Positions 1-64,000 of a stretch of 64,000 nt of DNA are shown here, piece after piece. The notes below the pieces were generated by a model. The model was not told the DNA's origin. It searched no databases and saw only the letters and a program-made list of their open reading frames with translations. This DNA comes from Betaproteobacteria bacterium (GTDB taxonomy: Bacteria > Pseudomonadota > Gammaproteobacteria > Burkholderiales > Ga0077523): NCBI GenBank assembly GCA_016125475.1, contig WGLR01000019.1, positions 184,746-248,745 of the forward strand, in the 5' to 3' direction. Made by a program: the position numbers and the translations under genes. How positions within the stretch are numbered: position 1 is the stretch's first letter; every line of letters starts with the position of its first letter.

Positions 1-1
1 G

Positions 2-463
2 GTGCCCGAGCAGCACCTCGCGGCCATTCGCCGTGCACTCGCCGCGGGGTCCGTGCCCGTGGAAGCCGTACCTTCCGGAGACACCGGTCCGGGCAGTGCC
101 GGCGAACTCACGTTCATCGACAACGCCGTGGACGTCGCGACCGGCACGATCCGGTTGCGGGCCCGCTTCGCGAATGCCGATCGCCGGCTCTGGCCCGGGC
201 AGTACACGAACGTGACGATGACGCTCGCCGAACAGGCGAACGCCGTGGTCGTGCCCGCGGAAGCCGTGCAGAACGGCCCGAAAGGCCAGTACGTCTACGT
301 GGTCCATCCCGACTCGACGGTCGAGATGCGCCCCGTGACCGTGGATCGCACGGAGGGTGAGGAGTCCGTCATCGCGTCGGGCCTGAAGGACGGCGAGACC
401 GTGGTGACGAACGGGCAACTGCGCCTCACGCCCGGCGCGAAGGTCGCCGTGAAATCGTCCTGA
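2..463 (+). CDS. RND efflux periplasmic adaptor subunit, C-terminal part
   Basis: This is the C-terminal 153 residues of a membrane-fusion (HlyD/AcrA/MdtA-type) adaptor. The frame is open at the left window edge, so the gene starts outside. The visible part holds the beta-barrel domain (phrases such as DVATGTIRLRARFAN and LWPGQYTNV) followed by the membrane-proximal domain ending GAKVAVKSS. These proteins sit in the periplasm and join an inner-membrane RND pump to an outer-membrane channel. The permease gene begins 16 bp downstream, which fits one operon. Substrate cannot be read from the sequence. Confidence 0.9.
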   Translation: MPEQHLAAIRRALAAGSVPVEAVPSGDTGPGSAGELTFIDNAVDVATGTIRLRARFANADRRLWPGQYTNVTMTLAEQANAVVVPAEAVQNGPKGQYVYVVHPDSTVEMRPVTVDRTEGEESVIASGLKDGETVVTNGQLRLTPGAKVAVKSS

Positions 464-479
464 CCGCGGACGCGACCCG

Positions 480-3400
480 ATGAATCTCTCCCGGATCTTC
501 GTCCACAGGCCCGTCATGACGCTGCTCGTCATGATCGGCATCCTCACGTTCGGCGTGATCGCATACCGCCAGCTGCCCGTGGCCGAGCTGCCCAACGTCG
601 ATTTTCCGACGATCCAGGTGAGCGCAGGCCTGCCCGGCGCGAGCCCGGAAACCATGGCGTCGGCCGTGGCGACACCGCTCGAACGCGAGTTCTCGGCCAT
701 CGCCGGCCTGGATCAGATGACCTCGACGAGCGCGAAGGGCACGACGCAGATCACGCTGCTCTTCTCGCTCGACCGGGCGATCGACGCGGCGGCGCAGGAC
801 GTCCAGACCGCGATCGCGCGCGCCACGCGCGACCTGCCGCCCGACATGCCCACGCCGCCCACCTACCGGAAGATCAACCCGGCGGACCGGCCCATCTTCT
901 ACGTCTCGCTGTCGTCGGACGTCTTTCCCATGTCCCGCGTGAACGAATACGCCGAGACGCTCATGGCCCAGAGGATGTCGACGATCCTCGGCGTCGCACA
1001 GGTCGACGTGTACGGATCGCAGAAGTACGCGGTGCGCGTGCAGGTCGACCCCGAGGCCATGGCGGCGCGCGGGATCGGGATCGACGAGGTCGAGCAGGCG
1101 ATCGCGCAGCACAACGTGAACCTGCCCACGGGCACGCTCGACGGGACGCACCGGGCCACGTCGGTCGAATCGACCGGCCAGCTCACGAATGCCGCAGGCT
1201 TCCGGAACGTGATCGTGTCCTACCGCAACGGTGCGCCGGTGCGCATCCGCGACATCGGCACGGCCATCGACAGCGTGCAGGACAACAAGCAGGCCGCCTG
1301 GTACAACGACAAGCGCGGCATTCTCGTCGCGGTCCGCCGTCAGCCGGGGGCAAACACCGTGGAAGTCGTGAACCGCCTGCGGGACCTGCTGCCCGTCTTT
1401 CGCGAGCAGATTCCCCCGGGCGTTCACGTCGAGGTGGTCTACGACCGTTCGCAGTCCATCCGCGAGGCCGTCCACGACGTGCAGTTCACGCTGCTGCTCG
1501 CGCTCGCGCTGGTCGTGCTCGTGATCTTCCTGTTCCTGCGCAACCTGTCCGCGACGCTGATCCCCAATCTCGCGCTGCCCATCAGCATCGTCGGCACGTT
1601 CTCCGTCATGTACGTGATGGGGTTCACGCTGAACAACCTCTCGCTCATGGCGCTCACGCTCTGCGTGGGCTTCGTCGTCGACGACGCGATCGTGATGCTC
1701 GAGAACATCACGCGGCACCTGGAGATGGGCAAGTCGCGCCTGCAGGCGACCCTGGAGGGCTCGCGCGAGATCTCCTTCACCATCGTCTCCATGACCGTCT
1801 CGCTCGCGGCGGTCTTCATCCCCGTCCTGTTCATGCGCGGCGTGCTCGGCGGCCTGCTGCACGAATTTGCGGTCACGATCATCGCGGCGATCCTCGTGTC
1901 CGGCTTCGTGTCGCTCACGCTCACGCCGATGCTGTGCGGGCGGATGCTGCGCCCGTCCGCGTCCGTGCGGCACGGGCGCCTCTATCACGCGCTCGAGAAG
2001 GTCTTCGACGGCATGCGCGCGGGCTACGACTGGTCGCTGCGCGGCACGCTCGCCTTCCCGAAGACCTGCCTCGCGGCGTTCGTCGGCCTCACGGTGCTGG
2101 CGGGCTACCTGCTCGCGACGATGCCGAAGGGCTTCCTGCCGAGCGAGGACGTCGGGCAGCTCTTCGCGTTCACCGAAGCCGCGCAGGACATCTCGTTCGA
2201 CGCCATGTACAAGCTCCACCAGGAGGCCGCCGCCCTCGTGCGCACGGATCCTGCCGTCGACGCGACCATGGCGTTCATGGGCGTCGGCGGCTCGAGCCAG
2301 TCGCTGAACCTCGGCCGCATCCTGATCCGGCTGAAGCCGCGCGACGAGCGGCCAGGCGCGGACGAGGTCATGAAGCGGCTCAGGCCGAAGCTCCAGTCGA
2401 TCCCGGGCATCAAGGTCTACCTTCAGAACCTGCCCTCGATCCGCCTGAGCGGTCACCTCACGAAGAGCCAGTACGAGTTCACGCTGCAGGACGCCGACAC
2501 GGACGAGCTCTACAAGTGGACGCCCGTGATCGAGGAGCGCATGCGCGGCCTGCCGGGCTTCCAGGACGTGACGACGGACCTGCAGATCAGGAACCCGCAG
2601 GTGCTGCTGGACATCGACCGCGACAAGTCGGCCTCCCTGGGCGTGACGCCCGGGCAGATCGAGAACGCGCTCTACAGCGCGTACGGGTCCCGCCAGGCCT
2701 CGACGATCTTCACGCCGGCCAACCAGTACTGGGTCATCCTGGAACTGCTCCCCCGATTCCAGCTCGACCCCGCCGCCCTCTCCCTGCTCCACGTGCGAAG
2801 CTCGACCGGTGCGCTCGTCCCGCTCTCCGCGCTCGGCACGATGAAGCCGACGGTCGGCCCGCTCGTGATCAGCCACCTCGGGCAGCTGCCGTCCGTGACG
2901 GTGTCGTTCAACCTCGCCCCCGGCATGGCCCTGAGCCAGGGCGTCGCGGCCGTCCGGGAGCTCATGTCCGACCTGCGCGCGCCCCCCACCCTCAACGCGA
3001 CGTTCCAGGGATCCGCCCAGGCGTTCGAGAGTTCGCTCCGGGGCATGGGACTGCTGCTGCTCATCGCCGTGTTCGTGATCTACCTGGTCCTCGGGATCCT
3101 GTACGAGAGCTTCGTGCACCCGCTCACGATCCTGTCGGGCCTTCCTGCCGCGGGCCTCGGGGCACTCGTGTCGCTGAAGCTGTTCGGGCTGGATCTGGAC
3201 ATGTTCGGATTCGTGGGGCTCGTGATGCTGATCGGCATCGTCAAGAAGAACGCGATCATGATGATCGACTTCGCGATCGAGGCACGCCGCCGCGCGGGCA
3301 GGAGCGCGCGCGACGCGATTCACGAGGCAGCGCTGGTGCGTTTCCGTCCCATCATGATGACGACCATGGCGGCCCTGATGGGCACCCTGCCGATCGCGCT

Positions 3401-3584
3401 GGGCATCGGCGCGGGCGCCGAGTCGAGGCAGCCGCTCGGCATCGCCGTGGTCGGGGGTCTCCTCGTCTCGCAGGTGCTCACGCTGTACATCACGCCGGTC
3501 GTCTACATCTCCCTCGAGAAGCTCCAGGAATGGGTGGGCGGAGCGCCCGCGGGTACACGCGCGCGACCGACGGAAACAGCCTGA
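480..3584 (+). CDS. RND efflux permease, HAE1 family (MdtB/MdtC-like)
   Basis: A 1034-residue inner-membrane proton antiporter of full family length. The first transmembrane helix follows the typical start NLSRIFVHRPVMTLL, a large periplasmic domain follows, and helices cluster near residues 335-540 and 850-1010. The paired aspartates of the proton relay are visible at about residues 401-402 in VVDDAIVMLENI. The second half repeats the same fold, as in all HAE1 pumps. It presumably pairs with the adaptor directly upstream. No outer-membrane channel gene follows; the next gene is a peroxiredoxin after a 281-bp gap. Confidence 0.93.
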   Translation: MNLSRIFVHRPVMTLLVMIGILTFGVIAYRQLPVAELPNVDFPTIQVSAGLPGASPETMASAVATPLEREFSAIAGLDQMTSTSAKGTTQITLLFSLDRAIDAAAQDVQTAIARATRDLPPDMPTPPTYRKINPADRPIFYVSLSSDVFPMSRVNEYAETLMAQRMSTILGVAQVDVYGSQKYAVRVQVDPEAMAARGIGIDEVEQAIAQHNVNLPTGTLDGTHRATSVESTGQLTNAAGFRNVIVSYRNGAPVRIRDIGTAIDSVQDNKQAAWYNDKRGILVAVRRQPGANTVEVVNRLRDLLPVFREQIPPGVHVEVVYDRSQSIREAVHDVQFTLLLALALVVLVIFLFLRNLSATLIPNLALPISIVGTFSVMYVMGFTLNNLSLMALTLCVGFVVDDAIVMLENITRHLEMGKSRLQATLEGSREISFTIVSMTVSLAAVFIPVLFMRGVLGGLLHEFAVTIIAAILVSGFVSLTLTPMLCGRMLRPSASVRHGRLYHALEKVFDGMRAGYDWSLRGTLAFPKTCLAAFVGLTVLAGYLLATMPKGFLPSEDVGQLFAFTEAAQDISFDAMYKLHQEAAALVRTDPAVDATMAFMGVGGSSQSLNLGRILIRLKPRDERPGADEVMKRLRPKLQSIPGIKVYLQNLPSIRLSGHLTKSQYEFTLQDADTDELYKWTPVIEERMRGLPGFQDVTTDLQIRNPQVLLDIDRDKSASLGVTPGQIENALYSAYGSRQASTIFTPANQYWVILELLPRFQLDPAALSLLHVRSSTGALVPLSALGTMKPTVGPLVISHLGQLPSVTVSFNLAPGMALSQGVAAVRELMSDLRAPPTLNATFQGSAQAFESSLRGMGLLLLIAVFVIYLVLGILYESFVHPLTILSGLPAAGLGALVSLKLFGLDLDMFGFVGLVMLIGIVKKNAIMMIDFAIEARRRAGRSARDAIHEAALVRFRPIMMTTMAALMGTLPIALGIGAGAESRQPLGIAVVGGLLVSQVLTLYITPVVYISLEKLQEWVGGAPAGTRARPTETA

Positions 3585-3865
3585 GACGACCGCCCGGCGT
3601 GCGACGGGGCGGAACCCCCACCCCTCCCGGAACTCGAACGGTGGGATGGCCCACCTATGTCCCCGATCGGAAACGTCATATCATCGTCGGCAAGGCGCCA
3701 TCCGGATCGCAGTCCACCCAGAGCGCCGGGCCGGATTGCACATGCCGTCAGGGGTACGGCCCCCCGTCGCAGCCCCGCGCCCCGGGGTGCGGCACGACAC
3801 GACACGACCGCCGTCACCGTCCGGTGATGGCGTCTGGACCCCGATCTGAACGAGAGGAGCAACAA

Positions 3866-4525
3866 ATGTCACTTCGCATCAACGACGAAGCGCCGGACTT
3901 CACGGCCGAGACCACCGAGGGGAAGATCAGTTTTCACGACTGGATCGGAGACGGCTGGGCGATCCTCTTCTCCCATCCCAAGGACTTCACCCCGGTGTGC
4001 ACGACCGAACTCGGTTACATGGCCAAGCTGAAGCCCGAGTTCGACAGGCGCAACTGCAAGATCATCGGCCTGAGCGTGGACCCGGTCGACAACCACAGCA
4101 AGTGGGCCGCCGACATCGAGGAGACGCAGGGTCACAAGGTCAACTATCCGATGATCGGCGATCCCGAACTCAAGGTCGCGAAGCTCTACGACATGCTCCC
4201 CGCCGATGCGGGCACCACCTCCGAGGGCCGCACGGCGGCGACCAACGCGACGGTGCGGACCGTGTTCGTGATCGGACCGGACAAGCGCATCAAGCTCATG
4301 CTCGTCTACCCGATGAGCACGGGCCGCAATTTCGACGAGGTGCTGCGCGTGCTCGATTCCATCCAGCTCACGGCCAGACACCAGGTCGCCACGCCCGTCA
4401 ACTGGAAGAACGGGGACGACGTCATCATCCCGCCGACGGTCTCCGACGAACAGGCGAAGCAGAAGTTTCCGGGTGGCTGGAAGACGATCAAGCCCTACCT
4501 CAGGGTCACGCCGCAACCCAAGTGA
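3866..4525 (+). CDS. 1-Cys peroxiredoxin (Prdx6 type)
   Basis: A 219-residue cytoplasmic thiol peroxidase. The peroxidatic cysteine is Cys45 in the motif PVCTTE, and the long C-terminal dimerisation arm (after about residue 160) is typical of the Prdx6/AhpC-2 group that reduces hydrogen peroxide and organic hydroperoxides with one catalytic cysteine. The ATG at 3866 is preceded by GAGAGGAGC, a good ribosome binding site. The next gene is a persulfide dioxygenase-rhodanese, so the pair may serve sulfide and peroxide stress together; that link is inference. Confidence 0.95.
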   Translation: MSLRINDEAPDFTAETTEGKISFHDWIGDGWAILFSHPKDFTPVCTTELGYMAKLKPEFDRRNCKIIGLSVDPVDNHSKWAADIEETQGHKVNYPMIGDPELKVAKLYDMLPADAGTTSEGRTAATNATVRTVFVIGPDKRIKLMLVYPMSTGRNFDEVLRVLDSIQLTARHQVATPVNWKNGDDVIIPPTVSDEQAKQKFPGGWKTIKPYLRVTPQPK

Positions 4526-4535
4526 GGTCCGGTAC

Positions 4536-4568
4536 GGCCCGCCCGGTGTGCGACACGACCGGGCGGCC
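4536..4568 (+). terminator. Terminator-like hairpin after the peroxiredoxin gene
   Basis: An 11-bp GC-rich stem (GGCC-CGCCCGGT pairing with ACCGGGCGGCC, one bulged C) lies 10 bp after the stop codon. No T tract follows, so it may be a weak or Rho-assisted terminator, or only a 3' end stabiliser. Confidence 0.4.
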
Positions 4569-4643
4569 CGCACCTCCGGGCACCGACGGATGATGAACGC
4601 CTGACCGTGATTTCCGCTCCTTCCCTCGCGCAGCGCTGAGCCC

Positions 4644-5714
4644 ATGCTGATCTTCCGACAGCTCTTCGACCCCCAGTCCTCCACCTACACGTATCTCCTG
4701 GGGGACGACCGCTCGCGCGAGGCCGTGCTGATCGATCCGGTCTTCGAGCAGGCGCGGCGCGACGCCGCCCTCCTGAACGAGCTGGGCCTGAAGCTCGTGG
4801 CCTCCGTCGAGACCCACGTGCATGCGGACCACGTCACGAGCGCCTGGCTGCTGAAGCGCCAGTTCGGCAGCGCGATCACGCTCGGCCGTGCGTCGAGAGC
4901 CGAGGGCGCGGACCGCTACCTCGATCACGGGGACACCGTGCGATTCGGAAGCCGCTTCCTCACCGCGCGTGCCACGCCCGGGCACACCGACGGGTGCATG
5001 ACCTACGTGCTCGACGACGAGTCGATGGCGTTCACGGGCGACTGCCTCCTCATCCGGGGAAGCGGCCGCACGGATTTCCAGCAGGGAGATCCGCGCGTCA
5101 TGTACCGCTCGGTCCACACCCAGCTCTTCACGCTGCCGGAACGGTGTCTCCTCTACCCCGCGCACGATTACCGCGGCCTGACGGTCACGAGCGTCGCCGA
5201 GGAACGCCGCTTCAATCCCCGCCTCGGAGGCGAGATAGGAGAGGACGACTTCGCGGGCTACATGACCAACCTGAACCTGCCTCACCCGAAGCAGATCGAC
5301 GTGGCGGTGCCGGCCAACCTGCGATGCGGGCGCAAGGACGGCGCCGTGGACGCGCTGGACGCTCAGGACTGGGCCCAGCTGACCTACACGTTCGCGGGCA
5401 TCTGGGAACTCGCGCCGCAGGCATTCGAGGACGTGGCCGCCCGCGTGCAGCTCGTCGACGTGCGCGAGCCCGCGGAATACTCCGGGCCGCTCGGACACAT
5501 CCGCGGCGCCCGTCTCATCCCCCTGGGCGAACTGGTCGGCCGCAGCCGGGAACTCGCGCAGGACCGCCCGATCGTGACCGTGTGCCGGTCCGGTGCACGG
5601 TCCGCCCAGGCGGTCGTCATCCTGCAGAAGTCCGGCTATCGGGAGGTCGCGAACCTGTCCGGAGGGATGCTTCGCTGGCGCGCGAGCGGCTACCCCGTCG
5701 AAGGCGGTGAGTAG
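4644..5714 (+). CDS. Persulfide dioxygenase-rhodanese fusion (ETHE1-like metallo-beta-lactamase fold)
   Basis: A 356-residue two-domain protein. Residues 1 to about 230 form an ETHE1-type metallo-beta-lactamase domain with the iron-binding motif HVHADH at 58-63 and GRTDF near 155, which in this family oxidises glutathione persulfide to sulfite. Residues about 260-354 form a rhodanese domain with active-site loop CRSGARS (Cys314), a sulfurtransferase. Such fusions are known in Burkholderia-type bacteria and let product and substrate pass between the two reactions in sulfide detoxification. The start at 4644 is chosen for the conserved beginning MLIFRQLFD. Confidence 0.93.
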   Translation: MLIFRQLFDPQSSTYTYLLGDDRSREAVLIDPVFEQARRDAALLNELGLKLVASVETHVHADHVTSAWLLKRQFGSAITLGRASRAEGADRYLDHGDTVRFGSRFLTARATPGHTDGCMTYVLDDESMAFTGDCLLIRGSGRTDFQQGDPRVMYRSVHTQLFTLPERCLLYPAHDYRGLTVTSVAEERRFNPRLGGEIGEDDFAGYMTNLNLPHPKQIDVAVPANLRCGRKDGAVDALDAQDWAQLTYTFAGIWELAPQAFEDVAARVQLVDVREPAEYSGPLGHIRGARLIPLGELVGRSRELAQDRPIVTVCRSGARSAQAVVILQKSGYREVANLSGGMLRWRASGYPVEGGE

Positions 5715-5833
5715 CAGGCCGACAGCCCTGTGCACCGTGTCCCGCAGGACGTGCGCACGCGCGTTCACGTCTCGCGCGCGATGAATCGCGGTATATTCGG
5801 TTCCTGAATACTGGGTACCGACGCGCGATTCCT

Positions 5834-7927
5834 TTGCTGCAGCCACTCACGACCAGCACGATCCGGGTCTTCGTGCTCGAAGACAATCCCGGTGATCTTC
5901 ATCTCCTGCGTGCGATGCTCTCGGACGTCGATCCCGACGACTACTCCGTCACGGCGGCGGACTGTCTCGCGGATGCGCTCGATCTCCTCCCCGACGGGCA
6001 GTTCGACCTGATTCTCTCCGACCTGAATGTCCCCGACAGCCGGGGGCTCGACACCTTCCGGGCGCTCCACGACCGGGCACCCGGGGTTCCGGTGATTCTG
6101 ATCACGGGCCTCCACGACGAGTCGAGCGCCCTCGAAGCCGTGGCGCTCGGCGCCCAAGACTATCTCGTCAAGGACGGTCTGTCGACTGACGCGCTCGTGC
6201 GAGCGATCCGTTACGCCATCGGGCGCAATCACGCCGAGCAGGAACGTCGCCAGCTCGTCGCGATCCTCGAAGCGACGACCGACGTCGTCTGGACCGCGAG
6301 CCCATCGGGCAGGCTCCGGTTTCTGAACGGCGCCGGCAGGCGCCTCTTCGGAATCGATGCCCAGGAAGACGTCTCGCGGGTACGGCTCGAGGACTACTAC
6401 CCATCCTGGACCGCCACGCTCATGCAGGAGGAAGCCATCCCGTCGGCCATCCGCGACGGGATCTGGCTCGGCGAGACCGCAGTTCTCGCCCGGGGCGAGG
6501 CGGAGTGTCCGATGTCCCAGATGGTGATCGCCCACCGCAGTCCGGCCGGGGGGCTGCTCTACCTGTCGGGGATCGCGCGCGACATCAGCGAGCGCAAGCG
6601 GACCGAGGCTCACCTCGCACACCTCGCGCACTACGATCCCGTCACGGGGCTGCCGAACCGCGACCTGTTCCGCGACCGCCTGAATCTGGCCATGCACCGC
6701 GCGACACGCCACGGCACCCTGCTCGCGGTCCTGTTCATCGACCTCGACAACTTCAAGGACATCAACGACAGCCTCGGACATTCCGCCGGCGACGATCTCC
6801 TGCGGCAGGTCGGCATGCGACTGGGGGAATGCCTCCGCTCGGAGGACACCGTTGCCCGCCTCGGGGGCGACGAGTTCACGGTGCTGATCGAGGACCTCGA
6901 GAGTTTCGAGCGCCTGCAGGTCGTGCTCGACAAGCTCCTCACGGAGCTCTCGCGCAGCCTGAAGGTCGCCGACACCGAAGTCTTCGTGACCGCGAGCATC
7001 GGCGCGACGCTCTATCCGATCGGCGACGCCGATGCGGACACTCTGCTCAAGCAGGCGGATGCGGCGATGTACCAGGCGAAGTCGAGCGGTCGCAACAACT
7101 ACCAGTTCTATTCGCACGAACTCCAGTTGCGGATCGAACATCGGCTCATGCTCGCGACGGACCTGCGCCGTGCGATCGGACGCGGGGAGTTCCACCTGGA
7201 ATATCAGCCGCAGGTCGACGTGCGCACCGGACAGGTGCGATGCGTGGAAGCGTTGCTGCGCTGGAATCATCCGCGAGAAGGCATGATCTCGCCCAGCATC
7301 TTCATCCCGATCGCCGAGGAAACCGGCCAGATCGCGAGCATCGGGGAATGGGTGCTGCAGGAAGCATGCAGTCAGTGCCGGGAATGGCGCGCGGCCGGCA
7401 TTCCCCACGCACGCGTCGCGGTGAACATTTCCGCCCGCCAGTTCCGTCTCACGAACCTGGCAGAGACGATCCGCGCGGCGCTAGACACGTCGGGACTGCC
7501 GGCGGATGCACTCGAACTCGAGATCACCGAGGGTCTGATGATGGAGAACATCGCCGCAAGTCGCGCGGTACTCCGGGAACTGCAGGCGATGGGCGTCGAG
7601 TTCGCCGTCGACGATTTCGGTACGGGATACTCCTCACTCGCCTATCTCAAGGATCTTCCGCTTTCGCACCTGAAGATCGACCGGTCCTTCGTGCGCGATC
7701 TGCCAGGCGACGCGAACTCGGTCGCGATCGCGCGCTCGATCCTCGCAATGTCCCATCACCTCGGCCTCTCCGTGATAGCGGAAGGCGTGGAAAGACAGGC
7801 GCAGTTCCGGTTCCTGCTGGCGGAGCGGTGCGACGCCGTGCAGGGATTTCTGCTTGCCGCCCCGCTCCGTGCCGCGGAGGCCGAGGCCCTGCTCAGGAAC
7901 GGCGTCCGCCTTCCCGACGCCGACTGA
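5834..7927 (+). CDS. Response regulator with PAS, GGDEF and EAL domains (cyclic-di-GMP turnover)
   Basis: A 697-residue cytoplasmic signalling protein. A receiver domain (about 10-125) has the phosphoacceptor Asp63 in LSDLNVPD. A PAS-like sensor (about 140-255) follows, then a GGDEF domain with an intact GGDEF at 343-347 and an upstream RSED product-inhibition site. The EAL domain (about 440-690) has EAL at 472-474, and DDFGTGYSSL is intact, so both cyclase and phosphodiesterase activity are possible. No ATG fits before the receiver domain; TTG at 5834 is the best start seen, without a strong ribosome binding site. No kinase gene is adjacent. Confidence 0.9.
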   Translation: MLQPLTTSTIRVFVLEDNPGDLHLLRAMLSDVDPDDYSVTAADCLADALDLLPDGQFDLILSDLNVPDSRGLDTFRALHDRAPGVPVILITGLHDESSALEAVALGAQDYLVKDGLSTDALVRAIRYAIGRNHAEQERRQLVAILEATTDVVWTASPSGRLRFLNGAGRRLFGIDAQEDVSRVRLEDYYPSWTATLMQEEAIPSAIRDGIWLGETAVLARGEAECPMSQMVIAHRSPAGGLLYLSGIARDISERKRTEAHLAHLAHYDPVTGLPNRDLFRDRLNLAMHRATRHGTLLAVLFIDLDNFKDINDSLGHSAGDDLLRQVGMRLGECLRSEDTVARLGGDEFTVLIEDLESFERLQVVLDKLLTELSRSLKVADTEVFVTASIGATLYPIGDADADTLLKQADAAMYQAKSSGRNNYQFYSHELQLRIEHRLMLATDLRRAIGRGEFHLEYQPQVDVRTGQVRCVEALLRWNHPREGMISPSIFIPIAEETGQIASIGEWVLQEACSQCREWRAAGIPHARVAVNISARQFRLTNLAETIRAALDTSGLPADALELEITEGLMMENIAASRAVLRELQAMGVEFAVDDFGTGYSSLAYLKDLPLSHLKIDRSFVRDLPGDANSVAIARSILAMSHHLGLSVIAEGVERQAQFRFLLAERCDAVQGFLLAAPLRAAEAEALLRNGVRLPDAD

Positions 7928-7954
7928 CCGGAAACGCGGCCGGCGAACGATCCT

Positions 7955-8443
7955 TCAACGGGGCGTGCGGTTCGTTGCGTGCCGGGACCCCGTCTGCGCA
8001 CCTCGCAGCCACAGGCGGCGAACCAGCAGGACGGTCAACCCGGGCAGGATCAGCCACTGAAGGAGCGGCGTGACGCCGATGCCGGCAACCCGGGGCATCA
8101 GCGGCGAGTAGCCCCACGCGTGGAGAAGGTAGACATTGCGGTACTCGCTGAAGAGCGTGTAACCGGTACCGAGGAGCGTCACCAGCCCCGCGCCGGCGAG
8201 CGGGCGGGTCAGCAGCCAGCACATGGACCGGAGGACGGCCCCGGCAGCCACGAACGTGCAGAGGGAAATGAGCGCGTCACCGATCGTGCAGTGCGCAACG
8301 TCGAAGGCGAGTTCGGGAATCGACCCTGTTCGCCACACCGTGTAGAGCGGAAGGTGCCCGATTTCCCACGGCAGATGGATGGCAAGGGATGCCAGGCACC
8401 ACATTCCGAGCAGCTTCCGGACGGGCGCATTCATCGCCGCCAT
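7955..8443 (-). CDS. Hypothetical membrane protein with about four helices
   Basis: 162 residues with hydrophobic stretches near 10-30, 50-75, 82-98 and 122-145 and a basic C-terminal tail. I do not recognise a functional family. Its 3' end faces the 3' end of the GGDEF/EAL gene across 27 bp. ATG codons at 8443 and 8434 are both usable starts. An inner-membrane location is inferred from hydrophobicity only. Confidence 0.65.
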   Translation of the reverse strand: MAAMNAPVRKLLGMWCLASLAIHLPWEIGHLPLYTVWRTGSIPELAFDVAHCTIGDALISLCTFVAAGAVLRSMCWLLTRPLAGAGLVTLLGTGYTLFSEYRNVYLLHAWGYSPLMPRVAGIGVTPLLQWLILPGLTVLLVRRLWLRGAQTGSRHATNRTPR

Positions 8444-8603
8444 GTCGAAGCAGGCACCGCATCGGCGGTGGACGCGGCCGCATCGACCGCGGACCGCTCC
8501 GGGTCACCGGCGATCCGGCATCCTGCCCTCCCCCTCCCGGAGAGGTCGAACGGCGGTTCCACGGCATCGCTCCACGGCGAGGGTCAGCGGGCCGAATAAC
8601 AGG

Positions 8604-8858
8604 TCAGTGCGTGCGGCGGGCAGGCGGCGCGCCGCGACCTTCGATGTGCCGGAAGGTGATCCGTCCCTTGCTCAGATCGTAGGGCGACATCTCGAGCGAC
8701 ACCTTGTCTCCCGCGATGATGCGGATGTGATGCTTGCGCATCTTGCCCGACGTGTAGGCGACCAGCTTGTGCCCGTTTTCCAGCGTGACCCGATACCGGG
8801 AATCCGGCAGCACCTCGGCCACCACGCCTTTCATCTCGATGAGTTCCTCTCTTGCCAT
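8604..8858 (-). CDS. infA: Translation initiation factor IF-1
   Basis: 84 residues with the S1/OB fold signature: [27 protein letters not shown] and the loop [13 protein letters not shown]-1 binds the ribosomal A site with IF-2 and IF-3 during initiation. The usual length is 72 residues; here about 12 extra residues ([11 protein letters not shown]) extend the C-terminus, as in the second infA paralogue of many beta-proteobacteria. The gene stands alone, away from the ribosomal protein operon that holds the canonical copy in this group. Confidence 0.95.
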
Positions 8859-9453
8859 GTCATTTCTCCGCAGGTTGAAAATGTTCCCGAGGGAGGTCTG
8901 ATCGCGTCGCGCAAGCGCGTGAGTCGATCGGATCTCCCTCCAGCGTCCCGGCCCACCCGGAACGCACGTGATCGTCGGAATGCCGCCCCGCTCGCGCGTG
9001 AACCCACGCCGCGGGGGATGTCGTCGAAAAGGCGGGATGCCCGCCCGCCACCCGGAACCGGCCACTGACTGGCCATTGCCCGGAATCGATCGAAGCGCGT
9101 GACGGCCCTGAAGCCGCCGCGATGCCTGAAGTGACCTTATGGTTCCTGCGACAGGACGCCAGGCCCTGTTTCAGGATGGATGAGAAGTGGGCTGAAAGGT
9201 TCCGGCCGCCAGCCTGGGCCGCGACGAAGCCCGGAATCAATGAACCACTCTATCGTGCCACCTGCCACACGCGGATCCCGCATGCCCGGGAATGTGCCCC
9301 GGCACGCGATCGGGTCCGGTCGGCACGACGATCGGAAAACGTTCGCCCGAAAACGCCGCCACGTGCGGCCAGCGACACCGCAGTCGATCCACTGCCGTCC
9401 ATTGACCGGTCTGCAAGAAACGCCCACCCGTAAGATCCGACACGCAAGTATGC
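8859..9453. other. Non-coding stretch upstream of infA
   Basis: About 600 bases between infA and the next convincing gene. It should contain the infA promoter and leader on the minus strand, but I see no clear -35/-10 pair. Open frames here have shadow-like composition and no matching family. I see no RNA gene. Confidence 0.4.
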
Positions 9454-9504
9454 CCGGAAAAGCCTTTCCGGACAAGCCCGAAAGGCCCTCGCCGGCCTGC
9501 CGGC
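9454..9504 (-). terminator. Tandem hairpins downstream of the 9.5 kb membrane protein gene
   Basis: Two inverted repeats, CCGGAAA-AGCC-TTTCCGG (9454-9471) and GCCGGC-CT-GCCGGC (9491-9504), lie just after the stop codon at 9518. On the minus strand the order and spacing suit transcription termination, though no long T run follows. Confidence 0.4.
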
Positions 9505-9517
9505 CCTGTATGCAAAC

Positions 9518-10348
9518 TCAGTCCCGGGTGCCGGATCCCCGCAGTGGCGGGACGTGCACGAGTCCCACGCTGAACCACACGGCCACCGTGAAATACAGCG
9601 TGAGCCACGACGCGTCGTCCCGCCAGCGGCTCCAGTCACGGACCACGACACAGCGACGCAAGGCGGTCGCGAGCCCCTCGCCGGGCCAGAGATACGTGTG
9701 CCCCGCGATGATGTCTGCGTGCCAGCGCCGGATGTAGAGGGGCACGTCGCAGGCGACCATGAACGCGACGTAGGCGAGACCGACCAGGGCCACGGCAGCC
9801 ACCACGCGGCGCGCCCGCGGTTCGAGGCGCGACCGTACCGACAGGAAGGCCGAGACGGCCAGGATCACGACCAGCGTCCACAGCGAGTTTTCGACCGCGT
9901 GCAGCAGGTTGTCGGTCGTGAGGATGGCGGACCACGAGAAGACCTCGGCCATCACGATCAGCGGGATGACGGCCTGCGCGGCCAGCCCCACGAAACGGCT
10001 TCCCGTCGACGCCGCGGCCTCTCCGAGCAGGATCGCCCACTGCGCGGCGAAGCACACCTCGGCCACCGTCGCGACGGACCTTCCCACGAAGATCCGCGAT
10101 ATCCACGTCCCGTGCAGGCACATCCTCGCGACGTCGACCATGGGGAAAACGGAACGGAACCCGCAGCCGAGCACGTACGCCGCCGAGAGCCAGAGAAGGA
10201 TGCGGCGGTTCGCAGCCACGGCCTTCGGCAGGGCAGCCACGCGCGTGCGGAGCCACCATGCGGAAACCGCCCACGCGACGAGGTTGACCACTGCCGCCCC
10301 ACAGAGCAGCCGCCACCAGAGCATCACCTGCCCGGTCGTATCGTCCAC
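9518..10348 (-). CDS. Hypothetical polytopic membrane protein
   Basis: 276 residues with about seven hydrophobic segments, starting with WRLLCGAAVVNLVAWAVSAWW. I do not recognise a family or catalytic motif. GTG at 10346-10348 is chosen because GGGGGAG lies 5 nt upstream; an ATG eight codons later is an alternative. This is the last gene that looks chromosomal before the phage-related DNA, about 200 bp from the probable left end of the outer element. Confidence 0.6.
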   Translation of the reverse strand: MDDTTGQVMLWWRLLCGAAVVNLVAWAVSAWWLRTRVAALPKAVAANRRILLWLSAAYVLGCGFRSVFPMVDVARMCLHGTWISRIFVGRSVATVAEVCFAAQWAILLGEAAASTGSRFVGLAAQAVIPLIVMAEVFSWSAILTTDNLLHAVENSLWTLVVILAVSAFLSVRSRLEPRARRVVAAVALVGLAYVAFMVACDVPLYIRRWHADIIAGHTYLWPGEGLATALRRCVVVRDWSRWRDDASWLTLYFTVAVWFSVGLVHVPPLRGSGTRD

Positions 10349-10697
10349 GCACTCCCCCTGCTCCTGTCCGACCGGCGCGCCTCGCCGCTGCCGACCCGAT
10401 GGCCTGCGCCGAAAGCCCGCATCAGGCTCCGCACCGATACCAGGCCCCGCGGATCGGCCGCGCTCTTGTACCACCCGCGTGTTTCGACACGACTCACCGC
10501 GACAGGATCATCCTGGACGTGGCGTATTCCCGGGCCCGGCAGGCGCGGTGAAGCGCGCCGCGAAAAAAATCGCGCGAAAATCGCGAAAACGCGAATTCCA
10601 GCGATTCCGCCTACCGACACGGTGTGGCGCGCAGTGGAACAATTTCGAGCCCGAATTCCTTCCACCCCACGGAAAGCCATTGCTGTGGCGGAAAATT
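10349..10697. other. Probable left end region of the outer Mu-like element
   Basis: No convincing gene. From about 10550 the sequence is rich in short A-tract repeats set in GC (CGCGAAAA, CGCGAATTCC, AGTGGAACAATTTCG, GTGGCGGAAAATTC) like the transposase-site clusters at the ends of the inner prophage. The inner prophage places its Mor-like gene 88 bp from its left end; by analogy this end should lie 100-150 bp left of 10698. TGAAGCG at about 10550 is one candidate. The partner end is outside the window, so the boundary cannot be fixed. Confidence 0.3.
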
Positions 10698-11186
10698 CTA
10701 CCTTCTTCGGCGAGCCCGTTTGCCATTCCGGGAGTCACCACGGAATTCCCTGCCGATGACGTGCTCGACGGATACGCCGGCCTGACGCGCTGCCCGCTCT
10801 TCGATGGCGACCCGCGCGGCAACGGCTCTCACGGCGTCTTCGGTCAGACCGAATTCGCGCCCCACCTCAGAGAGGTCGGAGGTGCGACAGGCCATCGCGA
10901 TCTGATCGTCGGTCTCGTCCAGTTCGAACCACGACAGCCGGCCATTCACCTCGCGAAGGCGCGGAAACCAGACCCGATTCCCGCCAAACTTCGCAAGGAC
11001 CTCGCTCAAGGCGGACTTCGCAGCGGATAGCGCTATCTCTTCCCGAATCCCGCCTCTGGAAAGCACGATGACGAGCAAGCTGAGCAGCTCGTGCGCCAGT
11101 TCTGGCCCCCGCTTCGGATGAAGTTCGACAACGCCGCCCCTCGAAGTCCGATCGAGCGGGCGCACAGTCCGTGGCTTTCCGCTCAC
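10698..11186 (-). CDS. Mor-like transcription activator (outer element, terminal gene)
   Basis: 162 residues related to the Mor/C activators of Mu-like phages and to the inner prophage protein at 17661-18137. The shared core is KFGGNRVWFP, then LSWFELD, then a C-terminal helix-turn-helix (SEVGREFGLTEDAVRAVAARV). In Mu, Mor turns on the middle promoter by binding just upstream of a -10-only promoter. As in the inner prophage, this gene is the last one before the left end. It starts 43 bp after the tape measure stop. Target promoters are not known; one candidate is the 35-bp element at 17210-17244. Confidence 0.6.
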   Translation of the reverse strand: MSGKPRTVRPLDRTSRGGVVELHPKRGPELAHELLSLLVIVLSRGGIREEIALSAAKSALSEVLAKFGGNRVWFPRLREVNGRLSWFELDETDDQIAMACRTSDLSEVGREFGLTEDAVRAVAARVAIEERAARQAGVSVEHVIGREFRGDSRNGKRARRRR

Positions 11187-11229
11187 AGCGCCTCCTGGTC
11201 GGTGTGAGCAAAGCCACGGATCACGGTAT

Positions 11230-13212
11230 CTACTTTGAACTCACGTTCAGCTGCACGCCGTCCCCGAGTGCGTCGTTGAGCAGCGGGATCAGCTCGTTGC
11301 GGATGGTGTTGGCGGAGAACGCCGACCCCTGGAGCGTCAGATTCACGACCTTCTGCGGCGTCGCGAGGCTCGCCGGTGTGTACGGTTGAGCCGGAACCGC
11401 TACCCCGGCGCCACTCGAGACGACCGGTCCGGACGTGCCGCCGGAGGACAGCACGGGGGACCCGGACGCGCCACCGAAGCTCGTGGCACGGATCGCCTGT
11501 ACCCGCGCGAAACCGACTGCGATCGCGGCGGCCGCGGCGGCAGCTCCCAGAGCCGGGCCGACAAACGGAATCCCGGCAAGCGCGGCGTACGCGCCCTGCG
11601 CCGCCCGGTACGTCTGGACTATCGTCTCGGCGATTGCCCCCGCCTTTCCGATCTCGAACAGCGCGCGCGATTTGGTCTGCATGAGACCGCCCATCTGCGA
11701 GAAGAAGAACTGCATCGAGCTGAGGCTGAGGCTGTTGTAGATCTGCAGCTGCTGGTACCGGGCACGCGCGGCGCGCTCGTGGATCTGCGTCAGCTCCACT
11801 TCGCGCTGTGCCTCGAGCTGCTTGCGAAGTTCGCCGTAGTCGGTCTGTGTCTGAATCTGCAACGCCTCCGCCGCATCGATAGTCGCCAGGCGACGGTCGT
11901 ACGATTCCTGGACGAGCTGCTCCTCCGACTTCAGCGATTGCTCGATCAGCTCAACGCGCTTCGTGACATCGCCTCGGGCGCTTCCGATGAGGGCCTGAGT
12001 CGAGGAGAAGCCGGTTCCGAACGCCGTCTTGACTGTCGCACCCTGCGCGACGTCTGAATACACGCCGGCGGTGCCGGGCCTGCTCACGGTGTCCGCGACC
12101 TTTCGGAAGAAGCCCGCAGGACTGTTTTCCGGGACGTACGCCACGGGCTTGAAGAAGTCGCTCAGCAGCTTTCTCGACTTCTCGTTGATCGAGCCGATGT
12201 CCTTCCCCATCTGCTCGACGATGCTCTTCGCGCCGGCGAAGTCACGGCTGATGAGGGCGGCCAGCGCCGCAGCTGTCCCGCCGATGATCTTCCCGGCAGT
12301 CGCGGCGAGCGTGCCGATCACGACGAACCCGGCCGCGAGACCCTTGATGACCAGAAGGAGAGCATCACTCGCGACCTTCAGCGCTTTCGTGTCACGCACG
12401 GCGGCGACGATGGTCTCGGAGAATTTCGCCAGCGGTCCGAGCAGCGGCCCTCCGACCTGGATCGCCATTCCGCCGAGCGCCTTCTTCAGCTTGTCGATGT
12501 TGTCGTTGAACTGCTCTGCCGCCTTGCCCGTCTTCTCGTTGATCAGCAGGCCGAACGCCTCGGCTTCCTTGTAGGAATCCCGGAACGCCTGGCTGCCGCC
12601 CTCGAGCACCAGGGACATCTTCGAGGCATCCTTCCCGAAGAGATCCATGATGTACCGTGTGCGGTCCATCTTGTCCGGAACGCCTTCGAGGGCGTCGGCG
12701 ATCGCGAGAATCGCCTTGTCAGGCCCAGCCTTCTTCAATTCCTCCGCGCTGAGGCCCAGCTCCTCGAGCGCCTTGACGGCGGGCCCCTTCTCATCAGCCG
12801 CCTTGGAGAGATTCCGGGCCAGATACTCGAAATTCTTCGTGAGTGCGGCGGCTTCTACACCCGACAACGACGCCTGGTATTGCCACGCCCCGAGTGTTTC
12901 GGTGCTCAACCCGGTCTGGCGAGACGCCTTGCTGATCGCGTCGGCCTGGTCGAGGATGCTCTTCACCATCGCGGCGCCGGCGGCGCCGGCGGCCAGGGCC
13001 GCGACCCCGACGACCTTCGCAACCGTTGCCACCCGCTCCCGGATATTGCTGACAGCCTTGTCCGCCTCCTGGGCCGTCGTCTTCAGAGATTCGTTCGTCC
13101 CGTTGAGCGAGCCCTTCGTCGTGTCCGCGAACTGCTTGACGACAGGCGATGCCTCATCGCGAGCCCGGAGGATAGTCTCGAAAACGCCGCCGGTTCCTGC
13201 TCCGATTGCCAC
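11230..13212 (-). CDS. Tail tape measure protein (outer element)
   Basis: 660 residues. It begins FETILRARDEASPVVKQFAD, has a hydrophobic segment near 65-85, long helical stretches and a glycine/alanine-rich hydrophobic region near 540-580. The last 160 residues match the inner prophage tape measure at about 85% by hand count (MQTKSRALFE, AETIVQTYRAAQGAYAAL, FSANTIRNELIPLLNDALGDG), while the first 500 are only distantly similar. Tape measures set tail length; at 660 against 629 residues the two tails would be nearly equal. GTG start with GGAGGG overlapping the stop of the GT frame. Confidence 0.9.
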   Translation of the reverse strand: MAIGAGTGGVFETILRARDEASPVVKQFADTTKGSLNGTNESLKTTAQEADKAVSNIRERVATVAKVVGVAALAAGAAGAAMVKSILDQADAISKASRQTGLSTETLGAWQYQASLSGVEAAALTKNFEYLARNLSKAADEKGPAVKALEELGLSAEELKKAGPDKAILAIADALEGVPDKMDRTRYIMDLFGKDASKMSLVLEGGSQAFRDSYKEAEAFGLLINEKTGKAAEQFNDNIDKLKKALGGMAIQVGGPLLGPLAKFSETIVAAVRDTKALKVASDALLLVIKGLAAGFVVIGTLAATAGKIIGGTAAALAALISRDFAGAKSIVEQMGKDIGSINEKSRKLLSDFFKPVAYVPENSPAGFFRKVADTVSRPGTAGVYSDVAQGATVKTAFGTGFSSTQALIGSARGDVTKRVELIEQSLKSEEQLVQESYDRRLATIDAAEALQIQTQTDYGELRKQLEAQREVELTQIHERAARARYQQLQIYNSLSLSSMQFFFSQMGGLMQTKSRALFEIGKAGAIAETIVQTYRAAQGAYAALAGIPFVGPALGAAAAAAAIAVGFARVQAIRATSFGGASGSPVLSSGGTSGPVVSSGAGVAVPAQPYTPASLATPQKVVNLTLQGSAFSANTIRNELIPLLNDALGDGVQLNVSSK

Positions 13213-13215
13213 GAT

Positions 13216-13553
13216 CTACCCTCCGCTCTCTCGCCTGGCCTCTTGTGCCTTCTCGTACTCGACGATCGCCCGCTGGCCGGCGACAATTTCGAGCGCCTCA
13301 ATCAAGACCGGGTGCTGCTGAGCCCATCCACCAGGAAACGGAAGCACGCCGGTCTGAGCAAACGTGTGGCTCGTGAACACGGGCCGCCAATCCCGGATGA
13401 GGAGTACCGGGCAAGCTACGTCCTCGACATCTGGCGCGTCATCGCGCCACTGAATGGGCTCCGGTTCGACGCATTCGGCCGGAAACCGGGGAAGCCGAGG
13501 ACATGACGCGCAGGTGCCGCCCATGAGCCACGCACGGGCGGCACGCGCTAGTT
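13216..13553 (-). CDS. GT extension of tail assembly chaperone, reached by -1 frameshift (outer element)
   Basis: This frame has no start of its own in the right place. It continues from the G frame through the slippery heptamer A AAA AAC at 13551-13557, just before the G stop codon TAG. After the shift the product reads KKLARAARAW, matching KKVARAARAW at the same point in the inner prophage, and continues with two Cys pairs, WRDDAP and GGWAQQ motifs shared with the inner GT domain. The T domain binds the tape measure and tail tube subunit during assembly. The GT fusion would be 263 residues. Confidence 0.75.
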
Positions 13554-14006
13554 TTTTCGGTCGTCCTCCGAGAGCCGGGACATGCTCAGAATCTCACCAG
13601 TGAGTTCGCTCAGGATCTCCGTGGTGCTCATCCGAATGAACTCCTCCGGCGCACATTGGATCGGCTTCCGATTCTGATCGAGAAGGCCGCGCACCTCGAC
13701 GAGGCCGAACGAGACCGCCTTGGCGTAGTGCCGGTTCATTGACAGCATCGCCTTCACGCCGCCGGCGAGTTCGTCGATGCGCTTCGCTTCCTCAGGGGTG
13801 AGTTCGCGCTTCTCTTCTCGCGCAACCCCGATCACTCGGGAGATCTCCGCGCCGCGCTCCGGATCGAGCGGATTCGTTGCCTGGAACTCCGCCAGCTGCT
13901 CCCACGTCATCGGACGAAGCACGAAGACTGACGGGTCTTCGGATTCGCGATCGGCCTCGAGGATGTACTCGACCGTCTGAGCCGGGTTGATTACGCGGAC
14001 TGCCAT
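13548..14006 (-). CDS. Tail assembly chaperone G (outer element)
   Basis: 152 residues, homologous to the inner prophage G protein at 48722-49300: a short beta-rich N-terminus (INPAQTVEYILEAD), FVLRPMTWEQLAEF, then LTPEEAKRIDELAGGVKAM. G and the frameshifted GT protein coat the tape measure during tail assembly and are not found in the finished virion. The gene ends exactly at the slippery site. In the inner prophage four connector genes, a decoration gene and the tail tube gene lie between capsid and G; here only 114 bp separates them. Confidence 0.75.
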   Translation of the reverse strand: MAVRVINPAQTVEYILEADRESEDPSVFVLRPMTWEQLAEFQATNPLDPERGAEISRVIGVAREEKRELTPEEAKRIDELAGGVKAMLSMNRHYAKAVSFGLVEVRGLLDQNRKPIQCAPEEFIRMSTTEILSELTGEILSMSRLSEDDRKN

Positions 14007-14120
14007 GAATGCTCGCTCTCCTGAGTCAATGTGCCGGGATGGTGTCTCGGCGTTGCCGCGGGAACTCGGCGAACCTCACCGAGCCTCTCGCGGCGAAACG
14101 CCATTGCGTCCTGCGAAACG

Positions 14121-15203
14121 TCAGGCGACGACGGACTTGTACAGTCCGCGGTAGTCGAACACCTGAGCGTTCCGGATGTGCCGGACCTTCATGACCGTCT
14201 GATCGTTCGAGAAGATCGATCCAGCGGTCGGCACGTCCTGGATGAACAGCTCGGGTTCTTGCTGACCGTTGTAGAAGCCGGCCTCGATGCACGGAGCCAC
14301 CATAGGGTCGGCGGCGAGGACCCAGTCGTTCGCGTCGGTCCAGTCGTACACGGGCACGACCTCGAGATTCCGGGACTGAATGAACGTTCGATCGTTGTTC
14401 GTGTCCCGGATGAGGGCGTTGAACGCGGTTTCCTCCAGCTCGTACGGTACCAGGATGTACTTCGGCGTGATGCCCAGGCGGTGATTCGACCCGAGATCCG
14501 TCTGCTTCTGCATGGCATACCACCCGGCCCCTATGGCGACGGCCGACAGCGCCGCACTCCCAAGATTGCCGTGACTCGCGTGGAAGAGCGGCACGCCATC
14601 GTAGATCGTGGGGTTCGTGCGAAGAACATCCAGCACGAGGCTGGCCATCGTGCGATGCGCCGCGAGCGCCAGGCGTTTCGGAATCTCACGGATCACGCCG
14701 GAGTCGTCTTTCGAGATTGCCTCCAGCGTGATCGACTCGGTGCCACCGACTTTCTCGAGGGCGTAGGTCGCCTCTTCATCGGTCGGGGTAGTGAGAGCCG
14801 GATAGGGGGCGCCCTCGGCAACCGAGGGGAGTGGACTGGCGTACTGTCCGAACCGGGTGATGTGCCGCGTGCGGAAGTCGGTCACGGACTCCGGCTTCAC
14901 GATCTTCTTCCACACGGCCGCGTTGCTCTCCTGCTTGGCGTAGAAGTCCACCATGTTCCGATGAACCGCGTCACCGAGGATGTTCGAGAAGGTGCTCGTG
15001 TCGACGGCCTCGCGGAAACCCGTCATCACCGCGATACGGTCGAAATTGATGTTGGGGATCCTGCCGGTGACGCGCCGGTCGCCGGTCAGCTCGATGTAGC
15101 ACTCGCGGAACGATGAGCGGCGACCCTGGAAGAAGTCGTCGAGGATCTCGTCGCACCTTGCACGAGGAAGGCGGCGACGAGCGGAGTGTTGCGGTGTCGA
15201 CAT
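14121..15203 (-). CDS. Major capsid protein, stand-alone (outer element)
   Basis: 360 residues homologous to the C-terminal capsid part of the 775-residue inner prophage protein. Shared blocks include ECYIELTGDRR, FHASHGNLGS, DTNNDRTFIQ, WTDANDW, FYNGQQEPE and VRHIRNAQVFDYRGLYKSVVA, about half identical by eye. The N-terminus begins just before the mature capsid start, so the protease and scaffold half of the inner protein is absent. It would build a procapsid with or without help from the inner prophage's protein. Start codon ATG at 15203 has only a weak ribosome binding site. Confidence 0.85.
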   Translation of the reverse strand: MSTPQHSARRRLPRARCDEILDDFFQGRRSSFRECYIELTGDRRVTGRIPNINFDRIAVMTGFREAVDTSTFSNILGDAVHRNMVDFYAKQESNAAVWKKIVKPESVTDFRTRHITRFGQYASPLPSVAEGAPYPALTTPTDEEATYALEKVGGTESITLEAISKDDSGVIREIPKRLALAAHRTMASLVLDVLRTNPTIYDGVPLFHASHGNLGSAALSAVAIGAGWYAMQKQTDLGSNHRLGITPKYILVPYELEETAFNALIRDTNNDRTFIQSRNLEVVPVYDWTDANDWVLAADPMVAPCIEAGFYNGQQEPELFIQDVPTAGSIFSNDQTVMKVRHIRNAQVFDYRGLYKSVVA

Positions 15204-15249
15204 GATCGGGAGGTCTCTTGGCGTGGGTTGGAGTTGGAGCGTCTTCAGG

Positions 15250-15987
15250 TCAACGGAACTGGCCCACGAAGCCTGCGGCTCGCAGCTGCCCGATTACCTC
15301 TTCCATGTACTCCCGGATCTGAGCCGCCTCCTGCGGCATGCCGGAACCGTAGAGGGGCGCGAGGGTGTTGCCGTTTCCCGGCTCACAGCGGGGAAGCATT
15401 CCGTCCGAACGGAATCCATTCGAGTTCCCGGTCCGGAATTCCATCATCACCCGGTGGACAGCGGTGATTCGGTGCATCAGCTCGGCGACCTCGGGAGCCT
15501 TCTGCATGTACTCCTCGGCGATCTCCTCATACATCGCCGTGAGGAAATGGCCGAGTTCCATGTCGTAGGCGTGCCGCAGTGCACCGCGCTCGGTCTCGAT
15601 CTCGAGGAGCCGCGCCTCGATCCGCGACTGAACGTCCATCGCGTCACGTTGTGCAGCGAGCTTCTCCTCGATCTCGCTCTGAAGGGCGGAGAGCGCTTCG
15701 TGGTCGACCTCCTCACCTTCCGGCGCGTACGGAAGCGACTTGATGCGCCGGTCGCGCAGGGCCTCCAGTTCGGTATCGATGGAGGCAACCTGCTCCTTCC
15801 GCGCCTGGAGGGCATCACGAAGGCGCTTTCGCTCCTCTCGCAGGGCGTCCAGGCGATGGATCACCGACTCCTTGGCGTGCGGCCCGCCACGAGGCAAGTC
15901 TTCGCCGATCTCCTTCTTCGTGGCGTGCCCCTTCTGAACCGCGAGCCGATTGCCGACCCGTTGAACGAGTTCTCCGATGGATCTCAC
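15250..15987 (-). CDS. Coiled-coil protein next to capsid gene, possible scaffold or size factor (outer element)
   Basis: 245 residues. Residues about 40-145 are strongly helical and charged with heptad character (RLDALREERKRLRDALQ, SEIEEKLAAQRDAMD, SRIEARLLEIETERGALR), followed by a flexible glycine/asparagine stretch and a last helix. I do not recognise the family. Position directly before the capsid gene, where scaffolds normally lie, suggests a scaffold or capsid-size role; this is inference. GTG at 15985-15987 is chosen for GGAGG 6 nt upstream. Confidence 0.6.
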   Translation of the reverse strand: MRSIGELVQRVGNRLAVQKGHATKKEIGEDLPRGGPHAKESVIHRLDALREERKRLRDALQARKEQVASIDTELEALRDRRIKSLPYAPEGEEVDHEALSALQSEIEEKLAAQRDAMDVQSRIEARLLEIETERGALRHAYDMELGHFLTAMYEEIAEEYMQKAPEVAELMHRITAVHRVMMEFRTGNSNGFRSDGMLPRCEPGNGNTLAPLYGSGMPQEAAQIREYMEEVIGQLRAAGFVGQFR

Positions 15988-16057
15988 CTGATGCCTCCGT
16001 GCGTGCAAGCAGTCCGGAGGATGCCTCGACGAGGCTGGGGGACGGGCAGGAACTACT

Positions 16058-16507
16058 TCAGGATTTTCCGCGTGGGCGATGAGCGTGGACGATCTTCTCG
16101 ATCCATCGGCGCGTGACGCCGTATCGATCGGCCAGCTCCTGGGCGTTGTTTCCGCGGTATGCGGCGCGGATGTCGTCATGCCGGAGCGCTGCCCGGAGGC
16201 TCTTCGCCTTCGGCAGGTACAGCTCGCGACCGCCGGCATACTCACCGAGCGACACCACGCAACTCTGAGCGAGCGCAGCTGCGTCCTCCGGAGAGATCCT
16301 CGCTCGCTCGAACTCCGCACGGAGGACATCATAGATCGCGATCGTGTTCGATGCCCAGCGTGACTCGCGCAGCTGCTCCACTGCAGGCGGCCGGCCGACC
16401 GGGCCGACCGGGCCATCCGGGCCGTCCGGGCGCGGCGATGCGGCACCCGACGGGCCGAAGAGATCGGCCGTCAAGGGGCAGCACGTCGAGCGATGGACGT
16501 TGGCCAC
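16058..16507 (-). CDS. Mor/C-like transcription activator with Gly-Pro-rich N-terminus (outer element)
   Basis: About 149 residues. The C-terminal 90 match the Mor/C family: a helical dimerisation region, GGRELYLPK, then a helix-turn-helix AQELADRYGVTRRWIEKIV. The N-terminal third is unusual: a collagen-like run PDGPDGPVGPVG encoded by short tandem GC repeats near 16388-16432. GTG at 16507 overlaps the upstream stop by close coupling, but no good ribosome binding site is seen, so the start is uncertain. It precedes the coiled-coil and capsid genes and may drive them. Confidence 0.6.
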   Translation of the reverse strand: MANVHRSTCCPLTADLFGPSGAASPRPDGPDGPVGPVGRPPAVEQLRESRWASNTIAIYDVLRAEFERARISPEDAAALAQSCVVSLGEYAGGRELYLPKAKSLRAALRHDDIRAAYRGNNAQELADRYGVTRRWIEKIVHAHRPRGKS

Positions 16508-16509
16508 GA

Positions 16510-16875
16510 TCAGACGCGCACTCGACCGGACGTGACAGGAAATGACGCGCCACACACGGCGGCCGACACTCTCGCAATTTGCGTGAACGGCGCCGCTTCC
16601 GGTCGTCGCTCGCAACCATGCGCCTCGAGCACCGCACGGATGACGGAGGCCGACGACCGCACCGCTGCGCGGAAATCCGTTTCGCTCGGCGCAACAGCAC
16701 AGAGCACGCTGCACGCCTGGTCGAGTCGGACGTGGGGTACCAATGCCGCCAGCAGCCGGGTGTTTTCGATGATGACTCGCTCTCGCAGTCGGTTGCCTTG
16801 TTCGTCCATTGCAATGCAGTCGATCGACGCCACCTTTGGCGCGGCGTATCGGTGGGACTGTCTATTCGTGAGCAT
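16510..16875 (-). CDS. Hypothetical protein (outer element)
   Basis: 121 residues, mostly helical, with four scattered cysteines. I do not recognise it. Its ATG lies 14 bp inside the upstream gene and its stop lies 3 bp before the Mor-like start, so it is part of a tightly coupled leftward series, which is the main support for it being real. Confidence 0.5.
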   Translation of the reverse strand: MLTNRQSHRYAAPKVASIDCIAMDEQGNRLRERVIIENTRLLAALVPHVRLDQACSVLCAVAPSETDFRAAVRSSASVIRAVLEAHGCERRPEAAPFTQIARVSAAVCGASFPVTSGRVRV

Positions 16876-17173
16876 TCGCCTTGCACTCCCTGAGGATAAA
16901 ATTGACGACTGCGGCTCGATGGCCCGCGTCGCGGCCGAAGTGACGGTCGAGCGCCTCGGTCACGGCCGCCGCGCTCGCGCCCTGCGCCAGACACTGGAGG
17001 CAGTAACGAAAGCGGCTTTCGCAGCGGAGCAGTTCCGGCACCAGTGCGCCCGGTCCGGCTTGGTCTGCCCATGCACGCCGCAGACGAGCGAGTAGCGCGA
17101 GCAGCGCGGGGCCGGCGTGCGTCGGTTGCCGAACCGGCGGGTGGGAGGAATATCGCGCCTCTACCGGACGCAT
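16862..17173 (-). CDS. Hypothetical helical protein (outer element)
   Basis: 103 residues, helical, ending ILRECKANAHE, with a possible helix-turn-helix-like stretch around ASAAAVTEALDRHFG. No family recognised. GAGG lies 7 nt before the ATG at 17173. It is the first gene downstream of the 35-bp element at 17210-17244, and so may be the first gene of the outer element's late operon. Confidence 0.5.
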   Translation of the reverse strand: MRPVEARYSSHPPVRQPTHAGPALLALLARLRRAWADQAGPGALVPELLRCESRFRYCLQCLAQGASAAAVTEALDRHFGRDAGHRAAVVNFILRECKANAHE

Positions 17174-17209
17174 TCCGTGCCTCGGGTCTTCCGGCGGTCG
17201 TTGAGAGCG

Positions 17210-17244
17210 CCGGAAACCGCTTTAAGAATCTTTATAAAGGGGGT
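17210..17244 (-). promoter_or_regulatory. 35-bp element shared with the inner prophage, candidate activator-dependent late promoter (outer copy)
   Basis: On the minus strand this reads ACCCCCTTTATAAA, an 11-nt variable middle, then CGGTTTCCGG. It matches the inner prophage at 35180-35214 in 31 of 35 positions. In both elements it points toward, and lies just before, the gene series leading to the capsid gene. TATAAA could serve as a -10 box; no -35 box is visible, as in Mor/C-dependent Mu promoters. Function is inferred. Confidence 0.5.
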
Positions 17245-17303
17245 ATCCCGACCGCAGCGGTCGATGGCAGCCTGTGCGGGTCGAGAATCGATTGTGGGGC
17301 CTC

Positions 17304-17462
17304 TCACGGCGTCGCTCTCACGCGCCGCGCGGCGTCGCGAACGTCCTGGTCGGAATGCCAGGCCATCCTGGTGGCGATGCGCTGTCGCGCCTCCGCCTCG
17401 GAGATCTTCCCGCGAGACTGGAGGCGCGCCAGGCGGAGCATGAGGAGGGCGAGCCGGAACAC
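17304..17462 (-). CDS. Small hypothetical protein (outer element)
   Basis: 52 residues from GTG at 17462, with codon use and helix pattern (LARLQSRGKISEAEARQRIA) that look coded. It overlaps the stop of the truncated frame at 17468-17572 if an earlier CTG is used. It is the last gene before the 35-bp element. Function unknown. Confidence 0.45.
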   Translation of the reverse strand: MFRLALLMLRLARLQSRGKISEAEARQRIATRMAWHSDQDVRDAARRVRATP

Positions 17463-17467
17463 GGTCG

Positions 17468-17572
17468 TCAGGCTCTCGGTCCCGAGTTGGCCGTGGGGAG
17501 ATTAGCGATTTCTCGGATCGTGTCCTCGATCCGCTCGAGGGCGGCCTCGTGACGGGTGATGTGATAACTCAG
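17468..17572 (-). pseudogene. Reading frame cut at the inner prophage insertion point (outer element)
   Basis: A 34-codon frame (ITRHEAALERIEDTIREIAN is its core) that looks coded but has no ATG, GTG or TTG start. It runs right up to the left CTCAG duplication. When the arms are rejoined, the upstream gene's TGA falls in the duplication and this frame opens at an overlapping CTG, with a stop only five codons further up. Either CTG starts it or its 5' end was lost at insertion. Confidence 0.45.
17568..17572. repeat. Target-site duplication CTCAG, left copy
   Basis: Five bases directly outside the left end of the inner prophage, repeated at 56242-56246. Five base pairs is the duplication length made by Mu. 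Confidence 0.7.
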
Positions 17573-17660
17573 AGTGTACCGACGTGAAAATTGCCGGAAT
17601 CAGGAGCGACTTACCGGGACGAAACGGGCCCGCGATGGAAATTCGTTGCGCCGGGTGCAA
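17573..17660 (+). other. Left end of inner prophage with transposase-site-like repeats
   Basis: Contains GACGTGAAAATTGCC (17581-17595) and ATGGAAATTCGTTGCGCCGGGTG (from 17634). Related copies occur at the right end. These resemble the multiple MuA-binding sites of Mu ends. No gene lies in these 88 bp. Confidence 0.6.
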
Positions 17661-18137
17661 CTACGGCAAAGGCCGCGCGCCGGGCATCAGGGAGCCCTGT
17701 ATCGGGGCGTTCGCCGCCCCCAGGTGAGAGAGGCCGAGGGCGGCCAGTTGGGCGCGTCGCTCAACCCGCACGCGCGACACGATCTTCCAGACGGCGGAGG
17801 GTTGCAGGCCGAAGCGTGCGCAGACCTCGGCCATGTTGCCCCGCCGCAGCATGCGGAACACCTCGAGGTCGCGAGCCGATATGTCGAACCACGACAGCGA
17901 CGAGCGGCCTGGCATCGGGCGCGGGATCCATACTCGGTTGCCGCCGTGGACCTTCGCGACCTGTTTCACAGCCTCGACCGATGCGGCGCGCGCCTGGTCG
18001 GCCGGGATGCCACTCTCGGCCAGCGTGTGCGCCAGGTGGTCGACTAGGTCGATCAGCAGCTCGGGCCCGCGGTAGGCGGCGTCGCGACTCACCTGGCCCT
18101 GAGAGCCGGCCGGCTTCGAGGGCGGTCCGCCGCTCAC
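17661..18137 (-). CDS. Mor-like transcription activator (inner prophage)
   Basis: 158 residues with the Mor/C core: a helical dimer region, KVHGGNRVWIPRP, LSWFDISARDLEVF and the helix-turn-helix NMAEVCARFGLQPSAVWKIVSRV. Homologous to the outer element's terminal gene at 10698-11186. GTG at 18137 overlaps the GemA stop (GTGA), so the two are translationally coupled. In Mu-like phages this product activates the next transcription phase. It is the leftmost gene of the prophage. Confidence 0.75.
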   Translation of the reverse strand: MSGGPPSKPAGSQGQVSRDAAYRGPELLIDLVDHLAHTLAESGIPADQARAASVEAVKQVAKVHGGNRVWIPRPMPGRSSLSWFDISARDLEVFRMLRRGNMAEVCARFGLQPSAVWKIVSRVRVERRAQLAALGLSHLGAANAPIQGSLMPGARPLP

Positions 18138-18613
18138 GCAACCTCCCCGTTGATCAGATGGCCGGACCGATCGGCCCACGCCTTCAGTGCTTCGATCACG
18201 GCCTCGGCCTGCTGATTGTTTAGCCACTCGGGCCGCGCCACGCCGGTCTGACGGGCGATCCACCGTCCCAGGGCCTGCATGGAGTCGTCACGCACGATGC
18301 CCAGGCCGTGCAGGGCGTGCCATAGCGCAACGATCTTGCGGGTCTGGGGGTCCGAGTTCCCGGAAGCACTCCGGCGCCCTGACGACTTCGGGGTCGGCTT
18401 GAAACCGCGACTCTTCAGGTGATCGAGCACACGCGCGCGGCCCGGAAAGTCCAAGTCGCCGGCAGATTGGACACGGCCGATAGTCCAGAGCATTGCGCGA
18501 TAGGTCTCGTCGTCCATGCCGAGCTGCGCTTTCGCGACATGAATGAGTGCCAACTCCCGATTTCGGCCAGAACCGTTCGGTGGCCCTTCGGACCTATTTA
18601 CGCGACGCTCCAT
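18134..18613 (-). CDS. GemA family regulatory protein (Mu gp16, DUF1018)
   Basis: 159 residues. The conserved N-terminal block ALIHVAKAQLGMDDETYRAML and the later GRARVLDHLKSRGFKP are typical of Mu GemA. In Mu this early protein modulates host gene expression and DNA gyrase-related functions; here the role is assigned by family only. It is coupled to the Mor-like gene. A cargo gene on the other strand starts 37 bp upstream. Confidence 0.85.
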   Translation of the reverse strand: MERRVNRSEGPPNGSGRNRELALIHVAKAQLGMDDETYRAMLWTIGRVQSAGDLDFPGRARVLDHLKSRGFKPTPKSSGRRSASGNSDPQTRKIVALWHALHGLGIVRDDSMQALGRWIARQTGVARPEWLNNQQAEAVIEALKAWADRSGHLINGEVA

Positions 18614-18650
18614 AATTTAGCCCTATCCTTTCTTGCGCTGTCATATCACC

Positions 18651-19199
18651 ATGAGCCATTCGATGCAGTTCAAAGAAACCTTGTACGCCACCGTTCAGGC
18701 ACTTGATGGATGGATATCCGCGCACGACGCACTTGCTTCCTGGGTCCAGGCAGTCGGAACCATTCTCGCCATTTTTGTATCGTTCGCGATCGCACAGTCC
18801 CAACTTCGTACCGATAAGAGAAAGCGGATTGAGGAGGAGTCCGAGAAAAAACGGCATGCTGCGTTCCTGTGCCTCGCGTTCAGTGAGCGCCTTGTTGACT
18901 GTTTGGAGAAGCACATAGAGCGTCTTCGGAACGAAACCGAGGAAGAACTGCGTGTCGATCGAGAGATACTTCACGAGATCATTAGATGGTCGCAACAGGT
19001 AGCGATAGACAGAATTGGTGATGAGGCTCTGAAAGCACTTCTTCAGCTTCAAGTGATCGCCGCAGAGACACGTGTACAGTCGCAGAAACTCATCGCCACC
19101 AACATCGGCCGTGAACACTGGGCGAACGTATTCGAGAAGATTCATGCGCGTGCCGTCACATGGGACGCGAAACTTCGCAAGGCCATCCAAACGCCATAA
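18651..19199 (+). CDS. Membrane-anchored cargo protein, possible superinfection exclusion (inner prophage)
   Basis: 182 residues. One N-terminal transmembrane segment (ASWVQAVGTILAIFVSFAIA, about 30-50) is followed by a basic patch and a long charged helical domain. It is oriented against the early operon, between GemA and HU, and its DNA is clearly less GC-rich than its neighbours, so it looks like an inserted moron with its own promoter. A protein of the same layout with the matching AAWVQAIGSLLAI segment lies at 62643-63233 in the outer element. Function unknown; exclusion is a guess from context. Confidence 0.7.
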   Translation: MSHSMQFKETLYATVQALDGWISAHDALASWVQAVGTILAIFVSFAIAQSQLRTDKRKRIEEESEKKRHAAFLCLAFSERLVDCLEKHIERLRNETEEELRVDREILHEIIRWSQQVAIDRIGDEALKALLQLQVIAAETRVQSQKLIATNIGREHWANVFEKIHARAVTWDAKLRKAIQTP

Positions 19200-19337
19200 G
19201 AATTCGTACTTTGATGTCGTCAGGAGCATATTTCCGTGGTCTCAGGTCGCTCATCAGTGCCGGACCACCACGTCCGGCAGACGCGCGGCGGGCCTCTCTC
19301 GAGGGCGCCGTGCGTTTCGCTTCGGGCGCCTGCGCGC

Positions 19338-19631
19338 CTAGTTCTTGCGCTTCTTGCCGGCGGCGACGGCGTCCTTCAGGGCCTTTGCCGGGCTGAACTT
19401 CGCAGCGACCTTCGCGGGGATCTTCAGCTTCTCGCCCGTCAGGGGGTTGCGGCCTTCGCGCGCTGCCCGCTTGACGGACTTGAAGGTTCCGAGCCCCGTG
19501 ATTGCCACGTCATCCCCGGATGCCACTGCTTTCGTCACGCCCCGGACAAACGCCTCCAGCGCTTTCCCGGCGACGCTCTTCGAGACTCCCGAGTCGGTAG
19601 CGATGTGCTCGATCATTTCGGCTTTGTTCAC
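19338..19631 (-). CDS. HU family DNA-binding protein (inner prophage)
   Basis: 97 residues: NKAEMIEHIATDSGVSKSVAGKALEAF, then ITGLGTFKSVKRAAREGRNPLTGE with the usual HU DNA-contact region GRNP. HU/IHF-type proteins bend DNA, and Mu transposition depends on HU for transpososome assembly, so a phage-borne copy fits. GTG at 19631 chosen because it gives the normal HU start. It lies in the leftward early series downstream of a small membrane protein gene. Confidence 0.92.
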   Translation of the reverse strand: MNKAEMIEHIATDSGVSKSVAGKALEAFVRGVTKAVASGDDVAITGLGTFKSVKRAAREGRNPLTGEKLKIPAKVAAKFSPAKALKDAVAAGKKRKN

Positions 19632-19656
19632 TGTCTTGCCTCGTGTAGTGCGACGG

Positions 19657-19857
19657 TCAACCGCCCGTCGCGTGCGGTGTGAAGAAAAGGAAGACACCCC
19701 ATAGCGCCAGCGTTGTCGCCAGGAGCCACGCGAATGCCATCGAAAGAATCTCGGTGGAGGTCTTGTCGTTCCTCCGCGCGGATTCGATGAGCGTGGCGAA
19801 CGACGTGACCGATCCGACGGCAAACATCACGACAACCACCGCGATGAACAGCCTCAT
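19657..19857 (-). CDS. Small two-helix membrane protein (inner prophage)
   Basis: 66 residues with two hydrophobic segments (LFIAVVVVMFAVG and WLLATTLALWGVFLFF) joined by a short charged loop. The ATG overlaps the upstream stop (ATGA). Unknown function. Confidence 0.6.
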   Translation of the reverse strand: MRLFIAVVVVMFAVGSVTSFATLIESARRNDKTSTEILSMAFAWLLATTLALWGVFLFFTPHATGG

Positions 19858-20345
19858 GCGGCCTCCCGATGCTCGGTGTCGCGGATGTTTCGGCCGCGTG
19901 GGGCGGACTTCCACCACTCGCCCCACGGGTTCTGCTGCGCGGTCGTGGTGACGGGCCTGTAGGCGCCGTTCTTCATGAACCCCCATCCGGCGATGCGCGG
20001 GCCGTGGATGAACAGCGTCCAGACCTCGCGAACGCCATAGGGAACGATCACCCGGTGAAAGTCCGACGGACGCAGGACGTTGGCCCACCGGCGGGTCAGG
20101 ATGTGCGGGCGGCCGTTCACGAGCTTGATCTCGGTGTACCGGCCGGACAGGATGATCGACAGCGCGTGCCAGGGATGCGAGTGCGTGCCGCGATCCGGAT
20201 CGGATGCGAGGAACCGGTGGATCGACACGCGGACGGGGCCGATGGCGACGACGTGGTAGCGCTCGAGGTAGGGCTCACCCTTGTCGCCGCGAATTTCCCG
20301 AACCGCCAGGCGTGCGGTCAGGAGCATGAGGAGGCCGCGAATCAT
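19854..20345 (-). CDS. Cupin-fold phage protein (inner prophage)
   Basis: 163 residues. HRFLASDPDRGTHSHPWHALSI looks like the metal-binding first cupin motif, with a second His (DFHRVIV) about 40 residues later. No known substrate. Cupins of this form occur in the early operons of several transposable phages. It overlaps both neighbours by 4 bp, so it is an integral part of the operon rather than late cargo. Confidence 0.65.
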   Translation of the reverse strand: MIRGLLMLLTARLAVREIRGDKGEPYLERYHVVAIGPVRVSIHRFLASDPDRGTHSHPWHALSIILSGRYTEIKLVNGRPHILTRRWANVLRPSDFHRVIVPYGVREVWTLFIHGPRIAGWGFMKNGAYRPVTTTAQQNPWGEWWKSAPRGRNIRDTEHREAA

Positions 20346-20878
20346 GCCGGGACCTCCTCGTCGCCCTCGACCTGGTCGATCTCCTTCAGCAGCGCGGTGA
20401 CGAGCTTCTCGACGCCGCCGTCGACGGGCTTGATCAGGATCGAGTCGCGACCGGGAACCTGGCGCACGCCGATGCTCTTGAGCGTGTTGGCGTCGAGCTG
20501 CATGAGCGCTCCGACGACGGGCTTGTAAGTGACCTCGATCAGGGTGTCACGCTGCTCCGGGAGCAGTTCGTTCACACGCTCTGCGACCAGGCGAGAGTCG
20601 GACCATTCGAGCGTGTCCTTGCTCTTCTGGAGGCCCACCTTCACGCCGTGAAACACTGTCGAGCGTGGCTTCTCGAACAGCTCGCGCGCGCCGTCGATGC
20701 GGTTGGTCAGGAGGGTCTGCGCGGCCTTCGTGTCCGCCACAGCCTTGCGGATTCCGCGCAGGTGTTTCCGTCGGACCTTTTCCAGCTCGTCGCGCAGTGC
20801 GGTCGTGCGGTCCACCAGGGTCGAGCGCGCGTCGGCGAATGCCTTGGTCGCGGCCTCGATGTCGTTCATCGTGGTCAT
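20342..20878 (-). CDS. Gam-like phage protein, possible host-nuclease inhibitor (inner prophage)
   Basis: 178 residues: a long N-terminal coiled coil, then VFHGVKVGLQKSKDTLEW, then a small domain ending SILIKPVDGGVEKLVTALLKE. The order (coiled coil, beta-hairpin with a W at the end, helix, beta strand) and the position after the transposition genes resemble Mu Gam, which binds DNA ends and blocks RecBCD. The sequence match is weak, so the name is tentative. Confidence 0.5.
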   Translation of the reverse strand: MTTMNDIEAATKAFADARSTLVDRTTALRDELEKVRRKHLRGIRKAVADTKAAQTLLTNRIDGARELFEKPRSTVFHGVKVGLQKSKDTLEWSDSRLVAERVNELLPEQRDTLIEVTYKPVVGALMQLDANTLKSIGVRQVPGRDSILIKPVDGGVEKLVTALLKEIDQVEGDEEVPA

Positions 20879-20882
20879 GTGC

Positions 20883-21203
20883 TCACGTCCTCAGATGTAG
20901 CTGCCCGATCAGATCGGGGAGCGGAATTTTTCGGAGCTTCGATTCCAAGGTGAGGGAATGCATCGCGCGAGAGCGAAGGAACCCGCAGGTCTCCTCCAGA
21001 TCCTCGGCCGTGCGGGCGATGAAGTACCCCGTCGCCGGGTGCCCGCAGACCGCGATGCCGTCGGCGCGAAGTTCGGAGACCAGCTTGCGCACCGTCCGCT
21101 CGTTCGTGCGCACGTGGTAGGCGAGATCGCTCACCTTGCATCCGTTCTCGCGGCCGATGTGCGTGCGCAGCACCACCAGGAGGTCATGCTTTGTCGGCGT
21201 CAT
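20883..21203 (-). CDS. Winged-helix protein (inner prophage)
   Basis: 106 residues. The first 65 form a helix-turn-helix with wing (KVSDLAYHVRTNERTVRKLVSELRADGIAV, then GYFIARTAEDL). ATG at 21203 is preferred because GAGGTGG lies 8 nt upstream. Likely a small early regulator; target unknown. Confidence 0.65.
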   Translation of the reverse strand: MTPTKHDLLVVLRTHIGRENGCKVSDLAYHVRTNERTVRKLVSELRADGIAVCGHPATGYFIARTAEDLEETCGFLRSRAMHSLTLESKLRKIPLPDLIGQLHLRT

Positions 21204-21726
21204 CACGCGGGCCACCTCGCAGGCGTTTCACCAGGTCCCGGAACTCGGCCGGCATCTCCGCCCGCTTCTGTATCTGCTCGGGATCGGTCGATCGGGTCGT
21301 GCTGTAGGGATAGGCGCGCCCTTCCTCGCGCTTCGTCTCGGCTCTGCCCTCGGCCTTGTTCGCGATGCCGGCGACGATCTCGAACAGGTAGCCGTGGGAC
21401 TTCAGAGGAAGCTGAAGCGTGTCCCGCCTGCTGAGCATGTCGTCGAGCGCGCTCGACCAGTATTCGAACGGTGCGGGCCACGAGCGCCCGTTGCGCTCGA
21501 CGCGTGCCTCCGAGATCGGCTCCAGCAGTTCCAACAGGATGCGAGCCGCGCGATCGGGCGAGAGCGCGCGCTGACGCGGCCGGAATAGCCCCACGTAGCG
21601 CACCAAGCGGTCGCCGAGCGGCGCCGGCAACTTCAGGGCGGCCGACAGTGCGTCGCGCCACTGGACGTCCGAGAGATAGCCCTCGGGCTCGCCCACGTAA
21701 CCACAGCACGGACAGGTGAGCTTCAT
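21184..21726 (-). CDS. Hypothetical protein with N-terminal zinc-ribbon-like pair (inner prophage)
   Basis: 180 residues. It starts MKLTCPCCGYVG, a CPxC-like half site for zinc, followed by a helical domain that is common in the early operons of BcepMu-like phages. No function known. Overlaps both neighbouring genes by a few bases. Confidence 0.65.
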   Translation of the reverse strand: MKLTCPCCGYVGEPEGYLSDVQWRDALSAALKLPAPLGDRLVRYVGLFRPRQRALSPDRAARILLELLEPISEARVERNGRSWPAPFEYWSSALDDMLSRRDTLQLPLKSHGYLFEIVAGIANKAEGRAETKREEGRAYPYSTTRSTDPEQIQKRAEMPAEFRDLVKRLRGGPRDDADKA

Positions 21727-22364
21727 GCATCGGCCTCACCTCGCAGGTACGCGACCAGTTGACGCGAATGCTCGGGACGGATCGCGATGATGTCCGGGAG
21801 GTTCGGGAGGCCCTCGAGGATCAACGTTCCGTCGGAGTACAGCGCGAACCGCGGCTCGGACGCGTCACCGCCCCACGAAACGACGTTGCGGATCCCGGTG
21901 TCGACTGGTGGCTCCGGCTGGGGCGGATCGGCCATCCGATCGGCGGCCTGCATCGCTGCGGTTGCAATGACAAGCGCCGACTGATCGACTGGTGGCTCGG
22001 ACTCGCTGGCGGCCGGTGCGATCGGGTCGGCCGGTGCTTCAGTGGTTGGGGCAACCGGGTACCTGGGTGCCAGCGTGTCGCGTCTCGCTGACGGCTTCGT
22101 GCCGACGGAGAGATTCCGCCAGGGGGTGGGCGGTGTCGGCGAACCGGCGCGCGCGCTGAGACGGTAGAACCGCCGTTTCCTGTGATCGCGAAGGACCATG
22201 CACCCTACGAGTTCGCCCCGGTCTTCCATCTGCTTCAGCAGCGCGGAGACGGAGTCGGTCGGTTGACCGATGTCGCGGGCGATGTCGGTGCAGAAGCCGC
22301 CTTGCTCGTGCTGCTTCAGCCACTGTCGGATGCGCTCGGAAGCGCCTGGACGTTCTCCGCTCAT
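21723..22364 (-). CDS. Winged-helix protein with proline-rich linker (inner prophage)
   Basis: 213 residues. The N-terminal 65 form a MarR/LexA-like helix-turn-helix (TDIARDIGQPTDSVSALLKQMEDRGELV). A long proline, alanine and glutamate-rich linker follows (about 80-160), then a small C-terminal domain. Coupled by ATGA overlap to the gene upstream. Probably a DNA-binding early protein. Confidence 0.6.
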   Translation of the reverse strand: MSGERPGASERIRQWLKQHEQGGFCTDIARDIGQPTDSVSALLKQMEDRGELVGCMVLRDHRKRRFYRLSARAGSPTPPTPWRNLSVGTKPSARRDTLAPRYPVAPTTEAPADPIAPAASESEPPVDQSALVIATAAMQAADRMADPPQPEPPVDTGIRNVVSWGGDASEPRFALYSDGTLILEGLPNLPDIIAIRPEHSRQLVAYLRGEADA

Positions 22365-22924
22365 TCGGTCACCCCCAGGCGCCACGGGCGGTGATTGCCG
22401 ATGTTGCGCGCGCGGTGCGTGCGCTTGTGCGGGACCGTCTCGATGATGGCGCCGTCCGACACGTGAACGCGGCGGCCACGCATGAGCGCGTCGACGCCTC
22501 GCATCATCAGTTCGGCGTGACGGTTGTCGCGATCGATGCGCGCGCGAATGGCCAGGTGCTCGGGCATCGGTGCATCGAGCCCGGCGGCGAGCAGCTCGGA
22601 AGGAAACTGCACGAACGTGTCGAACAGGATGCCGCGGTCGTGCATCCACGGGTTCGCCTGGTACACCGTCGCCAGGTGGTCCAGGACGACGTCGGGCAGA
22701 ACGGGCGCGTTGTCGCGCCTCACATCGACTCCGTACCGAATCATGGCGCGGTCCTCTCTGACTGAACGATTCGTGCGAACGACGTCCGGGATTGGCTCCG
22801 GAGAGGACATCGACCCCTCACCTTCGAGAGCGTCGAGCTTGTCGTTCACCGCAAACGCGCACAGCGTCGAGAGGATCAGCGCACCGCAGACCGTCGACAC
22901 GCACAACAAGAGAATCCAGATCAT
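22361..22924 (-). CDS. Hypothetical protein with N-terminal membrane segment (inner prophage)
   Basis: 187 residues. The first 25 are hydrophobic (ILLLCVSTVCGALILSTLCAF), then a soluble helical domain. GGGGGGAT lies before the ATG. An internal ATG at residue 39 could yield a soluble form. No family recognised. It is the first gene downstream of the ATPase. Confidence 0.55.
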   Translation of the reverse strand: MIWILLLCVSTVCGALILSTLCAFAVNDKLDALEGEGSMSSPEPIPDVVRTNRSVREDRAMIRYGVDVRRDNAPVLPDVVLDHLATVYQANPWMHDRGILFDTFVQFPSELLAAGLDAPMPEHLAIRARIDRDNRHAELMMRGVDALMRGRRVHVSDGAIIETVPHKRTHRARNIGNHRPWRLGVTE

Positions 22925-22939
22925 GGCTATCCCCCCCTT

Positions 22940-24301
22940 TCAGAGTTGGCGGATGACGTCCTCGTCGACGACCGGCACGCCAAGGTCGGCGGCCATGTTC
23001 ATGGCGCGCGTGACGAGGTTGTTGATCACGAGCGGGTAGCACAGCGACAGCGTCCGACCCGGTGTGCGGGTCTGGGTGAGACGGCCTCGGATGGCGGCGT
23101 AGGCCGACGGGTCGAATACCTTCGACGCGTCCGCACCGATCCGCGAGAACTTGTGCGCCAGGTACTCGCCGATGGAGTCATCGATCGGAGCCAGTTCCGC
23201 GATCTCGCAGCGGCGGATGACCTCACGCGCCTCGAAGTTCTGTCGCTCGTCGAGCTTCGCCTTCAGCTCCGGCTGGCCGACGAGGATGATCGCGAGGAGC
23301 TTGCGGAAGCCATCCTCGAGTTCCCAGAAGCGCTTGAGGTACTTCAGCGTGCCGACGCGCAGGTCGTGCGCTTCCTCGATCATCAGGACGTGCACGTTCC
23401 CCGAGCGGGACGATTCGAGCAGCGTCTTCTGGACCAGGCGCGTGCGCCGCTCGAGGGACTGAGGTACCTGGACGCCGGGGCGCAGGTCGTCGAGGATGGC
23501 CTCGCAGATCTGGCCGGCAGTCAGGACCGTCTTGTCGATCACCTGCGGCTGGATGATCCGCACCGGCGCGTCTTCGCGCGTCACGCGATCGACCAGGTCG
23601 CGACGGAGCACGGACTTTCCTGCCCCTGACTCGCCGATCACCGCAAGGAATCCCCCGAGGCGCGCGGTGGTCCACATGGCCTCGCGCACGTAGCGCGTGT
23701 CGGGTGTCGTGTAGACGTCCTTCGCTTCCTGGACGTCGTCGGCGAAGGGGTCACGGAACAGCGCGAAATTCTTCCGGGCAGCGGGTGTCAGCATGGCGGG
23801 CTCGATCGGTTCGATGTCGGGGAGGTGTTCGGGGCGTTGCTGCGCTCGACGCTCATCGGCTTTGGCGCGACGGGCTGCGAGTGCGCCCTCGTAGTTGTTC
23901 GCGGCGTTCGGTGTGCGCATCGCGGCGGAGTGCGCGAGCCGCATGGCCGCGTCGGCGACGGCCTCGCGGAGGTCTTCGTCGAGTTCGAACAGGGTGCCGA
24001 GCTGGTCGTCCGGTACCCCGCGCGCCTTGAGTGCTTCGCGGATCTGGCGCTGAATCTCGCGAACGTCGCTCATCTTTGGCCAGATGGCGTGGTTCTGAAG
24101 CTGCGCAAGGCCGGATGAACTCCACGGCTTGCCGTTCGCCTGCTTGATCTGCGGCGCAAGCCAAGTCGCCGTGATCAGGTGCTCCTGCATCACTCGTTTC
24201 AATCTCAGCGGCATGAAATCCCCCAGGGTCTTCGTCGTGTCCGCCAGTCGGCGGCGCTGGTCGGGTGCGCCTAGACGCACGTGCTCGCTGCTGTGTGTCA
24301 T
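22940..24301 (-). CDS. Transposition ATPase, MuB-like AAA protein (inner prophage)
   Basis: 453 residues. An N-terminal helical region (about 1-160) precedes an AAA domain with Walker A GESGAGKS and Walker B VLMIEEAHDL, of the TniB/ExeA type. MuB-like proteins bind target DNA, choose target sites and give target immunity for the transposase. ATG at 24301 is chosen for GGAGGG upstream; ATG at 24214 is an alternative. It lies directly downstream of the transposase gene, separated by a strong hairpin. Confidence 0.9.
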   Translation of the reverse strand: MTHSSEHVRLGAPDQRRRLADTTKTLGDFMPLRLKRVMQEHLITATWLAPQIKQANGKPWSSSGLAQLQNHAIWPKMSDVREIQRQIREALKARGVPDDQLGTLFELDEDLREAVADAAMRLAHSAAMRTPNAANNYEGALAARRAKADERRAQQRPEHLPDIEPIEPAMLTPAARKNFALFRDPFADDVQEAKDVYTTPDTRYVREAMWTTARLGGFLAVIGESGAGKSVLRRDLVDRVTREDAPVRIIQPQVIDKTVLTAGQICEAILDDLRPGVQVPQSLERRTRLVQKTLLESSRSGNVHVLMIEEAHDLRVGTLKYLKRFWELEDGFRKLLAIILVGQPELKAKLDERQNFEAREVIRRCEIAELAPIDDSIGEYLAHKFSRIGADASKVFDPSAYAAIRGRLTQTRTPGRTLSLCYPLVINNLVTRAMNMAADLGVPVVDEDVIRQL

Positions 24302-24369
24302 GTACACTTCCCTCCGCTCGTCAGAGCAACGGTGTGAAAAACGGCGCGACCTTCACCGCGCCTCCCAAG

Positions 24370-24397
24370 GCCCCCACGCGTTGGCGCGCGTGGGGGC
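24370..24397 (+). terminator. Strong hairpin between transposase and ATPase genes (inner prophage)
   Basis: A perfect 11-bp stem (GCCCCCACGCG with CGCGTGGGGGC) and 6-nt loop, followed on the plus strand by TTGTCTTATTT. The T-rich side faces rightward transcription, against the early operon. The outer element has an equivalent at the same place (57779-57823). Confidence 0.5.
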
Positions 24398-24402
24398 TTG
24401 TC

Positions 24403-26151
24403 TTATTTCGCGGCCGCTATCCGACCGCCCTGCGCGGGCACCCCGGCGCCGGTCCAGCGATCGACGAGCGCCCGCACGGCGTCCTCCGGCACTCCGTCCG
24501 GATAGGCGGCGACGATCTCGGCGAAGCGATCGCGATTCATATCCACGCCCGCCTCGCGCAAGCGCTTTGCGCACGCGACGTGCGTCAGCGGCGCGGACTC
24601 GACGCGCGGCGCCTCGATCGGCAGCTCGACTCCCTTGCGATGCATGAAGCCGACGGTCGCCTCGACCTGGTCGAGGTAACCGTGCGGATCGACCTTGTTC
24701 TCGAAGGCTGGCTTGCGAGTTTTCTTCGCGGCCTCGGCCTCGCGCACCGTCTCCACGCCGTAGGCGGCGCGGAGCATGTCCTTGCGGGCGTGGTCTGGGA
24801 CGGTCTCCCTCTGTGCGCGGTAGGTCTCGCCGATGACCGGTGCTTCGGTCCAGAAGCCAGCGTCGTTGCGCTCGCGCGGTTCCAGCTCGATCCGCGTCTC
24901 GCGGCCCTCGCGGTCGGTCATCAGCAGGTGCAGGTTCGGGGCTCGATACGGGTTCACGCACACACGCACCTTCTCCCCGACGCGGATGTCGGGGACGTCG
25001 GCGACGCTGTAGGTCATCGCGCCGTAACCGCGGATCGCGTACCGCACCAGGAGGCCGCGGGACACGGTGACCTCGACGGGCTTCGTCGTGAGCAGGTCAT
25101 TCAGCAGTTCGCGCGCCGGCGCGATGCGCAGTTGTTCGGGGCGGATCTTCTGCCAGAGCGCGTACCGGGAGTGACCGTGGCGGGAGTGGCGCTCGTGCGC
25201 GTTGAAGTGGCGCATCCACGCGTGCGCGAGACCGTTGAGCTGCTCGAGGTTCTCGACGCGGGTGCCGATCGCGAGGCGGCTCTCGAACTGGCGCTCGACG
25301 ATGTTGTGCGCCACTTCGACAGACCCCTTCGCGCGCGGATTGCCCGGCAGGTGCGTGAGGTGCTTGACGCCCAGGCGCTCGAGGAGATTCGAGAACACGT
25401 GACCCTCGCTCGCGGAGCCCTTGTCGAGCACGAGCGAGAACGGGACACCGTGAAAGGGATCGCCGGCGTGGTCGCGTTTCGCGATTGCTGAGCAGAAGAA
25501 CCGGAACAGGTTCTCGGTGTCTTCGGCGCCGGTGAAGTATTCGACGTAGATCGCGCCCGAGTAGTGGTCGACCGCGACGTAGCGGATGATCCGGTGCTTC
25601 TCGATCTTCTTGAGGTTCGCCGGCTTGTTCTTGTAGAACTCCCGCTCGTTCATCACGGTGAGCCCGCCGGCCGGCAGGTAGTAGAGCACGCACACCGACG
25701 CGTCGATCTGCCACACGTGATTCGGATGCAGTGAGCGCTGCTCGATGTGCGGCGTGTCGGCGCCGACCTGGTCGGGGTGCATGCCGAGGGTGCGCAGCAC
25801 GCGCCCGACCTGCTCGTGCGAAATGTCGGCCGAGAGCATGCCGTTCGCCCGCGCAATCTCGCAGGCCGTCTTGATGCTCATCGTGCGCTTGCCGTTCGCC
25901 CGGACGCTCGCCATCAGGAGCGCGCCGAGTTCGACTGCCTCGTCGCCGTCGAGCGCACTGCGGCCGCGATCCTTGCGGGTCTTGCGGCCGCTCTCCCACC
26001 CGACGCTCTTGAGCTTGCGATACAGCTCCTGCTGCGAGCAGCCGAGCATGTCGCAGGCCGCGCGCATGATCGGGCCGCGCTGACCGTGCCCCGCATGGTC
26101 GAGGCGCTGCGCGAGTTCGCGCAGGTAATCGGCGAGTGCGAGGTCGGTCAT
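24403..26151 (-). CDS. DDE transposase, MuA-like (inner prophage)
   Basis: 582 residues. N-terminal helix-turn-helix region (about 1-130) for end binding, then an RNase H-fold integrase core with catalytic Asp150 (WQIDAS), Asp243 (LVLDKG) and Glu279 (KGSVEVAH), then a beta-barrel region and a C-terminal tail that would contact the ATPase. It should cut and join the prophage ends, both for integration and for replicative transposition. Only distantly similar to the outer element's transposase, so the two are likely not cross-acting. Confidence 0.93.
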   Translation of the reverse strand: MTDLALADYLRELAQRLDHAGHGQRGPIMRAACDMLGCSQQELYRKLKSVGWESGRKTRKDRGRSALDGDEAVELGALLMASVRANGKRTMSIKTACEIARANGMLSADISHEQVGRVLRTLGMHPDQVGADTPHIEQRSLHPNHVWQIDASVCVLYYLPAGGLTVMNEREFYKNKPANLKKIEKHRIIRYVAVDHYSGAIYVEYFTGAEDTENLFRFFCSAIAKRDHAGDPFHGVPFSLVLDKGSASEGHVFSNLLERLGVKHLTHLPGNPRAKGSVEVAHNIVERQFESRLAIGTRVENLEQLNGLAHAWMRHFNAHERHSRHGHSRYALWQKIRPEQLRIAPARELLNDLLTTKPVEVTVSRGLLVRYAIRGYGAMTYSVADVPDIRVGEKVRVCVNPYRAPNLHLLMTDREGRETRIELEPRERNDAGFWTEAPVIGETYRAQRETVPDHARKDMLRAAYGVETVREAEAAKKTRKPAFENKVDPHGYLDQVEATVGFMHRKGVELPIEAPRVESAPLTHVACAKRLREAGVDMNRDRFAEIVAAYPDGVPEDAVRALVDRWTGAGVPAQGGRIAAAK

Positions 26152-26156
26152 TCAGC

Positions 26157-27068
26157 TCACCCGTTGGCGGCAGCCTTCGCCTGCGCCCGGAAGTCCTCGA
26201 TCCAGGGTGGCGTGACCATCTCTGTGAGGTCGATGTCGATGCCGTTCTGCACCTGGACGTCGACGAGGAGCTGCATCAGGAACGTGAGGGTGTGGCGCTG
26301 CGCGGTGCGGACCGCCTCGGGCGCGTCGCCCGCGCCGTAGACCATGCCGATGTCCCGGAACGCGAGCGCAATCTGTGTGAGCCCGCCGGCGGCGCCGAGG
26401 GCTCCCTGCCAGAGGCGATTCGCGGCGTCGGCCGCACCCTCGAACTCGGGGAGCGCGTCCTTGCGGGCCAGTTCGGCGGCAAGGTCGTCGATCTTCTTGT
26501 TCTTCTCGCCGAGCAGGCGCTCCGAGATCTCGTGCTCGTCGGCGGATTGGGCCCGCGCCTTGCGCAGGGCGTCGCGCAGCTCGCGCACGCTCATGCGGTC
26601 GACGTCGTCGAGCTGGAGGCCGGCGACCGTGCCTCCGTCGTTCAGCTCGGCGATCTGCTCGTCGTCGAGCACCAGGAGTTCGAGCATCTTCGATTGCCCG
26701 AGGTGCGCGAGGCGCTTCGCGTGCTCCGGCGCGAACTTCACCGCCGCCTGCATGGCGCGCTGCGCGAACCGGGGCTCGATGCCGATCTGCTGAAGGGCGT
26801 CGAGCCACTCCCCGTGGGGCTCGTGCTCGCGCAGGACGACCAGGCGCCGGCCGAGTTCGACGAGTGCCTCGCCGGCGGCCTTGCAGAAGAAGTGCGCCTC
26901 GGCGATGAGGCGCTCGCGGTTGTAGACCTGGACCCCGAAGGTCTGGTCGATGGTGATCAGCTCGCCGGCGCGTTTGTCGACGGCGGCGGTGTCCTCGCTC
27001 AGGGCCTTCTCGTTGATCGCGGGCGGCTCGGTGGGCGTGAACGTGGCGGGTTTTCTCCCTCTTGGCAT
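26157..27068 (-). CDS. DUF3102-type phage protein (inner prophage)
   Basis: 303 residues. Conserved region about 50-110: EALVELGRRLVVLREHEPHGEWLDALQQIGIEPRFAQRAMQ, then a long coiled coil. This family sits next to the transposase in BcepMu-like phages, as also in the outer element here, which suggests a role in replication or transposition. The biochemical function is unknown. The stop is 6 bp before the transposase start. Confidence 0.75.
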   Translation of the reverse strand: MPRGRKPATFTPTEPPAINEKALSEDTAAVDKRAGELITIDQTFGVQVYNRERLIAEAHFFCKAAGEALVELGRRLVVLREHEPHGEWLDALQQIGIEPRFAQRAMQAAVKFAPEHAKRLAHLGQSKMLELLVLDDEQIAELNDGGTVAGLQLDDVDRMSVRELRDALRKARAQSADEHEISERLLGEKNKKIDDLAAELARKDALPEFEGAADAANRLWQGALGAAGGLTQIALAFRDIGMVYGAGDAPEAVRTAQRHTLTFLMQLLVDVQVQNGIDIDLTEMVTPPWIEDFRAQAKAAANG

Positions 27069-27086
27069 GTTGTCCTCGGTTGCGGG

Positions 27087-27392
27087 TTATCGGGGGTCGC
27101 GCGAGTAGCGCTGTTCGGTCTCGTTGAGGCGGGTGCGCACCTTGTCGATCCCGCGCATGTGCGCGAGGGCGATCTGCACGATTCGCGGCCCGAGGCGGTA
27201 GCGGCCGGTTTCCTCGATCCGCTCGGCGAGCCCGACCTTGCAGAGCACGCCGAGGTCGCGGGTCATCGAGCTGGCCGGTTCGTTCAGACCTTTCGCGAGA
27301 TCGGAGGGGGCGAGCCCGAAGACCTCGTGACCGGCGAGCGCCTGCAGGACGCGGTAACCGCGCTCCTGGGGACCGTTGCTGTACTCGGTCAT
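27087..27392 (-). CDS. IclR-like winged-helix regulator (inner prophage)
   Basis: 101 residues with a winged helix resembling the IclR N-terminal domain: GYRVLQALAGHEVFGLAPSDLAKGLNEPASSMTRDL, then AERIEETGRYRLGP. No effector domain. Coupled to the gene upstream by ATGA. The outer element has a counterpart at 60703-61041 in the same order, so it is a conserved early-operon component. Confidence 0.7.
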   Translation of the reverse strand: MTEYSNGPQERGYRVLQALAGHEVFGLAPSDLAKGLNEPASSMTRDLGVLCKVGLAERIEETGRYRLGPRIVQIALAHMRGIDKVRTRLNETEQRYSRDPR

Positions 27393-27754
27393 TTCGAGCC
27401 CTCCGGGCTCACCGCCTTCATCAGGGCGAGCAGTTGCGGGAGCTGACGGTGAATCTCGGCCAGCGCGCGATCGCGTTTGTCCTGGTCGGATTGCAGGAAG
27501 CGCTCGACCATCCAGTGCACGACCATCACGGAGCCGGTCGCGCTGATGAGCTTTTCGAGGTCCTCGACGGTGAGGCGGCGGGGGTCGTTGGGGTTGTCGC
27601 CGAGCTTTCGGGAAAGGTCCGACTGGCTCATGTCCGCGTCGGCCGCGATCGCCTTCAGCGGCTTTCCGCACCCGTAGACCTGGGCGCGGACGGCCTCGAG
27701 GAGGGTCGGGTATTTCTCGGTCAGGCCGGGGTCGAGTTCGAGCGAAAGCTGCAT
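27389..27754 (-). CDS. CII-like helix-turn-helix regulator (inner prophage)
   Basis: 121 residues. The centre YGCGKPLKAIAADADMSQSDLSRKLG and RRLTVEDLEKLISATG resembles phage regulatory CII-type proteins. ATG at 27754, or GTG at 27760 overlapping the stop of the 38-codon gene. Probably a lysis-lysogeny regulator; the assignment rests on motif pattern only. Confidence 0.6.
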   Translation of the reverse strand: MQLSLELDPGLTEKYPTLLEAVRAQVYGCGKPLKAIAADADMSQSDLSRKLGDNPNDPRRLTVEDLEKLISATGSVMVVHWMVERFLQSDQDKRDRALAEIHRQLPQLLALMKAVSPEGSK

Positions 27755-27756
27755 GC

Positions 27757-27873
27757 TCACCCCCTACCGGAAACCACCGGAAAAACTGTTTCCGGTACCT
27801 GCCGGACGGCCCGGAGCACGATGCCATCCCATGAAAACGAATTGCGGCCGGTACAATCGAGACGACGGGCCAT
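27757..27873 (-). CDS. Small hypothetical protein (inner prophage)
   Basis: 38 codons, starting at an ATG that overlaps the Cro-like stop (TGATG) and ending where the next gene starts. The tight coupling on both sides is the only support; no function can be given. Confidence 0.4.
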   Translation of the reverse strand: MARRLDCTGRNSFSWDGIVLRAVRQVPETVFPVVSGRG

Positions 27874-28076
27874 CAGGCGGCCCTCCGGTCGGCGGCCACG
27901 ACGGCGCGACGGGTCTGGATGCGGGTCAGCTCGGCGATGCGGCGCTCGATGCGCTGGGACTTCGACTGGCCGTTCAGCACGCGCGAGACGGCGGACTGAG
28001 TCACGCCGAGTTCGTCGGCGAGCCGCTCCTGGGTGTACCCCGCCAGGAGCAGGCGGGCTCGGATGAGTGTGGACAT
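27873..28076 (-). CDS. Cro/Ner-like early regulator (inner prophage)
   Basis: 67 residues, a compact XRE helix-turn-helix: LLLAGYTQERLADELGVTQSAVSRVLNGQSKSQRIERRIAELT. It is the first gene of the leftward early operon, divergent from the repressor across 52 bp, the classic place for a Cro or Ner protein that shuts down the repressor and early promoters. GGAGG lies upstream of the ATG. Confidence 0.8.
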   Translation of the reverse strand: MSTLIRARLLLAGYTQERLADELGVTQSAVSRVLNGQSKSQRIERRIAELTRIQTRRAVVAADRRAA

Positions 28077-28111
28077 CTGCGGTGTCCTCCGGGTAGTCAC
28101 GTTGGGTGAGC

Positions 28112-28141
28112 AATATAACTCATAAAATATGACTGAAACAA
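28112..28141 (-). promoter_or_regulatory. Candidate early promoter and operator (inner prophage)
   Basis: On the minus strand TTGTTT (28136-28141), 18-nt spacer, TATATT (28112-28117). The spacer holds the dyad CATA-AAA-TATG (28121-28131), which overlaps the repressor start codon. A protein bound there would block the early promoter. Same logic as at 61911-61939. Confidence 0.5.
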
Positions 28142-28584
28142 GCGCGACATACACGATTGGTGAGCCCGGCGAGTGGGGCTCCGTGGTGGAGCGGTTACGC
28201 CTGACGCTGGCGCTGCGCAGCGAGGCGGCCGTGGCGCGGGAGCTGGGGTTCGCCTCTCCCGCATGGGCGAACCGCAAGAAGTCGGGGTCGCTGCCGTGGG
28301 ATCGGATCATCGCCCTGTGCCTGGAGCGGGGGATCAGCGTCGACTATCTGCTCACAGGACGTGAGTCCGAGACGCAACATTCCGCGGCGGAAGCAGTCAC
28401 AATTGATGAGTCTTTGCTCGAGGACGTGCTCGTCGCGGTGGAGGCGGAACTCACCCGGAGAAAGGTGACCCTTCCGGCGGACCGGCGGGCCCGGGTGGTG
28501 GCGTGGCTCTACGGGGAATACAAGAAGGGGGCGCGCCAGGACGAGCGAGCGTTCCGGGCCTTCATGGACCTTCTCTGTCCATGA
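28129..28584 (+). CDS. CI-type phage repressor (inner prophage)
   Basis: 151 residues. The N-terminal domain fits the phage CI repressor family: SVVERLRLTLALRSEAAVARELGFASPAWANRKKSGSLPWDRIIALCLERGISVDYLLTG. The C-terminal part is helical and short, with no Ser-Lys peptidase motif visible, so LexA-like self-cleavage is unlikely. It is divergent from the early operon and should keep it off in the lysogen. ATG at 28129 has no clear ribosome binding site, which could mean a leaderless transcript. Confidence 0.8.
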   Translation: MTETSATYTIGEPGEWGSVVERLRLTLALRSEAAVARELGFASPAWANRKKSGSLPWDRIIALCLERGISVDYLLTGRESETQHSAAEAVTIDESLLEDVLVAVEAELTRRKVTLPADRRARVVAWLYGEYKKGARQDERAFRAFMDLLCP

Positions 28585-28678
28585 CAAGGCACATATTCCG
28601 ACCGACGCAAGGAACTACGTCACATGCCCTACCTGACTGACGAGTCAATACTCCGGGTACAACCCGGAGACGACAACA

Positions 28679-28894
28679 ATGAATCAACGAAGAGTGCGGG
28701 AGCTTCGCGAGATTCTCGCGGAGGCGCTCTCGGGGGTTGTGGCCCAGGAGGCCGAAGAAGAGCCGGAGAAACGGTCGGGCTCGGCTGGTCACAGCATCAA
28801 CGTGAACATCAAGATCGATGGCAGCGGGGGGCGCTTGTTCGCCGCGCCACCAGGGCGGCGGCAGTTGCGACGACGACGATCGCTTCGATACTGA
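28679..28894 (+). CDS. Small hypothetical phage protein (inner prophage)
   Basis: 71 residues from an ATG preceded by GGAGACGAC. Charged N-terminal helix (RRVRELREILAEALSGVV), then a strand-like INVNIKIDG and an arginine-rich tail. Similar small proteins follow the repressor in other BcepMu-like phages, but I can give no function. Confidence 0.55.
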   Translation: MNQRRVRELREILAEALSGVVAQEAEEEPEKRSGSAGHSINVNIKIDGSGGRLFAAPPGRRQLRRRRSLRY

Positions 28895-29226
28895 TTGGCG
28901 CTGCGCCGGCACTGGCGTGCGACCTATCGGAGTTCTCTGCACGAATCACGCGCATCGCATGGGTCGATGGGTGCACGCAGTCCGCGTGCCCGGTGATGCG
29001 AGGTGCTGCGGTGATCGAGTCGACGTGCGCCACGCCGGCAAACGTGGCCTTGCGAATCGTCGGATCGGATGCGAACGGGCGCCCAGTGGTGGTGCATGAG
29101 ACGTGGCCGTTTTCGACCCGTTCGATCGGACCGGGAAAGCACCCGGCCTCGCTCGACTACGCAATACCGTGGGAGCCCGGTCTCGATGAACTACTTTGGT
29201 CCATCAAGGTCGTTGCCGCCCAATGA
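28834..29226 (+). CDS. Secreted protein with Cys pairs, start unclear (inner prophage cargo)
   Basis: About 130 residues in a frame overlapping the previous gene. An apparent signal peptide (VATTTIASILIGAAPALA then CDLSEF) is followed by a small beta-rich domain with cysteines spaced for disulfides (DGCTQSACPVM and STCATPAN). In this frame no ATG, GTG or TTG lies at the signal peptide; the first ATG is at 28624, where the frame only shadows the neighbour. The gene may use frameshifting from 28679-28894 or be damaged. Likely lysogenic cargo. Confidence 0.4.
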   Translation, partial: LVRRATRAAAVATTTIASILIGAAPALACDLSEFSARITRIAWVDGCTQSACPVMRGAAVIESTCATPANVALRIVGSDANGRPVVVHETWPFSTRSIGPGKHPASLDYAIPWEPGLDELLWSIKVVAAQ

Positions 29227-29453
29227 CACTGACGCGAGTGCCCGAACAGTAGATACCCATCTGCCGGCGCTTGTCGCTACCGATATCGCTGGGTTTTAGC
29301 GGCAGTACGGCACGGACAGCCAGCGCTTCCAATGTCCCATTTTGGCGGCCGATACTATTCGTGACTTCGACCAACGAAGATGGCGTGTACCGTAATTCCT
29401 GTGCGACCCACTCGCGTGACTGACAATCAAGCACGGAACTGTACGCGTCCCGG
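29227..29453. other. Cargo region without a convincing gene (inner prophage)
   Basis: About 230 bases of lower GC than the phage backbone. A minus-strand frame crosses it but shows no family resemblance. It may hold the 3' end of the transcript from the TOPRIM-like gene to its right. Confidence 0.3.
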
Positions 29454-30191
29454 CTATTCGGGGAGGTGCTGCTGAAGGCAATCGAACAAATCGTCGAACA
29501 CGCTATCACCAACCGGTATCAAGCTTGCGGAGCTGTCCTTTGTCCAAATCTGTCCGATCGGCAGATCTGGAGCGTCGCCGTGACTGCAGGCCACGAACGC
29601 ACGTACCCGCATCTTCGCTTGTTTCTGCGGTGCCCAACTGACCACGTTCGTAGCTGTTGCAAGCTTCTCCACTTCATTCGCGTTTTGCGACTTTGCTTTC
29701 TTGGCTCCCTTGTATAGCACTGTTTCGAGGCTTCCTGTCGCTTCGTCCGTGGGGATCATTAAGATTGTCAAGTTCAAATCGCCTTTGGTGGCTGGCACAC
29801 CTGGCAAAGAAGGCAGAGGAAACACGTCCACCGGTTCGTTCGGATCATTTGCAAGAGCTTCGATCTGGCCGCGCGCGTAATCGAATCGCGCTTGTCGGTC
29901 AGAATCACTGTCGACGACAAGAACGATGTTGCGGAGAATATCGAAATCACGAATTACTCTGGCTGCTCTGAGTGCGGCGCCAAAGGCACTGTTCCCGGAT
30001 GCACTCGCCAAATCCGCCGCCGCCCTCACGGATACGTTCTTCTTGCCTCGGGCTTCGGCCACATCTCGACAGTGATCGAGCATTGCATTCCAGAATTTCG
30101 CGGGAAACGCGAGCTTTACACTCAACTCGTTCGTGATCTGCAAGCTGCCGGGTTCCTGGACCAGGTGCAACATAACGCGTTCACTATCCAC
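29454..30191 (-). CDS. DUF3226/TOPRIM-like cargo protein, possible defence gene (inner prophage)
   Basis: 245 residues. NIVLVVDSDSDRQAR gives the DxD of a TOPRIM-type fold, and the later order (a GSLETVLY motif, then KMRVRAFVAC, then DLFDCLQQHL at the end) fits DUF3226 proteins, which are related to OLD-family nucleases. The N-terminal glutamate motif (VEG-type) is not obvious. Lower GC than its surroundings indicates acquisition. GTG start at 30191. Its first 45 codons run antisense to another plausible coding stretch at 30060-30266. A defence role is inference. Confidence 0.5.
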   Translation of the reverse strand: MDSERVMLHLVQEPGSLQITNELSVKLAFPAKFWNAMLDHCRDVAEARGKKNVSVRAAADLASASGNSAFGAALRAARVIRDFDILRNIVLVVDSDSDRQARFDYARGQIEALANDPNEPVDVFPLPSLPGVPATKGDLNLTILMIPTDEATGSLETVLYKGAKKAKSQNANEVEKLATATNVVSWAPQKQAKMRVRAFVACSHGDAPDLPIGQIWTKDSSASLIPVGDSVFDDLFDCLQQHLPE

Positions 30192-30266
30192 GGACTAGGC
30201 ACCGTGCAGCAGCGGACCAGCGCCTTCGGTCGTGAGTTCCTGCGGTTCATCACGGACTCCCCGTGA
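30060..30266 (+). pseudogene. Possible remnant of a DUF4393 (Abi-alpha-like) gene C-terminus (inner prophage cargo)
   Basis: The plus frame here ends LVRDLQAAGFLDQ, then TSAFGREFLRFI, close to the winged-helix end of DUF4393 proteins, which include abortive-infection alpha proteins. No start or N-terminal domain is in place. It overlaps the 5' end of the TOPRIM-like gene on the other strand, so only one of the two can be fully functional there. Confidence 0.35.
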
Positions 30267-30277
30267 CCGCTGTACCC

Positions 30278-30303
30278 CAAATGCGTCGACGTCGACGCAT
30301 TTG
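30278..30303. repeat. 26-bp perfect palindrome, copy 1 of 3
   Basis: Both strands read CAAATGCGTCGAC followed by its exact complement. Identical copies are at 36726-36751 and 38362-38387. This one lies between cargo and the lysis cassette, 95 bp before the endolysin ATG. Confidence 0.95.
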
Positions 30304-30312
30304 ACCTTCAGC

Positions 30313-30348
30313 ATTTTCACATCAGCGCGTCGATAGTTTTCACGTCAG
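30313..30348 (-). repeat. Two internal copies of the prophage-end core sequence
   Basis: ATTTTCACATCAG (30313-30325) and TTTTCACGTCAG (30337-30348), in the same orientation as AATTTTCACGTCAG at the prophage right end (56222-56235). They lie beside the first palindrome and about 50 bp before the endolysin gene. They may be internal transposase sites, or repressor/transposase binding sites that control the lysis promoter. Confidence 0.6.
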
Positions 30349-30397
30349 TCGACTCACCCGACCTATTCGCGCGGGCGCGTGCGGGCAGAGTGCCAGC

Positions 30398-30874
30398 ATG
30401 CGCAAGATCGACTACATCGTCATCCACTGCTCGGACTCGCCGAACGGGCGTGACGACCGCATCGAGGACATCGACCGGTGGCACGCCGAGCGCGGCTTCC
30501 ATCGCAATGAGCACTGGCGCTCGCATTTCAACCCGAGCCTGATCGCGGTCGGGTATCACTTCGTCATCACCGTGAACGGCGCGCTGTTCACCGGCCGCGT
30601 GCTCGACGAGGTCGGGGCGCACGTGAAGGGCTACAACTCGCACAGCGTCGGGATCTGCATGATCGGGCGCACGAAGTTCACCGCCGTGCAGTGGCTTCAG
30701 CTCGAAAAGACCGTCGCCGCCCTCGAGAAGCAGTTCAAGGGCGCCAGCGTCGTCGGCCACCACCAGCTCAATCGCGCGAAGGTATGCCCCGGGTTCGACG
30801 TGCCCATCTGGCATGACGGCGGGATGCGGCCGGTCGCCGCGCAGATCTGTCTCCCCATTCTGAACGGAGGGTGA
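30398..30874 (+). CDS. Endolysin, N-acetylmuramoyl-L-alanine amidase (Amidase_2 family)
   Basis: 158 residues. Zinc ligands are visible: His10 in YIVIHCSDSP, a His in VGYHFVI, and the C-terminal GHHQLNRAKVCPGFD with the catalytic histidine and cysteine ligand. It cleaves the bond between the glycan strand and the stem peptide. No signal peptide, so release needs a holin, which the next gene supplies. First gene of the lysis cassette. Confidence 0.93.
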   Translation: MRKIDYIVIHCSDSPNGRDDRIEDIDRWHAERGFHRNEHWRSHFNPSLIAVGYHFVITVNGALFTGRVLDEVGAHVKGYNSHSVGICMIGRTKFTAVQWLQLEKTVAALEKQFKGASVVGHHQLNRAKVCPGFDVPIWHDGGMRPVAAQICLPILNGG

Positions 30875-30875
30875 A

Positions 30876-31535
30876 ATGCTCAGCGGAGCGCGCACCATCA
30901 TCGCAGCAGTCGTCGCCATCGTCTCGCAGTTGTGTCTCCTCTTCGGGGTCGACTTCGGCCAGGTGCTCGCCGAGCACGGATTGAAGATCGAGACCCTCGC
31001 CGACCAGATGTTCGGCGCGGTGAACCTGCTGGTGTCCATCGGGGCGGCCTGCGCGACGGTGTACTTCAGGTTCATCGCGACGAAGCGGCTCGCGCCGACT
31101 TCCGACGGGCAGACGAAGCTGCAGATGTCGGCGGCGACGATGGTCCTCGCCTTCTTCCTCGCGTCGATGATCGTCGGGTGTGCCGGCATGCCCAGGCCCG
31201 CGGCTCCCTCGAACACCCGAGAGGGGATCGAGGCAGTCGACCTGGCAATACAGCACGCCGCATCGACGATCGGCCAGATCACCTGTCCGGTCGCGAAGTG
31301 GGACTCCGCGGCTGCGAAGTGCGGTGCGTCCGGTTTCCCGATCGCGCCGGTGCACGGTCTGTCGCTCCTCGATCGTCTCGACGAGCTGCACGGCGCGGTC
31401 GGTGACGCGAAAGCCATCGCTGGTGGCAGGACCGGCTCGTGCCTGGGAGCGGAGCGGTCGCAGGTGCAGTGCATCGCCGCGATCCAGTCCGCACTGATCC
31501 GGATCGAGCAGCAGATCGCGGAGGTCGGGCAATGA
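30876..31535 (+). CDS. Holin-like membrane protein with C-terminal domain (inner prophage)
   Basis: 219 residues, starting 2 bp after the endolysin stop. Two N-terminal transmembrane segments (TIIAAVVAIVSQLCLLFG and MFGAVNLLVSIGAACATVYF) look like a small holin. A third hydrophobic stretch at about 84-103 (MVLAFFLASMIVGC) is a lipoprotein signal sequence, followed by a periplasm-type domain with three cysteines. The single frame may make one fused protein or two products, see 31125-31535. Confidence 0.7.
   Translation: MLSGARTIIAAVVAIVSQLCLLFGVDFGQVLAEHGLKIETLADQMFGAVNLLVSIGAACATVYFRFIATKRLAPTSDGQTKLQMSAATMVLAFFLASMIVGCAGMPRPAAPSNTREGIEAVDLAIQHAASTIGQITCPVAKWDSAAAKCGASGFPIAPVHGLSLLDRLDELHGAVGDAKAIAGGRTGSCLGAERSQVQCIAAIQSALIRIEQQIAEVGQ
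31125..31535 (+). CDS. Possible nested lipoprotein (spanin-like) from an internal start
   Basis: In the same frame as the holin, an ATG at 31125 would give a 136-residue protein with a type II signal peptide (MSAATMVLAFFLASMIVGC, lipobox IVGC). The mature part is helical with conserved-looking Cys. Lysis cassettes of Gram-negative phages normally need an outer-membrane lipoprotein spanin; none is found elsewhere here. Internal initiation is inferred. Confidence 0.45.
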   Translation: MSAATMVLAFFLASMIVGCAGMPRPAAPSNTREGIEAVDLAIQHAASTIGQITCPVAKWDSAAAKCGASGFPIAPVHGLSLLDRLDELHGAVGDAKAIAGGRTGSCLGAERSQVQCIAAIQSALIRIEQQIAEVGQ

Positions 31536-31750
31536 ACGGCGAGCGCACGAGCGCAGTCATCCGGGCGCTGGAGATCGGAGCGGCGATGGCCGCGTCGACG
31601 CAAGCCTATTTCGCAGACCTCGCCGCTCGCCAGAAGGCCCGCGAAGCCGAAGGCCGCGAACTGACCGACGCCGACCTGGACGAGCTGCTCGACCAGACCT
31701 CGGCGACGATCGCCAGCGCTCGGGCGCGCATCAATGGCACTGCGGAGTGA
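31532..31750 (+). CDS. Small helical protein in lysis cassette
   Basis: 72 residues from an ATG overlapping the upstream stop. A short helical protein with a charged coiled-coil stretch (LAARQKAREAEGRELTDADLDELL). No transmembrane segment. Unknown function. Confidence 0.6.
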   Translation: MNGERTSAVIRALEIGAAMAASTQAYFADLAARQKAREAEGRELTDADLDELLDQTSATIASARARINGTAE

Positions 31751-31958
31751 TCTTCGACGTGCGCTCATCGACATCGCGTGCCTGGACGATGACGACGGCG
31801 GTGAGCCGCTCGTCACCGCCTTCTCGCCTGACGTGCGGATCGACATGGAATCCGCGCGCTACCTGGTCGAGGCGATCGACGCCTACGAGGTGCTCGTCTC
31901 ACTGGTCGAGGACGGCCTTCCGCCGGGCGCCATCTCTGCGCGGCTGCGCGCTGGGTGA
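31734..31958 (+). CDS. Small acidic hypothetical protein
   Basis: 74 residues, overlapping the previous gene by 17 bp. Acidic N-terminus (IACLDDDDGGEPLV) then a helix. No family recognised. Coupled reading and codon use suggest it is real. Confidence 0.5.
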   Translation: MALRSDLRRALIDIACLDDDDGGEPLVTAFSPDVRIDMESARYLVEAIDAYEVLVSLVEDGLPPGAISARLRAG

Positions 31959-31961
31959 TTG

Positions 31962-32099
31962 ATGTGGTGGCGAATGTTCGGATGGCTCGCCGCGCTCGCC
32001 GCGGCGGTTGCTTTCTACTGGTGGTTCCTTCGGTTCCTGGTCGAGTCGTGGACCGTGGGTGCGTATTGGCTGCGGAGCGGGCTGCCGTGGGCGGGGTGA
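31962..32099 (+). CDS. Small tryptophan-rich membrane protein
   Basis: 45 residues: MWWRMFGWLAALAAAVAFYWWF is one transmembrane helix flanked by aromatic residues, followed by a short aromatic tail. It sits at the end of the lysis cassette and could be an antiholin or small holin partner; this is a guess. Confidence 0.5.
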   Translation: MWWRMFGWLAALAAAVAFYWWFLRFLVESWTVGAYWLRSGLPWAG

Positions 32100-32106
32100 G
32101 GGCCTA

Positions 32107-32991
32107 ATGCAAGCACTCTGGTGCCTCGTTGAAACGACCGACACGACGAACTCCAGTTCGATCACGACGACCGCCTCGTCCGATTACGCCAATCCATTCG
32201 TAGTGTTCGGCGCGAACGTGCCGTTCGCCTACATCATCAGGCTCGCCTCCACCGGCATTCCGATCGAGGCGGGCATCGGCTATATGTCGGGCAGCACCAC
32301 GTTCGTGCGCAACACGGTGCGAGCAACTTTGTCTGCCGGCACGTTGACGCAGTCCGGTTCCCCGGCTCGCGCTACCCTGCCGTCCGGCACGAAGTACATC
32401 GAGTGCGCCGCGCTCCCGCAGATGGTGCAACCCATTGTCCCGTACGTCGGAAGCATGGGGGGCAAGAAAGGAGTTCCCTTTGGGGGGCATCCGCGCAAGC
32501 CGGCTCTAGGCGGTTTTCACTTCGGGGGGGCGGGCCAGATCATCGCGTGGCCCGTCATCAACGTCTACGGCGGCGAAGTAGACGCCTTCGAGTTCTACGT
32601 AAGTACGGCCGGGGCCGCTGGCGCACTTTTCAGCATCGGGCTGTGGTCAATCGGCACGGATGGAAAGCCTGACCGTTTGGTCGTTGGTGCAGAAAGCATT
32701 GACGTGACAACGACGGGATACAAGGTTGGAACCTTCACGTCGACTGTCATACCTCCAGGCTACTACTACTGCGGCGTCACCTCGAACGACGCCACGGTGT
32801 TCCTGTTGGGGTCGTACGACAACATCTACCAGTACGACTGGTGGCCGGGGCCGACCGGCTGGAGCACCGACGGCTTCAACGTCGGCACCTACTACACGCT
32901 CGGCACGCTGACGCTTGCGACGACGTTTTCAGCGGCGTCGTCGTGGAGCACCAACGTGACCACCGCGACCATCGTTCCGAGGGCGGTCTGA
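32107..32991 (+). CDS. Probable virion fibre or receptor-type protein (inner prophage)
   Basis: 294 residues, rich in serine, threonine, glycine and aromatic residues, with a C-terminal beta-sandwich pattern (VINVYGGEVDAFEFYVSTAG, GYYYCGVTSNDA). Resembles short tail fibre or virion surface proteins. It lies early, before the terminase genes, with other fibre-like genes. Specific ligand unknown. Confidence 0.55.
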   Translation: MQALWCLVETTDTTNSSSITTTASSDYANPFVVFGANVPFAYIIRLASTGIPIEAGIGYMSGSTTFVRNTVRATLSAGTLTQSGSPARATLPSGTKYIECAALPQMVQPIVPYVGSMGGKKGVPFGGHPRKPALGGFHFGGAGQIIAWPVINVYGGEVDAFEFYVSTAGAAGALFSIGLWSIGTDGKPDRLVVGAESIDVTTTGYKVGTFTSTVIPPGYYYCGVTSNDATVFLLGSYDNIYQYDWWPGPTGWSTDGFNVGTYYTLGTLTLATTFSAASSWSTNVTTATIVPRAV

Positions 32992-33422
32992 TGGCGATCG
33001 ACTACATCGAAAAAGGCGAAGGCATGCACCGCGCGATCCGCGCGGCGGGGCTCAAGCTCGAGTGGGTGCAGGCTTCCCGGAAGCCAGGGGAATGGGTAGC
33101 GGACAACGAGGCCGCCGTGCAGGCGATCATCTACTCGTACGATCCACTGCCGGACGTGAAGGGCGAGCGCGTCGCTGCCATCAAGGCGGACGGGCTCGCG
33201 CGCATGCAGGCCGCGTTCCCCGCGATCCGCACGCTCGAGGATGCGAACCTGCTCGGCGAGCTGTGGCAGTCCATCGCGCCCGCGGCACGCAAGGCGACGG
33301 CGAAGTGGCAGTACATCGTCGATGTCTACACCGCAGCCGCCACGGCGATCGCCTCGGTGCGCGCGGCCACCTCGGTGGCCGAGGTAGCGGCGGTCACCGT
33401 CAACTGGCCGGCGGCGATATGA
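32991..33422 (+). CDS. Hypothetical protein, fibre-associated
   Basis: 143 residues, ATG overlapping the upstream stop (TGATG). Starts MAIDYIEKGEGMHRAIRAAG, with two helical regions. Tail-fibre assembly proteins often lie at this place, but no motif confirms it. Confidence 0.5.
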   Translation: MAIDYIEKGEGMHRAIRAAGLKLEWVQASRKPGEWVADNEAAVQAIIYSYDPLPDVKGERVAAIKADGLARMQAAFPAIRTLEDANLLGELWQSIAPAARKATAKWQYIVDVYTAAATAIASVRAATSVAEVAAVTVNWPAAI

Positions 33423-34279
33423 CCTGGGGCACTCAGGCATGGGGCATGCGCGGATGGGGCATTCAGGATGCTCCCTCCGGCGGCGGTGGGACCACCAAGA
33501 CGCTCAGTGACAGTGGCACGGGTGCCGACGCGTTGTCGATCACGGTGTCCGCTGCAGTGGCAGACTCCGGGACCGGCGCGGAGGCGTTCTCGGCGGCGGT
33601 CGGCCTTTCGCTTTCGGACACCGGCAGCGGCGCTGACGCCTTCGGTGCGGCCGCGAGTCTCGGGCTCGGTGACACTGGCGCGGGCGCCGAGACTCTGAGT
33701 GCATCGGCGGCGCTCGCGGTCGCGGATACCGGCGCCGGCGCTGACTCCCAGACGATCACCGTCACCATCGCCCTTACGGACACTGGCGCGGGCGGGGATG
33801 CTGTGGGCGTTGCCGCCAGTTCGCTCGTCTCAATTCTGGATTCCGGCTCCGCGACCGAGGTCGTCGGCATCACGACGTCGACCTCGATCTCCGACACCGG
33901 CGCCGGGGTCGATGCCTGCTCGATCTCCGTTGCGCTTGCGCTGACCGACTCGGGTGTCGGTGCCGACCTGGTCAGCGTCGTCACCGACATCATCAAGACG
34001 ATCACAGACGCCGGATCCGGCGTCGACGGTGTCGGTGTGTCGGTGAGCGTGGCGATTTCGGACACGGGTGCTGGCGCCGACCTTCTCGCGATCACCTCCG
34101 CGCTCAGCGTGCTCGACACCGCGCTGGGGGTCGACGTTGTCGTTGCCTTCAGCGCGACGACGAAGATCGTGACCATCACCTTCGCCGCGCGAAAGCGCTC
34201 GGTGACCTTCGCAATGACTCGCCGCTCCGTCGCCTTCGCGATGCGTCGGCGCTCGATCACCTTCTCGCTCAACTCGTGA
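33419..34279 (+). CDS. Repeat protein: about twelve 18-residue units, probable structural fibre
   Basis: 286 residues. After a tryptophan-rich start (WGTQAWGMRGWGIQ) and a glycine stretch come about twelve tandem units of about 18 residues with the form D-[ST]-G-x-G-[AV]-[DE]-x7-S-x3-[LI]-[TS], likely forming a beta-solenoid or ladder. The last 40 residues switch to short basic repeats (RKRSVTFAM, RRSVAFAM, RRRSITFSL). The DNA shows the same 54-bp periodicity. Position and composition suggest a virion fibre or shaft. Confidence 0.6.
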   Translation: MTWGTQAWGMRGWGIQDAPSGGGGTTKTLSDSGTGADALSITVSAAVADSGTGAEAFSAAVGLSLSDTGSGADAFGAAASLGLGDTGAGAETLSASAALAVADTGAGADSQTITVTIALTDTGAGGDAVGVAASSLVSILDSGSATEVVGITTSTSISDTGAGVDACSISVALALTDSGVGADLVSVVTDIIKTITDAGSGVDGVGVSVSVAISDTGAGADLLAITSALSVLDTALGVDVVVAFSATTKIVTITFAARKRSVTFAMTRRSVAFAMRRRSITFSLNS

Positions 34280-34286
34280 GGACGAC

Positions 34287-34778
34287 ATGCAGGTAGCGGA
34301 AAAGCTGGCTTACAAGACGCTCTGGACGATCCGGCGCTACGCCGACGACGCCGCATTCGAGCGTGACGACCCGTTCGCGGTCTCGGAGATCGACGGCAAC
34401 CTGCTGCTGAACGAGGGCATCGGCGAGCTGCTCGATCTCGCCTGCGGCCTCGGGACGCCGACGAACTTCGGCAACACGAGCGCCTACATCGGCGTCGGCG
34501 ACAGCACGACGGCCGAGGCAGCCTCGCAGACCGACCTGCAGGCGGCCTCGAACAAGACCTACAAGGCGATGAGTGCGAGCTATCCCCAGCGCTCGGGTCA
34601 GACGGTCACCTGGCGCGCGGTCTTCGGATCCGCGGACGCGAACTACGCGTGGGAGGAGTTCACGATCGCCAACGGCAGCTCGGGGACGGCGAAGAACCTG
34701 AACCGCAAGGTCTCGTCGCAAGGCACGAAAGCCTCGGGCCAGACCTGGACGGTCGACGTCTCGATCACGCTCTCGTAA
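34287..34778 (+). CDS. Phage structural protein, unknown
   Basis: 163 residues: LLLNEGIGELLDLACGLGTPTNFGNTSAYIGVGDS, then beta-rich WRAVFGSADANYAWEEF and WTVDVSITLS. The layout resembles small virion proteins found among fibre genes of transposable phages. No precise role. Confidence 0.55.
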   Translation: MQVAEKLAYKTLWTIRRYADDAAFERDDPFAVSEIDGNLLLNEGIGELLDLACGLGTPTNFGNTSAYIGVGDSTTAEAASQTDLQAASNKTYKAMSASYPQRSGQTVTWRAVFGSADANYAWEEFTIANGSSGTAKNLNRKVSSQGTKASGQTWTVDVSITLS

Positions 34779-34784
34779 GCGCGC

Positions 34785-35096
34785 ATGGATCGCATCAACG
34801 AGGCGTCGAGCGGCTATCTCACCGCGTCGTTCTACGACAAGGCGGGGGCGCTGGCCGTGCCGTCGACGGTGAGCTACCGGGTGGACTGCATCACCACCGG
34901 GACCGCCGTGCGCTCGGCCACCTCGTTGACTGCCGCGTCGCAGGTCGAGATTCACCTGACCTCCGACGACAACGCGATCCAGGTCTCCTCAAACTCGGTG
35001 GAGCGCAAGCGGGTGACCGTTACGGCGACCTACGGCTCGGGCGACCAGGTGCAGGCCGAGTACGACTACGAAGTCGCGAATCTGAGGTTCGTATGA
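34785..35096 (+). CDS. Phage structural protein, unknown, Ig-like
   Basis: 103 residues, all-beta pattern (SGYLTASFYDKAGALAVPSTVSYRVD, RVTVTATY) like a single Ig-like domain on a virion surface. Last gene before the head operon promoter candidate. Confidence 0.5.
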   Translation: MDRINEASSGYLTASFYDKAGALAVPSTVSYRVDCITTGTAVRSATSLTAASQVEIHLTSDDNAIQVSSNSVERKRVTVTATYGSGDQVQAEYDYEVANLRFV

Positions 35097-35179
35097 CCGG
35101 AAAACCCTCGACCGCGCCAGAGGCCCTACAAGCGCCGCAACGACCCTCCGGACGTCCGGAACTACGTCGCGAGGCTCAC

Positions 35180-35214
35180 ACCCCCTTTATAAAAGTTTTT
35201 AAGGCGGTTTCCGG
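35180..35214 (+). promoter_or_regulatory. 35-bp element, candidate activator-dependent head-operon promoter (inner copy)
   Basis: ACCCCCTTTATAAA, an 11-nt middle, then CGGTTTCCGG. It matches 17210-17244 of the outer element in 31 of 35 positions and lies 36 bp before the first head-operon gene. TATAAA can act as -10; no -35 is visible. Confidence 0.5.
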
Positions 35215-35249
35215 GCATTTCGGAAGGTCTCGAATGGTCGGGGGTGCGC

Positions 35250-35495
35250 TTGGCGGATGAAATCGACCGTGCGCAGGCCCTCGAGGCGGACCAACGCGCG
35301 GACGCGATCGCGGAGGTCCGGGGTCGCCAGGTGGCCGGCGACTGGCGGGTGGTGTCCGCCGAGCGGTGTGTCGAGTGCGACGACGTCATCCCCGAGGCGC
35401 GGCGCCGACTGGTGGTCGGGGTGCAGTTGTGTGCCGCATGCCAGGGCGAGCGCGAGCGTGTCGCGCTCATCGAACGACGCACTAGGGGATGGTGA
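35250..35495 (+). CDS. TraR/DksA-type zinc finger protein (inner prophage)
   Basis: 81 residues. ADEIDRAQALEADQRADAIAEV is the usual N-terminal helix, and CVECDDVIPEARRR...CAAC is the C4 zinc finger. These proteins enter the RNA polymerase secondary channel or serve as phage regulators. TTG at 35250 gives the family's normal start; GTG at 35244 is an alternative. First gene downstream of the candidate promoter. Confidence 0.8.
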   Translation: MADEIDRAQALEADQRADAIAEVRGRQVAGDWRVVSAERCVECDDVIPEARRRLVVGVQLCAACQGERERVALIERRTRGW

Positions 35496-35827
35496 TGGAC
35501 GCGAATTGGGCGAAGGTCATGCTGGACGCTGTCGCGCTCCTGGTCTCCCTGTGGGCGCTCTGGGTGGCGTCGCGACGCGCGGCGCGTGATGACGTCAATC
35601 GGCGCATTCAGGAGCTGTCCGACAAGGTCGACGCCCTCGGTGAACGCGTATCGCGAGCGGAGGAACGGATCTCGGCCGCGCCAACGCACGACGACCTCGG
35701 CAAGGTCTACCGGCGACTCGAAGACATCTCGTCCGTTCTTCATCAGCTCGTCGGTGAGCAGAAGGCAACCAACACCACCTTGCGGATCGTGACGGAACAC
35801 ATGGTAGCTACGGGGAGACAGGGATGA
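35495..35827 (+). CDS. DUF2730-type Mu-like protein with N-terminal membrane helix
   Basis: 110 residues: one transmembrane segment (VMLDAVALLVSLWALWVAS), then a coiled coil (IQELSDKVDALGERVSRAEERI). This fits the DUF2730 family encoded just before Mu-like terminase genes. Role unknown. ATG at 35489 or 35495, both overlapping the upstream stop. Confidence 0.65.
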   Translation: MDANWAKVMLDAVALLVSLWALWVASRRAARDDVNRRIQELSDKVDALGERVSRAEERISAAPTHDDLGKVYRRLEDISSVLHQLVGEQKATNTTLRIVTEHMVATGRQG

Positions 35828-36135
35828 GCGGTCCAATTTCATTCGCCGAGCGTGTCAGGGCCGAGCGGCGCCTCGCGATCCTGCGGCTGCTCTCGGCCAC
35901 GTCCACGCACCCGGCGGCCCACACGCTGCTGCACCGGGCGCTGCCGGACGTGGGGCTCGCCTCGTCGCTCGATGCCGTGCGGGCCGACTGTGCCTGGCTC
36001 GAGGAACAGGGGCTCGTCGAGCAGACGAACACCGCCGGCGTCACGCGGCTCGTTCAGGTGACCGCTCGCGGGATGGATGTCGCGAGCGGCGTCTCGCACG
36101 TGCCTGGTGTGGCGATCCCGAGGCCGGAGGACTGA
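35824..36135 (+). CDS. Winged-helix phage protein, VpaChn25_0724 type
   Basis: 103 residues: ERRLAILRLLSATSTHPAAHTLLHRALPDVG, then VRADCAWLEEQGLVE and VTARGMDVASGVSHVPGVAIPRP. This matches the small winged-helix protein regularly found between DUF2730 and the small terminase in Mu-like phages. Probably DNA-binding. Confidence 0.7.
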   Translation: MSGPISFAERVRAERRLAILRLLSATSTHPAAHTLLHRALPDVGLASSLDAVRADCAWLEEQGLVEQTNTAGVTRLVQVTARGMDVASGVSHVPGVAIPRPED

Positions 36136-36140
36136 TCGCG

Positions 36141-36692
36141 ATGACGCGCCGATCGTCGGTCAAGGGTCTGGATCCGCGCATCCGCGCCGCGGTCGACGCT
36201 GCGATCCGTGAGGACCGCGCGACGCTCGATGACATCGTCGCGATGATCAACCGCATGGGGGAGGAGCTGGGCACGGGCGACACGGCGAGCCGGTCGGCCG
36301 TGCACCGGTACCGGTCGACGTTCGAGGAGTCGATGAAGGTGTTCCAGCTCTCGCGGGAGATGGCGGCCACCTGGGGGAAGTCGCTCGAGGAGGATCCGCA
36401 GTCCGATGTCGCCCGGCTCGCCGCCCAGGTGCTGTCCGGCGTGGCGCTCAACACCGCGCAGACGCTCATCAACGCCGACGAATCGGTGCCGTCGAACGAG
36501 GTGATGTTCCTGGCGAAGGCGCTCGACCACCTGGGGCGGTTCACGAAGTCGACGACCGATGTCGCCCTGCGCCTGCGCAAGGAGATCGCCACGGAGGCCG
36601 CCGACCGTGCGGCGAAGGTGGCGAAGTCTCAGGGCCTCACCACCGAGGCGGTCGACACGATCCGCCGCGAGATTCTCGGGATCGCGGCATGA
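36141..36692 (+). CDS. Small terminase subunit (Mu gp27 / DUF3486 type)
   Basis: 183 residues. N-terminal DNA-binding region DPRIRAAVDAAIREDRATLDDI, then SRSAVHRYRSTFEESM; the rest is helical for oligomerisation. It should recognise the packaging site and load the large subunit. A protein with the same N-terminal motif lies in the outer element's early operon (61038-61463). Confidence 0.8.
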   Translation: MTRRSSVKGLDPRIRAAVDAAIREDRATLDDIVAMINRMGEELGTGDTASRSAVHRYRSTFEESMKVFQLSREMAATWGKSLEEDPQSDVARLAAQVLSGVALNTAQTLINADESVPSNEVMFLAKALDHLGRFTKSTTDVALRLRKEIATEAADRAAKVAKSQGLTTEAVDTIRREILGIAA

Positions 36693-36725
36693 GCGCCCAT
36701 TGCGTCCCGTGCAACGGCCTTCCGG

Positions 36726-36751
36726 CAAATGCGTCGACGTCGACGCATTTG
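36726..36751. repeat. 26-bp perfect palindrome, copy 2 of 3
   Basis: Same sequence as copies 1 and 3. It lies between small and large terminase genes and touches the GAGGGGG ribosome binding site (36751-36757) of the large terminase, so it could affect its translation. Confidence 0.95.
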
Positions 36752-36762
36752 AGGGGGTGACG

Positions 36763-38325
36763 ATGGCCGAGCCGAAAGCCCGCATCCGCACGAGCGACGA
36801 CGCACCGCCGCCGGTGCTCCTGGGTTACCAGCAGGAATGGGTCGACGACCAGGACGACGTCGCGGTGTGGTCGAAGAGCCGGCGCATCGGTGCGTCGTGG
36901 TGCGAGGCCGCGGCCTGTGTGCTCGAGGCGTCGAGCGCCTCCGGGCAGGACGCCCTGTACATCGGCTACTCGAAGGACATGACGCAGGAGTTCATCGAAG
37001 ACTGCGCAACCTGGGCGAAGGCGTTCCACCTGGCGGCGGCCGAGGTCGGCGAGGACGTGTTCATCGACGCCGACGATGAGGGGAACACGCGCGAGATCCA
37101 GGCGTTCAAGATCGTCTTCGCGAGCGGACGCAAGGTGCTCGCCCTCAGCTCGCGCCCGCGGTCCATCCGGGGCAAGCAGGGCCGCGTGGTCATCGACGAG
37201 GCAGCGTTCCACGACGACCTCGAGGGGCTGCTGAAGGCCGCGCTCGCGATGCTGATCTGGGGCGGGAAGGTGCGCCTGCTCAGCTCGCACAACGGCGAGG
37301 ACAATCCCTTCAGCCTGCTGTGCCGGGACATCCGCGAGGGGCGCAAGCCCTACTCGTTGCACGAGACCACCTTCCGCCAGGCGGTGGACGATGGCCTCTA
37401 CGACCGCGTGATGTTCATGCAGAGCGCGATCGCGAAAAAGCGCGGCCGCCCGATCGCACTGCCGACGCGCGAGGAGTGGGTGGCGCGCATCTACGCGCAG
37501 TACGGCGAGCACGCGGCCGAGGAACTGGACTGCATCCCGTCCCAGGGCACCGGCGTGTATCTGCCGCGCTCGATCGTCGAGCGGGCGATGACGCGCGACA
37601 TTCCGGTCATCCGCTGGAGCAAGCCGGCCGAGTTCGTCCTCCAGCGCGACCGGATGATCACGACGGACGAGTGGGTCGGCGACGTGCTCGGGCCGGTGAT
37701 CGACAGGATCCCGGCGGGGGTGCGCACGGCGCTCGGCCAGGACTTCGGGCGGACGGGCAACCTCTCCGTGATCTCGATCCTGTTCGACGAAGGCGCCGGC
37801 CGGTGGCGCGAGGCGTGCCTGGTGGAACTGCGCAACATCCCGCACGACTCGCAGGCGCGCATCCGCGACTACCTGCTCGACCGGCTGCCGCTGCTGCATC
37901 ACGCCATGTTCGACGGACGGGGCAACGGCGAGGCGCATGCCGAGGGCGCCGTGCAGCGGCTCGGCCCGCAACGGGTGACGAGCGTGAAGGCGACACCGTC
38001 GTGGTACGGCACTGCCTGGCCGAAGTACAAGGCCGCGCTCGAGGAGCTTTCCATCGCTCTGGCGTTTTCCGAGGCGGGGATCGCGGACCACCGGCGCATC
38101 GTCATGCGTAACGGCTACCCGACGGTCGACGACGGCGAAGACACGGAAAAGGACGGCAAGCGACATGGTGACAGTGCGATCGCGCGGCTGCTCGCCTGGA
38201 TGGCCACGCTCGAAGGCGGACAGCCGCCGGCGATGGGCAATGACGTCGACAACGATCCCGAGGCGTACCGGCCCGAGCATGCGCGCGGCCGGGTGAGCCT
38301 CGCAATGCACCGGAGGGCGGCCTGA
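36763..38325 (+). CDS. Large terminase subunit (Mu gp28 type)
   Basis: 520 residues. ATPase domain with an adapted Walker A at about 37-46 (SKSRRIGAS) and Walker B VVIDEA at 142-147. The C-terminal nuclease half has GQDFGR, FDGRGNGEAHAE and HGDSAIA with acidic metal ligands. It cuts concatemeric or inserted phage DNA and pumps it into the procapsid. ATG at 36763 follows a strong GAGGGGG. Confidence 0.9.
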   Translation: MAEPKARIRTSDDAPPPVLLGYQQEWVDDQDDVAVWSKSRRIGASWCEAAACVLEASSASGQDALYIGYSKDMTQEFIEDCATWAKAFHLAAAEVGEDVFIDADDEGNTREIQAFKIVFASGRKVLALSSRPRSIRGKQGRVVIDEAAFHDDLEGLLKAALAMLIWGGKVRLLSSHNGEDNPFSLLCRDIREGRKPYSLHETTFRQAVDDGLYDRVMFMQSAIAKKRGRPIALPTREEWVARIYAQYGEHAAEELDCIPSQGTGVYLPRSIVERAMTRDIPVIRWSKPAEFVLQRDRMITTDEWVGDVLGPVIDRIPAGVRTALGQDFGRTGNLSVISILFDEGAGRWREACLVELRNIPHDSQARIRDYLLDRLPLLHHAMFDGRGNGEAHAEGAVQRLGPQRVTSVKATPSWYGTAWPKYKAALEELSIALAFSEAGIADHRRIVMRNGYPTVDDGEDTEKDGKRHGDSAIARLLAWMATLEGGQPPAMGNDVDNDPEAYRPEHARGRVSLAMHRRAA

Positions 38326-39809
38326 TGGGATGGCGTGAACGCGTGGCGGGCTGGCTCGCACCAAATGCGTCGACGTCGACGCATTTGCGGGAGGCGGCGA
38401 CAGCGACCGTCGATCCGGACGAGGACCAGTGGCGCCGCCTGAGTGGCGACCTCGGGCGCGACCTGAACTCGGTCACGCAGGACCGCATGCAGGCGATCTC
38501 GGCAAAGCTCTGGGAGGCGAACAACCTCGCGAACCGCATCGTCGAGCTGCCGATCGCCTACATGCTGAGCGAGGGCGTGCGGCTGACCTCTCCGGACGCG
38601 GAAGCGCAGACCGCTCTCGATGCCTGGTGGGGTGATCCGATCAACCGCATGGACGAGCGCGTTCCCGAGCTGCTGCGCGGCCTGTCGATCTTCGGAGAGC
38701 TGTGCCTGCCGGCGTTCGTGAACGAACTCAGCGGCCGGATGCGCTTCGGCTACCTCGACCCGGCCCTGATCGCGACGGTGGTCCTCGACCCGGAAAACCC
38801 CGGGCAGCCGATCGGCGTGGTGACGAAGAAGGACCGCAAGGGCATCGCGCGGCGCTTCCGGGTCATCCTGCTCGGGCCGGACTCGGACCTCTTCACCAGT
38901 CGGACGAAGGAGATTCGCGCGACCTTCACGGACGGCGACGCGTTCTACTTCCGCGTGAACAACCTTCCGGGCGGCTCCCGGGGCCGCTCTGACCTGCTGC
39001 CGCAGGCCGACTGGCTCGACGGCTACGACAACTTCCTGTTCGGTGAGCTGGACCGTGCGCAGTTCCTGCGCGCGTTCATCTGGCACGTCGTGATGAAGGG
39101 CGCCACGCAGGACCAGGTGGACGCGTATGCGAAGAAACTCGCGACACCGAAGCCGGGCACCACGAAGGTCACGAACGACTCGATCGAGTGGAATCCGCTC
39201 ACGCCGTCGCTTCAGTCGGCGGACCTTTCGAACCTTGCCCGGTTGATCCGGAATCATGCCCTCGGCGGCGCGACGATCCCCGAGCACTGGTTCGGCGGCG
39301 GCGGCGACGTGAACCGTGCGGTCGGCGCGGAGATGGCGGAGCCCACGATCAAGATGTTCTCGATGCGCCAGCGCGACGTGAAGGCGATCCTCGAGACGAT
39401 GGGGCGCTTCGTCCTCTGGCGGAAGGCGAATGCGGCAGGCGACCAGGAGGTCGACTGGACGAAGCCCGAGTTCCAGGCCGAGGCGGTGTTCCCGGAGATG
39501 AGCCCGAAGGACACGACGAAGTACGCAACGGCCTTGCAGCAGGTGGTGACCGCCGTCGGCATCGCGGTGGACGCCGGCCGCATGACCGAGATGACGGCGG
39601 TGAGGCTGATTGCCACCGTCGCCGGGCGCCTCGGAGTCGAGATCAATGCCGAGGACGAGCTGCAGGACGCGCTCGCCGAAATGAGCGCGCGCCGAGCGAA
39701 CGACGCCAACTTCAACACGCCGCCGGGTGATCCGTCACTCGACACGAGGATCGATCCGGCGAGTGATCCAGCGACAGGCAATCCGGGAACAGGAGGGAAC
39801 GGGCCGTGA
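38325..39809 (+). CDS. Portal protein
   Basis: 494 residues. Central portal fold motifs include NNLANRIVELPIAYMLSEGV, FGYLDPALI and NLPGGSRGRSDLLP, with a helical crown toward the end. It forms the dodecameric gate for packaging and tail joining. Residues 12-23 (APNASTSTHLRE) are encoded by a copy of the 26-bp palindrome, so a regulatory or mobile repeat has been taken into the protein. ATG overlaps the terminase stop. Confidence 0.85.
   Translation: MGWRERVAGWLAPNASTSTHLREAATATVDPDEDQWRRLSGDLGRDLNSVTQDRMQAISAKLWEANNLANRIVELPIAYMLSEGVRLTSPDAEAQTALDAWWGDPINRMDERVPELLRGLSIFGELCLPAFVNELSGRMRFGYLDPALIATVVLDPENPGQPIGVVTKKDRKGIARRFRVILLGPDSDLFTSRTKEIRATFTDGDAFYFRVNNLPGGSRGRSDLLPQADWLDGYDNFLFGELDRAQFLRAFIWHVVMKGATQDQVDAYAKKLATPKPGTTKVTNDSIEWNPLTPSLQSADLSNLARLIRNHALGGATIPEHWFGGGGDVNRAVGAEMAEPTIKMFSMRQRDVKAILETMGRFVLWRKANAAGDQEVDWTKPEFQAEAVFPEMSPKDTTKYATALQQVVTAVGIAVDAGRMTEMTAVRLIATVAGRLGVEINAEDELQDALAEMSARRANDANFNTPPGDPSLDTRIDPASDPATGNPGTGGNGP
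38362..38387. repeat. 26-bp perfect palindrome, copy 3 of 3, inside the portal gene
   Basis: Identical to copies 1 and 2. It is read in frame as part of PNASTSTHL near the portal N-terminus, a stretch that looks like a flexible insertion. Confidence 0.95.
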
Positions 39810-40210
39810 GCACGAAAAAGGTCGGGTATCAGGCATTTTCGAACTTCTTTGCGCACGTGCTCACCCCGGAGGACGCGCCCGGGGTCGTGTCCTATGCTGA
39901 GATCGACAGCCTCTCCAATAGCCGGCAGAAGGTGACGCCGCCATCGAATTGCACAGCCGTCGAAGCGTGGTATCTGGACCCCGTCGGCAACAGCACGGGA
40001 CAACTGCTCGTCGTCGTTGTCGACGCGGACAGTGACGCGGACGCGAACGCCAAAATCGCCGCACCTGGTGCGCGTGCCTTCTGTTCTCCCGGGAATGGCT
40101 TCAAGGAAGTCCGCCCCGACGGCACGTACATCACGAGGATCGATGTGATGATGAACGCGGCGGAGAGCAACAGCAACAAGGTGTTCTTCGTGTTCAGGAG
40201 CGATTCGTGA
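39806..40210 (+). CDS. Hypothetical virion protein
   Basis: 134 residues from a GTG overlapping the portal stop. Beta-rich (AVEAWYLDPVGNSTGQLLVVVVDAD, TYITRIDVMMNAAES). Unknown role; it starts a three-gene insert between portal and Mu-F genes. Confidence 0.5.
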   Translation: MSTKKVGYQAFSNFFAHVLTPEDAPGVVSYAEIDSLSNSRQKVTPPSNCTAVEAWYLDPVGNSTGQLLVVVVDADSDADANAKIAAPGARAFCSPGNGFKEVRPDGTYITRIDVMMNAAESNSNKVFFVFRSDS

Positions 40211-41028
40211 TGCAGGTGATCGGCGCGATCAACAACCGGGTGGTACGGTCTCAGACGCCGAGCCCGAAATTGCTTCACTGGTGGAAGTGCAACGAGGGCG
40301 CCGGCACGACGATCGCCGACGCGATAGGAGGCGCAGACATCACGAAGGGCGCGTCATCCGTGACCGACACGGTCGTGTGGGGCTCCGATGGGCGAGCGAC
40401 CTTCCCGGCCACTGCGATCGGGTGGGGTGTGTCTGGTGCCGGCCTGCTCGGTGACTACGACAACACGGCGGGCGGATCTCTACTGATCGCGGCACGCGTC
40501 AACATCTCGCAGCCGCCTCAGCCTGGCACCGCCGATCGGACGATTCTCGGGTATACGTCCGCGGCTGGCTACGACACGTTCCTGCTGCGACTCCGCGCCC
40601 TCAATACTCCGTTCAATGCCGGCGACGACGGCACGCTCGTTTTCGGCACCTATCCGAACGGCGGGTCCGTTCAGACCGTGCAGGTGACGTCCCCCGTTCC
40701 ACAAGGCGATAGATCGGTCTGCATCGCACGCGACGTGCACGTCGCCGCGCTCGTGGATGGCGCTGCCCAAACGGTGTCGTTCTTCTATGAAGGGATCAAG
40801 CTCGCGACCGTCGCCCAGACCGCCAACATGAAGGCGTCGAAGTGCAACGCGGTGCCGACGTTCTACCTCGGCTGCGCGAATGCTGTCGCGGGCAACACCG
40901 ACACGGTCGGGATATTCGACATCCAGTTGTACGCCTCGACGGAGGCGCCTCCCGCCAGTATTGAGGCCGCGCTCGGCCTGATCGGCCGGTCGCCCTTCTC
41001 GGTGCTGAACGCCGAGGATTGGCCCTGA
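40210..41028 (+). CDS. LamG/concanavalin-like virion protein
   Basis: 272 residues. LLHWWKCNEGAGTTIADAIGG and the following beta-sandwich pattern match LamG/concanavalin-type carbohydrate-binding domains often seen in phage surface proteins. ATG at 40210 overlaps the upstream stop; GTG at 40207 is possible. It lies in the head module, where such genes are not usual. Confidence 0.6.
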   Translation: MQVIGAINNRVVRSQTPSPKLLHWWKCNEGAGTTIADAIGGADITKGASSVTDTVVWGSDGRATFPATAIGWGVSGAGLLGDYDNTAGGSLLIAARVNISQPPQPGTADRTILGYTSAAGYDTFLLRLRALNTPFNAGDDGTLVFGTYPNGGSVQTVQVTSPVPQGDRSVCIARDVHVAALVDGAAQTVSFFYEGIKLATVAQTANMKASKCNAVPTFYLGCANAVAGNTDTVGIFDIQLYASTEAPPASIEAALGLIGRSPFSVLNAEDWP

Positions 41029-41921
41029 TGGCCTTCAAGTTCAAGGCGTGGGGTCTGGACGGATCCCTCGGGTCGTTCCTGGACTTTTCGTCGTTTAACG
41101 GCAACGGCGTGCAGGTGAGCACGTCGAGCCTCGACGCAGATACTCGCGGCGATCGCGTCGACACCGTCATCGCCGACGGCTACAACGCCCTGCGTGTACG
41201 TCGTCACGAAGGCGATCCGATGGCTGGATCAGGGCATCGGACCGAGCTTGTACCGGGGGACTACTCGCAAGACTACGACTGGACCACGTATAGCGGCTAC
41301 GACGCGAATGAGTCGGTGCGATGGTATCGGGTGTGCTTCCTCGTGCCATCATCGGTCGACCTCTCGAATCTCGACTGGATCGACGACGCTGGAAACTGGC
41401 TGATCCCGTTCCAGCTACATCAGGTTCCGGACACGGGCGAGACTGGCACGCCAGCGTTCGCCATCCGCGCGAGCGAGACCGAGCTGTGGATTCGACGCAA
41501 CGTCGACACCAGTCAGCCTCCTGCCACTTACAACACGGATATTCACGATCAGCGCATCGTCGCGTGGCCGATGGCGCGTGACACGTGGCATGACATCGTG
41601 ATCCACGTTCGCTGGTCTTACTCGACCGCAGGCTTCATGCACATCTGGCTCAACAGGCGACTCATCTACACCGAGACGGGGGTCGCAAACTGCCCGAACA
41701 ATCATCCCGATCGAGGCGGCGGCGGACAGTATCCGAAAATGGGCATCTACGAGGGGCCGGACCGGGAAATGGAGATCCTTCACCGCGGCCTGATCATTGG
41801 CGATTACGCGGCGACCTGGTCAGATATGTATCCGGAGGAGGCGTCGCCGGTCGAATTACCCATGATCGCCGCGCGCGGCGCTCGCCTGGCGTCCAGCAGG
41901 CGAAGCATACGCATGCGCTGA
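41028..41921 (+). CDS. Polysaccharide-lyase-like protein, possible depolymerase
   Basis: 297 residues. Motifs such as GHRTELVPGDYS, WYRVCFLVPSS, FQLHQVPD, RDTWHDIVIHVRWS and YPKMGIYEG fit the beta-jelly-roll polysaccharide lyase family (heparin lyase I-like, PF14099). It would bind or cleave capsule or slime polysaccharide on the host. Located between portal and Mu-F genes. Catalytic residues cannot be confirmed by eye. Confidence 0.6.
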   Translation: MAFKFKAWGLDGSLGSFLDFSSFNGNGVQVSTSSLDADTRGDRVDTVIADGYNALRVRRHEGDPMAGSGHRTELVPGDYSQDYDWTTYSGYDANESVRWYRVCFLVPSSVDLSNLDWIDDAGNWLIPFQLHQVPDTGETGTPAFAIRASETELWIRRNVDTSQPPATYNTDIHDQRIVAWPMARDTWHDIVIHVRWSYSTAGFMHIWLNRRLIYTETGVANCPNNHPDRGGGGQYPKMGIYEGPDREMEILHRGLIIGDYAATWSDMYPEEASPVELPMIAARGARLASSRRSIRMR

Positions 41922-42826
41922 TGGCCGGTGTCCCACGCCCCATCGCGCACCGGAACCGCGCGATCGTCGATACCGAGAAGGAGATCGTCCGGCTCCTGAA
42001 GATCGCGCTCCAGCGGATCCGGGAGCAGCTCGACAATCAGCCGACGGACTACCAGCGCTGGGCCCTGCCGCAGCTCCGCGCGCAGCTCGAGGCGATCCTC
42101 GCGGAGTTCGAGGGGCGGGCGTCGCCGGCGGCCACTGCCGGGCAGGTGAAGGCGTGGGAGGCGGCAGTCGAGAGTGTCGATGAGATTGTGAGCCGGACTG
42201 CCGGGCCGACGGTGGTGGCAGTTGTGCCCCAGGTCGACCAGACGGCGCTTCGCGCGATGCAGACCTTCATGACGGACCGCATCAAGGACGTCTCGCTCGA
42301 GGTCGTCCGGAAGATCAACACCGAACTCGGGCTCGTCATCCTGGGCGCGCAGTCTCCGAGCGAGGCGATCGGCAAGCTCGCGAAGATCTTCGATGGCCAG
42401 CGACAGCGCGCGATCACGATTGTCCGCACCGAGGTCGGGCGTGCCTTCTCGGTTGCTGGACAGGCTCGCCTGGAACAGATGGCGCCGCGGGTGCCGGGGC
42501 TGAAGAAGCAGTGGCGGCGCTCCGGGAAGATACACTCGCGACCGGGTCACGATGCGATCGACGGCCAGGTGCGTGCGATCGACGAACCGTTCGAGGTCAT
42601 CACGCCACGCGGTGAGATCGTCACGCTGATGCACCCTCGTGATCCGTCGGCCCCACCGGGCGAGACGATCAACTGCGGCTGCGAGTCACTGCCGTTCATG
42701 GACCGCTGGGCAGTGAAGAATCCGGACCGCAAACCCTTCACCGACGCGGAACTCACGCCCGCCGAGCTGAAGCGCAATCCCGTCAAGGCGGCGTTCGTCC
42801 GCAACCGCAAGAAACCCTCGAAGTAG
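41921..42826 (+). CDS. Mu F-like head morphogenesis protein
   Basis: 301 residues. The C-terminal motif RPGHDAIDGQVRAIDEPFEV, then HPRDPSAPPGETINCGCES, is the Phage_Mu_F signature. In Mu and SPP1-like phages this minor capsid protein joins the procapsid near the portal. The N-terminal half is helical. The ATG overlaps the upstream stop. Confidence 0.88.
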   Translation: MAGVPRPIAHRNRAIVDTEKEIVRLLKIALQRIREQLDNQPTDYQRWALPQLRAQLEAILAEFEGRASPAATAGQVKAWEAAVESVDEIVSRTAGPTVVAVVPQVDQTALRAMQTFMTDRIKDVSLEVVRKINTELGLVILGAQSPSEAIGKLAKIFDGQRQRAITIVRTEVGRAFSVAGQARLEQMAPRVPGLKKQWRRSGKIHSRPGHDAIDGQVRAIDEPFEVITPRGEIVTLMHPRDPSAPPGETINCGCESLPFMDRWAVKNPDRKPFTDAELTPAELKRNPVKAAFVRNRKKPSK

Positions 42827-42922
42827 TCGACTCCCGCGACCTATTTGCCCGTCATCGCGCGCGCAGACTGCGCAGCGTGGCAGTTCGCCTGCCCCGCGTT
42901 CACCCGTTGATCGAGAGAGCCG

Positions 42923-43150
42923 ATGACCAAGGTACCCCGCAAGGATTCGAAGCTATCCCCGGCCCAGGTGGCCGGCGCCGTGAAGCGCACCGTCGTGACT
43001 GTCGACAAGGACGGCAAGGAGACCGCGACCGAGAAGGCGCTGAAGCCGATGGAGGTGTTCGACTGGGTCGAATATCCGGACGACGACCGCCTGGTCGTCA
43101 TCACCGTCGCCGGCGAGAAGTTCGAGGCCCCGCTGCCGAAGGGCAAGTAA
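42923..43150 (+). CDS. Small hypothetical head-module protein
   Basis: 75 residues: a lysine-rich start, then MEVFDWVEYPDDDRLVVITVAGEKF, a small beta-rich domain. No family recognised. It lies 6 bp before the protease-capsid gene. Confidence 0.55.
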   Translation: MTKVPRKDSKLSPAQVAGAVKRTVVTVDKDGKETATEKALKPMEVFDWVEYPDDDRLVVITVAGEKFEAPLPKGK

Positions 43151-43156
43151 CCGGGC

Positions 43157-45484
43157 ATGAAGATCCCCGCTGCCGGCTACACCTCCCCCGAGGCGATCCG
43201 CATCGCCGAAGCTGCGTCGACCGAGTTCTCCCAGATCACGACGCTCGTGCGCGATGCGCTCGCTCAGTCCCTCGGGGTGGAGCGGTGGAACATCACGCTC
43301 GTTGCCATCCATCCCGATCGCGCCGTCGTCATGAAGGACGGTCGCTTCTGGTCCTACCCCTACACGATCGGCGCCGACAACACGGTGCAGCTCGGCCAGG
43401 GCGCGGAGGTGACGCAGCAGTGGCAGCCGGTGCGCGAGGCGGCGGACCCGCTCAATCTGCGGGACAAGCTCGCCCGCGCGTTGCGCGGGGCCGAATGCGC
43501 GTTCGTCGAAGCGAAGGACGCCGAGGGGCGCACGTGGGAGGTGCGCGTGATCCGATCCGGCACCTCGAAGAACGGCAACTACTACCCCGACACCGCGCTG
43601 CGTGAAGCGGCGCCGATGTTCGAGGGCGTGAAGGTCTTCGCGAAGGCGGACGCCGAGCACCTGGCAGGCCGGGGCAAGGACGTCCGCAACCTGGTCGGGT
43701 GGCTCGAGCAGCCGCGCTTCGTCGAGGGCGATGCCTCCGACACTGGCGAGATCCGCGCGACGCTCCAGCTCACCGAGAGTGCCCCGATCCGTCAGCCTCT
43801 CGTCGACGCTTGGAAGCGCGGCAAGCATGACCTCATGGCGCTGTCGATCGACGCGTCCGCACGCACCCAGAAGCGCACGCAGGGCGGAAAGACCTTCCGC
43901 GAGGCGACGCAGTTCACCCGAATTCACTCCGTCGACGTGATCGTCGAGCCGGGCGCCGGCGGAGGTTTCTTGCGGCTCGTCGAGGCACACCAGGAGAACG
44001 ATCCCATGCGCGAGCGACTCATCGCGAAAATCAAGCAGGCGCCGAAAACGGCCGCGAAGATCGCGGACGTCGACGCGCTGACCGACGAACAGCTCGAGGA
44101 ACACTACGCCGAGGCGGTCGCCGAGCTGGCGGCAAAGTCGGAACCGAAGGCGGATCCGGCCCCGAAGGCGGAGGACATCAACGCCCGCGTCACCGAGGCG
44201 GTCGCCCTGGTCACGCAGCGCGCGGAAGCCCGCGTCGCCATTCAGGCGGCGAGCCTGCCGCAGGCCGCGAAAGATCGTCTGGTGGTCCGTTTCGCCGAAG
44301 CCGCCGACTGCACGCCCGAGACCGTGAAGGCGGCGATCGAGGACGAGCGGAAATACCTCGCGCAGTTCACCGAGTCCGACCGGGTGAGCCTTCAGTTCGA
44401 CGAAGGCGCCCGCAACACCGAGCCGCGCTCGAAAGTCATCGCGAAGATGCTCGATGACTACTTCGAGGGTGGCAAGGGCGTGGCCTCGATCAAGGAGTGC
44501 TACATCGAGATCACGGGTGACCGCCGTATCACCGGCCGCCTGGAGAACTGCGATCGCACTCGGCTGCGCGAAGCGGCGTCGACCGAAGAGCGCGTCGTGG
44601 AATCGGTGGACTCCACCACGTTCGCGAACGTGCTGGGCAGCTCGATAGCCCGACGCGTCGCGGCCGAGTATGCGAACCTCGTCATGTACGACTCGTGGCG
44701 CCGGATCGTGAATGTCGTCTCGGTGTCGGACTTCCGCACGCAGGAAATCACCCGCATGGGTGGGTACGGCAGCCTGCCGTCGGTCGCCCAGGGCGGCGCC
44801 TACAACGCGCTGACGAGTCCGAGCGACGAGAAGGCGACCTACACGCTCGGGAAGTACGGGGGCACCGAGGACATCACCCTCGAGGCCATCGCGAACGACG
44901 ATCAGCGCGTGATCCAGCGCATCCCGCAGCGCATGGCCTTCGCCGCGAAGCGGACCCTCTACGAGTTCGTGTTCGACTTCATCCGCACGAACCCGACGCT
45001 CTACGACTCCGTCGCGTTCTTCCACGCTTCCCACGGCAACCTCGGATCGAGCGCGCTCGATGCCACCACCTGGGCGGCTGCGCGGCTGGCGATGATGAAG
45101 CAGACCGAAGCCGGGTCGAGCAAGCGGCTCGGCATCCCGCCGGGGTTCCTGCTGGTCCCGCCGGACCTCGAGGAGACGGGCTTCAACCTGTTCGTGCGCA
45201 CGACGAACAACGACAAGAACTTCGTCCAGGCGCAGTCCGTCGACGTGATCCCGGTCATCTACTGGACCGACGCGAACGATTGGGCCGCGGTGGCGAATCC
45301 GCGCGAGCTGCCGTCCATCGAGATCGGGTTCTACAACGGCATGGAGGATCCCGAGATCTTCGTGCAGGACATGCCGACCGTGGGCTCGATGTTCAGCAAC
45401 GACAAGCTCACCTGGAAGATCCGCCACATCTACAGCGGCCAGGTGCACAACTACCGCGGGGCCTACAAGGCCGTCGTGGCGTAA
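43157..45484 (+). CDS. Prohead protease-scaffold-major capsid fusion protein
   Basis: 775 residues. Residues about 115-280 are a U35-type prohead protease (RSGTSKNGNYYPDTALREAAPMFEGVKVFA, then a catalytic-type SIDAS and VDVIVEPGAGGGFL). Residues about 285-420 are a charged helical delta/scaffold region. From about 430 it is a Mu T-like/HK97-fold major capsid protein ending YRGAYKAVVA. In most relatives protease and capsid are separate genes; here they are one reading frame, so self-cleavage should free the capsid subunit. The outer element keeps only the capsid part. Confidence 0.88.
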   Translation: MKIPAAGYTSPEAIRIAEAASTEFSQITTLVRDALAQSLGVERWNITLVAIHPDRAVVMKDGRFWSYPYTIGADNTVQLGQGAEVTQQWQPVREAADPLNLRDKLARALRGAECAFVEAKDAEGRTWEVRVIRSGTSKNGNYYPDTALREAAPMFEGVKVFAKADAEHLAGRGKDVRNLVGWLEQPRFVEGDASDTGEIRATLQLTESAPIRQPLVDAWKRGKHDLMALSIDASARTQKRTQGGKTFREATQFTRIHSVDVIVEPGAGGGFLRLVEAHQENDPMRERLIAKIKQAPKTAAKIADVDALTDEQLEEHYAEAVAELAAKSEPKADPAPKAEDINARVTEAVALVTQRAEARVAIQAASLPQAAKDRLVVRFAEAADCTPETVKAAIEDERKYLAQFTESDRVSLQFDEGARNTEPRSKVIAKMLDDYFEGGKGVASIKECYIEITGDRRITGRLENCDRTRLREAASTEERVVESVDSTTFANVLGSSIARRVAAEYANLVMYDSWRRIVNVVSVSDFRTQEITRMGGYGSLPSVAQGGAYNALTSPSDEKATYTLGKYGGTEDITLEAIANDDQRVIQRIPQRMAFAAKRTLYEFVFDFIRTNPTLYDSVAFFHASHGNLGSSALDATTWAAARLAMMKQTEAGSSKRLGIPPGFLLVPPDLEETGFNLFVRTTNNDKNFVQAQSVDVIPVIYWTDANDWAAVANPRELPSIEIGFYNGMEDPEIFVQDMPTVGSMFSNDKLTWKIRHIYSGQVHNYRGAYKAVVA

Positions 45485-45512
45485 CGCAACACCTCGAGAG
45501 CGCGAGCGGGGC

Positions 45513-45548
45513 GGGTGTCGGGGAGATGGAAGCGGTACCCCGACACCC
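45513..45548 (+). terminator. Strong hairpin after the capsid gene
   Basis: An 11-bp perfect stem (GGGTGTCGGGG with CCCCGACACCC) and 14-nt loop, no T run. Probably protects or partly terminates the capsid message, favouring high capsid expression over downstream genes. Confidence 0.5.
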
Positions 45549-45570
45549 TCAACCGCACACCACAGGAGCA

Positions 45571-46008
45571 ATGCCCGTGAAAGTCTGGAATCTCGTCATC
45601 GCCGCCCTCGTCGGGCTCATGCTGTCCGTCGGCGGCGCAGTCGCCGCCACCACGAACCAGTCGCCGGCCGTCCAGGTCGTTCTGATCCCGATTCACGTCT
45701 CCGGGCAGTACACGGCCAGCACGACCGCCGTCGCCCGCTACAAGATGCCGTTCGCCTGCACGCTGATCGGTGCCTCGGCGTCTGCGCGCGCCTCCGGGGG
45801 TACCTCGCCGACGCTTGCCGTGAACGTGAAGGAAGCCGGCACGACGGTACTCAGCTCGACCATGTCGATCACCGCCGGCTCCGTGACCGAAGGAACGATC
45901 TCGGACTCGGCGATCGCCGACGAGGCCGAGCTTACCGTGGACTTCACGATCGGCGGCAGCTCGCCGACGTGGAACGACATCTCGATTCTGCTGACCTGCG
46001 TTCGCTAG
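45571..46008 (+). CDS. Putative capsid decoration protein with a signal-peptide-like N-terminus
   Basis: 145 residues. The first 25 (VWNLVIAALVGLMLSVGGAVA) look like a Sec signal peptide with an AVA cleavage site; the rest is a beta-rich domain like small capsid decoration proteins (KMPFACTLIGASASARASGG). Position right after the capsid gene supports decoration. A signal sequence would be strange for a virion protein, so either the stretch is only hydrophobic or the protein is exported. Confidence 0.55.
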   Translation: MPVKVWNLVIAALVGLMLSVGGAVAATTNQSPAVQVVLIPIHVSGQYTASTTAVARYKMPFACTLIGASASARASGGTSPTLAVNVKEAGTTVLSSTMSITAGSVTEGTISDSAIADEAELTVDFTIGGSSPTWNDISILLTCVR

Positions 46009-46047
46009 TTTTCGTTGCCGGGTGGGCAAAGGCCGTCAGGCCGTGAC

Positions 46048-46075
46048 GCGGGCGGCGAAAGTCGCCCGCCTTTTT
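46048..46075 (+). terminator. Intrinsic terminator after the decoration gene
   Basis: GCGGGCG, 8-nt loop, CGCCCGC, followed by CTTTTT. A good Rho-independent terminator between head genes and connector genes. Confidence 0.7.
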
Positions 46076-46082
46076 CCGAGAC

Positions 46083-46763
46083 ATGAGCCTCGCCGACTAT
46101 CAGACCCTCGTTCCCGCTCTCGTCCGTGACGACTCCGCACGGGTGAGCGACACCGATCGCGACGGCGCGATCGCGTCGGCCGTCGCTCGCTACAGTGACG
46201 ACCGGCCCCGGCGGCGAGTGGACGATGTGACCGCATCGGGTGCAAACGCGTTGCCGCTGCCGGCGCAGTGGGTGGACGGATGGTCACGCATTCAGGGTCT
46301 GGAGTATCCGGTCGGCGACATCCCGCCGACGATGCTCGACCCGGAGCGCTACACGCTCTACCTCGGCACGGATCAGGCCGAGACGATCATGCTCTACGAC
46401 GCCGTGAACACCGGCGATACGGTGCGCTGCGTCTACACCATCCGCCACACGCTCAACAGCTCGACCGATACGGTCCCCGACCAGGACCGCGAGGCCGTCG
46501 CCTGCTGGGCCGCCGCCCTGCTGTGTGACCAGCTCGCCGCGCTCCACGCGAATGCCGGCGACACCACCATTCAGGCCGACGTCGTCGACCGCACCAGTCG
46601 CGCGCGCGAGTACGCGAACCGCGCGAAGGTTCTCCGCGCCCGCTACTTCTCCGCTCTCGGCCTGGACGAGAAGCGCAACGCGCCGGCCGGAGCCGACGTG
46701 AACCAGTCACTCCCCGACTCCTGGGGCGCCGATCGGCTCTTGCACCCCGCGAGGCTGCGCTGA
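46083..46763 (+). CDS. Head-tail adaptor (gp6-like)
   Basis: 226 residues: SLADYQTLVPALVRDDSARVSDTDRDGAIASAVARYSDDRP, then LPLPAQWVDGWSRIQGLEYPVGDIPPTML. This layout fits head completion/adaptor proteins of HK97 gp6 type that sit under the portal. It is followed by other connector genes in the normal order. Confidence 0.65.
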   Translation: MSLADYQTLVPALVRDDSARVSDTDRDGAIASAVARYSDDRPRRRVDDVTASGANALPLPAQWVDGWSRIQGLEYPVGDIPPTMLDPERYTLYLGTDQAETIMLYDAVNTGDTVRCVYTIRHTLNSSTDTVPDQDREAVACWAAALLCDQLAALHANAGDTTIQADVVDRTSRAREYANRAKVLRARYFSALGLDEKRNAPAGADVNQSLPDSWGADRLLHPARLR

Positions 46764-47284
46764 TGGCCTCCGTCGTTCGCGGCATCACCCTGGACGTCGA
46801 ACCTGCCCTCAGCTATGCCGCCCTCCTCGAGCAGGCCCCCGAGATCGCGCGCGAGGAGCTGGGCATCGGGCTCGAAACGGCGGCCGCGCTGTACATGCGC
46901 GAGGTGAAGGACATCACGCCCGTCGGCGTGACCGGCAACCTCCGCGAGTCGATCGCCCAGGAGCGTGCCGACACGCCGGAAGACGTCCAGGTGCGCGTGT
47001 TCTCCCCGCTCAACTACGCCGCACCGGTGGAACTCGGCACGAAGCCGCACTACCCGCCGCTCGCCGCCCTCGAGGACTGGGTCCGCGCCAAGCTCTCCGT
47101 CGACGAGACGGAAGTGACCGACGTCGCCCAGAAGATCCAGTGGAAGATCGGCAAGAAGGGCACGAAGCCGCGCCTGATGTTCACGAACACGCTCGACGAG
47201 ATCCGCATCCAGATGCGTGAGGAGATGCGGCAGGCGGTCGACCGTGCCTGGGACCGGCTTCGCGGTGGAGGGGCTCAACCGTGA
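46763..47284 (+). CDS. Head-tail joining protein, HK97 gp10-like
   Basis: 173 residues: IGLETAAALYMREVKDITPVGVTGNLRESI, then FSPLNYAAPVELGTKPHYPP and KPRLMFTNTLDEI are typical of the gp10 family (head closure or tail completion). TGATG overlap with the adaptor gene. Confidence 0.75.
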   Translation: MASVVRGITLDVEPALSYAALLEQAPEIAREELGIGLETAAALYMREVKDITPVGVTGNLRESIAQERADTPEDVQVRVFSPLNYAAPVELGTKPHYPPLAALEDWVRAKLSVDETEVTDVAQKIQWKIGKKGTKPRLMFTNTLDEIRIQMREEMRQAVDRAWDRLRGGGAQP

Positions 47285-47754
47285 GCACGCTCGCCGAGAT
47301 CCGCGCCGCCATCGTCAGCACGCTCGAGGGCGTGTCCCAGATCGGGCAGGTGAACGACTATGAGCGATTCGCCGAGATGGCGAGCGATCTGGTCGCGAAG
47401 TACGCCAGCGGCGGCCGCATCAAGGGGTGGTTCGTCACGCGCGTGCGCACGGCCGAGAACGACCTCGATCTGGGGGAGGTCCGGCGCGTGCACACCTGGT
47501 CGATCACCGGCTATCTCTCACTCGACGACGCCGACGCCACGAGCAAGACGCTCGATGACCTGGTGGAGTCCATCTGCAGCGCGTTCCGGGCGGACCGGAC
47601 GCTCGGTGGCGTCGTGATCGACACGAAGGACATGAGCGACGAGTTCGGGCCGACCGGCATCCAGGTAGACAGCATGGATCCGGTGATGTTCGCGAAGGTG
47701 CTCTGTCATCGCGCGCGGCTGCGCCTGGTCACCGAAACAACGGAAACGGTTTAG
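47281..47754 (+). CDS. Tail terminator-like protein
   Basis: 157 residues from GTG overlapping the upstream stop. A mixed alpha/beta protein (RIKGWFVTRVRTAENDLDLGEVRRVHTWSITGYLSLDD) of the size and position of minor tail proteins that cap the tail tube. No strong signature. Confidence 0.6.
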   Translation: MSTLAEIRAAIVSTLEGVSQIGQVNDYERFAEMASDLVAKYASGGRIKGWFVTRVRTAENDLDLGEVRRVHTWSITGYLSLDDADATSKTLDDLVESICSAFRADRTLGGVVIDTKDMSDEFGPTGIQVDSMDPVMFAKVLCHRARLRLVTETTETV

Positions 47755-47768
47755 AGGAGTCACGCACG

Positions 47769-48722
47769 ATGTCTATGCTCACCCGCCGCAAGATGGTGCT
47801 CGCGAAGGTCGAGACGACCAAGGGGACGGACGCGAGCCCGACCGCCGGCTCGAATCTCATCCTCCCGAACGGCGATCTGCAGATTCAGGTTCCGATCGAG
47901 CAGGACACGGGTGCGGGCGACCTCAAGAGCACCTTCGGGCCCGGTCAGTCGGTCACCTTCAAGCAGGCGATGAAGCTCGCCACCACGGTTCGTGTGCGTG
48001 GCCTGGGCTCGGGCGCCTCGGCGCTCACGGAGCCGATGATCGCGCCGCTGCTGCGCGCGAGCGGTCACGACGTCGCAACCGCCGGCGATGGCAGTTCGAC
48101 GGCGAAGTCGGCCACGTACACCCCGACGTCCGTCGGCGCCAACCTCAAGAGCAACACCGTTTACTTCTACGAGGACGGCCTGCTCTACAAGATGCTCGGC
48201 GCGGTCTGCAACCTGTCGTTCGAGGCGGCGATGAACGCCCTCATCGTCAAGGCCGAGTTCCAGTCGAAATACACGGCGCCGGCCACCGCCTCGTTCCCGA
48301 GCTTCACTGCGCCCACCGAGGAAGTGTTCCGGATGACGAACACGCTGTGCACGATGAGCGATGGTTCGACCATCAACATCGGCAAGTTCACCTTCGACTC
48401 GGGAGCGAAGGTCAGCGAAGCCTACGAGACCGGCAATCACGAGTTCCAGGTCGAGGATCGCGAACCGACGATCACCATCGACCCGCTCGCCATCGCGTCG
48501 GCGGCCGACTGGACGGCGCTCATCAACGCGACGAGCTTCCACCTCACGGCGACGTTCACCAACTCGCTCGGTGAGACGCTCGTGTTCGACGCGCCAGCGG
48601 CCGTCCTGCAGGAGATCAGCACCGGCGACCGTGCCGGGCGGATCACCCGCGAGAAGAAGTTTTCGCTCAAGGAAACGAGCGGGGACGACCAATACTCGAT
48701 CGAATGGACGAGCGTGCTCTGA
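47769..48722 (+). CDS. Major tail tube protein
   Basis: 317 residues, beta-rich: MLTRRKMVLAKVETTKGTDASPT, later FTNSLGETLVFDAPAAVLQEI and a C-terminus YSIEWTSVL. Size, position just before G/GT and tape measure, and composition fit the siphovirus-type tail tube subunit. The outer element lacks an equivalent. Confidence 0.75.
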   Translation: MSMLTRRKMVLAKVETTKGTDASPTAGSNLILPNGDLQIQVPIEQDTGAGDLKSTFGPGQSVTFKQAMKLATTVRVRGLGSGASALTEPMIAPLLRASGHDVATAGDGSSTAKSATYTPTSVGANLKSNTVYFYEDGLLYKMLGAVCNLSFEAAMNALIVKAEFQSKYTAPATASFPSFTAPTEEVFRMTNTLCTMSDGSTINIGKFTFDSGAKVSEAYETGNHEFQVEDREPTITIDPLAIASAADWTALINATSFHLTATFTNSLGETLVFDAPAAVLQEISTGDRAGRITREKKFSLKETSGDDQYSIEWTSVL

Positions 48723-49300
48723 TGATCAGCATCAACAGCCCGACCGCACGTATCGAGTACGTCCTCCGCGAAGACCGCGCCACGCCGCCGCTCCAGCAGA
48801 CGGTGTTTCTCATGCGGCGACTCACCTGGGAGGAACTGCAGGACGTCGTCGCATCCTCGCCGATCCCGCTGGAGATGCAGCTCGAGATCAATGCGCTGCA
48901 GGAGCGCCTCCTCGCGGAGGGTACCGTGAACGAGAAGAACGAGCGCGTTCCGCGCGACCCCACCCCGGAGGAGCAGGCGCGAATCGACGAGCTGATCCCC
49001 GATCAGGTCGAAATGCTGACCTTGCAGACGCAGCAGATGCGCCAGGCCGCTTCTCTCGGGATCGAGAAGATCATGAACCTCGTGAACGAGTACGGCGAGC
49101 TGATCATCGAGATGCCGGTCGAAGAATTTCTCGAACACACGACCGCAGCTCGCGTGATGGAGCTGGGGGAGGCTGTGATCGCCTACTCGAAGCCGCAGGC
49201 TGGCACCGTAAAAAAGTCGCGCGCGCCGCGCGAGCGTGGGCGCTCGGCTCGCACTGCGGGCAGTGCCCACGGCGCGTCGTCTTCCCGCGCGAGTGCGTAG
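48722..49300 (+). CDS. Tail assembly chaperone G (inner prophage)
   Basis: 192 residues. ISINSPTARIEYVLREDR, FLMRRLTWEELQDVV and PTPEEQARIDELIPDQVEML match the outer element's G protein. The ATG overlaps the tail tube stop. After the slippery site at 49210-49216 the zero frame continues with a low-complexity tail (SRAPRERGRSARTAGSAHG), while the -1 frame gives the T domain. Confidence 0.8.
   Translation: MISINSPTARIEYVLREDRATPPLQQTVFLMRRLTWEELQDVVASSPIPLEMQLEINALQERLLAEGTVNEKNERVPRDPTPEEQARIDELIPDQVEMLTLQTQQMRQAASLGIEKIMNLVNEYGELIIEMPVEEFLEHTTAARVMELGEAVIAYSKPQAGTVKKSRAPRERGRSARTAGSAHGASSSRASA
49210..49216 (+). promoter_or_regulatory. Programmed -1 frameshift site A AAA AAG
   Basis: The heptamer is in register with the G frame (GTA AAA AAG), the same slippery sequence as in E. 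coli dnaX. A GC-rich stretch follows that can form stems. The -1 frame is then open to 49551. Confidence 0.85.
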
Positions 49301-49551
49301 AGGGCGACCCCGAATACGAGTGGCGCGACGATGCGCCGGGCGTTGGTGGTGCGCACTGCCCGGTGCTGCTCATCCGGGAGGAGCGCGAGTGGATTCTCGC
49401 CTTCCAGTTCCTGGAACACGGACAGCTCCCGAGGGCCGGCGGCTGGGCACAGCAGGACGCGATCTACGTCGAGATCATGAGGACGATCAGCGAGGTGATC
49501 GGCCTTGTGCGGCGTGAACTGACCGAGAGGGCAACGAGGGATGGCGGTTAG
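49214..49551 (+). CDS. GT extension of tail assembly chaperone, reached by -1 frameshift (inner prophage)
   Basis: After the slip the product reads KKVARAARAWALGSHCGQCP, with two Cys pairs, WRDDAPGVGG, CPVLLIREE and GGWAQQD, all conserved with the outer element's T domain. The fused GT protein would be about 276 residues. GT bridges tape measure and tail tube subunits during assembly, as shown for lambda. The tape measure ATG lies 11 bp before its stop. Confidence 0.8.
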
Positions 49552-51430
49552 CGCCACTGGCGACGGCATTTTCGAGACCATCCTGCGCGCGCGCGACGAA
49601 GCGACGCAGGTGGTGAAGAATTTCGCCGAGCAGACGAAGCAGGCCCTCACGGGGACCGGGAAAACGGCCGAGGATGCCGGCAAGAAGGTGCAGGAGGCCG
49701 AAAAGGAAACCTCCGGCTCCTTCGGGCTGATTGCCAAGGGGGCCGCCGGCGCAGCCGTGGCCGCCGCCGCTTTCGGGGTGGCACTGGTCAAATCCGGCGT
49801 CGACGCGGCGGACGCGGCTGGCAAGGCCGCCGAGCGCATTGGTATCACCGTCGAGAAACTCACGGCCCTGCAGTATGCGGCGCAGCTCGCCGACGTCGAT
49901 GCGTCGAAGCTGAACGAGTCGCTGCTCATCTTCAACCGCAACCTCGATCAGGCCGCAGATACCGGGAAGGGTCGGGCCGCGAAGGCGATCGAAGAACTCG
50001 GACTGAGCGCAGAGGCGCTGAAGAAGGTCGGGGTCGACGAAGCCCTCCTGCGCATCGCTGACGCGATGGCGAAGCTCCCCGACCCGGCCGACGCCGGTCG
50101 AATCTCGATCGACCTCTTCGGCCGCAGCAATGCTGCGATGGCGAACGTCCTATCGGGTGGGCGGGAGCAGGTCGTCGGGATGATGCGTGAGGCAGGCGAA
50201 CTCGGCGCGGTTATCACGACCGGCACAGCGAAAGCCGCAGACGGCTTCAACAATTCCCTCACGAAGATGCAGGTGAACCTCGGGGGCATCCGCACACAGG
50301 TCACCAACGAGATCGCGCCGTCGTTCTCCCAACTCGTTGGCATCTTTCAGGAGACGGTCACGAGGTCCGGTGCGGTGGACGGCGCCGCGAAAATCCTTAC
50401 TGTGACCCTCAAGACGCTCGCGTTCGGCGTCAACCTGGTCGGGGATGCGTTCGGGATTGCCGGGCGCCTTCTGGGCGGTTCCGCGGCGATCATCGGCGCG
50501 GTTCTCAAGGGAGAGTTCCGCGAAGCATTCCGCATCGGCAAGGAGCTGACGAGCGGCATTGATGACACGCTGAAGCGCTCACAGCAGATCTACCGTCAGA
50601 TTCTCGACCTCGACAGCCAGGTACAGCAGCAGGAGAAAAAGGCGGCGACGCGCCCTGGGTTCAAGAAGTCCGGCTACGACCAGGGCGGCGACCAGTTCGG
50701 GGGCGGCTTCATCAAGACCGCCTACGGCGGCGGGAGCGGCGGCTTCACCTATTCGGACGTCCTCCCGGGCGCCGAGCTGATCACGGCGCAGAGCAAGGAC
50801 GCGGAGGAAGCGCTCTCGCAGCATCAGCAGACAGTCGAGCAGATGTCCCGGGCGCATTACATCACCCTGCAGCAGTACGACACTTCCGCCCGTGCAATTC
50901 GCTTCCAGACGGGAGTGAAGTACGACAAGCTTTCGCTCGACGCGTCGGCCTTCTTCTTCGGTCAGCTCGGCGCGCTGATGCAGACGAAGTCTCGCGCGCT
51001 GTTCGAGGTCGGCAAGGCGGGCGCGATCGCCGAGACGATCATCCAGACCTACCGGGCCGCCCAGGGCGCGTATGCGGCACTCGCCTCGATCCCGTATGTC
51101 GGGCCGGCACTCGGCGCGGCCGCGGCGGCGGCTGCAATCGCGGTGGGCTTCGCGCGCGTCCAGGCAATTCGGTCGACGAGCTTCGGGGGGGCGTCCGGAT
51201 CGCCGGTGCTCACCTCGGGTGGCGCGTCCGGTCCCGTTGTCTCGTCCGGGACACCGGTCGCGGTGCCCGCACAGCCCTACGCGACACAGACGCTCGCCAC
51301 GCCCCAGCAGCAGGTGAACATCACCCTGCAGGGCTCGGCCTTCTCGGCGAACACCATTCGCGACGAGCTGATTCCGCTGCTCAACGACGCGCTCGGTGAT
51401 GGCGTGAAGCTGAACGTGAGCACGGCATGA
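49541..51430 (+). CDS. Tail tape measure protein (inner prophage)
   Basis: 629 residues. Starts FETILRARDEATQVVKNFAEQ, then a hydrophobic segment near 70-88, helical repeats, and an alanine-rich hydrophobic region near 510-545. The C-terminal 160 residues are nearly the same as in the outer element. The protein sets tail length (about 0.15 nm per residue gives roughly 95 nm) and its C-terminus normally docks to the tail tip. Confidence 0.92.
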   Translation: MAVSATGDGIFETILRARDEATQVVKNFAEQTKQALTGTGKTAEDAGKKVQEAEKETSGSFGLIAKGAAGAAVAAAAFGVALVKSGVDAADAAGKAAERIGITVEKLTALQYAAQLADVDASKLNESLLIFNRNLDQAADTGKGRAAKAIEELGLSAEALKKVGVDEALLRIADAMAKLPDPADAGRISIDLFGRSNAAMANVLSGGREQVVGMMREAGELGAVITTGTAKAADGFNNSLTKMQVNLGGIRTQVTNEIAPSFSQLVGIFQETVTRSGAVDGAAKILTVTLKTLAFGVNLVGDAFGIAGRLLGGSAAIIGAVLKGEFREAFRIGKELTSGIDDTLKRSQQIYRQILDLDSQVQQQEKKAATRPGFKKSGYDQGGDQFGGGFIKTAYGGGSGGFTYSDVLPGAELITAQSKDAEEALSQHQQTVEQMSRAHYITLQQYDTSARAIRFQTGVKYDKLSLDASAFFFGQLGALMQTKSRALFEVGKAGAIAETIIQTYRAAQGAYAALASIPYVGPALGAAAAAAAIAVGFARVQAIRSTSFGGASGSPVLTSGGASGPVVSSGTPVAVPAQPYATQTLATPQQQVNITLQGSAFSANTIRDELIPLLNDALGDGVKLNVSTA

Positions 51431-52188
51431 GCACCGCGCTGCCGCTCATCCTGTACGAGTCGATCTTCACCGACGGAACGGTGACGGCGAGCACCACGGC
51501 GACCGGCTTTTCACCCCTCAACCTTGCGGACTGGCGACCATACACCTGGTGGAAACCGACCGCGATGAACGCGGACGTCTACATCGACGCGGGCGCGGCC
51601 AGGACGATCGATTACTGGGCTCTGTTCGGCCACGATCTCTATTCGAAGGGAGTCACGAACGTCTACTTGTACGGGTCGTCGAGCGCCGTCTATTCGCCGC
51701 AGACACTCGTCGACTCGTTCGTTCCCTCGTCGGACGGCCCGGTTGTGCGCACCATCGCGTCCTCGGGTTCGTGGAGATACTGGCGGATCACCGTCGCTGG
51801 CTCGACAGCTCCGTCCCTCGCGATCGCGGCAGTGGGAAACAAGCTTCAGATGCCTCGCTTTCTTCCGCGCGGCTTCGACCCCATTCTGCGCAACCCGGTC
51901 TCGACGGTGAACCGATCCCAGGCCGGCAACCCGCTCGGCCGCGCCATCCAGTTCGAGGAGTGGCGCTCCGAACTGGCATTCACGCGCGTCGACTGGTCGT
52001 GGCTGCGGGCCACGTGGCAGCCGGCGTGGCGCAATCATCTGCGCGGTTCGCCCTTCCTGTTCGCGTGGGACGTAACCGATCACGCCGACGAGGTCTATCT
52101 CGTCCAGGCGACCGGGGGATACTCGGCGCCCCATGTGGGCGGGTCGTTGGCGGAATTGCGATTCGAGGTGAGCGGTGCCGCTACCTAG
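51427..52188 (+). CDS. Distal tail-type protein
   Basis: 253 residues: ADVYIDAGAARTIDYWALFGHDLY and a beta-sandwich pattern with a C-terminal GGSLAELRFEVSGA. This is typical of the minor tail protein that follows the tape measure in GTA- and Mu-like siphovirus tails. It overlaps both neighbours. Confidence 0.65.
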   Translation: MSTALPLILYESIFTDGTVTASTTATGFSPLNLADWRPYTWWKPTAMNADVYIDAGAARTIDYWALFGHDLYSKGVTNVYLYGSSSAVYSPQTLVDSFVPSSDGPVVRTIASSGSWRYWRITVAGSTAPSLAIAAVGNKLQMPRFLPRGFDPILRNPVSTVNRSQAGNPLGRAIQFEEWRSELAFTRVDWSWLRATWQPAWRNHLRGSPFLFAWDVTDHADEVYLVQATGGYSAPHVGGSLAELRFEVSGAAT

Positions 52189-54139
52189 CACGACAGCCCG
52201 CGACACTGCGCGCCAGGCGCATGAGCGCGTGCCGGTGGTCGTCCTCGAGCTGGACCTCGACACGTGCGCGAACACTTTCGGCGTGTCGCCCTGCACGGCC
52301 ACCGGCACCGAGTGTTACAACACGTTCGCCACCTGCAAGGATCGGCCGAATTTCAACCGATCGACGAAGACGGTGAAGTTCTGCTCGCGCGGGACACCGA
52401 TTCCGCCGGGCGAGACGCTGCGCCCCTACCTGGTCGACATCACCGGCGCGGTCACGTCGATCGACATCGAGAAGGGATTTGCCGCGCGGGCCTCACTGAC
52501 GGCCCGCCTGACCGACGAGCCGGACGCCGACATCGAGATGGACCCGTATGTGGCCTCGCGCGCTTCAGCGGCTCAGGGGACCTTCTGGACGCGCCTGCTA
52601 CGCAGAAACCCGAATTACATCGGCCGCACGGCGCGGGTGCGCCGGGGCTACGCGGTGACGCCCTGGGATTGGGACACGTTCCAGGACGAGCGGTACGTGA
52701 TCGATCGCATCGCTCAAGGCGCGAATGGCGAGATCTCGATCACGCTGAAGGACCCGACGAAGCTGGCTGACCGCGGGAAGATTCCGGTCCCCACAGACGG
52801 AAAGCTCCTCGAGCAGCTCAAGGGCGTCGCGGCGACCGGCCTGGTGCAGGCAGCCACCTCGACGACCATCCAGTTCGACCCGCAGGCCGACAGCAATGAC
52901 GACGCTCTGAACGGGTTCGAGGTCGCGATCCTTAATTCGACCGGAGCCGGGCAGAGGCGGACGATCTCCGACTACGACGGCGCCACGCGGACCGCAACGA
53001 TCTCGAGCGCCTGGGCGGTCGCGCCGGACACGACCAGCACCTACGAAGTCGGCGCCCTCTCTCTGACGCTCACGAGCGGCAAGGGGTCGCAGTATCCCGA
53101 CCCGGCCAGCACGGGCAAGCGGGAGTTCATCCGGATCGGTGAGGAAGTCATCGAGTACACCGCGGTCTCGGGTGACGTCCTGTCGTGGGACAGCGGCGAG
53201 AATCGTGCGCAGTTCGGCACCACGCGGGCGGATCACGCGAAGGGCGAGGTCGTTCAGCTCTGCCGCGCATGGTTCGACGAGCCGGTCACCGACGTGATCG
53301 TCGACCTCCTCGAGGAGTCCGACATGCCCTCGGCCTGGATCGACACCACGGGGATCGCCGCGATCGAGTCGGAGTGGTACGGCGAGCAGTTTCACGTCAC
53401 CGCGTGCCTCTCGGAGCCTGAGAGCGCGACGAGCCTCCTCGAGGACCTGCTGCCGCAGATCAGCGCTGTGCTCTGGTGGGAGCCGGGTGCGCAGAAGGTG
53501 AAGATGGACGTGCTCCTCGCGAAGCTCGCCAGCCCGCCAGAGTGGACCGACGAGGCGACGCTGATCGAGGGCTCCGTCGCCGTCGACACGCTGGACGATC
53601 TTCGCCTGACCTACGCGGCGGCGTTTCACGGGCTCACGAGCGCCACGGCGAACCGGAAGGAAGCGAAGTATTACGGTTTCGGCGAGATCGCCATCGACAC
53701 CGACGCCGAGAGCGCGAACGAATACGGCGACCGGCGCACGCAAGTCACCTTCTCGAGGTGGTTTCCCGAGGCGTCCGCGGTGGCGATGCGCTGCTATGTC
53801 GGTCGTCTCCTGGTGCAACGGCGTGATGCCCCGAAACGCATCCGGGCGCAGATTGACCCGAAGGACCACGAACTCGCCGCGGCCGACGCGGTGGACGTTC
53901 TCACCGCCCAGCTCGTCGACGACACCGGCGACCCGATCGCGACGCGCTGCATCCTGACGAAGTGGGATGACCGCGGCGACCGGGTGAATGTGGAGCTTCG
54001 GACGCTGCCGGCCGGGCGTACCTATGGGTACATCGCCCCGGACGGAACGGCGGACCACCCGACCGACACCGTCTACGCGCACATCAGCAACGACACCCCG
54101 ACGATGGGAGACGGCTCCGCGCCGTATCTGATCCTATGA
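52175..54139 (+). CDS. Tail tip/hub protein with Cys cluster
   Basis: 654 residues from GTG. N-terminal region has four cysteines in the order CAN-x5-PC-x5-ECYNT-x3-TC, as in lambda gpL-type tail tip proteins that hold an iron-sulfur cluster. The rest has hub-type repeats and a C-terminal beta domain. It should form the tail tip from which fibres extend. Iron-sulfur binding is inferred from the cysteine pattern. Confidence 0.65.
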   Translation: MPLPSTTARDTARQAHERVPVVVLELDLDTCANTFGVSPCTATGTECYNTFATCKDRPNFNRSTKTVKFCSRGTPIPPGETLRPYLVDITGAVTSIDIEKGFAARASLTARLTDEPDADIEMDPYVASRASAAQGTFWTRLLRRNPNYIGRTARVRRGYAVTPWDWDTFQDERYVIDRIAQGANGEISITLKDPTKLADRGKIPVPTDGKLLEQLKGVAATGLVQAATSTTIQFDPQADSNDDALNGFEVAILNSTGAGQRRTISDYDGATRTATISSAWAVAPDTTSTYEVGALSLTLTSGKGSQYPDPASTGKREFIRIGEEVIEYTAVSGDVLSWDSGENRAQFGTTRADHAKGEVVQLCRAWFDEPVTDVIVDLLEESDMPSAWIDTTGIAAIESEWYGEQFHVTACLSEPESATSLLEDLLPQISAVLWWEPGAQKVKMDVLLAKLASPPEWTDEATLIEGSVAVDTLDDLRLTYAAAFHGLTSATANRKEAKYYGFGEIAIDTDAESANEYGDRRTQVTFSRWFPEASAVAMRCYVGRLLVQRRDAPKRIRAQIDPKDHELAAADAVDVLTAQLVDDTGDPIATRCILTKWDDRGDRVNVELRTLPAGRTYGYIAPDGTADHPTDTVYAHISNDTPTMGDGSAPYLIL

Positions 54140-55608
54140 CTGCGATCTCCAAGACCTTCACCGCTGTCTCTGACGCCCAGGTCGACGCCGATTCCCCGCT
54201 GACGGAGTCGCTGCTCACAGCGCTGCGGGACAACGCGATTCACCTGCGCGAGTGGCTCGGCGCCTCTTTCACCGCTGGTGCCGTCCAGGACCACAACCAC
54301 GACGGGGTGAATTCGGCGCTGATCGAGGTCGGGCCGAACTACGTGCGCAACGGGTCGTTCGAATCGGGCGAGTCCGGGTGGACCTTTCAGGACTTTGCCG
54401 GGGGCGCGCACGCGATCAATTCCTCCGGCGGTGCGAACGGCACGAAACGCCTCGCCATCACCTCGACGGTCCTGGCGAATGGTGGCGGCCAGGCGATCAC
54501 CAACGACTACATCTCGGTCGGGGATAACGAGCCGATCAGCATGCAGTGGTGGGTGCACGCATCGACCTCCGGCGTCTCCGCCAACGTGCAGGTGCTCTGG
54601 TACGACAGCGCGAAATCGCTGATCAGCCAGAGCGACATCTACTCGGTAACCTCCGCCCCGACAAGCGCGAGCCGCTACGTCGGGCGGGTCGCCGCGCCGA
54701 CGAACGCGCGCTACTTCCGCATCAAGGTTGTGGGCGGTGTCCCTGCATCCGGCAGCGCGGTCGGGACGGTCTACTACGACGGGATCGTCGTCACGCGGGC
54801 CATCGAGCAATCGAACATCTGGACGGGACAGATCGGTCAGGCCGAGATTCGAACGTCAACGGGTTCCGTGTCCGTCGTCTCCGGCTCTGGGCATTTCGCG
54901 TTACCGGGGGGCGAATACGGGTTCTATCCGCAGTTGCGAGGAACTGGCGGTACGGTGACGGCCAACATTGCATCTGGGTATATAGCAACGGGCTCGAACG
55001 TGACCGTGATCTATCTGAATGCATCCCTGGCGGGTTACGCCACACAGCGCTATGTGCAGGCGTCGCCGCCCTATGATCTGGGCAACGGTGATGTCCCGCT
55101 GTTCGTCTTTGCAGAGGTGGATCGATCCACCGGGGCGGTAGTCAGCGCGTGGGCGGCCGAGGATCCCCCCTGGGCCAACAACGGCCCGACGTGTATCAGA
55201 GCCGACGTCATGCTCGGGAGTCGGAAGTTCCGCTACGCCCGGCCCAACGGTCGGGAACTGGTGGATCGCCTGAGGGCTGGGCGCATCACGGCCGACGCAA
55301 TGGCGAAGGCGCTCTGTGCGCCGCCAGATCTGATCGAGATCACTCAGGATGTGAAGCAGGCCGACATGGCGGCGATTCCCCACCCGTTCGTCGCGCACGA
55401 CGGAGCGGCGCGCCGCGTGGTGATGCTTGACCCGATCGGCGCTTCGGCAGAGCAGTTGCAGGCATTGCAGCGCGACGGCGCATGGGTGGCCGACCTGCTG
55501 ATGTCTGGCGACATCGTCCTGGACTCCGAACCTCTCACCGCGAAGGCGCCGCCCGGTGTCATGCCGGTCGGCTGGAAGTGGAAATCCAACCAAGGAGTAA
55601 GCCCGTGA
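54136..55608 (+). CDS. Tail fibre-like protein with carbohydrate-binding-type domain
   Basis: 490 residues. SLLTALRDNAIHLREWLG is a common fibre-attachment start; residues about 70-220 form a CBM-like jelly roll (NGSFESGESGWTF, RYFRIKVVGG); the C-terminal part holds a globular domain. Likely host recognition. It is the last virion gene. Confidence 0.65.
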   Translation: MTAISKTFTAVSDAQVDADSPLTESLLTALRDNAIHLREWLGASFTAGAVQDHNHDGVNSALIEVGPNYVRNGSFESGESGWTFQDFAGGAHAINSSGGANGTKRLAITSTVLANGGGQAITNDYISVGDNEPISMQWWVHASTSGVSANVQVLWYDSAKSLISQSDIYSVTSAPTSASRYVGRVAAPTNARYFRIKVVGGVPASGSAVGTVYYDGIVVTRAIEQSNIWTGQIGQAEIRTSTGSVSVVSGSGHFALPGGEYGFYPQLRGTGGTVTANIASGYIATGSNVTVIYLNASLAGYATQRYVQASPPYDLGNGDVPLFVFAEVDRSTGAVVSAWAAEDPPWANNGPTCIRADVMLGSRKFRYARPNGRELVDRLRAGRITADAMAKALCAPPDLIEITQDVKQADMAAIPHPFVAHDGAARRVVMLDPIGASAEQLQALQRDGAWVADLLMSGDIVLDSEPLTAKAPPGVMPVGWKWKSNQGVSP

Positions 55609-56141
55609 CATTGCACCGCATCACTGGAGTTCTCGCTGCCATTGTCGTCCTGTTTGTCTCGGCCTGCGCCCTGTTCGGCGGAGGCGGTGGCAGTGGTCCG
55701 TCGCCGGTTCCGGCCAAGGCGGCACAGATATCGTGCGCCGACGTGCGCAACCCGGATCGGCCGTCCGCCTGCGTGGGCCAGAAGTCGGTCGGTCTGCAGA
55801 TCGTGCCCGAAGCTGTCGCGGCCGAAACGGTCGTCGACCGCGGCCAGGTGTCACGGTCGGAGCTGATCAGCGTCGCCTCGACCGTGGACAACCTGACGGC
55901 CGGCCCCTTCGAGGGATGGGTCGAAGCCCGCTTCGACGCAGGCTGCAACGGGGCTGACGAATGGGTCATCGTCCCGCGTTACGCCGTCCAGATCGGCGTC
56001 GGAGAGAGCGTGAATGTCTCGGCCGGCGGCCAGTGCGGCGACATGCCGCTCGGGCCGAGGACACTGACCGCGACCGCCTACGCGGCCGACGGAACGACGG
56101 TCGTTGACCGGGTGATCGTCCGGTTCGAGCTGGTCGACTAG
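55605..56141 (+). CDS. Lipoprotein at prophage right end
   Basis: 178 residues from GTG. Type II signal peptide (GVLAAIVVLFVSAC, lipobox VSAC), a glycine linker, then a beta-rich domain with four cysteines likely paired in disulfides. It would be anchored in the outer or inner membrane. Position at the right end, 100 bp from the terminus, fits a lysogenic conversion or superinfection exclusion gene, or a virion-linked lipoprotein; neither is proven. Confidence 0.65.
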   Translation: MTLHRITGVLAAIVVLFVSACALFGGGGGSGPSPVPAKAAQISCADVRNPDRPSACVGQKSVGLQIVPEAVAAETVVDRGQVSRSELISVASTVDNLTAGPFEGWVEARFDAGCNGADEWVIVPRYAVQIGVGESVNVSAGGQCGDMPLGPRTLTATAYAADGTTVVDRVIVRFELVD

Positions 56142-56241
56142 CGCCGCGATCTTCCGGCGTTCGGGCGTGACGTTGCCGGTGGTGGAATTTTGCTGCGCCG
56201 GGTGGAAATTCGCGCGCTCCTAATTTTCACGTCAGAAGGCG
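56142..56241 (+). other. Right end of inner prophage with transposase-site-like repeats
   Basis: Contains GTGGAATTTTGCTGCGCCGGG, GTGGAAATTCGCGCG and, inverted, AATTTTCACGTC at 56222-56233. The TGCGCCGGGTG part is shared with the left end (near 17646). Last base is set by the CTCAG duplication. Confidence 0.6.
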
Positions 56242-56246
56242 CTCAG
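56242..56246. repeat. Target-site duplication CTCAG, right copy
   Basis: Directly outside the right terminus of the inner prophage; pairs with 17568-17572. Confidence 0.7.
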
Positions 56247-56551
56247 TTTTCGCGTCGCGCTTCAGCCTCGGCATGTGCAAACGTCAGTTGAGCTGCGTGA
56301 ACAATGCCCGCTTCGTGATTCTCGACGTCAGGATCAGCGGTGTCACGAACCCGCGCGGCGCAGCCCACCCCATTCACCAGTGAAAAAAGTGCGCCGATAT
56401 CGCGAGCGAGATCGTCGTGGGCACCCACCAGGCGAGCGACAATCCCATCGGGAGCAGCGTGCGAAGGCAGACCTTCGAACGCATCCGCAAGGAGCCCCCG
56501 TAGCTCCTTCAAGCGGCCTTCGCGATCGTAGTCCGGAAGCTTCTTGCCCAT
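56243..56551 (-). CDS. Hypothetical early protein (outer element)
   Basis: 102 residues from an ATG with AAGGAG upstream. Helical, with EGRLKELRGLLADAFEGLP near the start and an acidic, alanine-rich end. Its TGA stop lies in the CTCAG duplication, so the inner prophage inserted at its very end without changing the protein. No family recognised. Confidence 0.6.
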   Translation of the reverse strand: MGKKLPDYDREGRLKELRGLLADAFEGLPSHAAPDGIVARLVGAHDDLARDIGALFSLVNGVGCAARVRDTADPDVENHEAGIVHAAQLTFAHAEAEARREN

Positions 56552-56613
56552 CTGATTCTCCTTCGTTTGGTAGTTGAATGGCGCGCAACCGGGCGCCTCT
56601 GAGAACAGAGGAC

Positions 56614-56880
56614 TCACGCCCCAGTCGCACTTTCGGAGTCTGTGGCAACGCGCGTGTCCCGCGCCCTCCTATGTCCCTCGTCGGTGCCGGCATGCCAAGC
56701 GTCTGCTTGCGCCGTGCCCGACCCGAAAGGACATTGCATGCGGTCGATTTCGCCGAACCGATAGCGAAGCGCTTCGAGCACACCAGACTTGTACTCGTTG
56801 CTGCGGGCCTCCCTGTAGCTGGGAAACGCCTGAGCGAAAACATACTGGGCGGTCGGCATATTGCTCACCGCCTCAGGCAT
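56614..56880 (-). CDS. Small protein with RMF-like motif (outer element)
   Basis: 88 residues. YKSGVLEALRYRFGEIDRMQCPFGSGTAQADAWHAGTDEGH has the CP(F/Y)...W..G pattern of ribosome modulation factor/CrpP-like small proteins, which phages and mobile elements often carry. Whether it acts on ribosomes is unknown. It overlaps the ATPase stop by 8 bp. Confidence 0.5.
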   Translation of the reverse strand: MPEAVSNMPTAQYVFAQAFPSYREARSNEYKSGVLEALRYRFGEIDRMQCPFGSGTAQADAWHAGTDEGHRRARDTRVATDSESATGA

Positions 56881-57721
56881 GCCGGGCGTGAACCGCCTTC
56901 ACGCGCCGGGACCCATCGTTGAACGCTTCCCGCATCGCGCGAGCGGCGAGGTTGTCCGTGAGCAGCGGGGTTCCGCCACGCGTGACGATCGTCGCGACGG
57001 CGTCGTCCTCGAAGATCTGGTCGACGGACGCCCCGGCCTGCGCCAGGCGCCACGACAGGTAATCCGGCATGTGCTTTCGCTGGTCGCCGAGGTCCACGAG
57101 CTGGCAACGCTCGGCAAACTCCTTCAGGCCGTCGTTCAGCTCGATCTTCTGCCGTAGGCCGTGCGTGCGCTTTTCGTCGGTCCAGCTCGAGCCGCAGATG
57201 ATCACGGCGAGGTTTCGGAACAGCAGACCCGAGTCCCAGAGGCGCTTGAGCGCGATGAAGAATCCGGACGGCAGGTCGTGCGCCTCGTCGATCGCAAGCA
57301 CCGGCCATTCGCCGCGCTGCGCGGCTCTCGCGAGGAGCATTCGGGCGAGCTTGTCCCGACGCGCGGACTCTCGCGGGATCGGCCTGTCCGCTCCTCCGAG
57401 TTCTTCGATCACCGCGACGACCAGGTCTGTCGCAGTCATCGAGCGGCGGTCAACTCGCTCCGGCAGAATGAGCCGGTAATGCGGGTCGCCGAGCATCTGG
57501 ATCATCGCCGCGCGAAAGAGCGTGCTCTTCCCGGACCCGTAGTCACCAGTAATGGCGAGGATCTGCTGACGCTGGGCCGCCGTCAGGATGATCTGGCGAA
57601 GCGTCTCGAGGGTCGGGTTCGTCCAGACATGACGCGCGTCCGGGATCGCGAGGAACGGGTCGGCTTGCAGGCCGAAGTGCCGGAGCACATCATGGCCAAG
57701 GGGTTCACGGATCACATTCAT
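56873..57721 (-). CDS. Transposition ATPase, MuB-like AAA protein (outer element)
   Basis: 282 residues from ATG 57721 with AAGGAAAG upstream. Walker A GDYGSGKS, Walker B VLAIDEAHDL and a sensor region ICGSSW. It would deliver target DNA to the adjacent transposase. Much shorter than the inner prophage ATPase and only distantly similar. The frame stays open upstream for 117 more codons to 58072, where a helix-turn-helix-like domain begins, so a longer 399-residue form is possible. Confidence 0.85.
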   Translation of the reverse strand: MNVIREPLGHDVLRHFGLQADPFLAIPDARHVWTNPTLETLRQIILTAAQRQQILAITGDYGSGKSTLFRAAMIQMLGDPHYRLILPERVDRRSMTATDLVVAVIEELGGADRPIPRESARRDKLARMLLARAAQRGEWPVLAIDEAHDLPSGFFIALKRLWDSGLLFRNLAVIICGSSWTDEKRTHGLRQKIELNDGLKEFAERCQLVDLGDQRKHMPDYLSWRLAQAGASVDQIFEDDAVATIVTRGGTPLLTDNLAARAMREAFNDGSRRVKAVHARHA

Positions 57722-58072
57722 TGTGCTAGCTTTCCTTGAGGTTCGGGGTTGACGGGGGTCACCTCGTAACTGACCTGAGCGCCCGGTGCGTTGCTCCCGA
57801 GAAGGGACTTCGCCACCGGGCGCGTTCTTTTTCCGTCGCCATGCGGCGGAAGGACTGAGATTTCGTGCCGCGAGGACGGCGTTGACAGCGCGACGAAAGC
57901 CCTCCGGATCGCGCACCGGAAGCCGCCCCTCCGACCAGGCAGCACGCACGGCACGGGCGGACGCCTTGAAGCCAGCTTTCGCGATCGCCGATGAGAACGC
58001 CTGGTTGCCGCCGAGCGCCGTCACATACCGGCGCAGGATGGGAAACACCGCCTCGTCGCTCATGCCGCTCAC
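57722..58072 (-). CDS. HTH-like domain open into the ATPase frame (outer element)
   Basis: From GTG 58072 (overlapping the transposase stop) or ATG 58063: DEAVFPILRRYVTALGGNQAFSSAIAKAGFKASARAVRAAW, then PEGFRRAVNAVLAARNLS, a small helical DNA-binding-like domain of about 75 residues. The next 40 codons look non-coding and hold a strong hairpin, but no stop intervenes before the ATPase ATG. MuB also has an N-terminal DNA-binding domain, so a fused product is plausible. Confidence 0.5.
57779..57823 (+). terminator. Strong hairpin between transposase and ATPase regions (outer element)
   Basis: A 10-bp perfect stem (GCGCCCGGTG with CACCGGGCGC), an inner TCCC-GAGAA-GGGA hairpin, then GTTCTTTTT on the plus strand. 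Good intrinsic terminator for rightward transcription; on the early (leftward) message it is a stable structure just before the ATPase start. Confidence 0.6.
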
Positions 58073-59736
58073 GCCACCTTTGCGCGCCCGCTGGCGCGCT
58101 GCGACTCGATCAGGGCGACCCGGAACCGCTCCCGCAGTTCGTAGAAGTCGACCTCCTCGACTTGCTCCCTGCCATCGAGCAGTTCGTCGATCAGCTCTCT
58201 CTGTTCCTCCGTGATCCTCGCCAGGCCCAGGGCCTCCCGGAGGCGGCGAGGAACGTTGTCGGCGGGGATCGGGGGCTGTTTCGGTAGAAGCTCGCTCATG
58301 TCGAGAGGGGTTCCGGGCAACGGCAGATAGGCCACAGCCGGGACAGTCTCGATGCGCGATTTCGGCTCGATCGGTGGAGGCAACGTCGCCGCCGCCTTCT
58401 CAAGCTTCTCGGCCGGCGTCGCGGCGTGACGCGCGTGTTCGTGGCCGATGATGGGCGCGTCGAACCGGAATCCCGCCTGTTCCAGGATGATGCGCTCGCA
58501 CGCGAGACGTTCGCCCTCTGCGGTCGTCACGATCAGGTCGTCAGGCGCCCAGGGATTCAGCTCAACCCGCACCTTTTCGTTACGGGTGACGGGGCTGGTG
58601 ATCTGCCATTCCTGCCCGCCGAACGTGATGCGGCGGAACTTGTCAACGACCCTCGAGTGTGGCGCCGTCGACGCGACGGCGAAGCAGTGTTCGGCCGGCG
58701 GCGCATGGCGAAACTGATCCGCCGTGATCGACCGCCACATGGCGGAGCGCGTGCGACCGTGCCGGGAGTGAATCTGCGTAGCGTTGAGGACCGTGCAAGC
58801 CACCATCGCCCGCTCGTTCAGCTCCTCGAGCGTGGAGGCCGGCTTGAGGAGAAGCTGCCACTCGAAGAACCGCTCCCAGATGTTGTGAGAGACCTCGACC
58901 GCTCCTTTCGCCTGCGGACTTCCCGGATTGTGCGTGAGCGCCTCGATGCCGATGGCCTTGAGGAAGCGCTGAAAGATCTTGGACTGCCCGGCCGCGCCAC
59001 GATCGAGCATCAGCATCGCCGGGACCCCGCAGAACGGAAACCGCTGAGCGTCCGGCTTCGGTTGCATGGCTTCGATGAGGAACGACAGGAGGTCCTTCGC
59101 GTTCTCGCCAGGCGCGAGGACATAGCGCACGAACATCGCTCCGCTGTAGTGGTCGACGACGAGCCACCGCAACAAGATCTCCCGCTCCTCTTTCCACTTC
59201 TCGGGCTTGTGCAGGGTGAACTCGTCACGTCGCGCGAGACGCTTCCCGCCGGGGCCGATGCGCCACTGCACAGCGATGGACGCATCGAGCTGCCAGACGT
59301 GGTTCGGATGAAGGGAGCGCATCGTCACGTGCTCCTTCGGGTGTTTGCGCGCCCTCTCGCCGAGGCCAGCCTTCCGGAGTAGCCGATCGACGGTCGAGGC
59401 GCTCGCGCCTTCGAACTGGCAATGCCCGTTCGCCGCGAGCTGCGCGAGAGCTTGCTCCGTGGTGATCAGCTGTTTCCTCAGCTGCGGACGAGCGCCAGCC
59501 TTCTTCACCCGCGCCACAAGTTCCAGGTCCTCCTGGGAGAATCGCTTGCTAGCGCCTCGATCGCGTCTCGGCCGACGGCCGCTCGTCCACCCCTCGTCGT
59601 AAGCAGCGCGGTAGATGGCGTCCTTCGAGTAGACGCCCCGGTATTTCTCGATGGTGGCAGACCGGGTAGCCGGTCCGTGCTCAAACGCGGCCTTGATTTC
59701 AGCCCGGATCTCAGTCGGAATCACCGCCTTTGCCAT
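58069..59736 (-). CDS. DDE transposase, MuA-like (outer element)
   Basis: 555 residues. N-terminal helix-turn-helix region (SKDAIYRAAYDEGW), second DNA-binding stretch (ASASTVDRLLRKAGLG), then the integrase core with Asp151 (WQLDAS), Asp245 (LMLDRG) and Glu281 (KGAVEVSH), a beta barrel and a C-terminal tail. All catalytic residues are intact and there is no frameshift, so the element may still be mobile. Related to, but clearly distinct from, the inner prophage transposase. Confidence 0.93.
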   Translation of the reverse strand: MAKAVIPTEIRAEIKAAFEHGPATRSATIEKYRGVYSKDAIYRAAYDEGWTSGRRPRRDRGASKRFSQEDLELVARVKKAGARPQLRKQLITTEQALAQLAANGHCQFEGASASTVDRLLRKAGLGERARKHPKEHVTMRSLHPNHVWQLDASIAVQWRIGPGGKRLARRDEFTLHKPEKWKEEREILLRWLVVDHYSGAMFVRYVLAPGENAKDLLSFLIEAMQPKPDAQRFPFCGVPAMLMLDRGAAGQSKIFQRFLKAIGIEALTHNPGSPQAKGAVEVSHNIWERFFEWQLLLKPASTLEELNERAMVACTVLNATQIHSRHGRTRSAMWRSITADQFRHAPPAEHCFAVASTAPHSRVVDKFRRITFGGQEWQITSPVTRNEKVRVELNPWAPDDLIVTTAEGERLACERIILEQAGFRFDAPIIGHEHARHAATPAEKLEKAAATLPPPIEPKSRIETVPAVAYLPLPGTPLDMSELLPKQPPIPADNVPRRLREALGLARITEEQRELIDELLDGREQVEEVDFYELRERFRVALIESQRASGRAKVA

Positions 59737-59746
59737 GCCGGTCCCC

Positions 59747-60688
59747 TCAGTGCCTTGAGGTCGCGGCTGACTCGAAGTGACCCATCGCCTGGATCGCTTC
59801 GTCTCTCGCGCTGTCGATGACGAGATCTTCTGGAGGCTCGTCCTCGGGGAAAATGTCCGGATGGTCGGCGTGCACCCGGTGGGCCAGGTAGACGCCGAAT
59901 TTCCCCATCATGGCGGCCATTGCGGCGATATTGAGCAGGTCAGCCTGTGTGAGTTCGCTCTCCTGTGAAATCGAATCGAGGGCTCGGACCGAGTTCCGGA
60001 GACTCGACGCGATTTCGTCCAGTCGCCCGCCGGGGCCGGTCTCATGCTTCGGGGCGGCCTTCCGGCCGCGCAGCACTTCATTCTCGGCTTCCAGTGCGGC
60101 GATGCGCTCGTCCCTGGTCGTGGCCTGCTCCCGTGCGTGCGTGTCGCGCTTTCTCAGCTTGCGGATCTCGTTGCGCAGCTCGCGCACGGTCATCCTGCTG
60201 AGCGTGTCTGCGTGACCGTGCTCGCCGAGTTCATCGACGAGCGAGTCCAGGTCGTCCGGCGAAAGCTGGCTGACCAAGGCCAGCTTCGACTTTCCGAGGC
60301 CGAGAAGCTGCTCCTGTTTGGCCGGGGGAAGGGCCAGGAGGAAACGCGCCAAGGCCATCGCTCGTTGTGCCCATCGTGGATGCATGCCGCGCTGGGTCAG
60401 ATCTTTCAGGAACTGCCCTTGCCCGAGCTTCGTCTTCAGCGCGATGAGGAACAGGCCGGCCCTTGCAAGGCGTTCGATGGCCGATGCCGCCTCGGTCTCG
60501 ACATTGCGCCACAGCTCCGCGACGTCGCTCGGCATGCGAATGTCGATCATGGGCGTGAAGCCCCTGCGAACCGCTGCCTCGAAGAACTCGAACTCCTGTT
60601 CAGCCTCTTCCGGAGGCAGGCAGTGATCGGTCCCTATTTCTGCACGGCCAGCATTGGCCACGCGCTGCGTTGTTGCGCTCTTCGACAT
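59747..60688 (-). CDS. DUF3102-type phage protein (outer element)
   Basis: 313 residues. The region SAIERLARAGLFLIALKTKLGQGQFLKDLTQRGMHPRWAQRAMALARF corresponds to the inner prophage protein at 26157-27068, followed by a coiled coil (about 165-215). GGGGGAG lies before the ATG. Conserved place just upstream of the transposase in both elements. Confidence 0.75.
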   Translation of the reverse strand: MSKSATTQRVANAGRAEIGTDHCLPPEEAEQEFEFFEAAVRRGFTPMIDIRMPSDVAELWRNVETEAASAIERLARAGLFLIALKTKLGQGQFLKDLTQRGMHPRWAQRAMALARFLLALPPAKQEQLLGLGKSKLALVSQLSPDDLDSLVDELGEHGHADTLSRMTVRELRNEIRKLRKRDTHAREQATTRDERIAALEAENEVLRGRKAAPKHETGPGGRLDEIASSLRNSVRALDSISQESELTQADLLNIAAMAAMMGKFGVYLAHRVHADHPDIFPEDEPPEDLVIDSARDEAIQAMGHFESAATSRH

Positions 60689-60702
60689 GATCTCCCCCGT
60701 AC

Positions 60703-61041
60703 CTATCGACCCGAACGGCTGTTGCGCAGCCGTCCGATTTCTTCATCCAGTTGCGAGCCCCGCGCGGTGAGGTAACGGTCCAGGCGCACCGCGATCGCCG
60801 TGATTCGAGCGTCGAGCGCCCAGACCTTTGCGCGCTCATCGAATCGAACCCATCCGTTCGCCTGCAGGTGGCGCAGGAGGCGAAGCAGTGTCGCCTTGGG
60901 TACATCCTGGGCGAGGGATTCATGGATCTCGGAAAGAGACTTCGGGGCGCAGTCCGGCCTCGTGAGAGCGTCGACGAGCCGACATACCCTCGCGACGGTG
61001 CGACCGCTCTCGCCGGTCGAAATGGTCGGCCCGACGATCAT
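60703..61041 (-). CDS. IclR-like winged-helix regulator (outer element)
   Basis: 112 residues: VARVCRLVDALTRPDCAPKSLSEIHESLAQDVPKATLLRLLRHLQANGWVRFDERAKVWAL is a clear winged helix of IclR type. The counterpart of 27087-27392. ATGA overlap with the gene upstream. Confidence 0.75.
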   Translation of the reverse strand: MIVGPTISTGESGRTVARVCRLVDALTRPDCAPKSLSEIHESLAQDVPKATLLRLLRHLQANGWVRFDERAKVWALDARITAIAVRLDRYLTARGSQLDEEIGRLRNSRSGR

Positions 61042-61463
61042 GTCCGGGAGCCTCCCCGGCTTGCGTTCGCACGATTCACCCGCGTCCGGTACCGGTGGAT
61101 GCTCGATCGTGACGGTGTGTGCTCGGCGCCGACCAGATCGAACAGGCCCTGACGAATGTCCTCGAGCGTGGAGTTCGGATGGGCGAGCGTGATGAATTCT
61201 GCGATGCGCGGATCGCGCTCGCAGGCGGAGAGATTTCCGCTCCGACGTGGCGGCATGGCCGGGCCACGACGCTCGAAAGGCGCTCTTTCGAGCATCGAGT
61301 CGTCGGGCACCAACTCCTCGAGGGCGAAATCCAGGAGCGCGACGAGCGCCTCGCGCCAGCCGATGCCGGCGGCCAGTGCGCGAATGACATCGCGTCCGTT
61401 GGGTTGTCGTGCCGCCGGGTTGCTATCCGTTGGCCGCGAGCTTCTCTGATTCTCGGGGGTCAT
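61038..61463 (-). CDS. Small-terminase-like HTH protein in the early operon (outer element)
   Basis: 141 residues from ATG with GAGGAAC upstream. The C-terminal 60 residues (DPRIAEFITLAHPNSTLEDIRQGLFDL, then SRSSIHRYRTRV) align with the N-terminal DNA-binding domain of the inner prophage small terminase (DPRI...ATLDDI...SRSAVHRYRS). The oligomerisation part of a terminase is absent. It could be an early regulator or a packaging-specificity factor. Confidence 0.55.
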   Translation of the reverse strand: MTPENQRSSRPTDSNPAARQPNGRDVIRALAAGIGWREALVALLDFALEELVPDDSMLERAPFERRGPAMPPRRSGNLSACERDPRIAEFITLAHPNSTLEDIRQGLFDLVGAEHTPSRSSIHRYRTRVNRANASRGGSRT

Positions 61464-61872
61464 TTGTTCCTCTTCCCTTCGTCGTCCGTTGCAAATGATT
61501 TGCTTCGGGAGCAATCTTCACGAGCCGCGCGCGGCTGCGAGGAGAGTCCTGAAGCGCTGACGTTTCGACCGGGTCGGGGTTCGGTGCCTCGGGCGACTTG
61601 CTTTCGAGGCGGGTATCGTTGTTATCAGTGGCGGTCGCCGACATAGTTGAATGAGCGGATTTCTTTCGTTCCGTATATGTGTAGGCGTCTTCCCAGACGG
61701 CGGACATGGGCATAGCCAACAAATCCGCAATGTGGCGCGCGACCCTATGTGATCGACTTTTTCCGTGCACCACGCGGGACACGATGGACACGCGAACACC
61801 GAGGTCGGCCGCAATTCCTCGAAGGGAATAGCCGCCACGCCGTAGGTGGGCAATCCTGTCGAAACGGTCCAT
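61423..61872 (-). CDS. Cro-like early regulator with extended tail (outer element)
   Basis: 149 residues. N-terminal helix-turn-helix YSLRGIAADLGVRVSIVSRVVHGKSRSHRVARHIADLLAMPMSAVWEDAY, then a long low-complexity tail. First gene of the leftward early operon, 28 bp from the divergent repressor start used here. Its 3' end overlaps the next gene by 41 bp. Confidence 0.75.
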   Translation of the reverse strand: MDRFDRIAHLRRGGYSLRGIAADLGVRVSIVSRVVHGKSRSHRVARHIADLLAMPMSAVWEDAYTYTERKKSAHSTMSATATDNNDTRLESKSPEAPNPDPVETSALQDSPRSRARLVKIAPEANHLQRTTKGRGTNDPRESEKLAANG

Positions 61873-61900
61873 GAGTCCCAGTTCGAAAATAGTGAAAGTA

Positions 61901-62638
61901 ATGAAAAAAGATAGTACGGGTAAACATATACCCAGTCAACCTCCGGCGCAGACCTCCTCCGTCGCGGCAAGAATCGCCGCGGTAATAGACATCCATCGCG
62001 TAACGCAGAGAGCCTTTGGCGAACGCATCGGAGTCACCGCAGGTTTTGTGAGCCACCTGGTGAAGGGGATCAGCGCACCAAGCATCGAGACACTCTTGGC
62101 AATTCGAGATCAATTCGGAGTGAATCTAGATTGGCTGTTAAGCGGGCGAGGAGCCATGACCGCGAACCCGAAGATCGACATGAGTCAGCTGCTCGACCTG
62201 ACACTTTGCTTCTGGCTCGCCCGCAAAGACTGGGAGATTCGAGACCCGACCGCTCGCGCCGCGGTTCGTGCAGTGTTCGGGCCGTCTGGCTGGCTTTCGA
62301 CCGACGACACGCATCTGTCGGAGAAGGAGCTTTCTGATGTCGTAGAGTCCGCCTTCGCGGAAGCGCGATACGTGTTTTCGGTCTGCGAGATCTACAACGA
62401 GGCGATGAGTGATCGCGATGGCGGCGAAGACCCGACGTTCTTCGCGCTCGCGTATGAGCGACTGGCAAAGTACCCAAGGCATCTCTCCCCTGTCGCAGAA
62501 GGGTACCTGCGCCGCCGACTCATGGAACTTATCGCGGCCGGCCGCCGCAAGCTTGAGGATGCGCAGTCGATTGAGGAGCACGCGCGAGGGGGCGAGACAC
62601 ATCCTAAGCCGCGCCGCGCAGCACGAAAACGAGGCTGA
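61901..62638 (+). CDS. Phage repressor with XRE helix-turn-helix (outer element)
   Basis: 245 residues from ATG 61901 (an ATG at 61871 would overlap the divergent Cro-like start). VAARIAAVIDIHRVTQRAFGERIGVTAGFVSHLVKGISAPSIETLLAIRDQFGVNLDWLLSG is a clear CI-like domain. The C-terminal domain is helical with no Ser-Lys peptidase motif seen. It should repress the promoter at 61911-61939 that overlaps its own start. Confidence 0.8.
   Translation: MKKDSTGKHIPSQPPAQTSSVAARIAAVIDIHRVTQRAFGERIGVTAGFVSHLVKGISAPSIETLLAIRDQFGVNLDWLLSGRGAMTANPKIDMSQLLDLTLCFWLARKDWEIRDPTARAAVRAVFGPSGWLSTDDTHLSEKELSDVVESAFAEARYVFSVCEIYNEAMSDRDGGEDPTFFALAYERLAKYPRHLSPVAEGYLRRRLMELIAAGRRKLEDAQSIEEHARGGETHPKPRRAARKRG
61911..61939 (-). 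promoter_or_regulatory. Early promoter with operator in the spacer (outer element)
   Basis: On the minus strand TTGACT (61934-61939), 17-nt spacer, TACTAT (61911-61916): near-consensus sigma-70 promoter. The spacer contains the dyad GGGTA-6-TACCC (61918-61933), a good place for repressor or Cro binding. Confidence 0.75.
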
Positions 62639-62642
62639 TGCC

Positions 62643-63233
62643 GTGCCCGCACTCTGTCTGACGACCGACCTCTCGAGCAGCGAAATGGCTGCTTGGGTTC
62701 AGGCGATCGGATCGCTTCTCGCGATCGGCGTGGCGGTCGGACTAGCTATCTGGGAACGGAAGAGGGCCCACCGTGATCTCGCGGTCGCTCGGTCGGAGGC
62801 GCGGCGAAAGGCATCGACGGCGGTGCATCGGTATGGGTCCGCCCTATTGGAGCTGCTCAACGAGTGCGCGTTATCTGTTCGAGAAGACTCCTTGAGAGCA
62901 AACCTACCAGTCGCTCGCGATCTGGTCACTTGGCCAGACAGGTATGCGACTGAGGCTCTCTCGAGGGATGCCGAGCAATGCCTTTTGAAGATGCGGATAT
63001 GCGCCGCGAGAACGGTGGGGTTTATCGAGCACCATGTGGAGACGCTAATGCGTGCGGCTAGGCCGAATCAGTCGCTCTCAGGCTCTTTTGCTCGTATCGA
63101 TTTCAGCAAAGCGAGAGTGGCTGCAGCTCAACACGCGGCGACCCAGCAATTCAAAGCTACCGGCGACGAGGTTTCACGGGTGCTGGGGGAATTCGAGGAA
63201 ATCATCTCCGAAGAGGCACGGTTGCCGAGCTGA
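62643..63233 (+). CDS. Membrane-anchored cargo protein, possible superinfection exclusion (outer element)
   Basis: 196 residues from GTG, 5 bp after the repressor stop, so expressed with the repressor in the lysogen. One transmembrane segment (AAWVQAIGSLLAIGVAVGLAIW) followed by a basic, helical domain. Same layout and a similar membrane segment as the inner prophage protein at 18651-19199. Co-expression with the repressor suggests an immunity or exclusion function. Confidence 0.65.
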   Translation: MPALCLTTDLSSSEMAAWVQAIGSLLAIGVAVGLAIWERKRAHRDLAVARSEARRKASTAVHRYGSALLELLNECALSVREDSLRANLPVARDLVTWPDRYATEALSRDAEQCLLKMRICAARTVGFIEHHVETLMRAARPNQSLSGSFARIDFSKARVAAAQHAATQQFKATGDEVSRVLGEFEEIISEEARLPS

Positions 63234-63266
63234 CGCTCATGTCGCCGGCATCACTCGCCGAACGGT

Positions 63267-63791
63267 TCAATTCCAGAAGTGCGCGAACATCCGCCGGAAC
63301 CAGTTGATGTGAGTCGCTCTATCGGGCTGATCCGCTGCGAACGCCATCTCATTCTGAATGATTCGAATCAATGTTCGCAAAGTTGGTGGCTCTGTGCGTT
63401 CAATCTCCAGAAGCTCTGCCTGCAATCTAGTCAGTTCGTCGCGTTTCCCACTCCCGAGAGCAACAGTGCGCGCCTCGACCTCCTTGAATTGGGACGCCAG
63501 ATCCGAATGTTTCCGAGCCAAGTCGCTGAAACCGATGACGAGCCCGATAAGGGACGTCACACTCACAACCGCCCCGGCGGTCACGCTCGCGAATGAACCG
63601 CACGCACCCGTGACCTGCACCATAGTCGCACTACCTCCGATGACAGCGATCGCCTTGGTGATTCGATCGAGCACGGAGAAGAAGCGCTCTCTCCTTCGGT
63701 GGTACAAGTTGCTAAGCTGGGCGCGGTAGACGATCGAATGCCGGACATTCCAATCGTCGTCTGTTTCAGCCCCTTGATCGGACTCGAGCAC
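63267..63791 (-). CDS. SLATT-like two-helix membrane protein, possible defence effector (outer element)
   Basis: 174 residues from GTG with GGGAG upstream. A polar helix (VYRAQLSNLYHRRRERFFSVLDRITK) leads into two transmembrane segments (AVIGGSATMVQVTG and AVVSVTSLIGLVIGFSDLA), then a cytosolic coiled coil. This order matches SLATT-type proteins, membrane effectors often linked to nucleotide-signal defence. No partner synthase is in the window. Confidence 0.6.
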   Translation of the reverse strand: MLESDQGAETDDDWNVRHSIVYRAQLSNLYHRRRERFFSVLDRITKAIAVIGGSATMVQVTGACGSFASVTAGAVVSVTSLIGLVIGFSDLARKHSDLASQFKEVEARTVALGSGKRDELTRLQAELLEIERTEPPTLRTLIRIIQNEMAFAADQPDRATHINWFRRMFAHFWN

Positions 63792-63794
63792 GGG

Positions 63795-63968
63795 CTATTT
63801 CTCCCGCTTTGGCCTCGGTGGGGGCAACGTTTCGCGCTGCGCAGGTTGGACAATCAATCCCTGCCTGTCCCTGACACCCGTTCGCTCGGAACCGCTCCCC
63901 GGCGAAGTTCGTTCCGGCCTGGAAGGAGGCGGGCGGTTGTCGCTCTTTTTGATGTCGTCTTTGGCCAT
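63795..63968 (-). CDS. Small proline-rich protein (outer element)
   Basis: 57 residues: MAKDDIKKSDNRPPPSRPERT, a disordered middle and LPPPRPKREK at the end. It ends 4 bp before the SLATT-like start, so the two are probably one operon. Proline/arginine-rich small proteins of this kind are often encoded next to membrane effectors, but I can give no function. Confidence 0.55.
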   Translation of the reverse strand: MAKDDIKKSDNRPPPSRPERTSPGSGSERTGVRDRQGLIVQPAQRETLPPPRPKREK

Positions 63969-64000
63969 AGCAGTGAACGCGCGGTTGATGAGGCAATGGT

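Follow-up and report, generated by a model that had tools for sequence, protein, structure and literature searches.

The question raised by this locus is what three identical, perfect 26-bp palindromes are doing in a single prophage. The window (the whole stretch of DNA analysed, 64,000 nucleotides) holds an outer element and an inner prophage, the latter being a B3-like transposable phage. According to the initial annotation, three exact copies were present in the inner prophage, they could not be due to chance, and the outer element had none; all of this was confirmed. A fourth copy with three or fewer mismatches was absent from the window, and the expected number in 100 dinucleotide shuffles was 0. 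Elsewhere in the window, the portion of the outer element included, no palindrome with 11/13 pairs and CAAA/TTTG-type ends could be detected, and none was found there to match the DUF3102-like protein of the outer element (P0002). When copies were counted in the host genome (4.88-Mb assembly, 48 contigs), the 26-mer was found only at these three places, again with up to three mismatches allowed.

The contexts of the sites were also as originally described: before the endolysin, at the ribosome binding site of the large terminase, and within the portal reading frame (Table 1). Site 2 is directly followed by AGGGGGTGACGATG, likely the ribosome binding site and the start of the large terminase gene, whose reading frame was scanned from 36559 and whose start was picked by this ribosome binding site. 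The 26-mer contains no stop in any frame, and the related portal of phage L036 carries its own palindrome variant at the same place as site 3, read NAPTSAHL. A 47-bp repeat, which could be a late control element, lies 43 bp downstream of site 1.

Table 1. Palindromic sites and surrounding genes of the inner prophage (positions in the window)
Feature	Position	Strand	Context
Transposition protein B (phrog_296)	22940..24307	-	
Transposase A (phrog_310)	24403..26151	-	directly downstream of DUF3102 gene
DUF3102/phrog_1748 protein P0001, proposed palindrome binder	26157..27068	-	
Recognition helix, codons 99-111 (PRFAQRAMQAAVK)	26736..26774	-	
Site 1, perfect 26-bp palindrome	30278..30303		intergenic; end 94 bp upstream of endolysin start 30398
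Endolysin (amidase) gene	30398..30874	+	downstream of site 1
Small terminase gene (phrog_426)	36141..36692	+	upstream of site 2
Site 2, perfect 26-bp palindrome	36726..36751		between small and large terminase genes
Large terminase gene	36763..38325	+	downstream of site 2
Portal protein gene (phrog_10963)	38325..39809	+	host of site 3
Site 3, perfect 26-bp palindrome	38362..38387		inside portal gene, in frame = NASTSTHL

Comparison of related sequences makes it very probable that the phage's own DUF3102 protein, P0001, binds at the three palindromes. This protein passes the PF11300 (DUF3102) cut-off with 25.4 bits versus 24.4 and matches phrog_1748 with an E-value of 3.9e-62; among the relatives PM105, Mae-JY22 and L181 fall below the PF11300 cut-off. 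The profile libraries give neither function nor site for PF11300 or phrog_1748, and no description of the DUF3102 family or of the palindrome was found among the titles and abstracts that searches of open-access PMC listed. A family match was present in 10 of 398 sampled genomes of the phylum.

Among the sets used, two kept the best 80 of 449 and the best 80 of 227 confirmed relatives. P0001 on its own, as query against viral contigs, led to no confirmed relative. Sampling was not random: the exact 26-mer served to choose 20 loci, which contribute the majority of the 19 perfect in-gene sites that have the inner-prophage sequence, and some searches, including that of the best 80 of 449, used patterns containing the helix. 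In the pattern for the best 80 of 227 neither helix nor site is included; the lead sequence of this pattern is L020, which bears the 26-mer. Proteins with identical last 150 residues were counted once, by which 236 loci were reduced to 179.

More than 100 related phages carry differently spelled palindromes, usually within the DUF3102 gene itself. A CAAA-N18-TTTG palindrome was located inside this gene for 123 of the 179 distinct proteins, and the inner prophage has it only outside; the outer CAAA/TTTG is common to most of the family, while the inner bases vary. Site place differs among phages, from the early genes through to the portal gene. It was demonstrated by these comparisons that the palindrome is conserved as DNA and not as peptide, since the 76 perfect in-gene palindromes comprise 34 sequences, which encode 34 octapeptides, and a conserved peptide was thereby ruled out. 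The probability that synonymous coding alone renders the inner 22 bp palindromic is about 1 in 27,000 (geometric mean over the 34 perfect in-gene palindromes). For 44 of the 179 proteins the examined DNA yielded no CAAA-ended site with at least 11/13 pairs, some of these loci being short; some had weaker or CATATG/CACATG-ended palindromes instead. Phage Bise, whose genome is complete, has no palindrome of the CAAA/TTTG type.

The inner bases vary together with the predicted recognition helix. Residue 103 fitted base 7 of the half-site in 121 of the 123 in-gene sites (in-sample), and residue 100 fitted base 8 in the same number, likewise in-sample. In the held-out set of sites that lie only outside the gene, that of the inner prophage included, the residue-103 rule was correct in 12/12 (4/12 for the commonest-letter baseline) and the residue-100 rule in 11/12 (baseline 5/12). 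These 12 sites cannot be counted as independent, since there is relatedness among four K103 and three V103 rows, and the K103 rule is based on one in-gene site only. L036 is absent from these 12 rows because it shares its C-terminal end with L034. The rules for bases 6 and 10 reached 11/12 each on the held-out sites, no better than baseline; K at residue 104 was ambiguous (7 C, 6 A), and two V103 rows did not fit. In the helix-free search, which yielded 71 distinct proteins (42 with an in-gene site, 8 with outside sites only), base 7 fitted in 48/50.

For mutual information and the tree, rows with the same half-site and more than 80% identity were left out (135 reduced to 112). In the covariation ranking outside the site-coded loop, residue 103 came first for bases 6 and 7, residue 100 for base 8 and residue 104 for base 10, all three residues lying in the predicted recognition helix; bases 5, 9, 11 and 12 covaried best with alignment columns outside it. 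On a tree built without the helix and the site loop, Q103 differed in 9 supported independent pairs (mean 7.3 agreeing, 0.0 contradicting), and residue 104 was not significant (median p 0.25). One exception to the R103-CG rule in this test is probably L040, which was scored by its outside site and whose in-gene site fits. The short distance between the helix and the in-gene site means that both could be passed on as a single block, and only the outside sites are free of this. Helix-matched patterns found matches in three genomes, G272 (1 place), G003 (3) and G383 (1), which lie 2.4-9.4 kb away from a DUF3102 gene that has no strong in-gene site, and the reversed-pattern controls gave 0.

Since the sites track the recognition helix in the relatives, it is a strong inference that the palindromes are the sites of a dimer; by modest matches of structural models, its DNA-binding domain may be ParB/KorB/Noc-like. 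The AlphaFold model of P0001 has a mean pLDDT of 87. Structure matches of the whole protein were mostly to long helices, ParB-type chains being among the rows, and therefore the DNA-binding part was modelled alone. With this model ParB, Noc, Spo0J and KorB chains took ranks 1-10 at Z 5.1-6.3 (all below 8; Raf1 tied at rank 10), Noc 6y93 aligning over 101 residues at Z 6.1 and 4.0 A; the best Foldseek E-value was 0.26, to Raf1, and none was below 0.001. When PDB sequences were searched with the family profile, the hits were mainly apolipoproteins, which were read as coiled-coil noise. The pairs ParB/parS, Noc/NBS and KorB/operator consist of helix-turn-helix proteins and palindromic sites, and the modelled DUF3102 domain is similar to theirs in shape; according to passages of PMC7383237, switching R and Q in the helix that reads the DNA alters the base preference of ParB and Noc, and the DUF3102 family would share such a switch. 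In contrast to the Noc sites, which are 16 bp according to a paper's abstract, the DUF3102 palindrome is 26 bp; moreover, unlike in ParB, Noc and KorB, the site is usually in the protein's own gene and many specificities occur within one phage family. The N-terminal CTP-binding domain of the ParB type is absent from the P0001 model (one protein), where only helices and coil precede residue 99.

The suggestion of sites for a dimeric regulator thus pointed in the right direction: the sites do follow the helix of the phage's own protein, while physical binding and dimerisation are what we infer from it. Each subunit of the dimer would place its recognition helix on one 13-bp half-site, with R100 on base 8, Q103 on bases 6-7 and R104 on base 10, the bases with which these P0001 residues go in the family. 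Because the site is inside the DUF3102 gene, lock and key would be inherited together in most relatives; in the inner prophage the in-gene site is missing, and the late region holds the three copies. A phage DNA-binding protein with its site, the origin, inside its own coding sequence is described for lambda O in passages of PMC4488673, and the proposed DUF3102 site resembles it in position in 123/179 relatives, although not in the inner prophage. The lambda site comprises four 19-bp iterons and an A-T-rich stretch and functions as an origin, whereas the DUF3102 family has one palindrome, in phages with transposition genes.

As to its role, we tentatively favour, over autoregulation, that the bound protein assembles, on the DNA of the phage, a complex accessory to replicative transposition, because its gene adjoins transposase A (which comes next in 150 of the 155 distinct loci whose DNA reaches far enough) and the site position is free. 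The possible parallel is the Mu transposition enhancer, an internal site tied to transposition according to passages of PMC5977238; the analogy is functional only, and the Mu enhancer is bound by the transposase, whereas a separate protein is proposed here. PF02316 is present in MuA and D3112 A and was missing at E up to 0.1 in 8/8 other transposases scanned, the two of the window included; this supports the enhancer idea weakly, since the whole N-terminal region differs, and the absence of the Mu-type domain may be only a sign of another transposase class.

Autoregulation, which we regard as only slightly less likely, would make the DUF3102 protein a KorB-like repressor, or an elongation roadblock within its own gene, limiting expression of the A-B operon (or, in phages with the site in the repressor gene or in late genes, of those). 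The modelled KorB/ParB-like domain, the in-gene site upstream of A on the same strand, the palindromes in repressor-like ORFs (L181, L187, L199) and in the annotated repressor gene of PM105, and the 43-bp distance of site 1 from the possible late control element agree with it; however, the regulated genes would then differ widely by lineage (early operon, repressor, lysis, terminase, portal), and sites 2 and 3 are within the late gene block, site 3 even in portal coding sequence. Partition or nucleoid organisation by a ParB/parS- or Noc-like complex is improbable and has little positive support: the domain type and a palindromic, few-copy, freely placed site would suit it, but the nucleotide-binding domain is not in the P0001 model, and it is not obvious why a transposable prophage, being integrated, would require partition. 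A packaging (pac) signal, proposed earlier, is very unlikely because the sites range in location from early genes as far as the portal gene; two of the three sites do lie among terminase and portal genes, and L036 has one palindrome within its portal gene plus three shortly before the gene of the small terminase, yet most relatives have theirs in the early DUF3102 gene and others in a repressor-like gene, and Mu packaging begins at the left end according to passages of PMC5977238.

Small mobile palindromes that tolerate in-frame insertion have named examples in the Rickettsia palindromic elements and REPINs. Such an element, also put forward initially, would account for three identical, stop-free copies, one translated in the portal, but it was rejected as very unlikely on copy number (three across 4.88 Mb, confined to one prophage) and on co-divergence with the recognition helix, 34 different perfect palindromes occupying one gene place in the relatives.

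Returning to the accessory transposition role, a more speculative extension is that DUF3102 and its palindrome form a self-identity lock and key: the protein would mark its own genome for the transposition machinery, the key embedded in the gene of the lock would keep both matched through recombination, and dozens of specificities would prevent cross-reaction between transposable prophages that share a host or are nested in one another, of which this window is a case.

On sequence grounds, a probable molecular function, site-specific DNA binding, along with its target and a large part of the code, can be proposed for a family of B3-type phages annotated as unknown. Since most of the genes contain the site themselves, the sequence reveals protein and target at once, and the DUF3102 genes thus constitute a natural library for the evolution of helix-turn-helix specificity. 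The finding also raises the questions of how transposition is organised in transposable phages whose transposase lacks the Mu-type N-terminal domain, and what keeps related prophages from interfering with one another.

The perfect 26-bp palindrome CAAATGCGTCGACGTCGACGCATTTG was confirmed at all three places in the inner prophage where the initial annotation had reported exact copies, and its view that these are not accidental agrees with the by-chance expectation of none. The proposed count in the host genome was carried out on the 4.88-Mb assembly, where the 26-mer was found only at these three places at up to 3 mismatches, and the contexts that had been assigned to the copies (lysis, large terminase, portal) coincide with the gene map. 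A variant palindrome is located at the same place as site 3 in the portal gene of a related locus, L036 (a fragment 67% identical to that of the window), and three further palindromes stand directly upstream of the small-terminase gene there; the recognition helix reads AQK in L036 versus AQR in the window protein. The 47-bp repeat could be a promoter or activator site of the late genes.

Positions of the palindromes and of other features in the window
Feature	Position	Context
Site 1	30278-30303	intergenic, endolysin start 94 bp further on
Site 2	36726-36751	between terminase genes, adjoins ribosome binding site of large terminase
Site 3	38362-38387	in frame within portal gene
DUF3102 gene (protein P0001)	26157-27068 (-)	just upstream of transposase A
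47-bp repeat, first copy (copies 77% alike)	30347-30393	directly upstream of endolysin gene
47-bp repeat, second copy	42825-42871	directly upstream of ORF at 42877
Degenerate 34-bp DNA repeats	33498-33801	inside late-region ORF; spacing in multiples of 54 bp
ORF matching phrog_4786 (annotated cysteine dioxygenase, E 4e-32)	19854-20345 (-)	early strand
Mu Gam-like ORF	20342-20878	adjoins phrog_4786-matching ORF
B-like (phrog_296), A-like (phrog_310), diverged DUF3102-like (P0002)	56873-60688	outer element

Exact scans, which may omit the window's own record, detected the 26-mer in 19 IMG/VR stretches and in one from the GTDB genome collection. In 19 of the 20 loci it lies inside one gene family, phrog_1748 (annotated as DUF3102 in phage B3), translated as NASTSTHL; the copy of locus L008 is outside that gene. 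The inner prophage has its own member of the family, from whose gene the palindrome is absent. In L008 several different CAAA..TTTG palindromes, including the exact 26-mer of the window, are clustered at 6000-6460, 3.4-3.8 kb upstream of the DUF3102 gene, which also has a different in-gene site.

Different perfect palindromes were recognized in the same gene of B3, Fc22 and Ps59, PhiKM and Mae-JY22, and one with two broken pairs in phiSHP3; the DUF3102 genes of PM105 and Bise have none. Relatives gathered by protein similarity gave 236 loci including the window, with 179 distinct proteins, 123 of which have an in-gene palindrome in which 11 or more of the 13 pairs match and the ends are of CAAA/TTTG type. 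Slightly looser ends raise this to 129 in-gene palindromes, the centre being in the same codon phase in 128. The 76 perfect ones represent 34 sequences and 34 octapeptides, and the window's sequence accounts for 19 of them, mostly from loci chosen by the 26-mer. Of the synonymous ways to code a given octapeptide, about 1 in 27,000 gives a palindrome across the inner 22 bp (mean log10 fraction -4.43), and because such coding is so rare, selection acts on the DNA. Twelve further distinct proteins, that of the window included, have sites only outside the gene; across the family, site positions range from the DUF3102 gene and repressor-like genes to the late region.

In its AlphaFold model (mean pLDDT 87), P0001 contains a helix-turn-helix with helices 87-95 and 99-111, and the in-gene palindrome of the relatives codes for the segment directly after the recognition helix. 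When the DNA-binding part was modelled alone (residues 45-178, pLDDT 88.7), ParB, Noc, Spo0J and KorB filled ranks 1-10 of the structural alignment with Z 5.1-6.3 (ParB 6sdk: Z 6.3, 6.0 Å, 113 aligned; Noc 6y93: Z 6.1, 4.0 Å, 101 aligned). The resemblance of this modelled part to them is only suggestive, since Z stays under 8, rank 10 of the same alignment is shared with Raf1 and the Foldseek E-values were not significant; the P0001 model has no ParB-type N-terminal domain.

The helix (residues numbered as in P0001) and the half-site (bases numbered 1-13 from outside) correspond as follows over the 123 in-gene sites. Residue 103 goes with base 7: Q with C (81/81), R with G (16/16), A and S with T (8/8 and 5/5), V with T (9/11), and K and N with G (1 each). 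At residue 100, R or H accompanies G at base 8 (106/106), K or Q accompanies C (7/7), S accompanies T (7) or C (2), and T accompanies T (1). For residue 104 and base 10 the pairs are R with C (92/94), L, V or M with A (13/13), K with C (7) or A (6), Q with G or A (1 each) and I with G (1).

Rules learned from the in-gene sites only were applied to the 12 outside-only sites, four of them from related K103 and three from related V103 proteins, the K103 rule deriving from a single in-gene site. They were right at base 7 in 12/12 versus 4/12 for the commonest letter, and at base 8 in 11/12 versus 5/12 (binomial p 2e-6 and 5e-4, both ignoring relatedness); at bases 6 and 10 they were no better than the commonest letter (11/12 each). 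By mutual information, with shuffles that ignore relatedness, residue 103 was the top column outside the site-coded loop for bases 6 and 7, residue 100 for base 8 and residue 104 for base 10; bases 5, 9, 11 and 12 had their best values with columns outside the helix, which may reflect descent or other contacts.

Supported independent pairs were counted on a tree built without the helix and the site loop. Q103 with GC agreed in 7.3 of 9 pairs, 0.0 being opposite (median p 0.016, range 0.008-0.125), R103 with CG in 5.8 of 6 (p 0.031), residue 100 with base 8 in 4.6 of 6 (p 0.063), and residue 104 with base 10 in 2.9 of 5, 0.1 being against (p 0.25). A clear contrasting pair is B3, ARR with CAAAACGGACAAC, versus locus L072, AQR with CAAAAGCGACAAC. 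According to PMC7383237, the base that ParB and Noc prefer changes with whether the helix that reads the DNA has R or Q, which is a parallel but not a proof.

Six genomes, including G272, G003 and G383, whose DUF3102 genes are without a strong in-gene site, were searched with patterns taken from relatives with a matching helix; as relatives supplied the patterns, the predictions also lean on homology. With up to 2 mismatches allowed, the AVK pattern had a single match among the six, in G272, 2.5 kb from the DUF3102 gene. Allowing up to 1 mismatch, the Q103 pattern found the three known places in the window genome, three in G003 (6.7-9.4 kb from the gene) and one in G383 (2.4 kb), and none in G272, G105 and G197; the in-gene sites of G105 and G197 (L124, perfect; L117, 10/13) are not covered by it. 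Reversed-pattern controls gave 0 matches.

Some observations do not fit. The examined DNA of 44 of the 179 distinct proteins contains no qualifying site. Bise is one of these: all that its complete genome shows is another palindrome, 1.1 kb upstream, which has 12 of 13 pairs and lacks CAAA ends. PM105, L190, L205, L206 and L140 carry CATATG- or CACATG-ended palindromes instead, 2.7-2.8 kb upstream, and no recognised palindromic site was found for P0002. In PM105 (L031) a CATATG-ended 26-bp near-palindrome (11/13 pairs, 11180-11205) lies inside the annotated repressor gene (11008-11400), which suggests that the outer CAAA can vary. The outer element looks like another B3-type transposable phage, and since it too has B-like, A-like and DUF3102-like genes, one transposable prophage appears to be nested in another.

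Where 2.1 kb or more of DNA follows the DUF3102 gene (155 distinct loci), an ORF of at least 500 aa begins within 450 nt in 153, and in 150 of the 155 the following ORF matches transposase A of these phages. PF02316, present in MuA and D3112 A, is missing from the transposase in seven phages of the DUF3102 type (both window elements, B3, PhiKM, phiSHP3, Mae-JY22, Bise) and in JBD25, where the protein neighbouring the transposase matches the DUF3102 family in its later part only. As PF02316 spans more than the enhancer-binding part of MuA, its absence does no more than leave room for a separate protein having taken over. A function that is position-free and tied to A would best suit an accessory complex in transposition, a reading of less than even probability; autoregulation or a roadblock is only a little less likely.

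Binding of a palindrome by a helix-turn-helix dimer is of an already known kind, and a site within the protein's own gene has a precedent in lambda O/ori (PMC4488673). The literature searched held no description of a family whose dozens of sites are encoded in its own genes, have diverged along with the proteins and can be read as a code.
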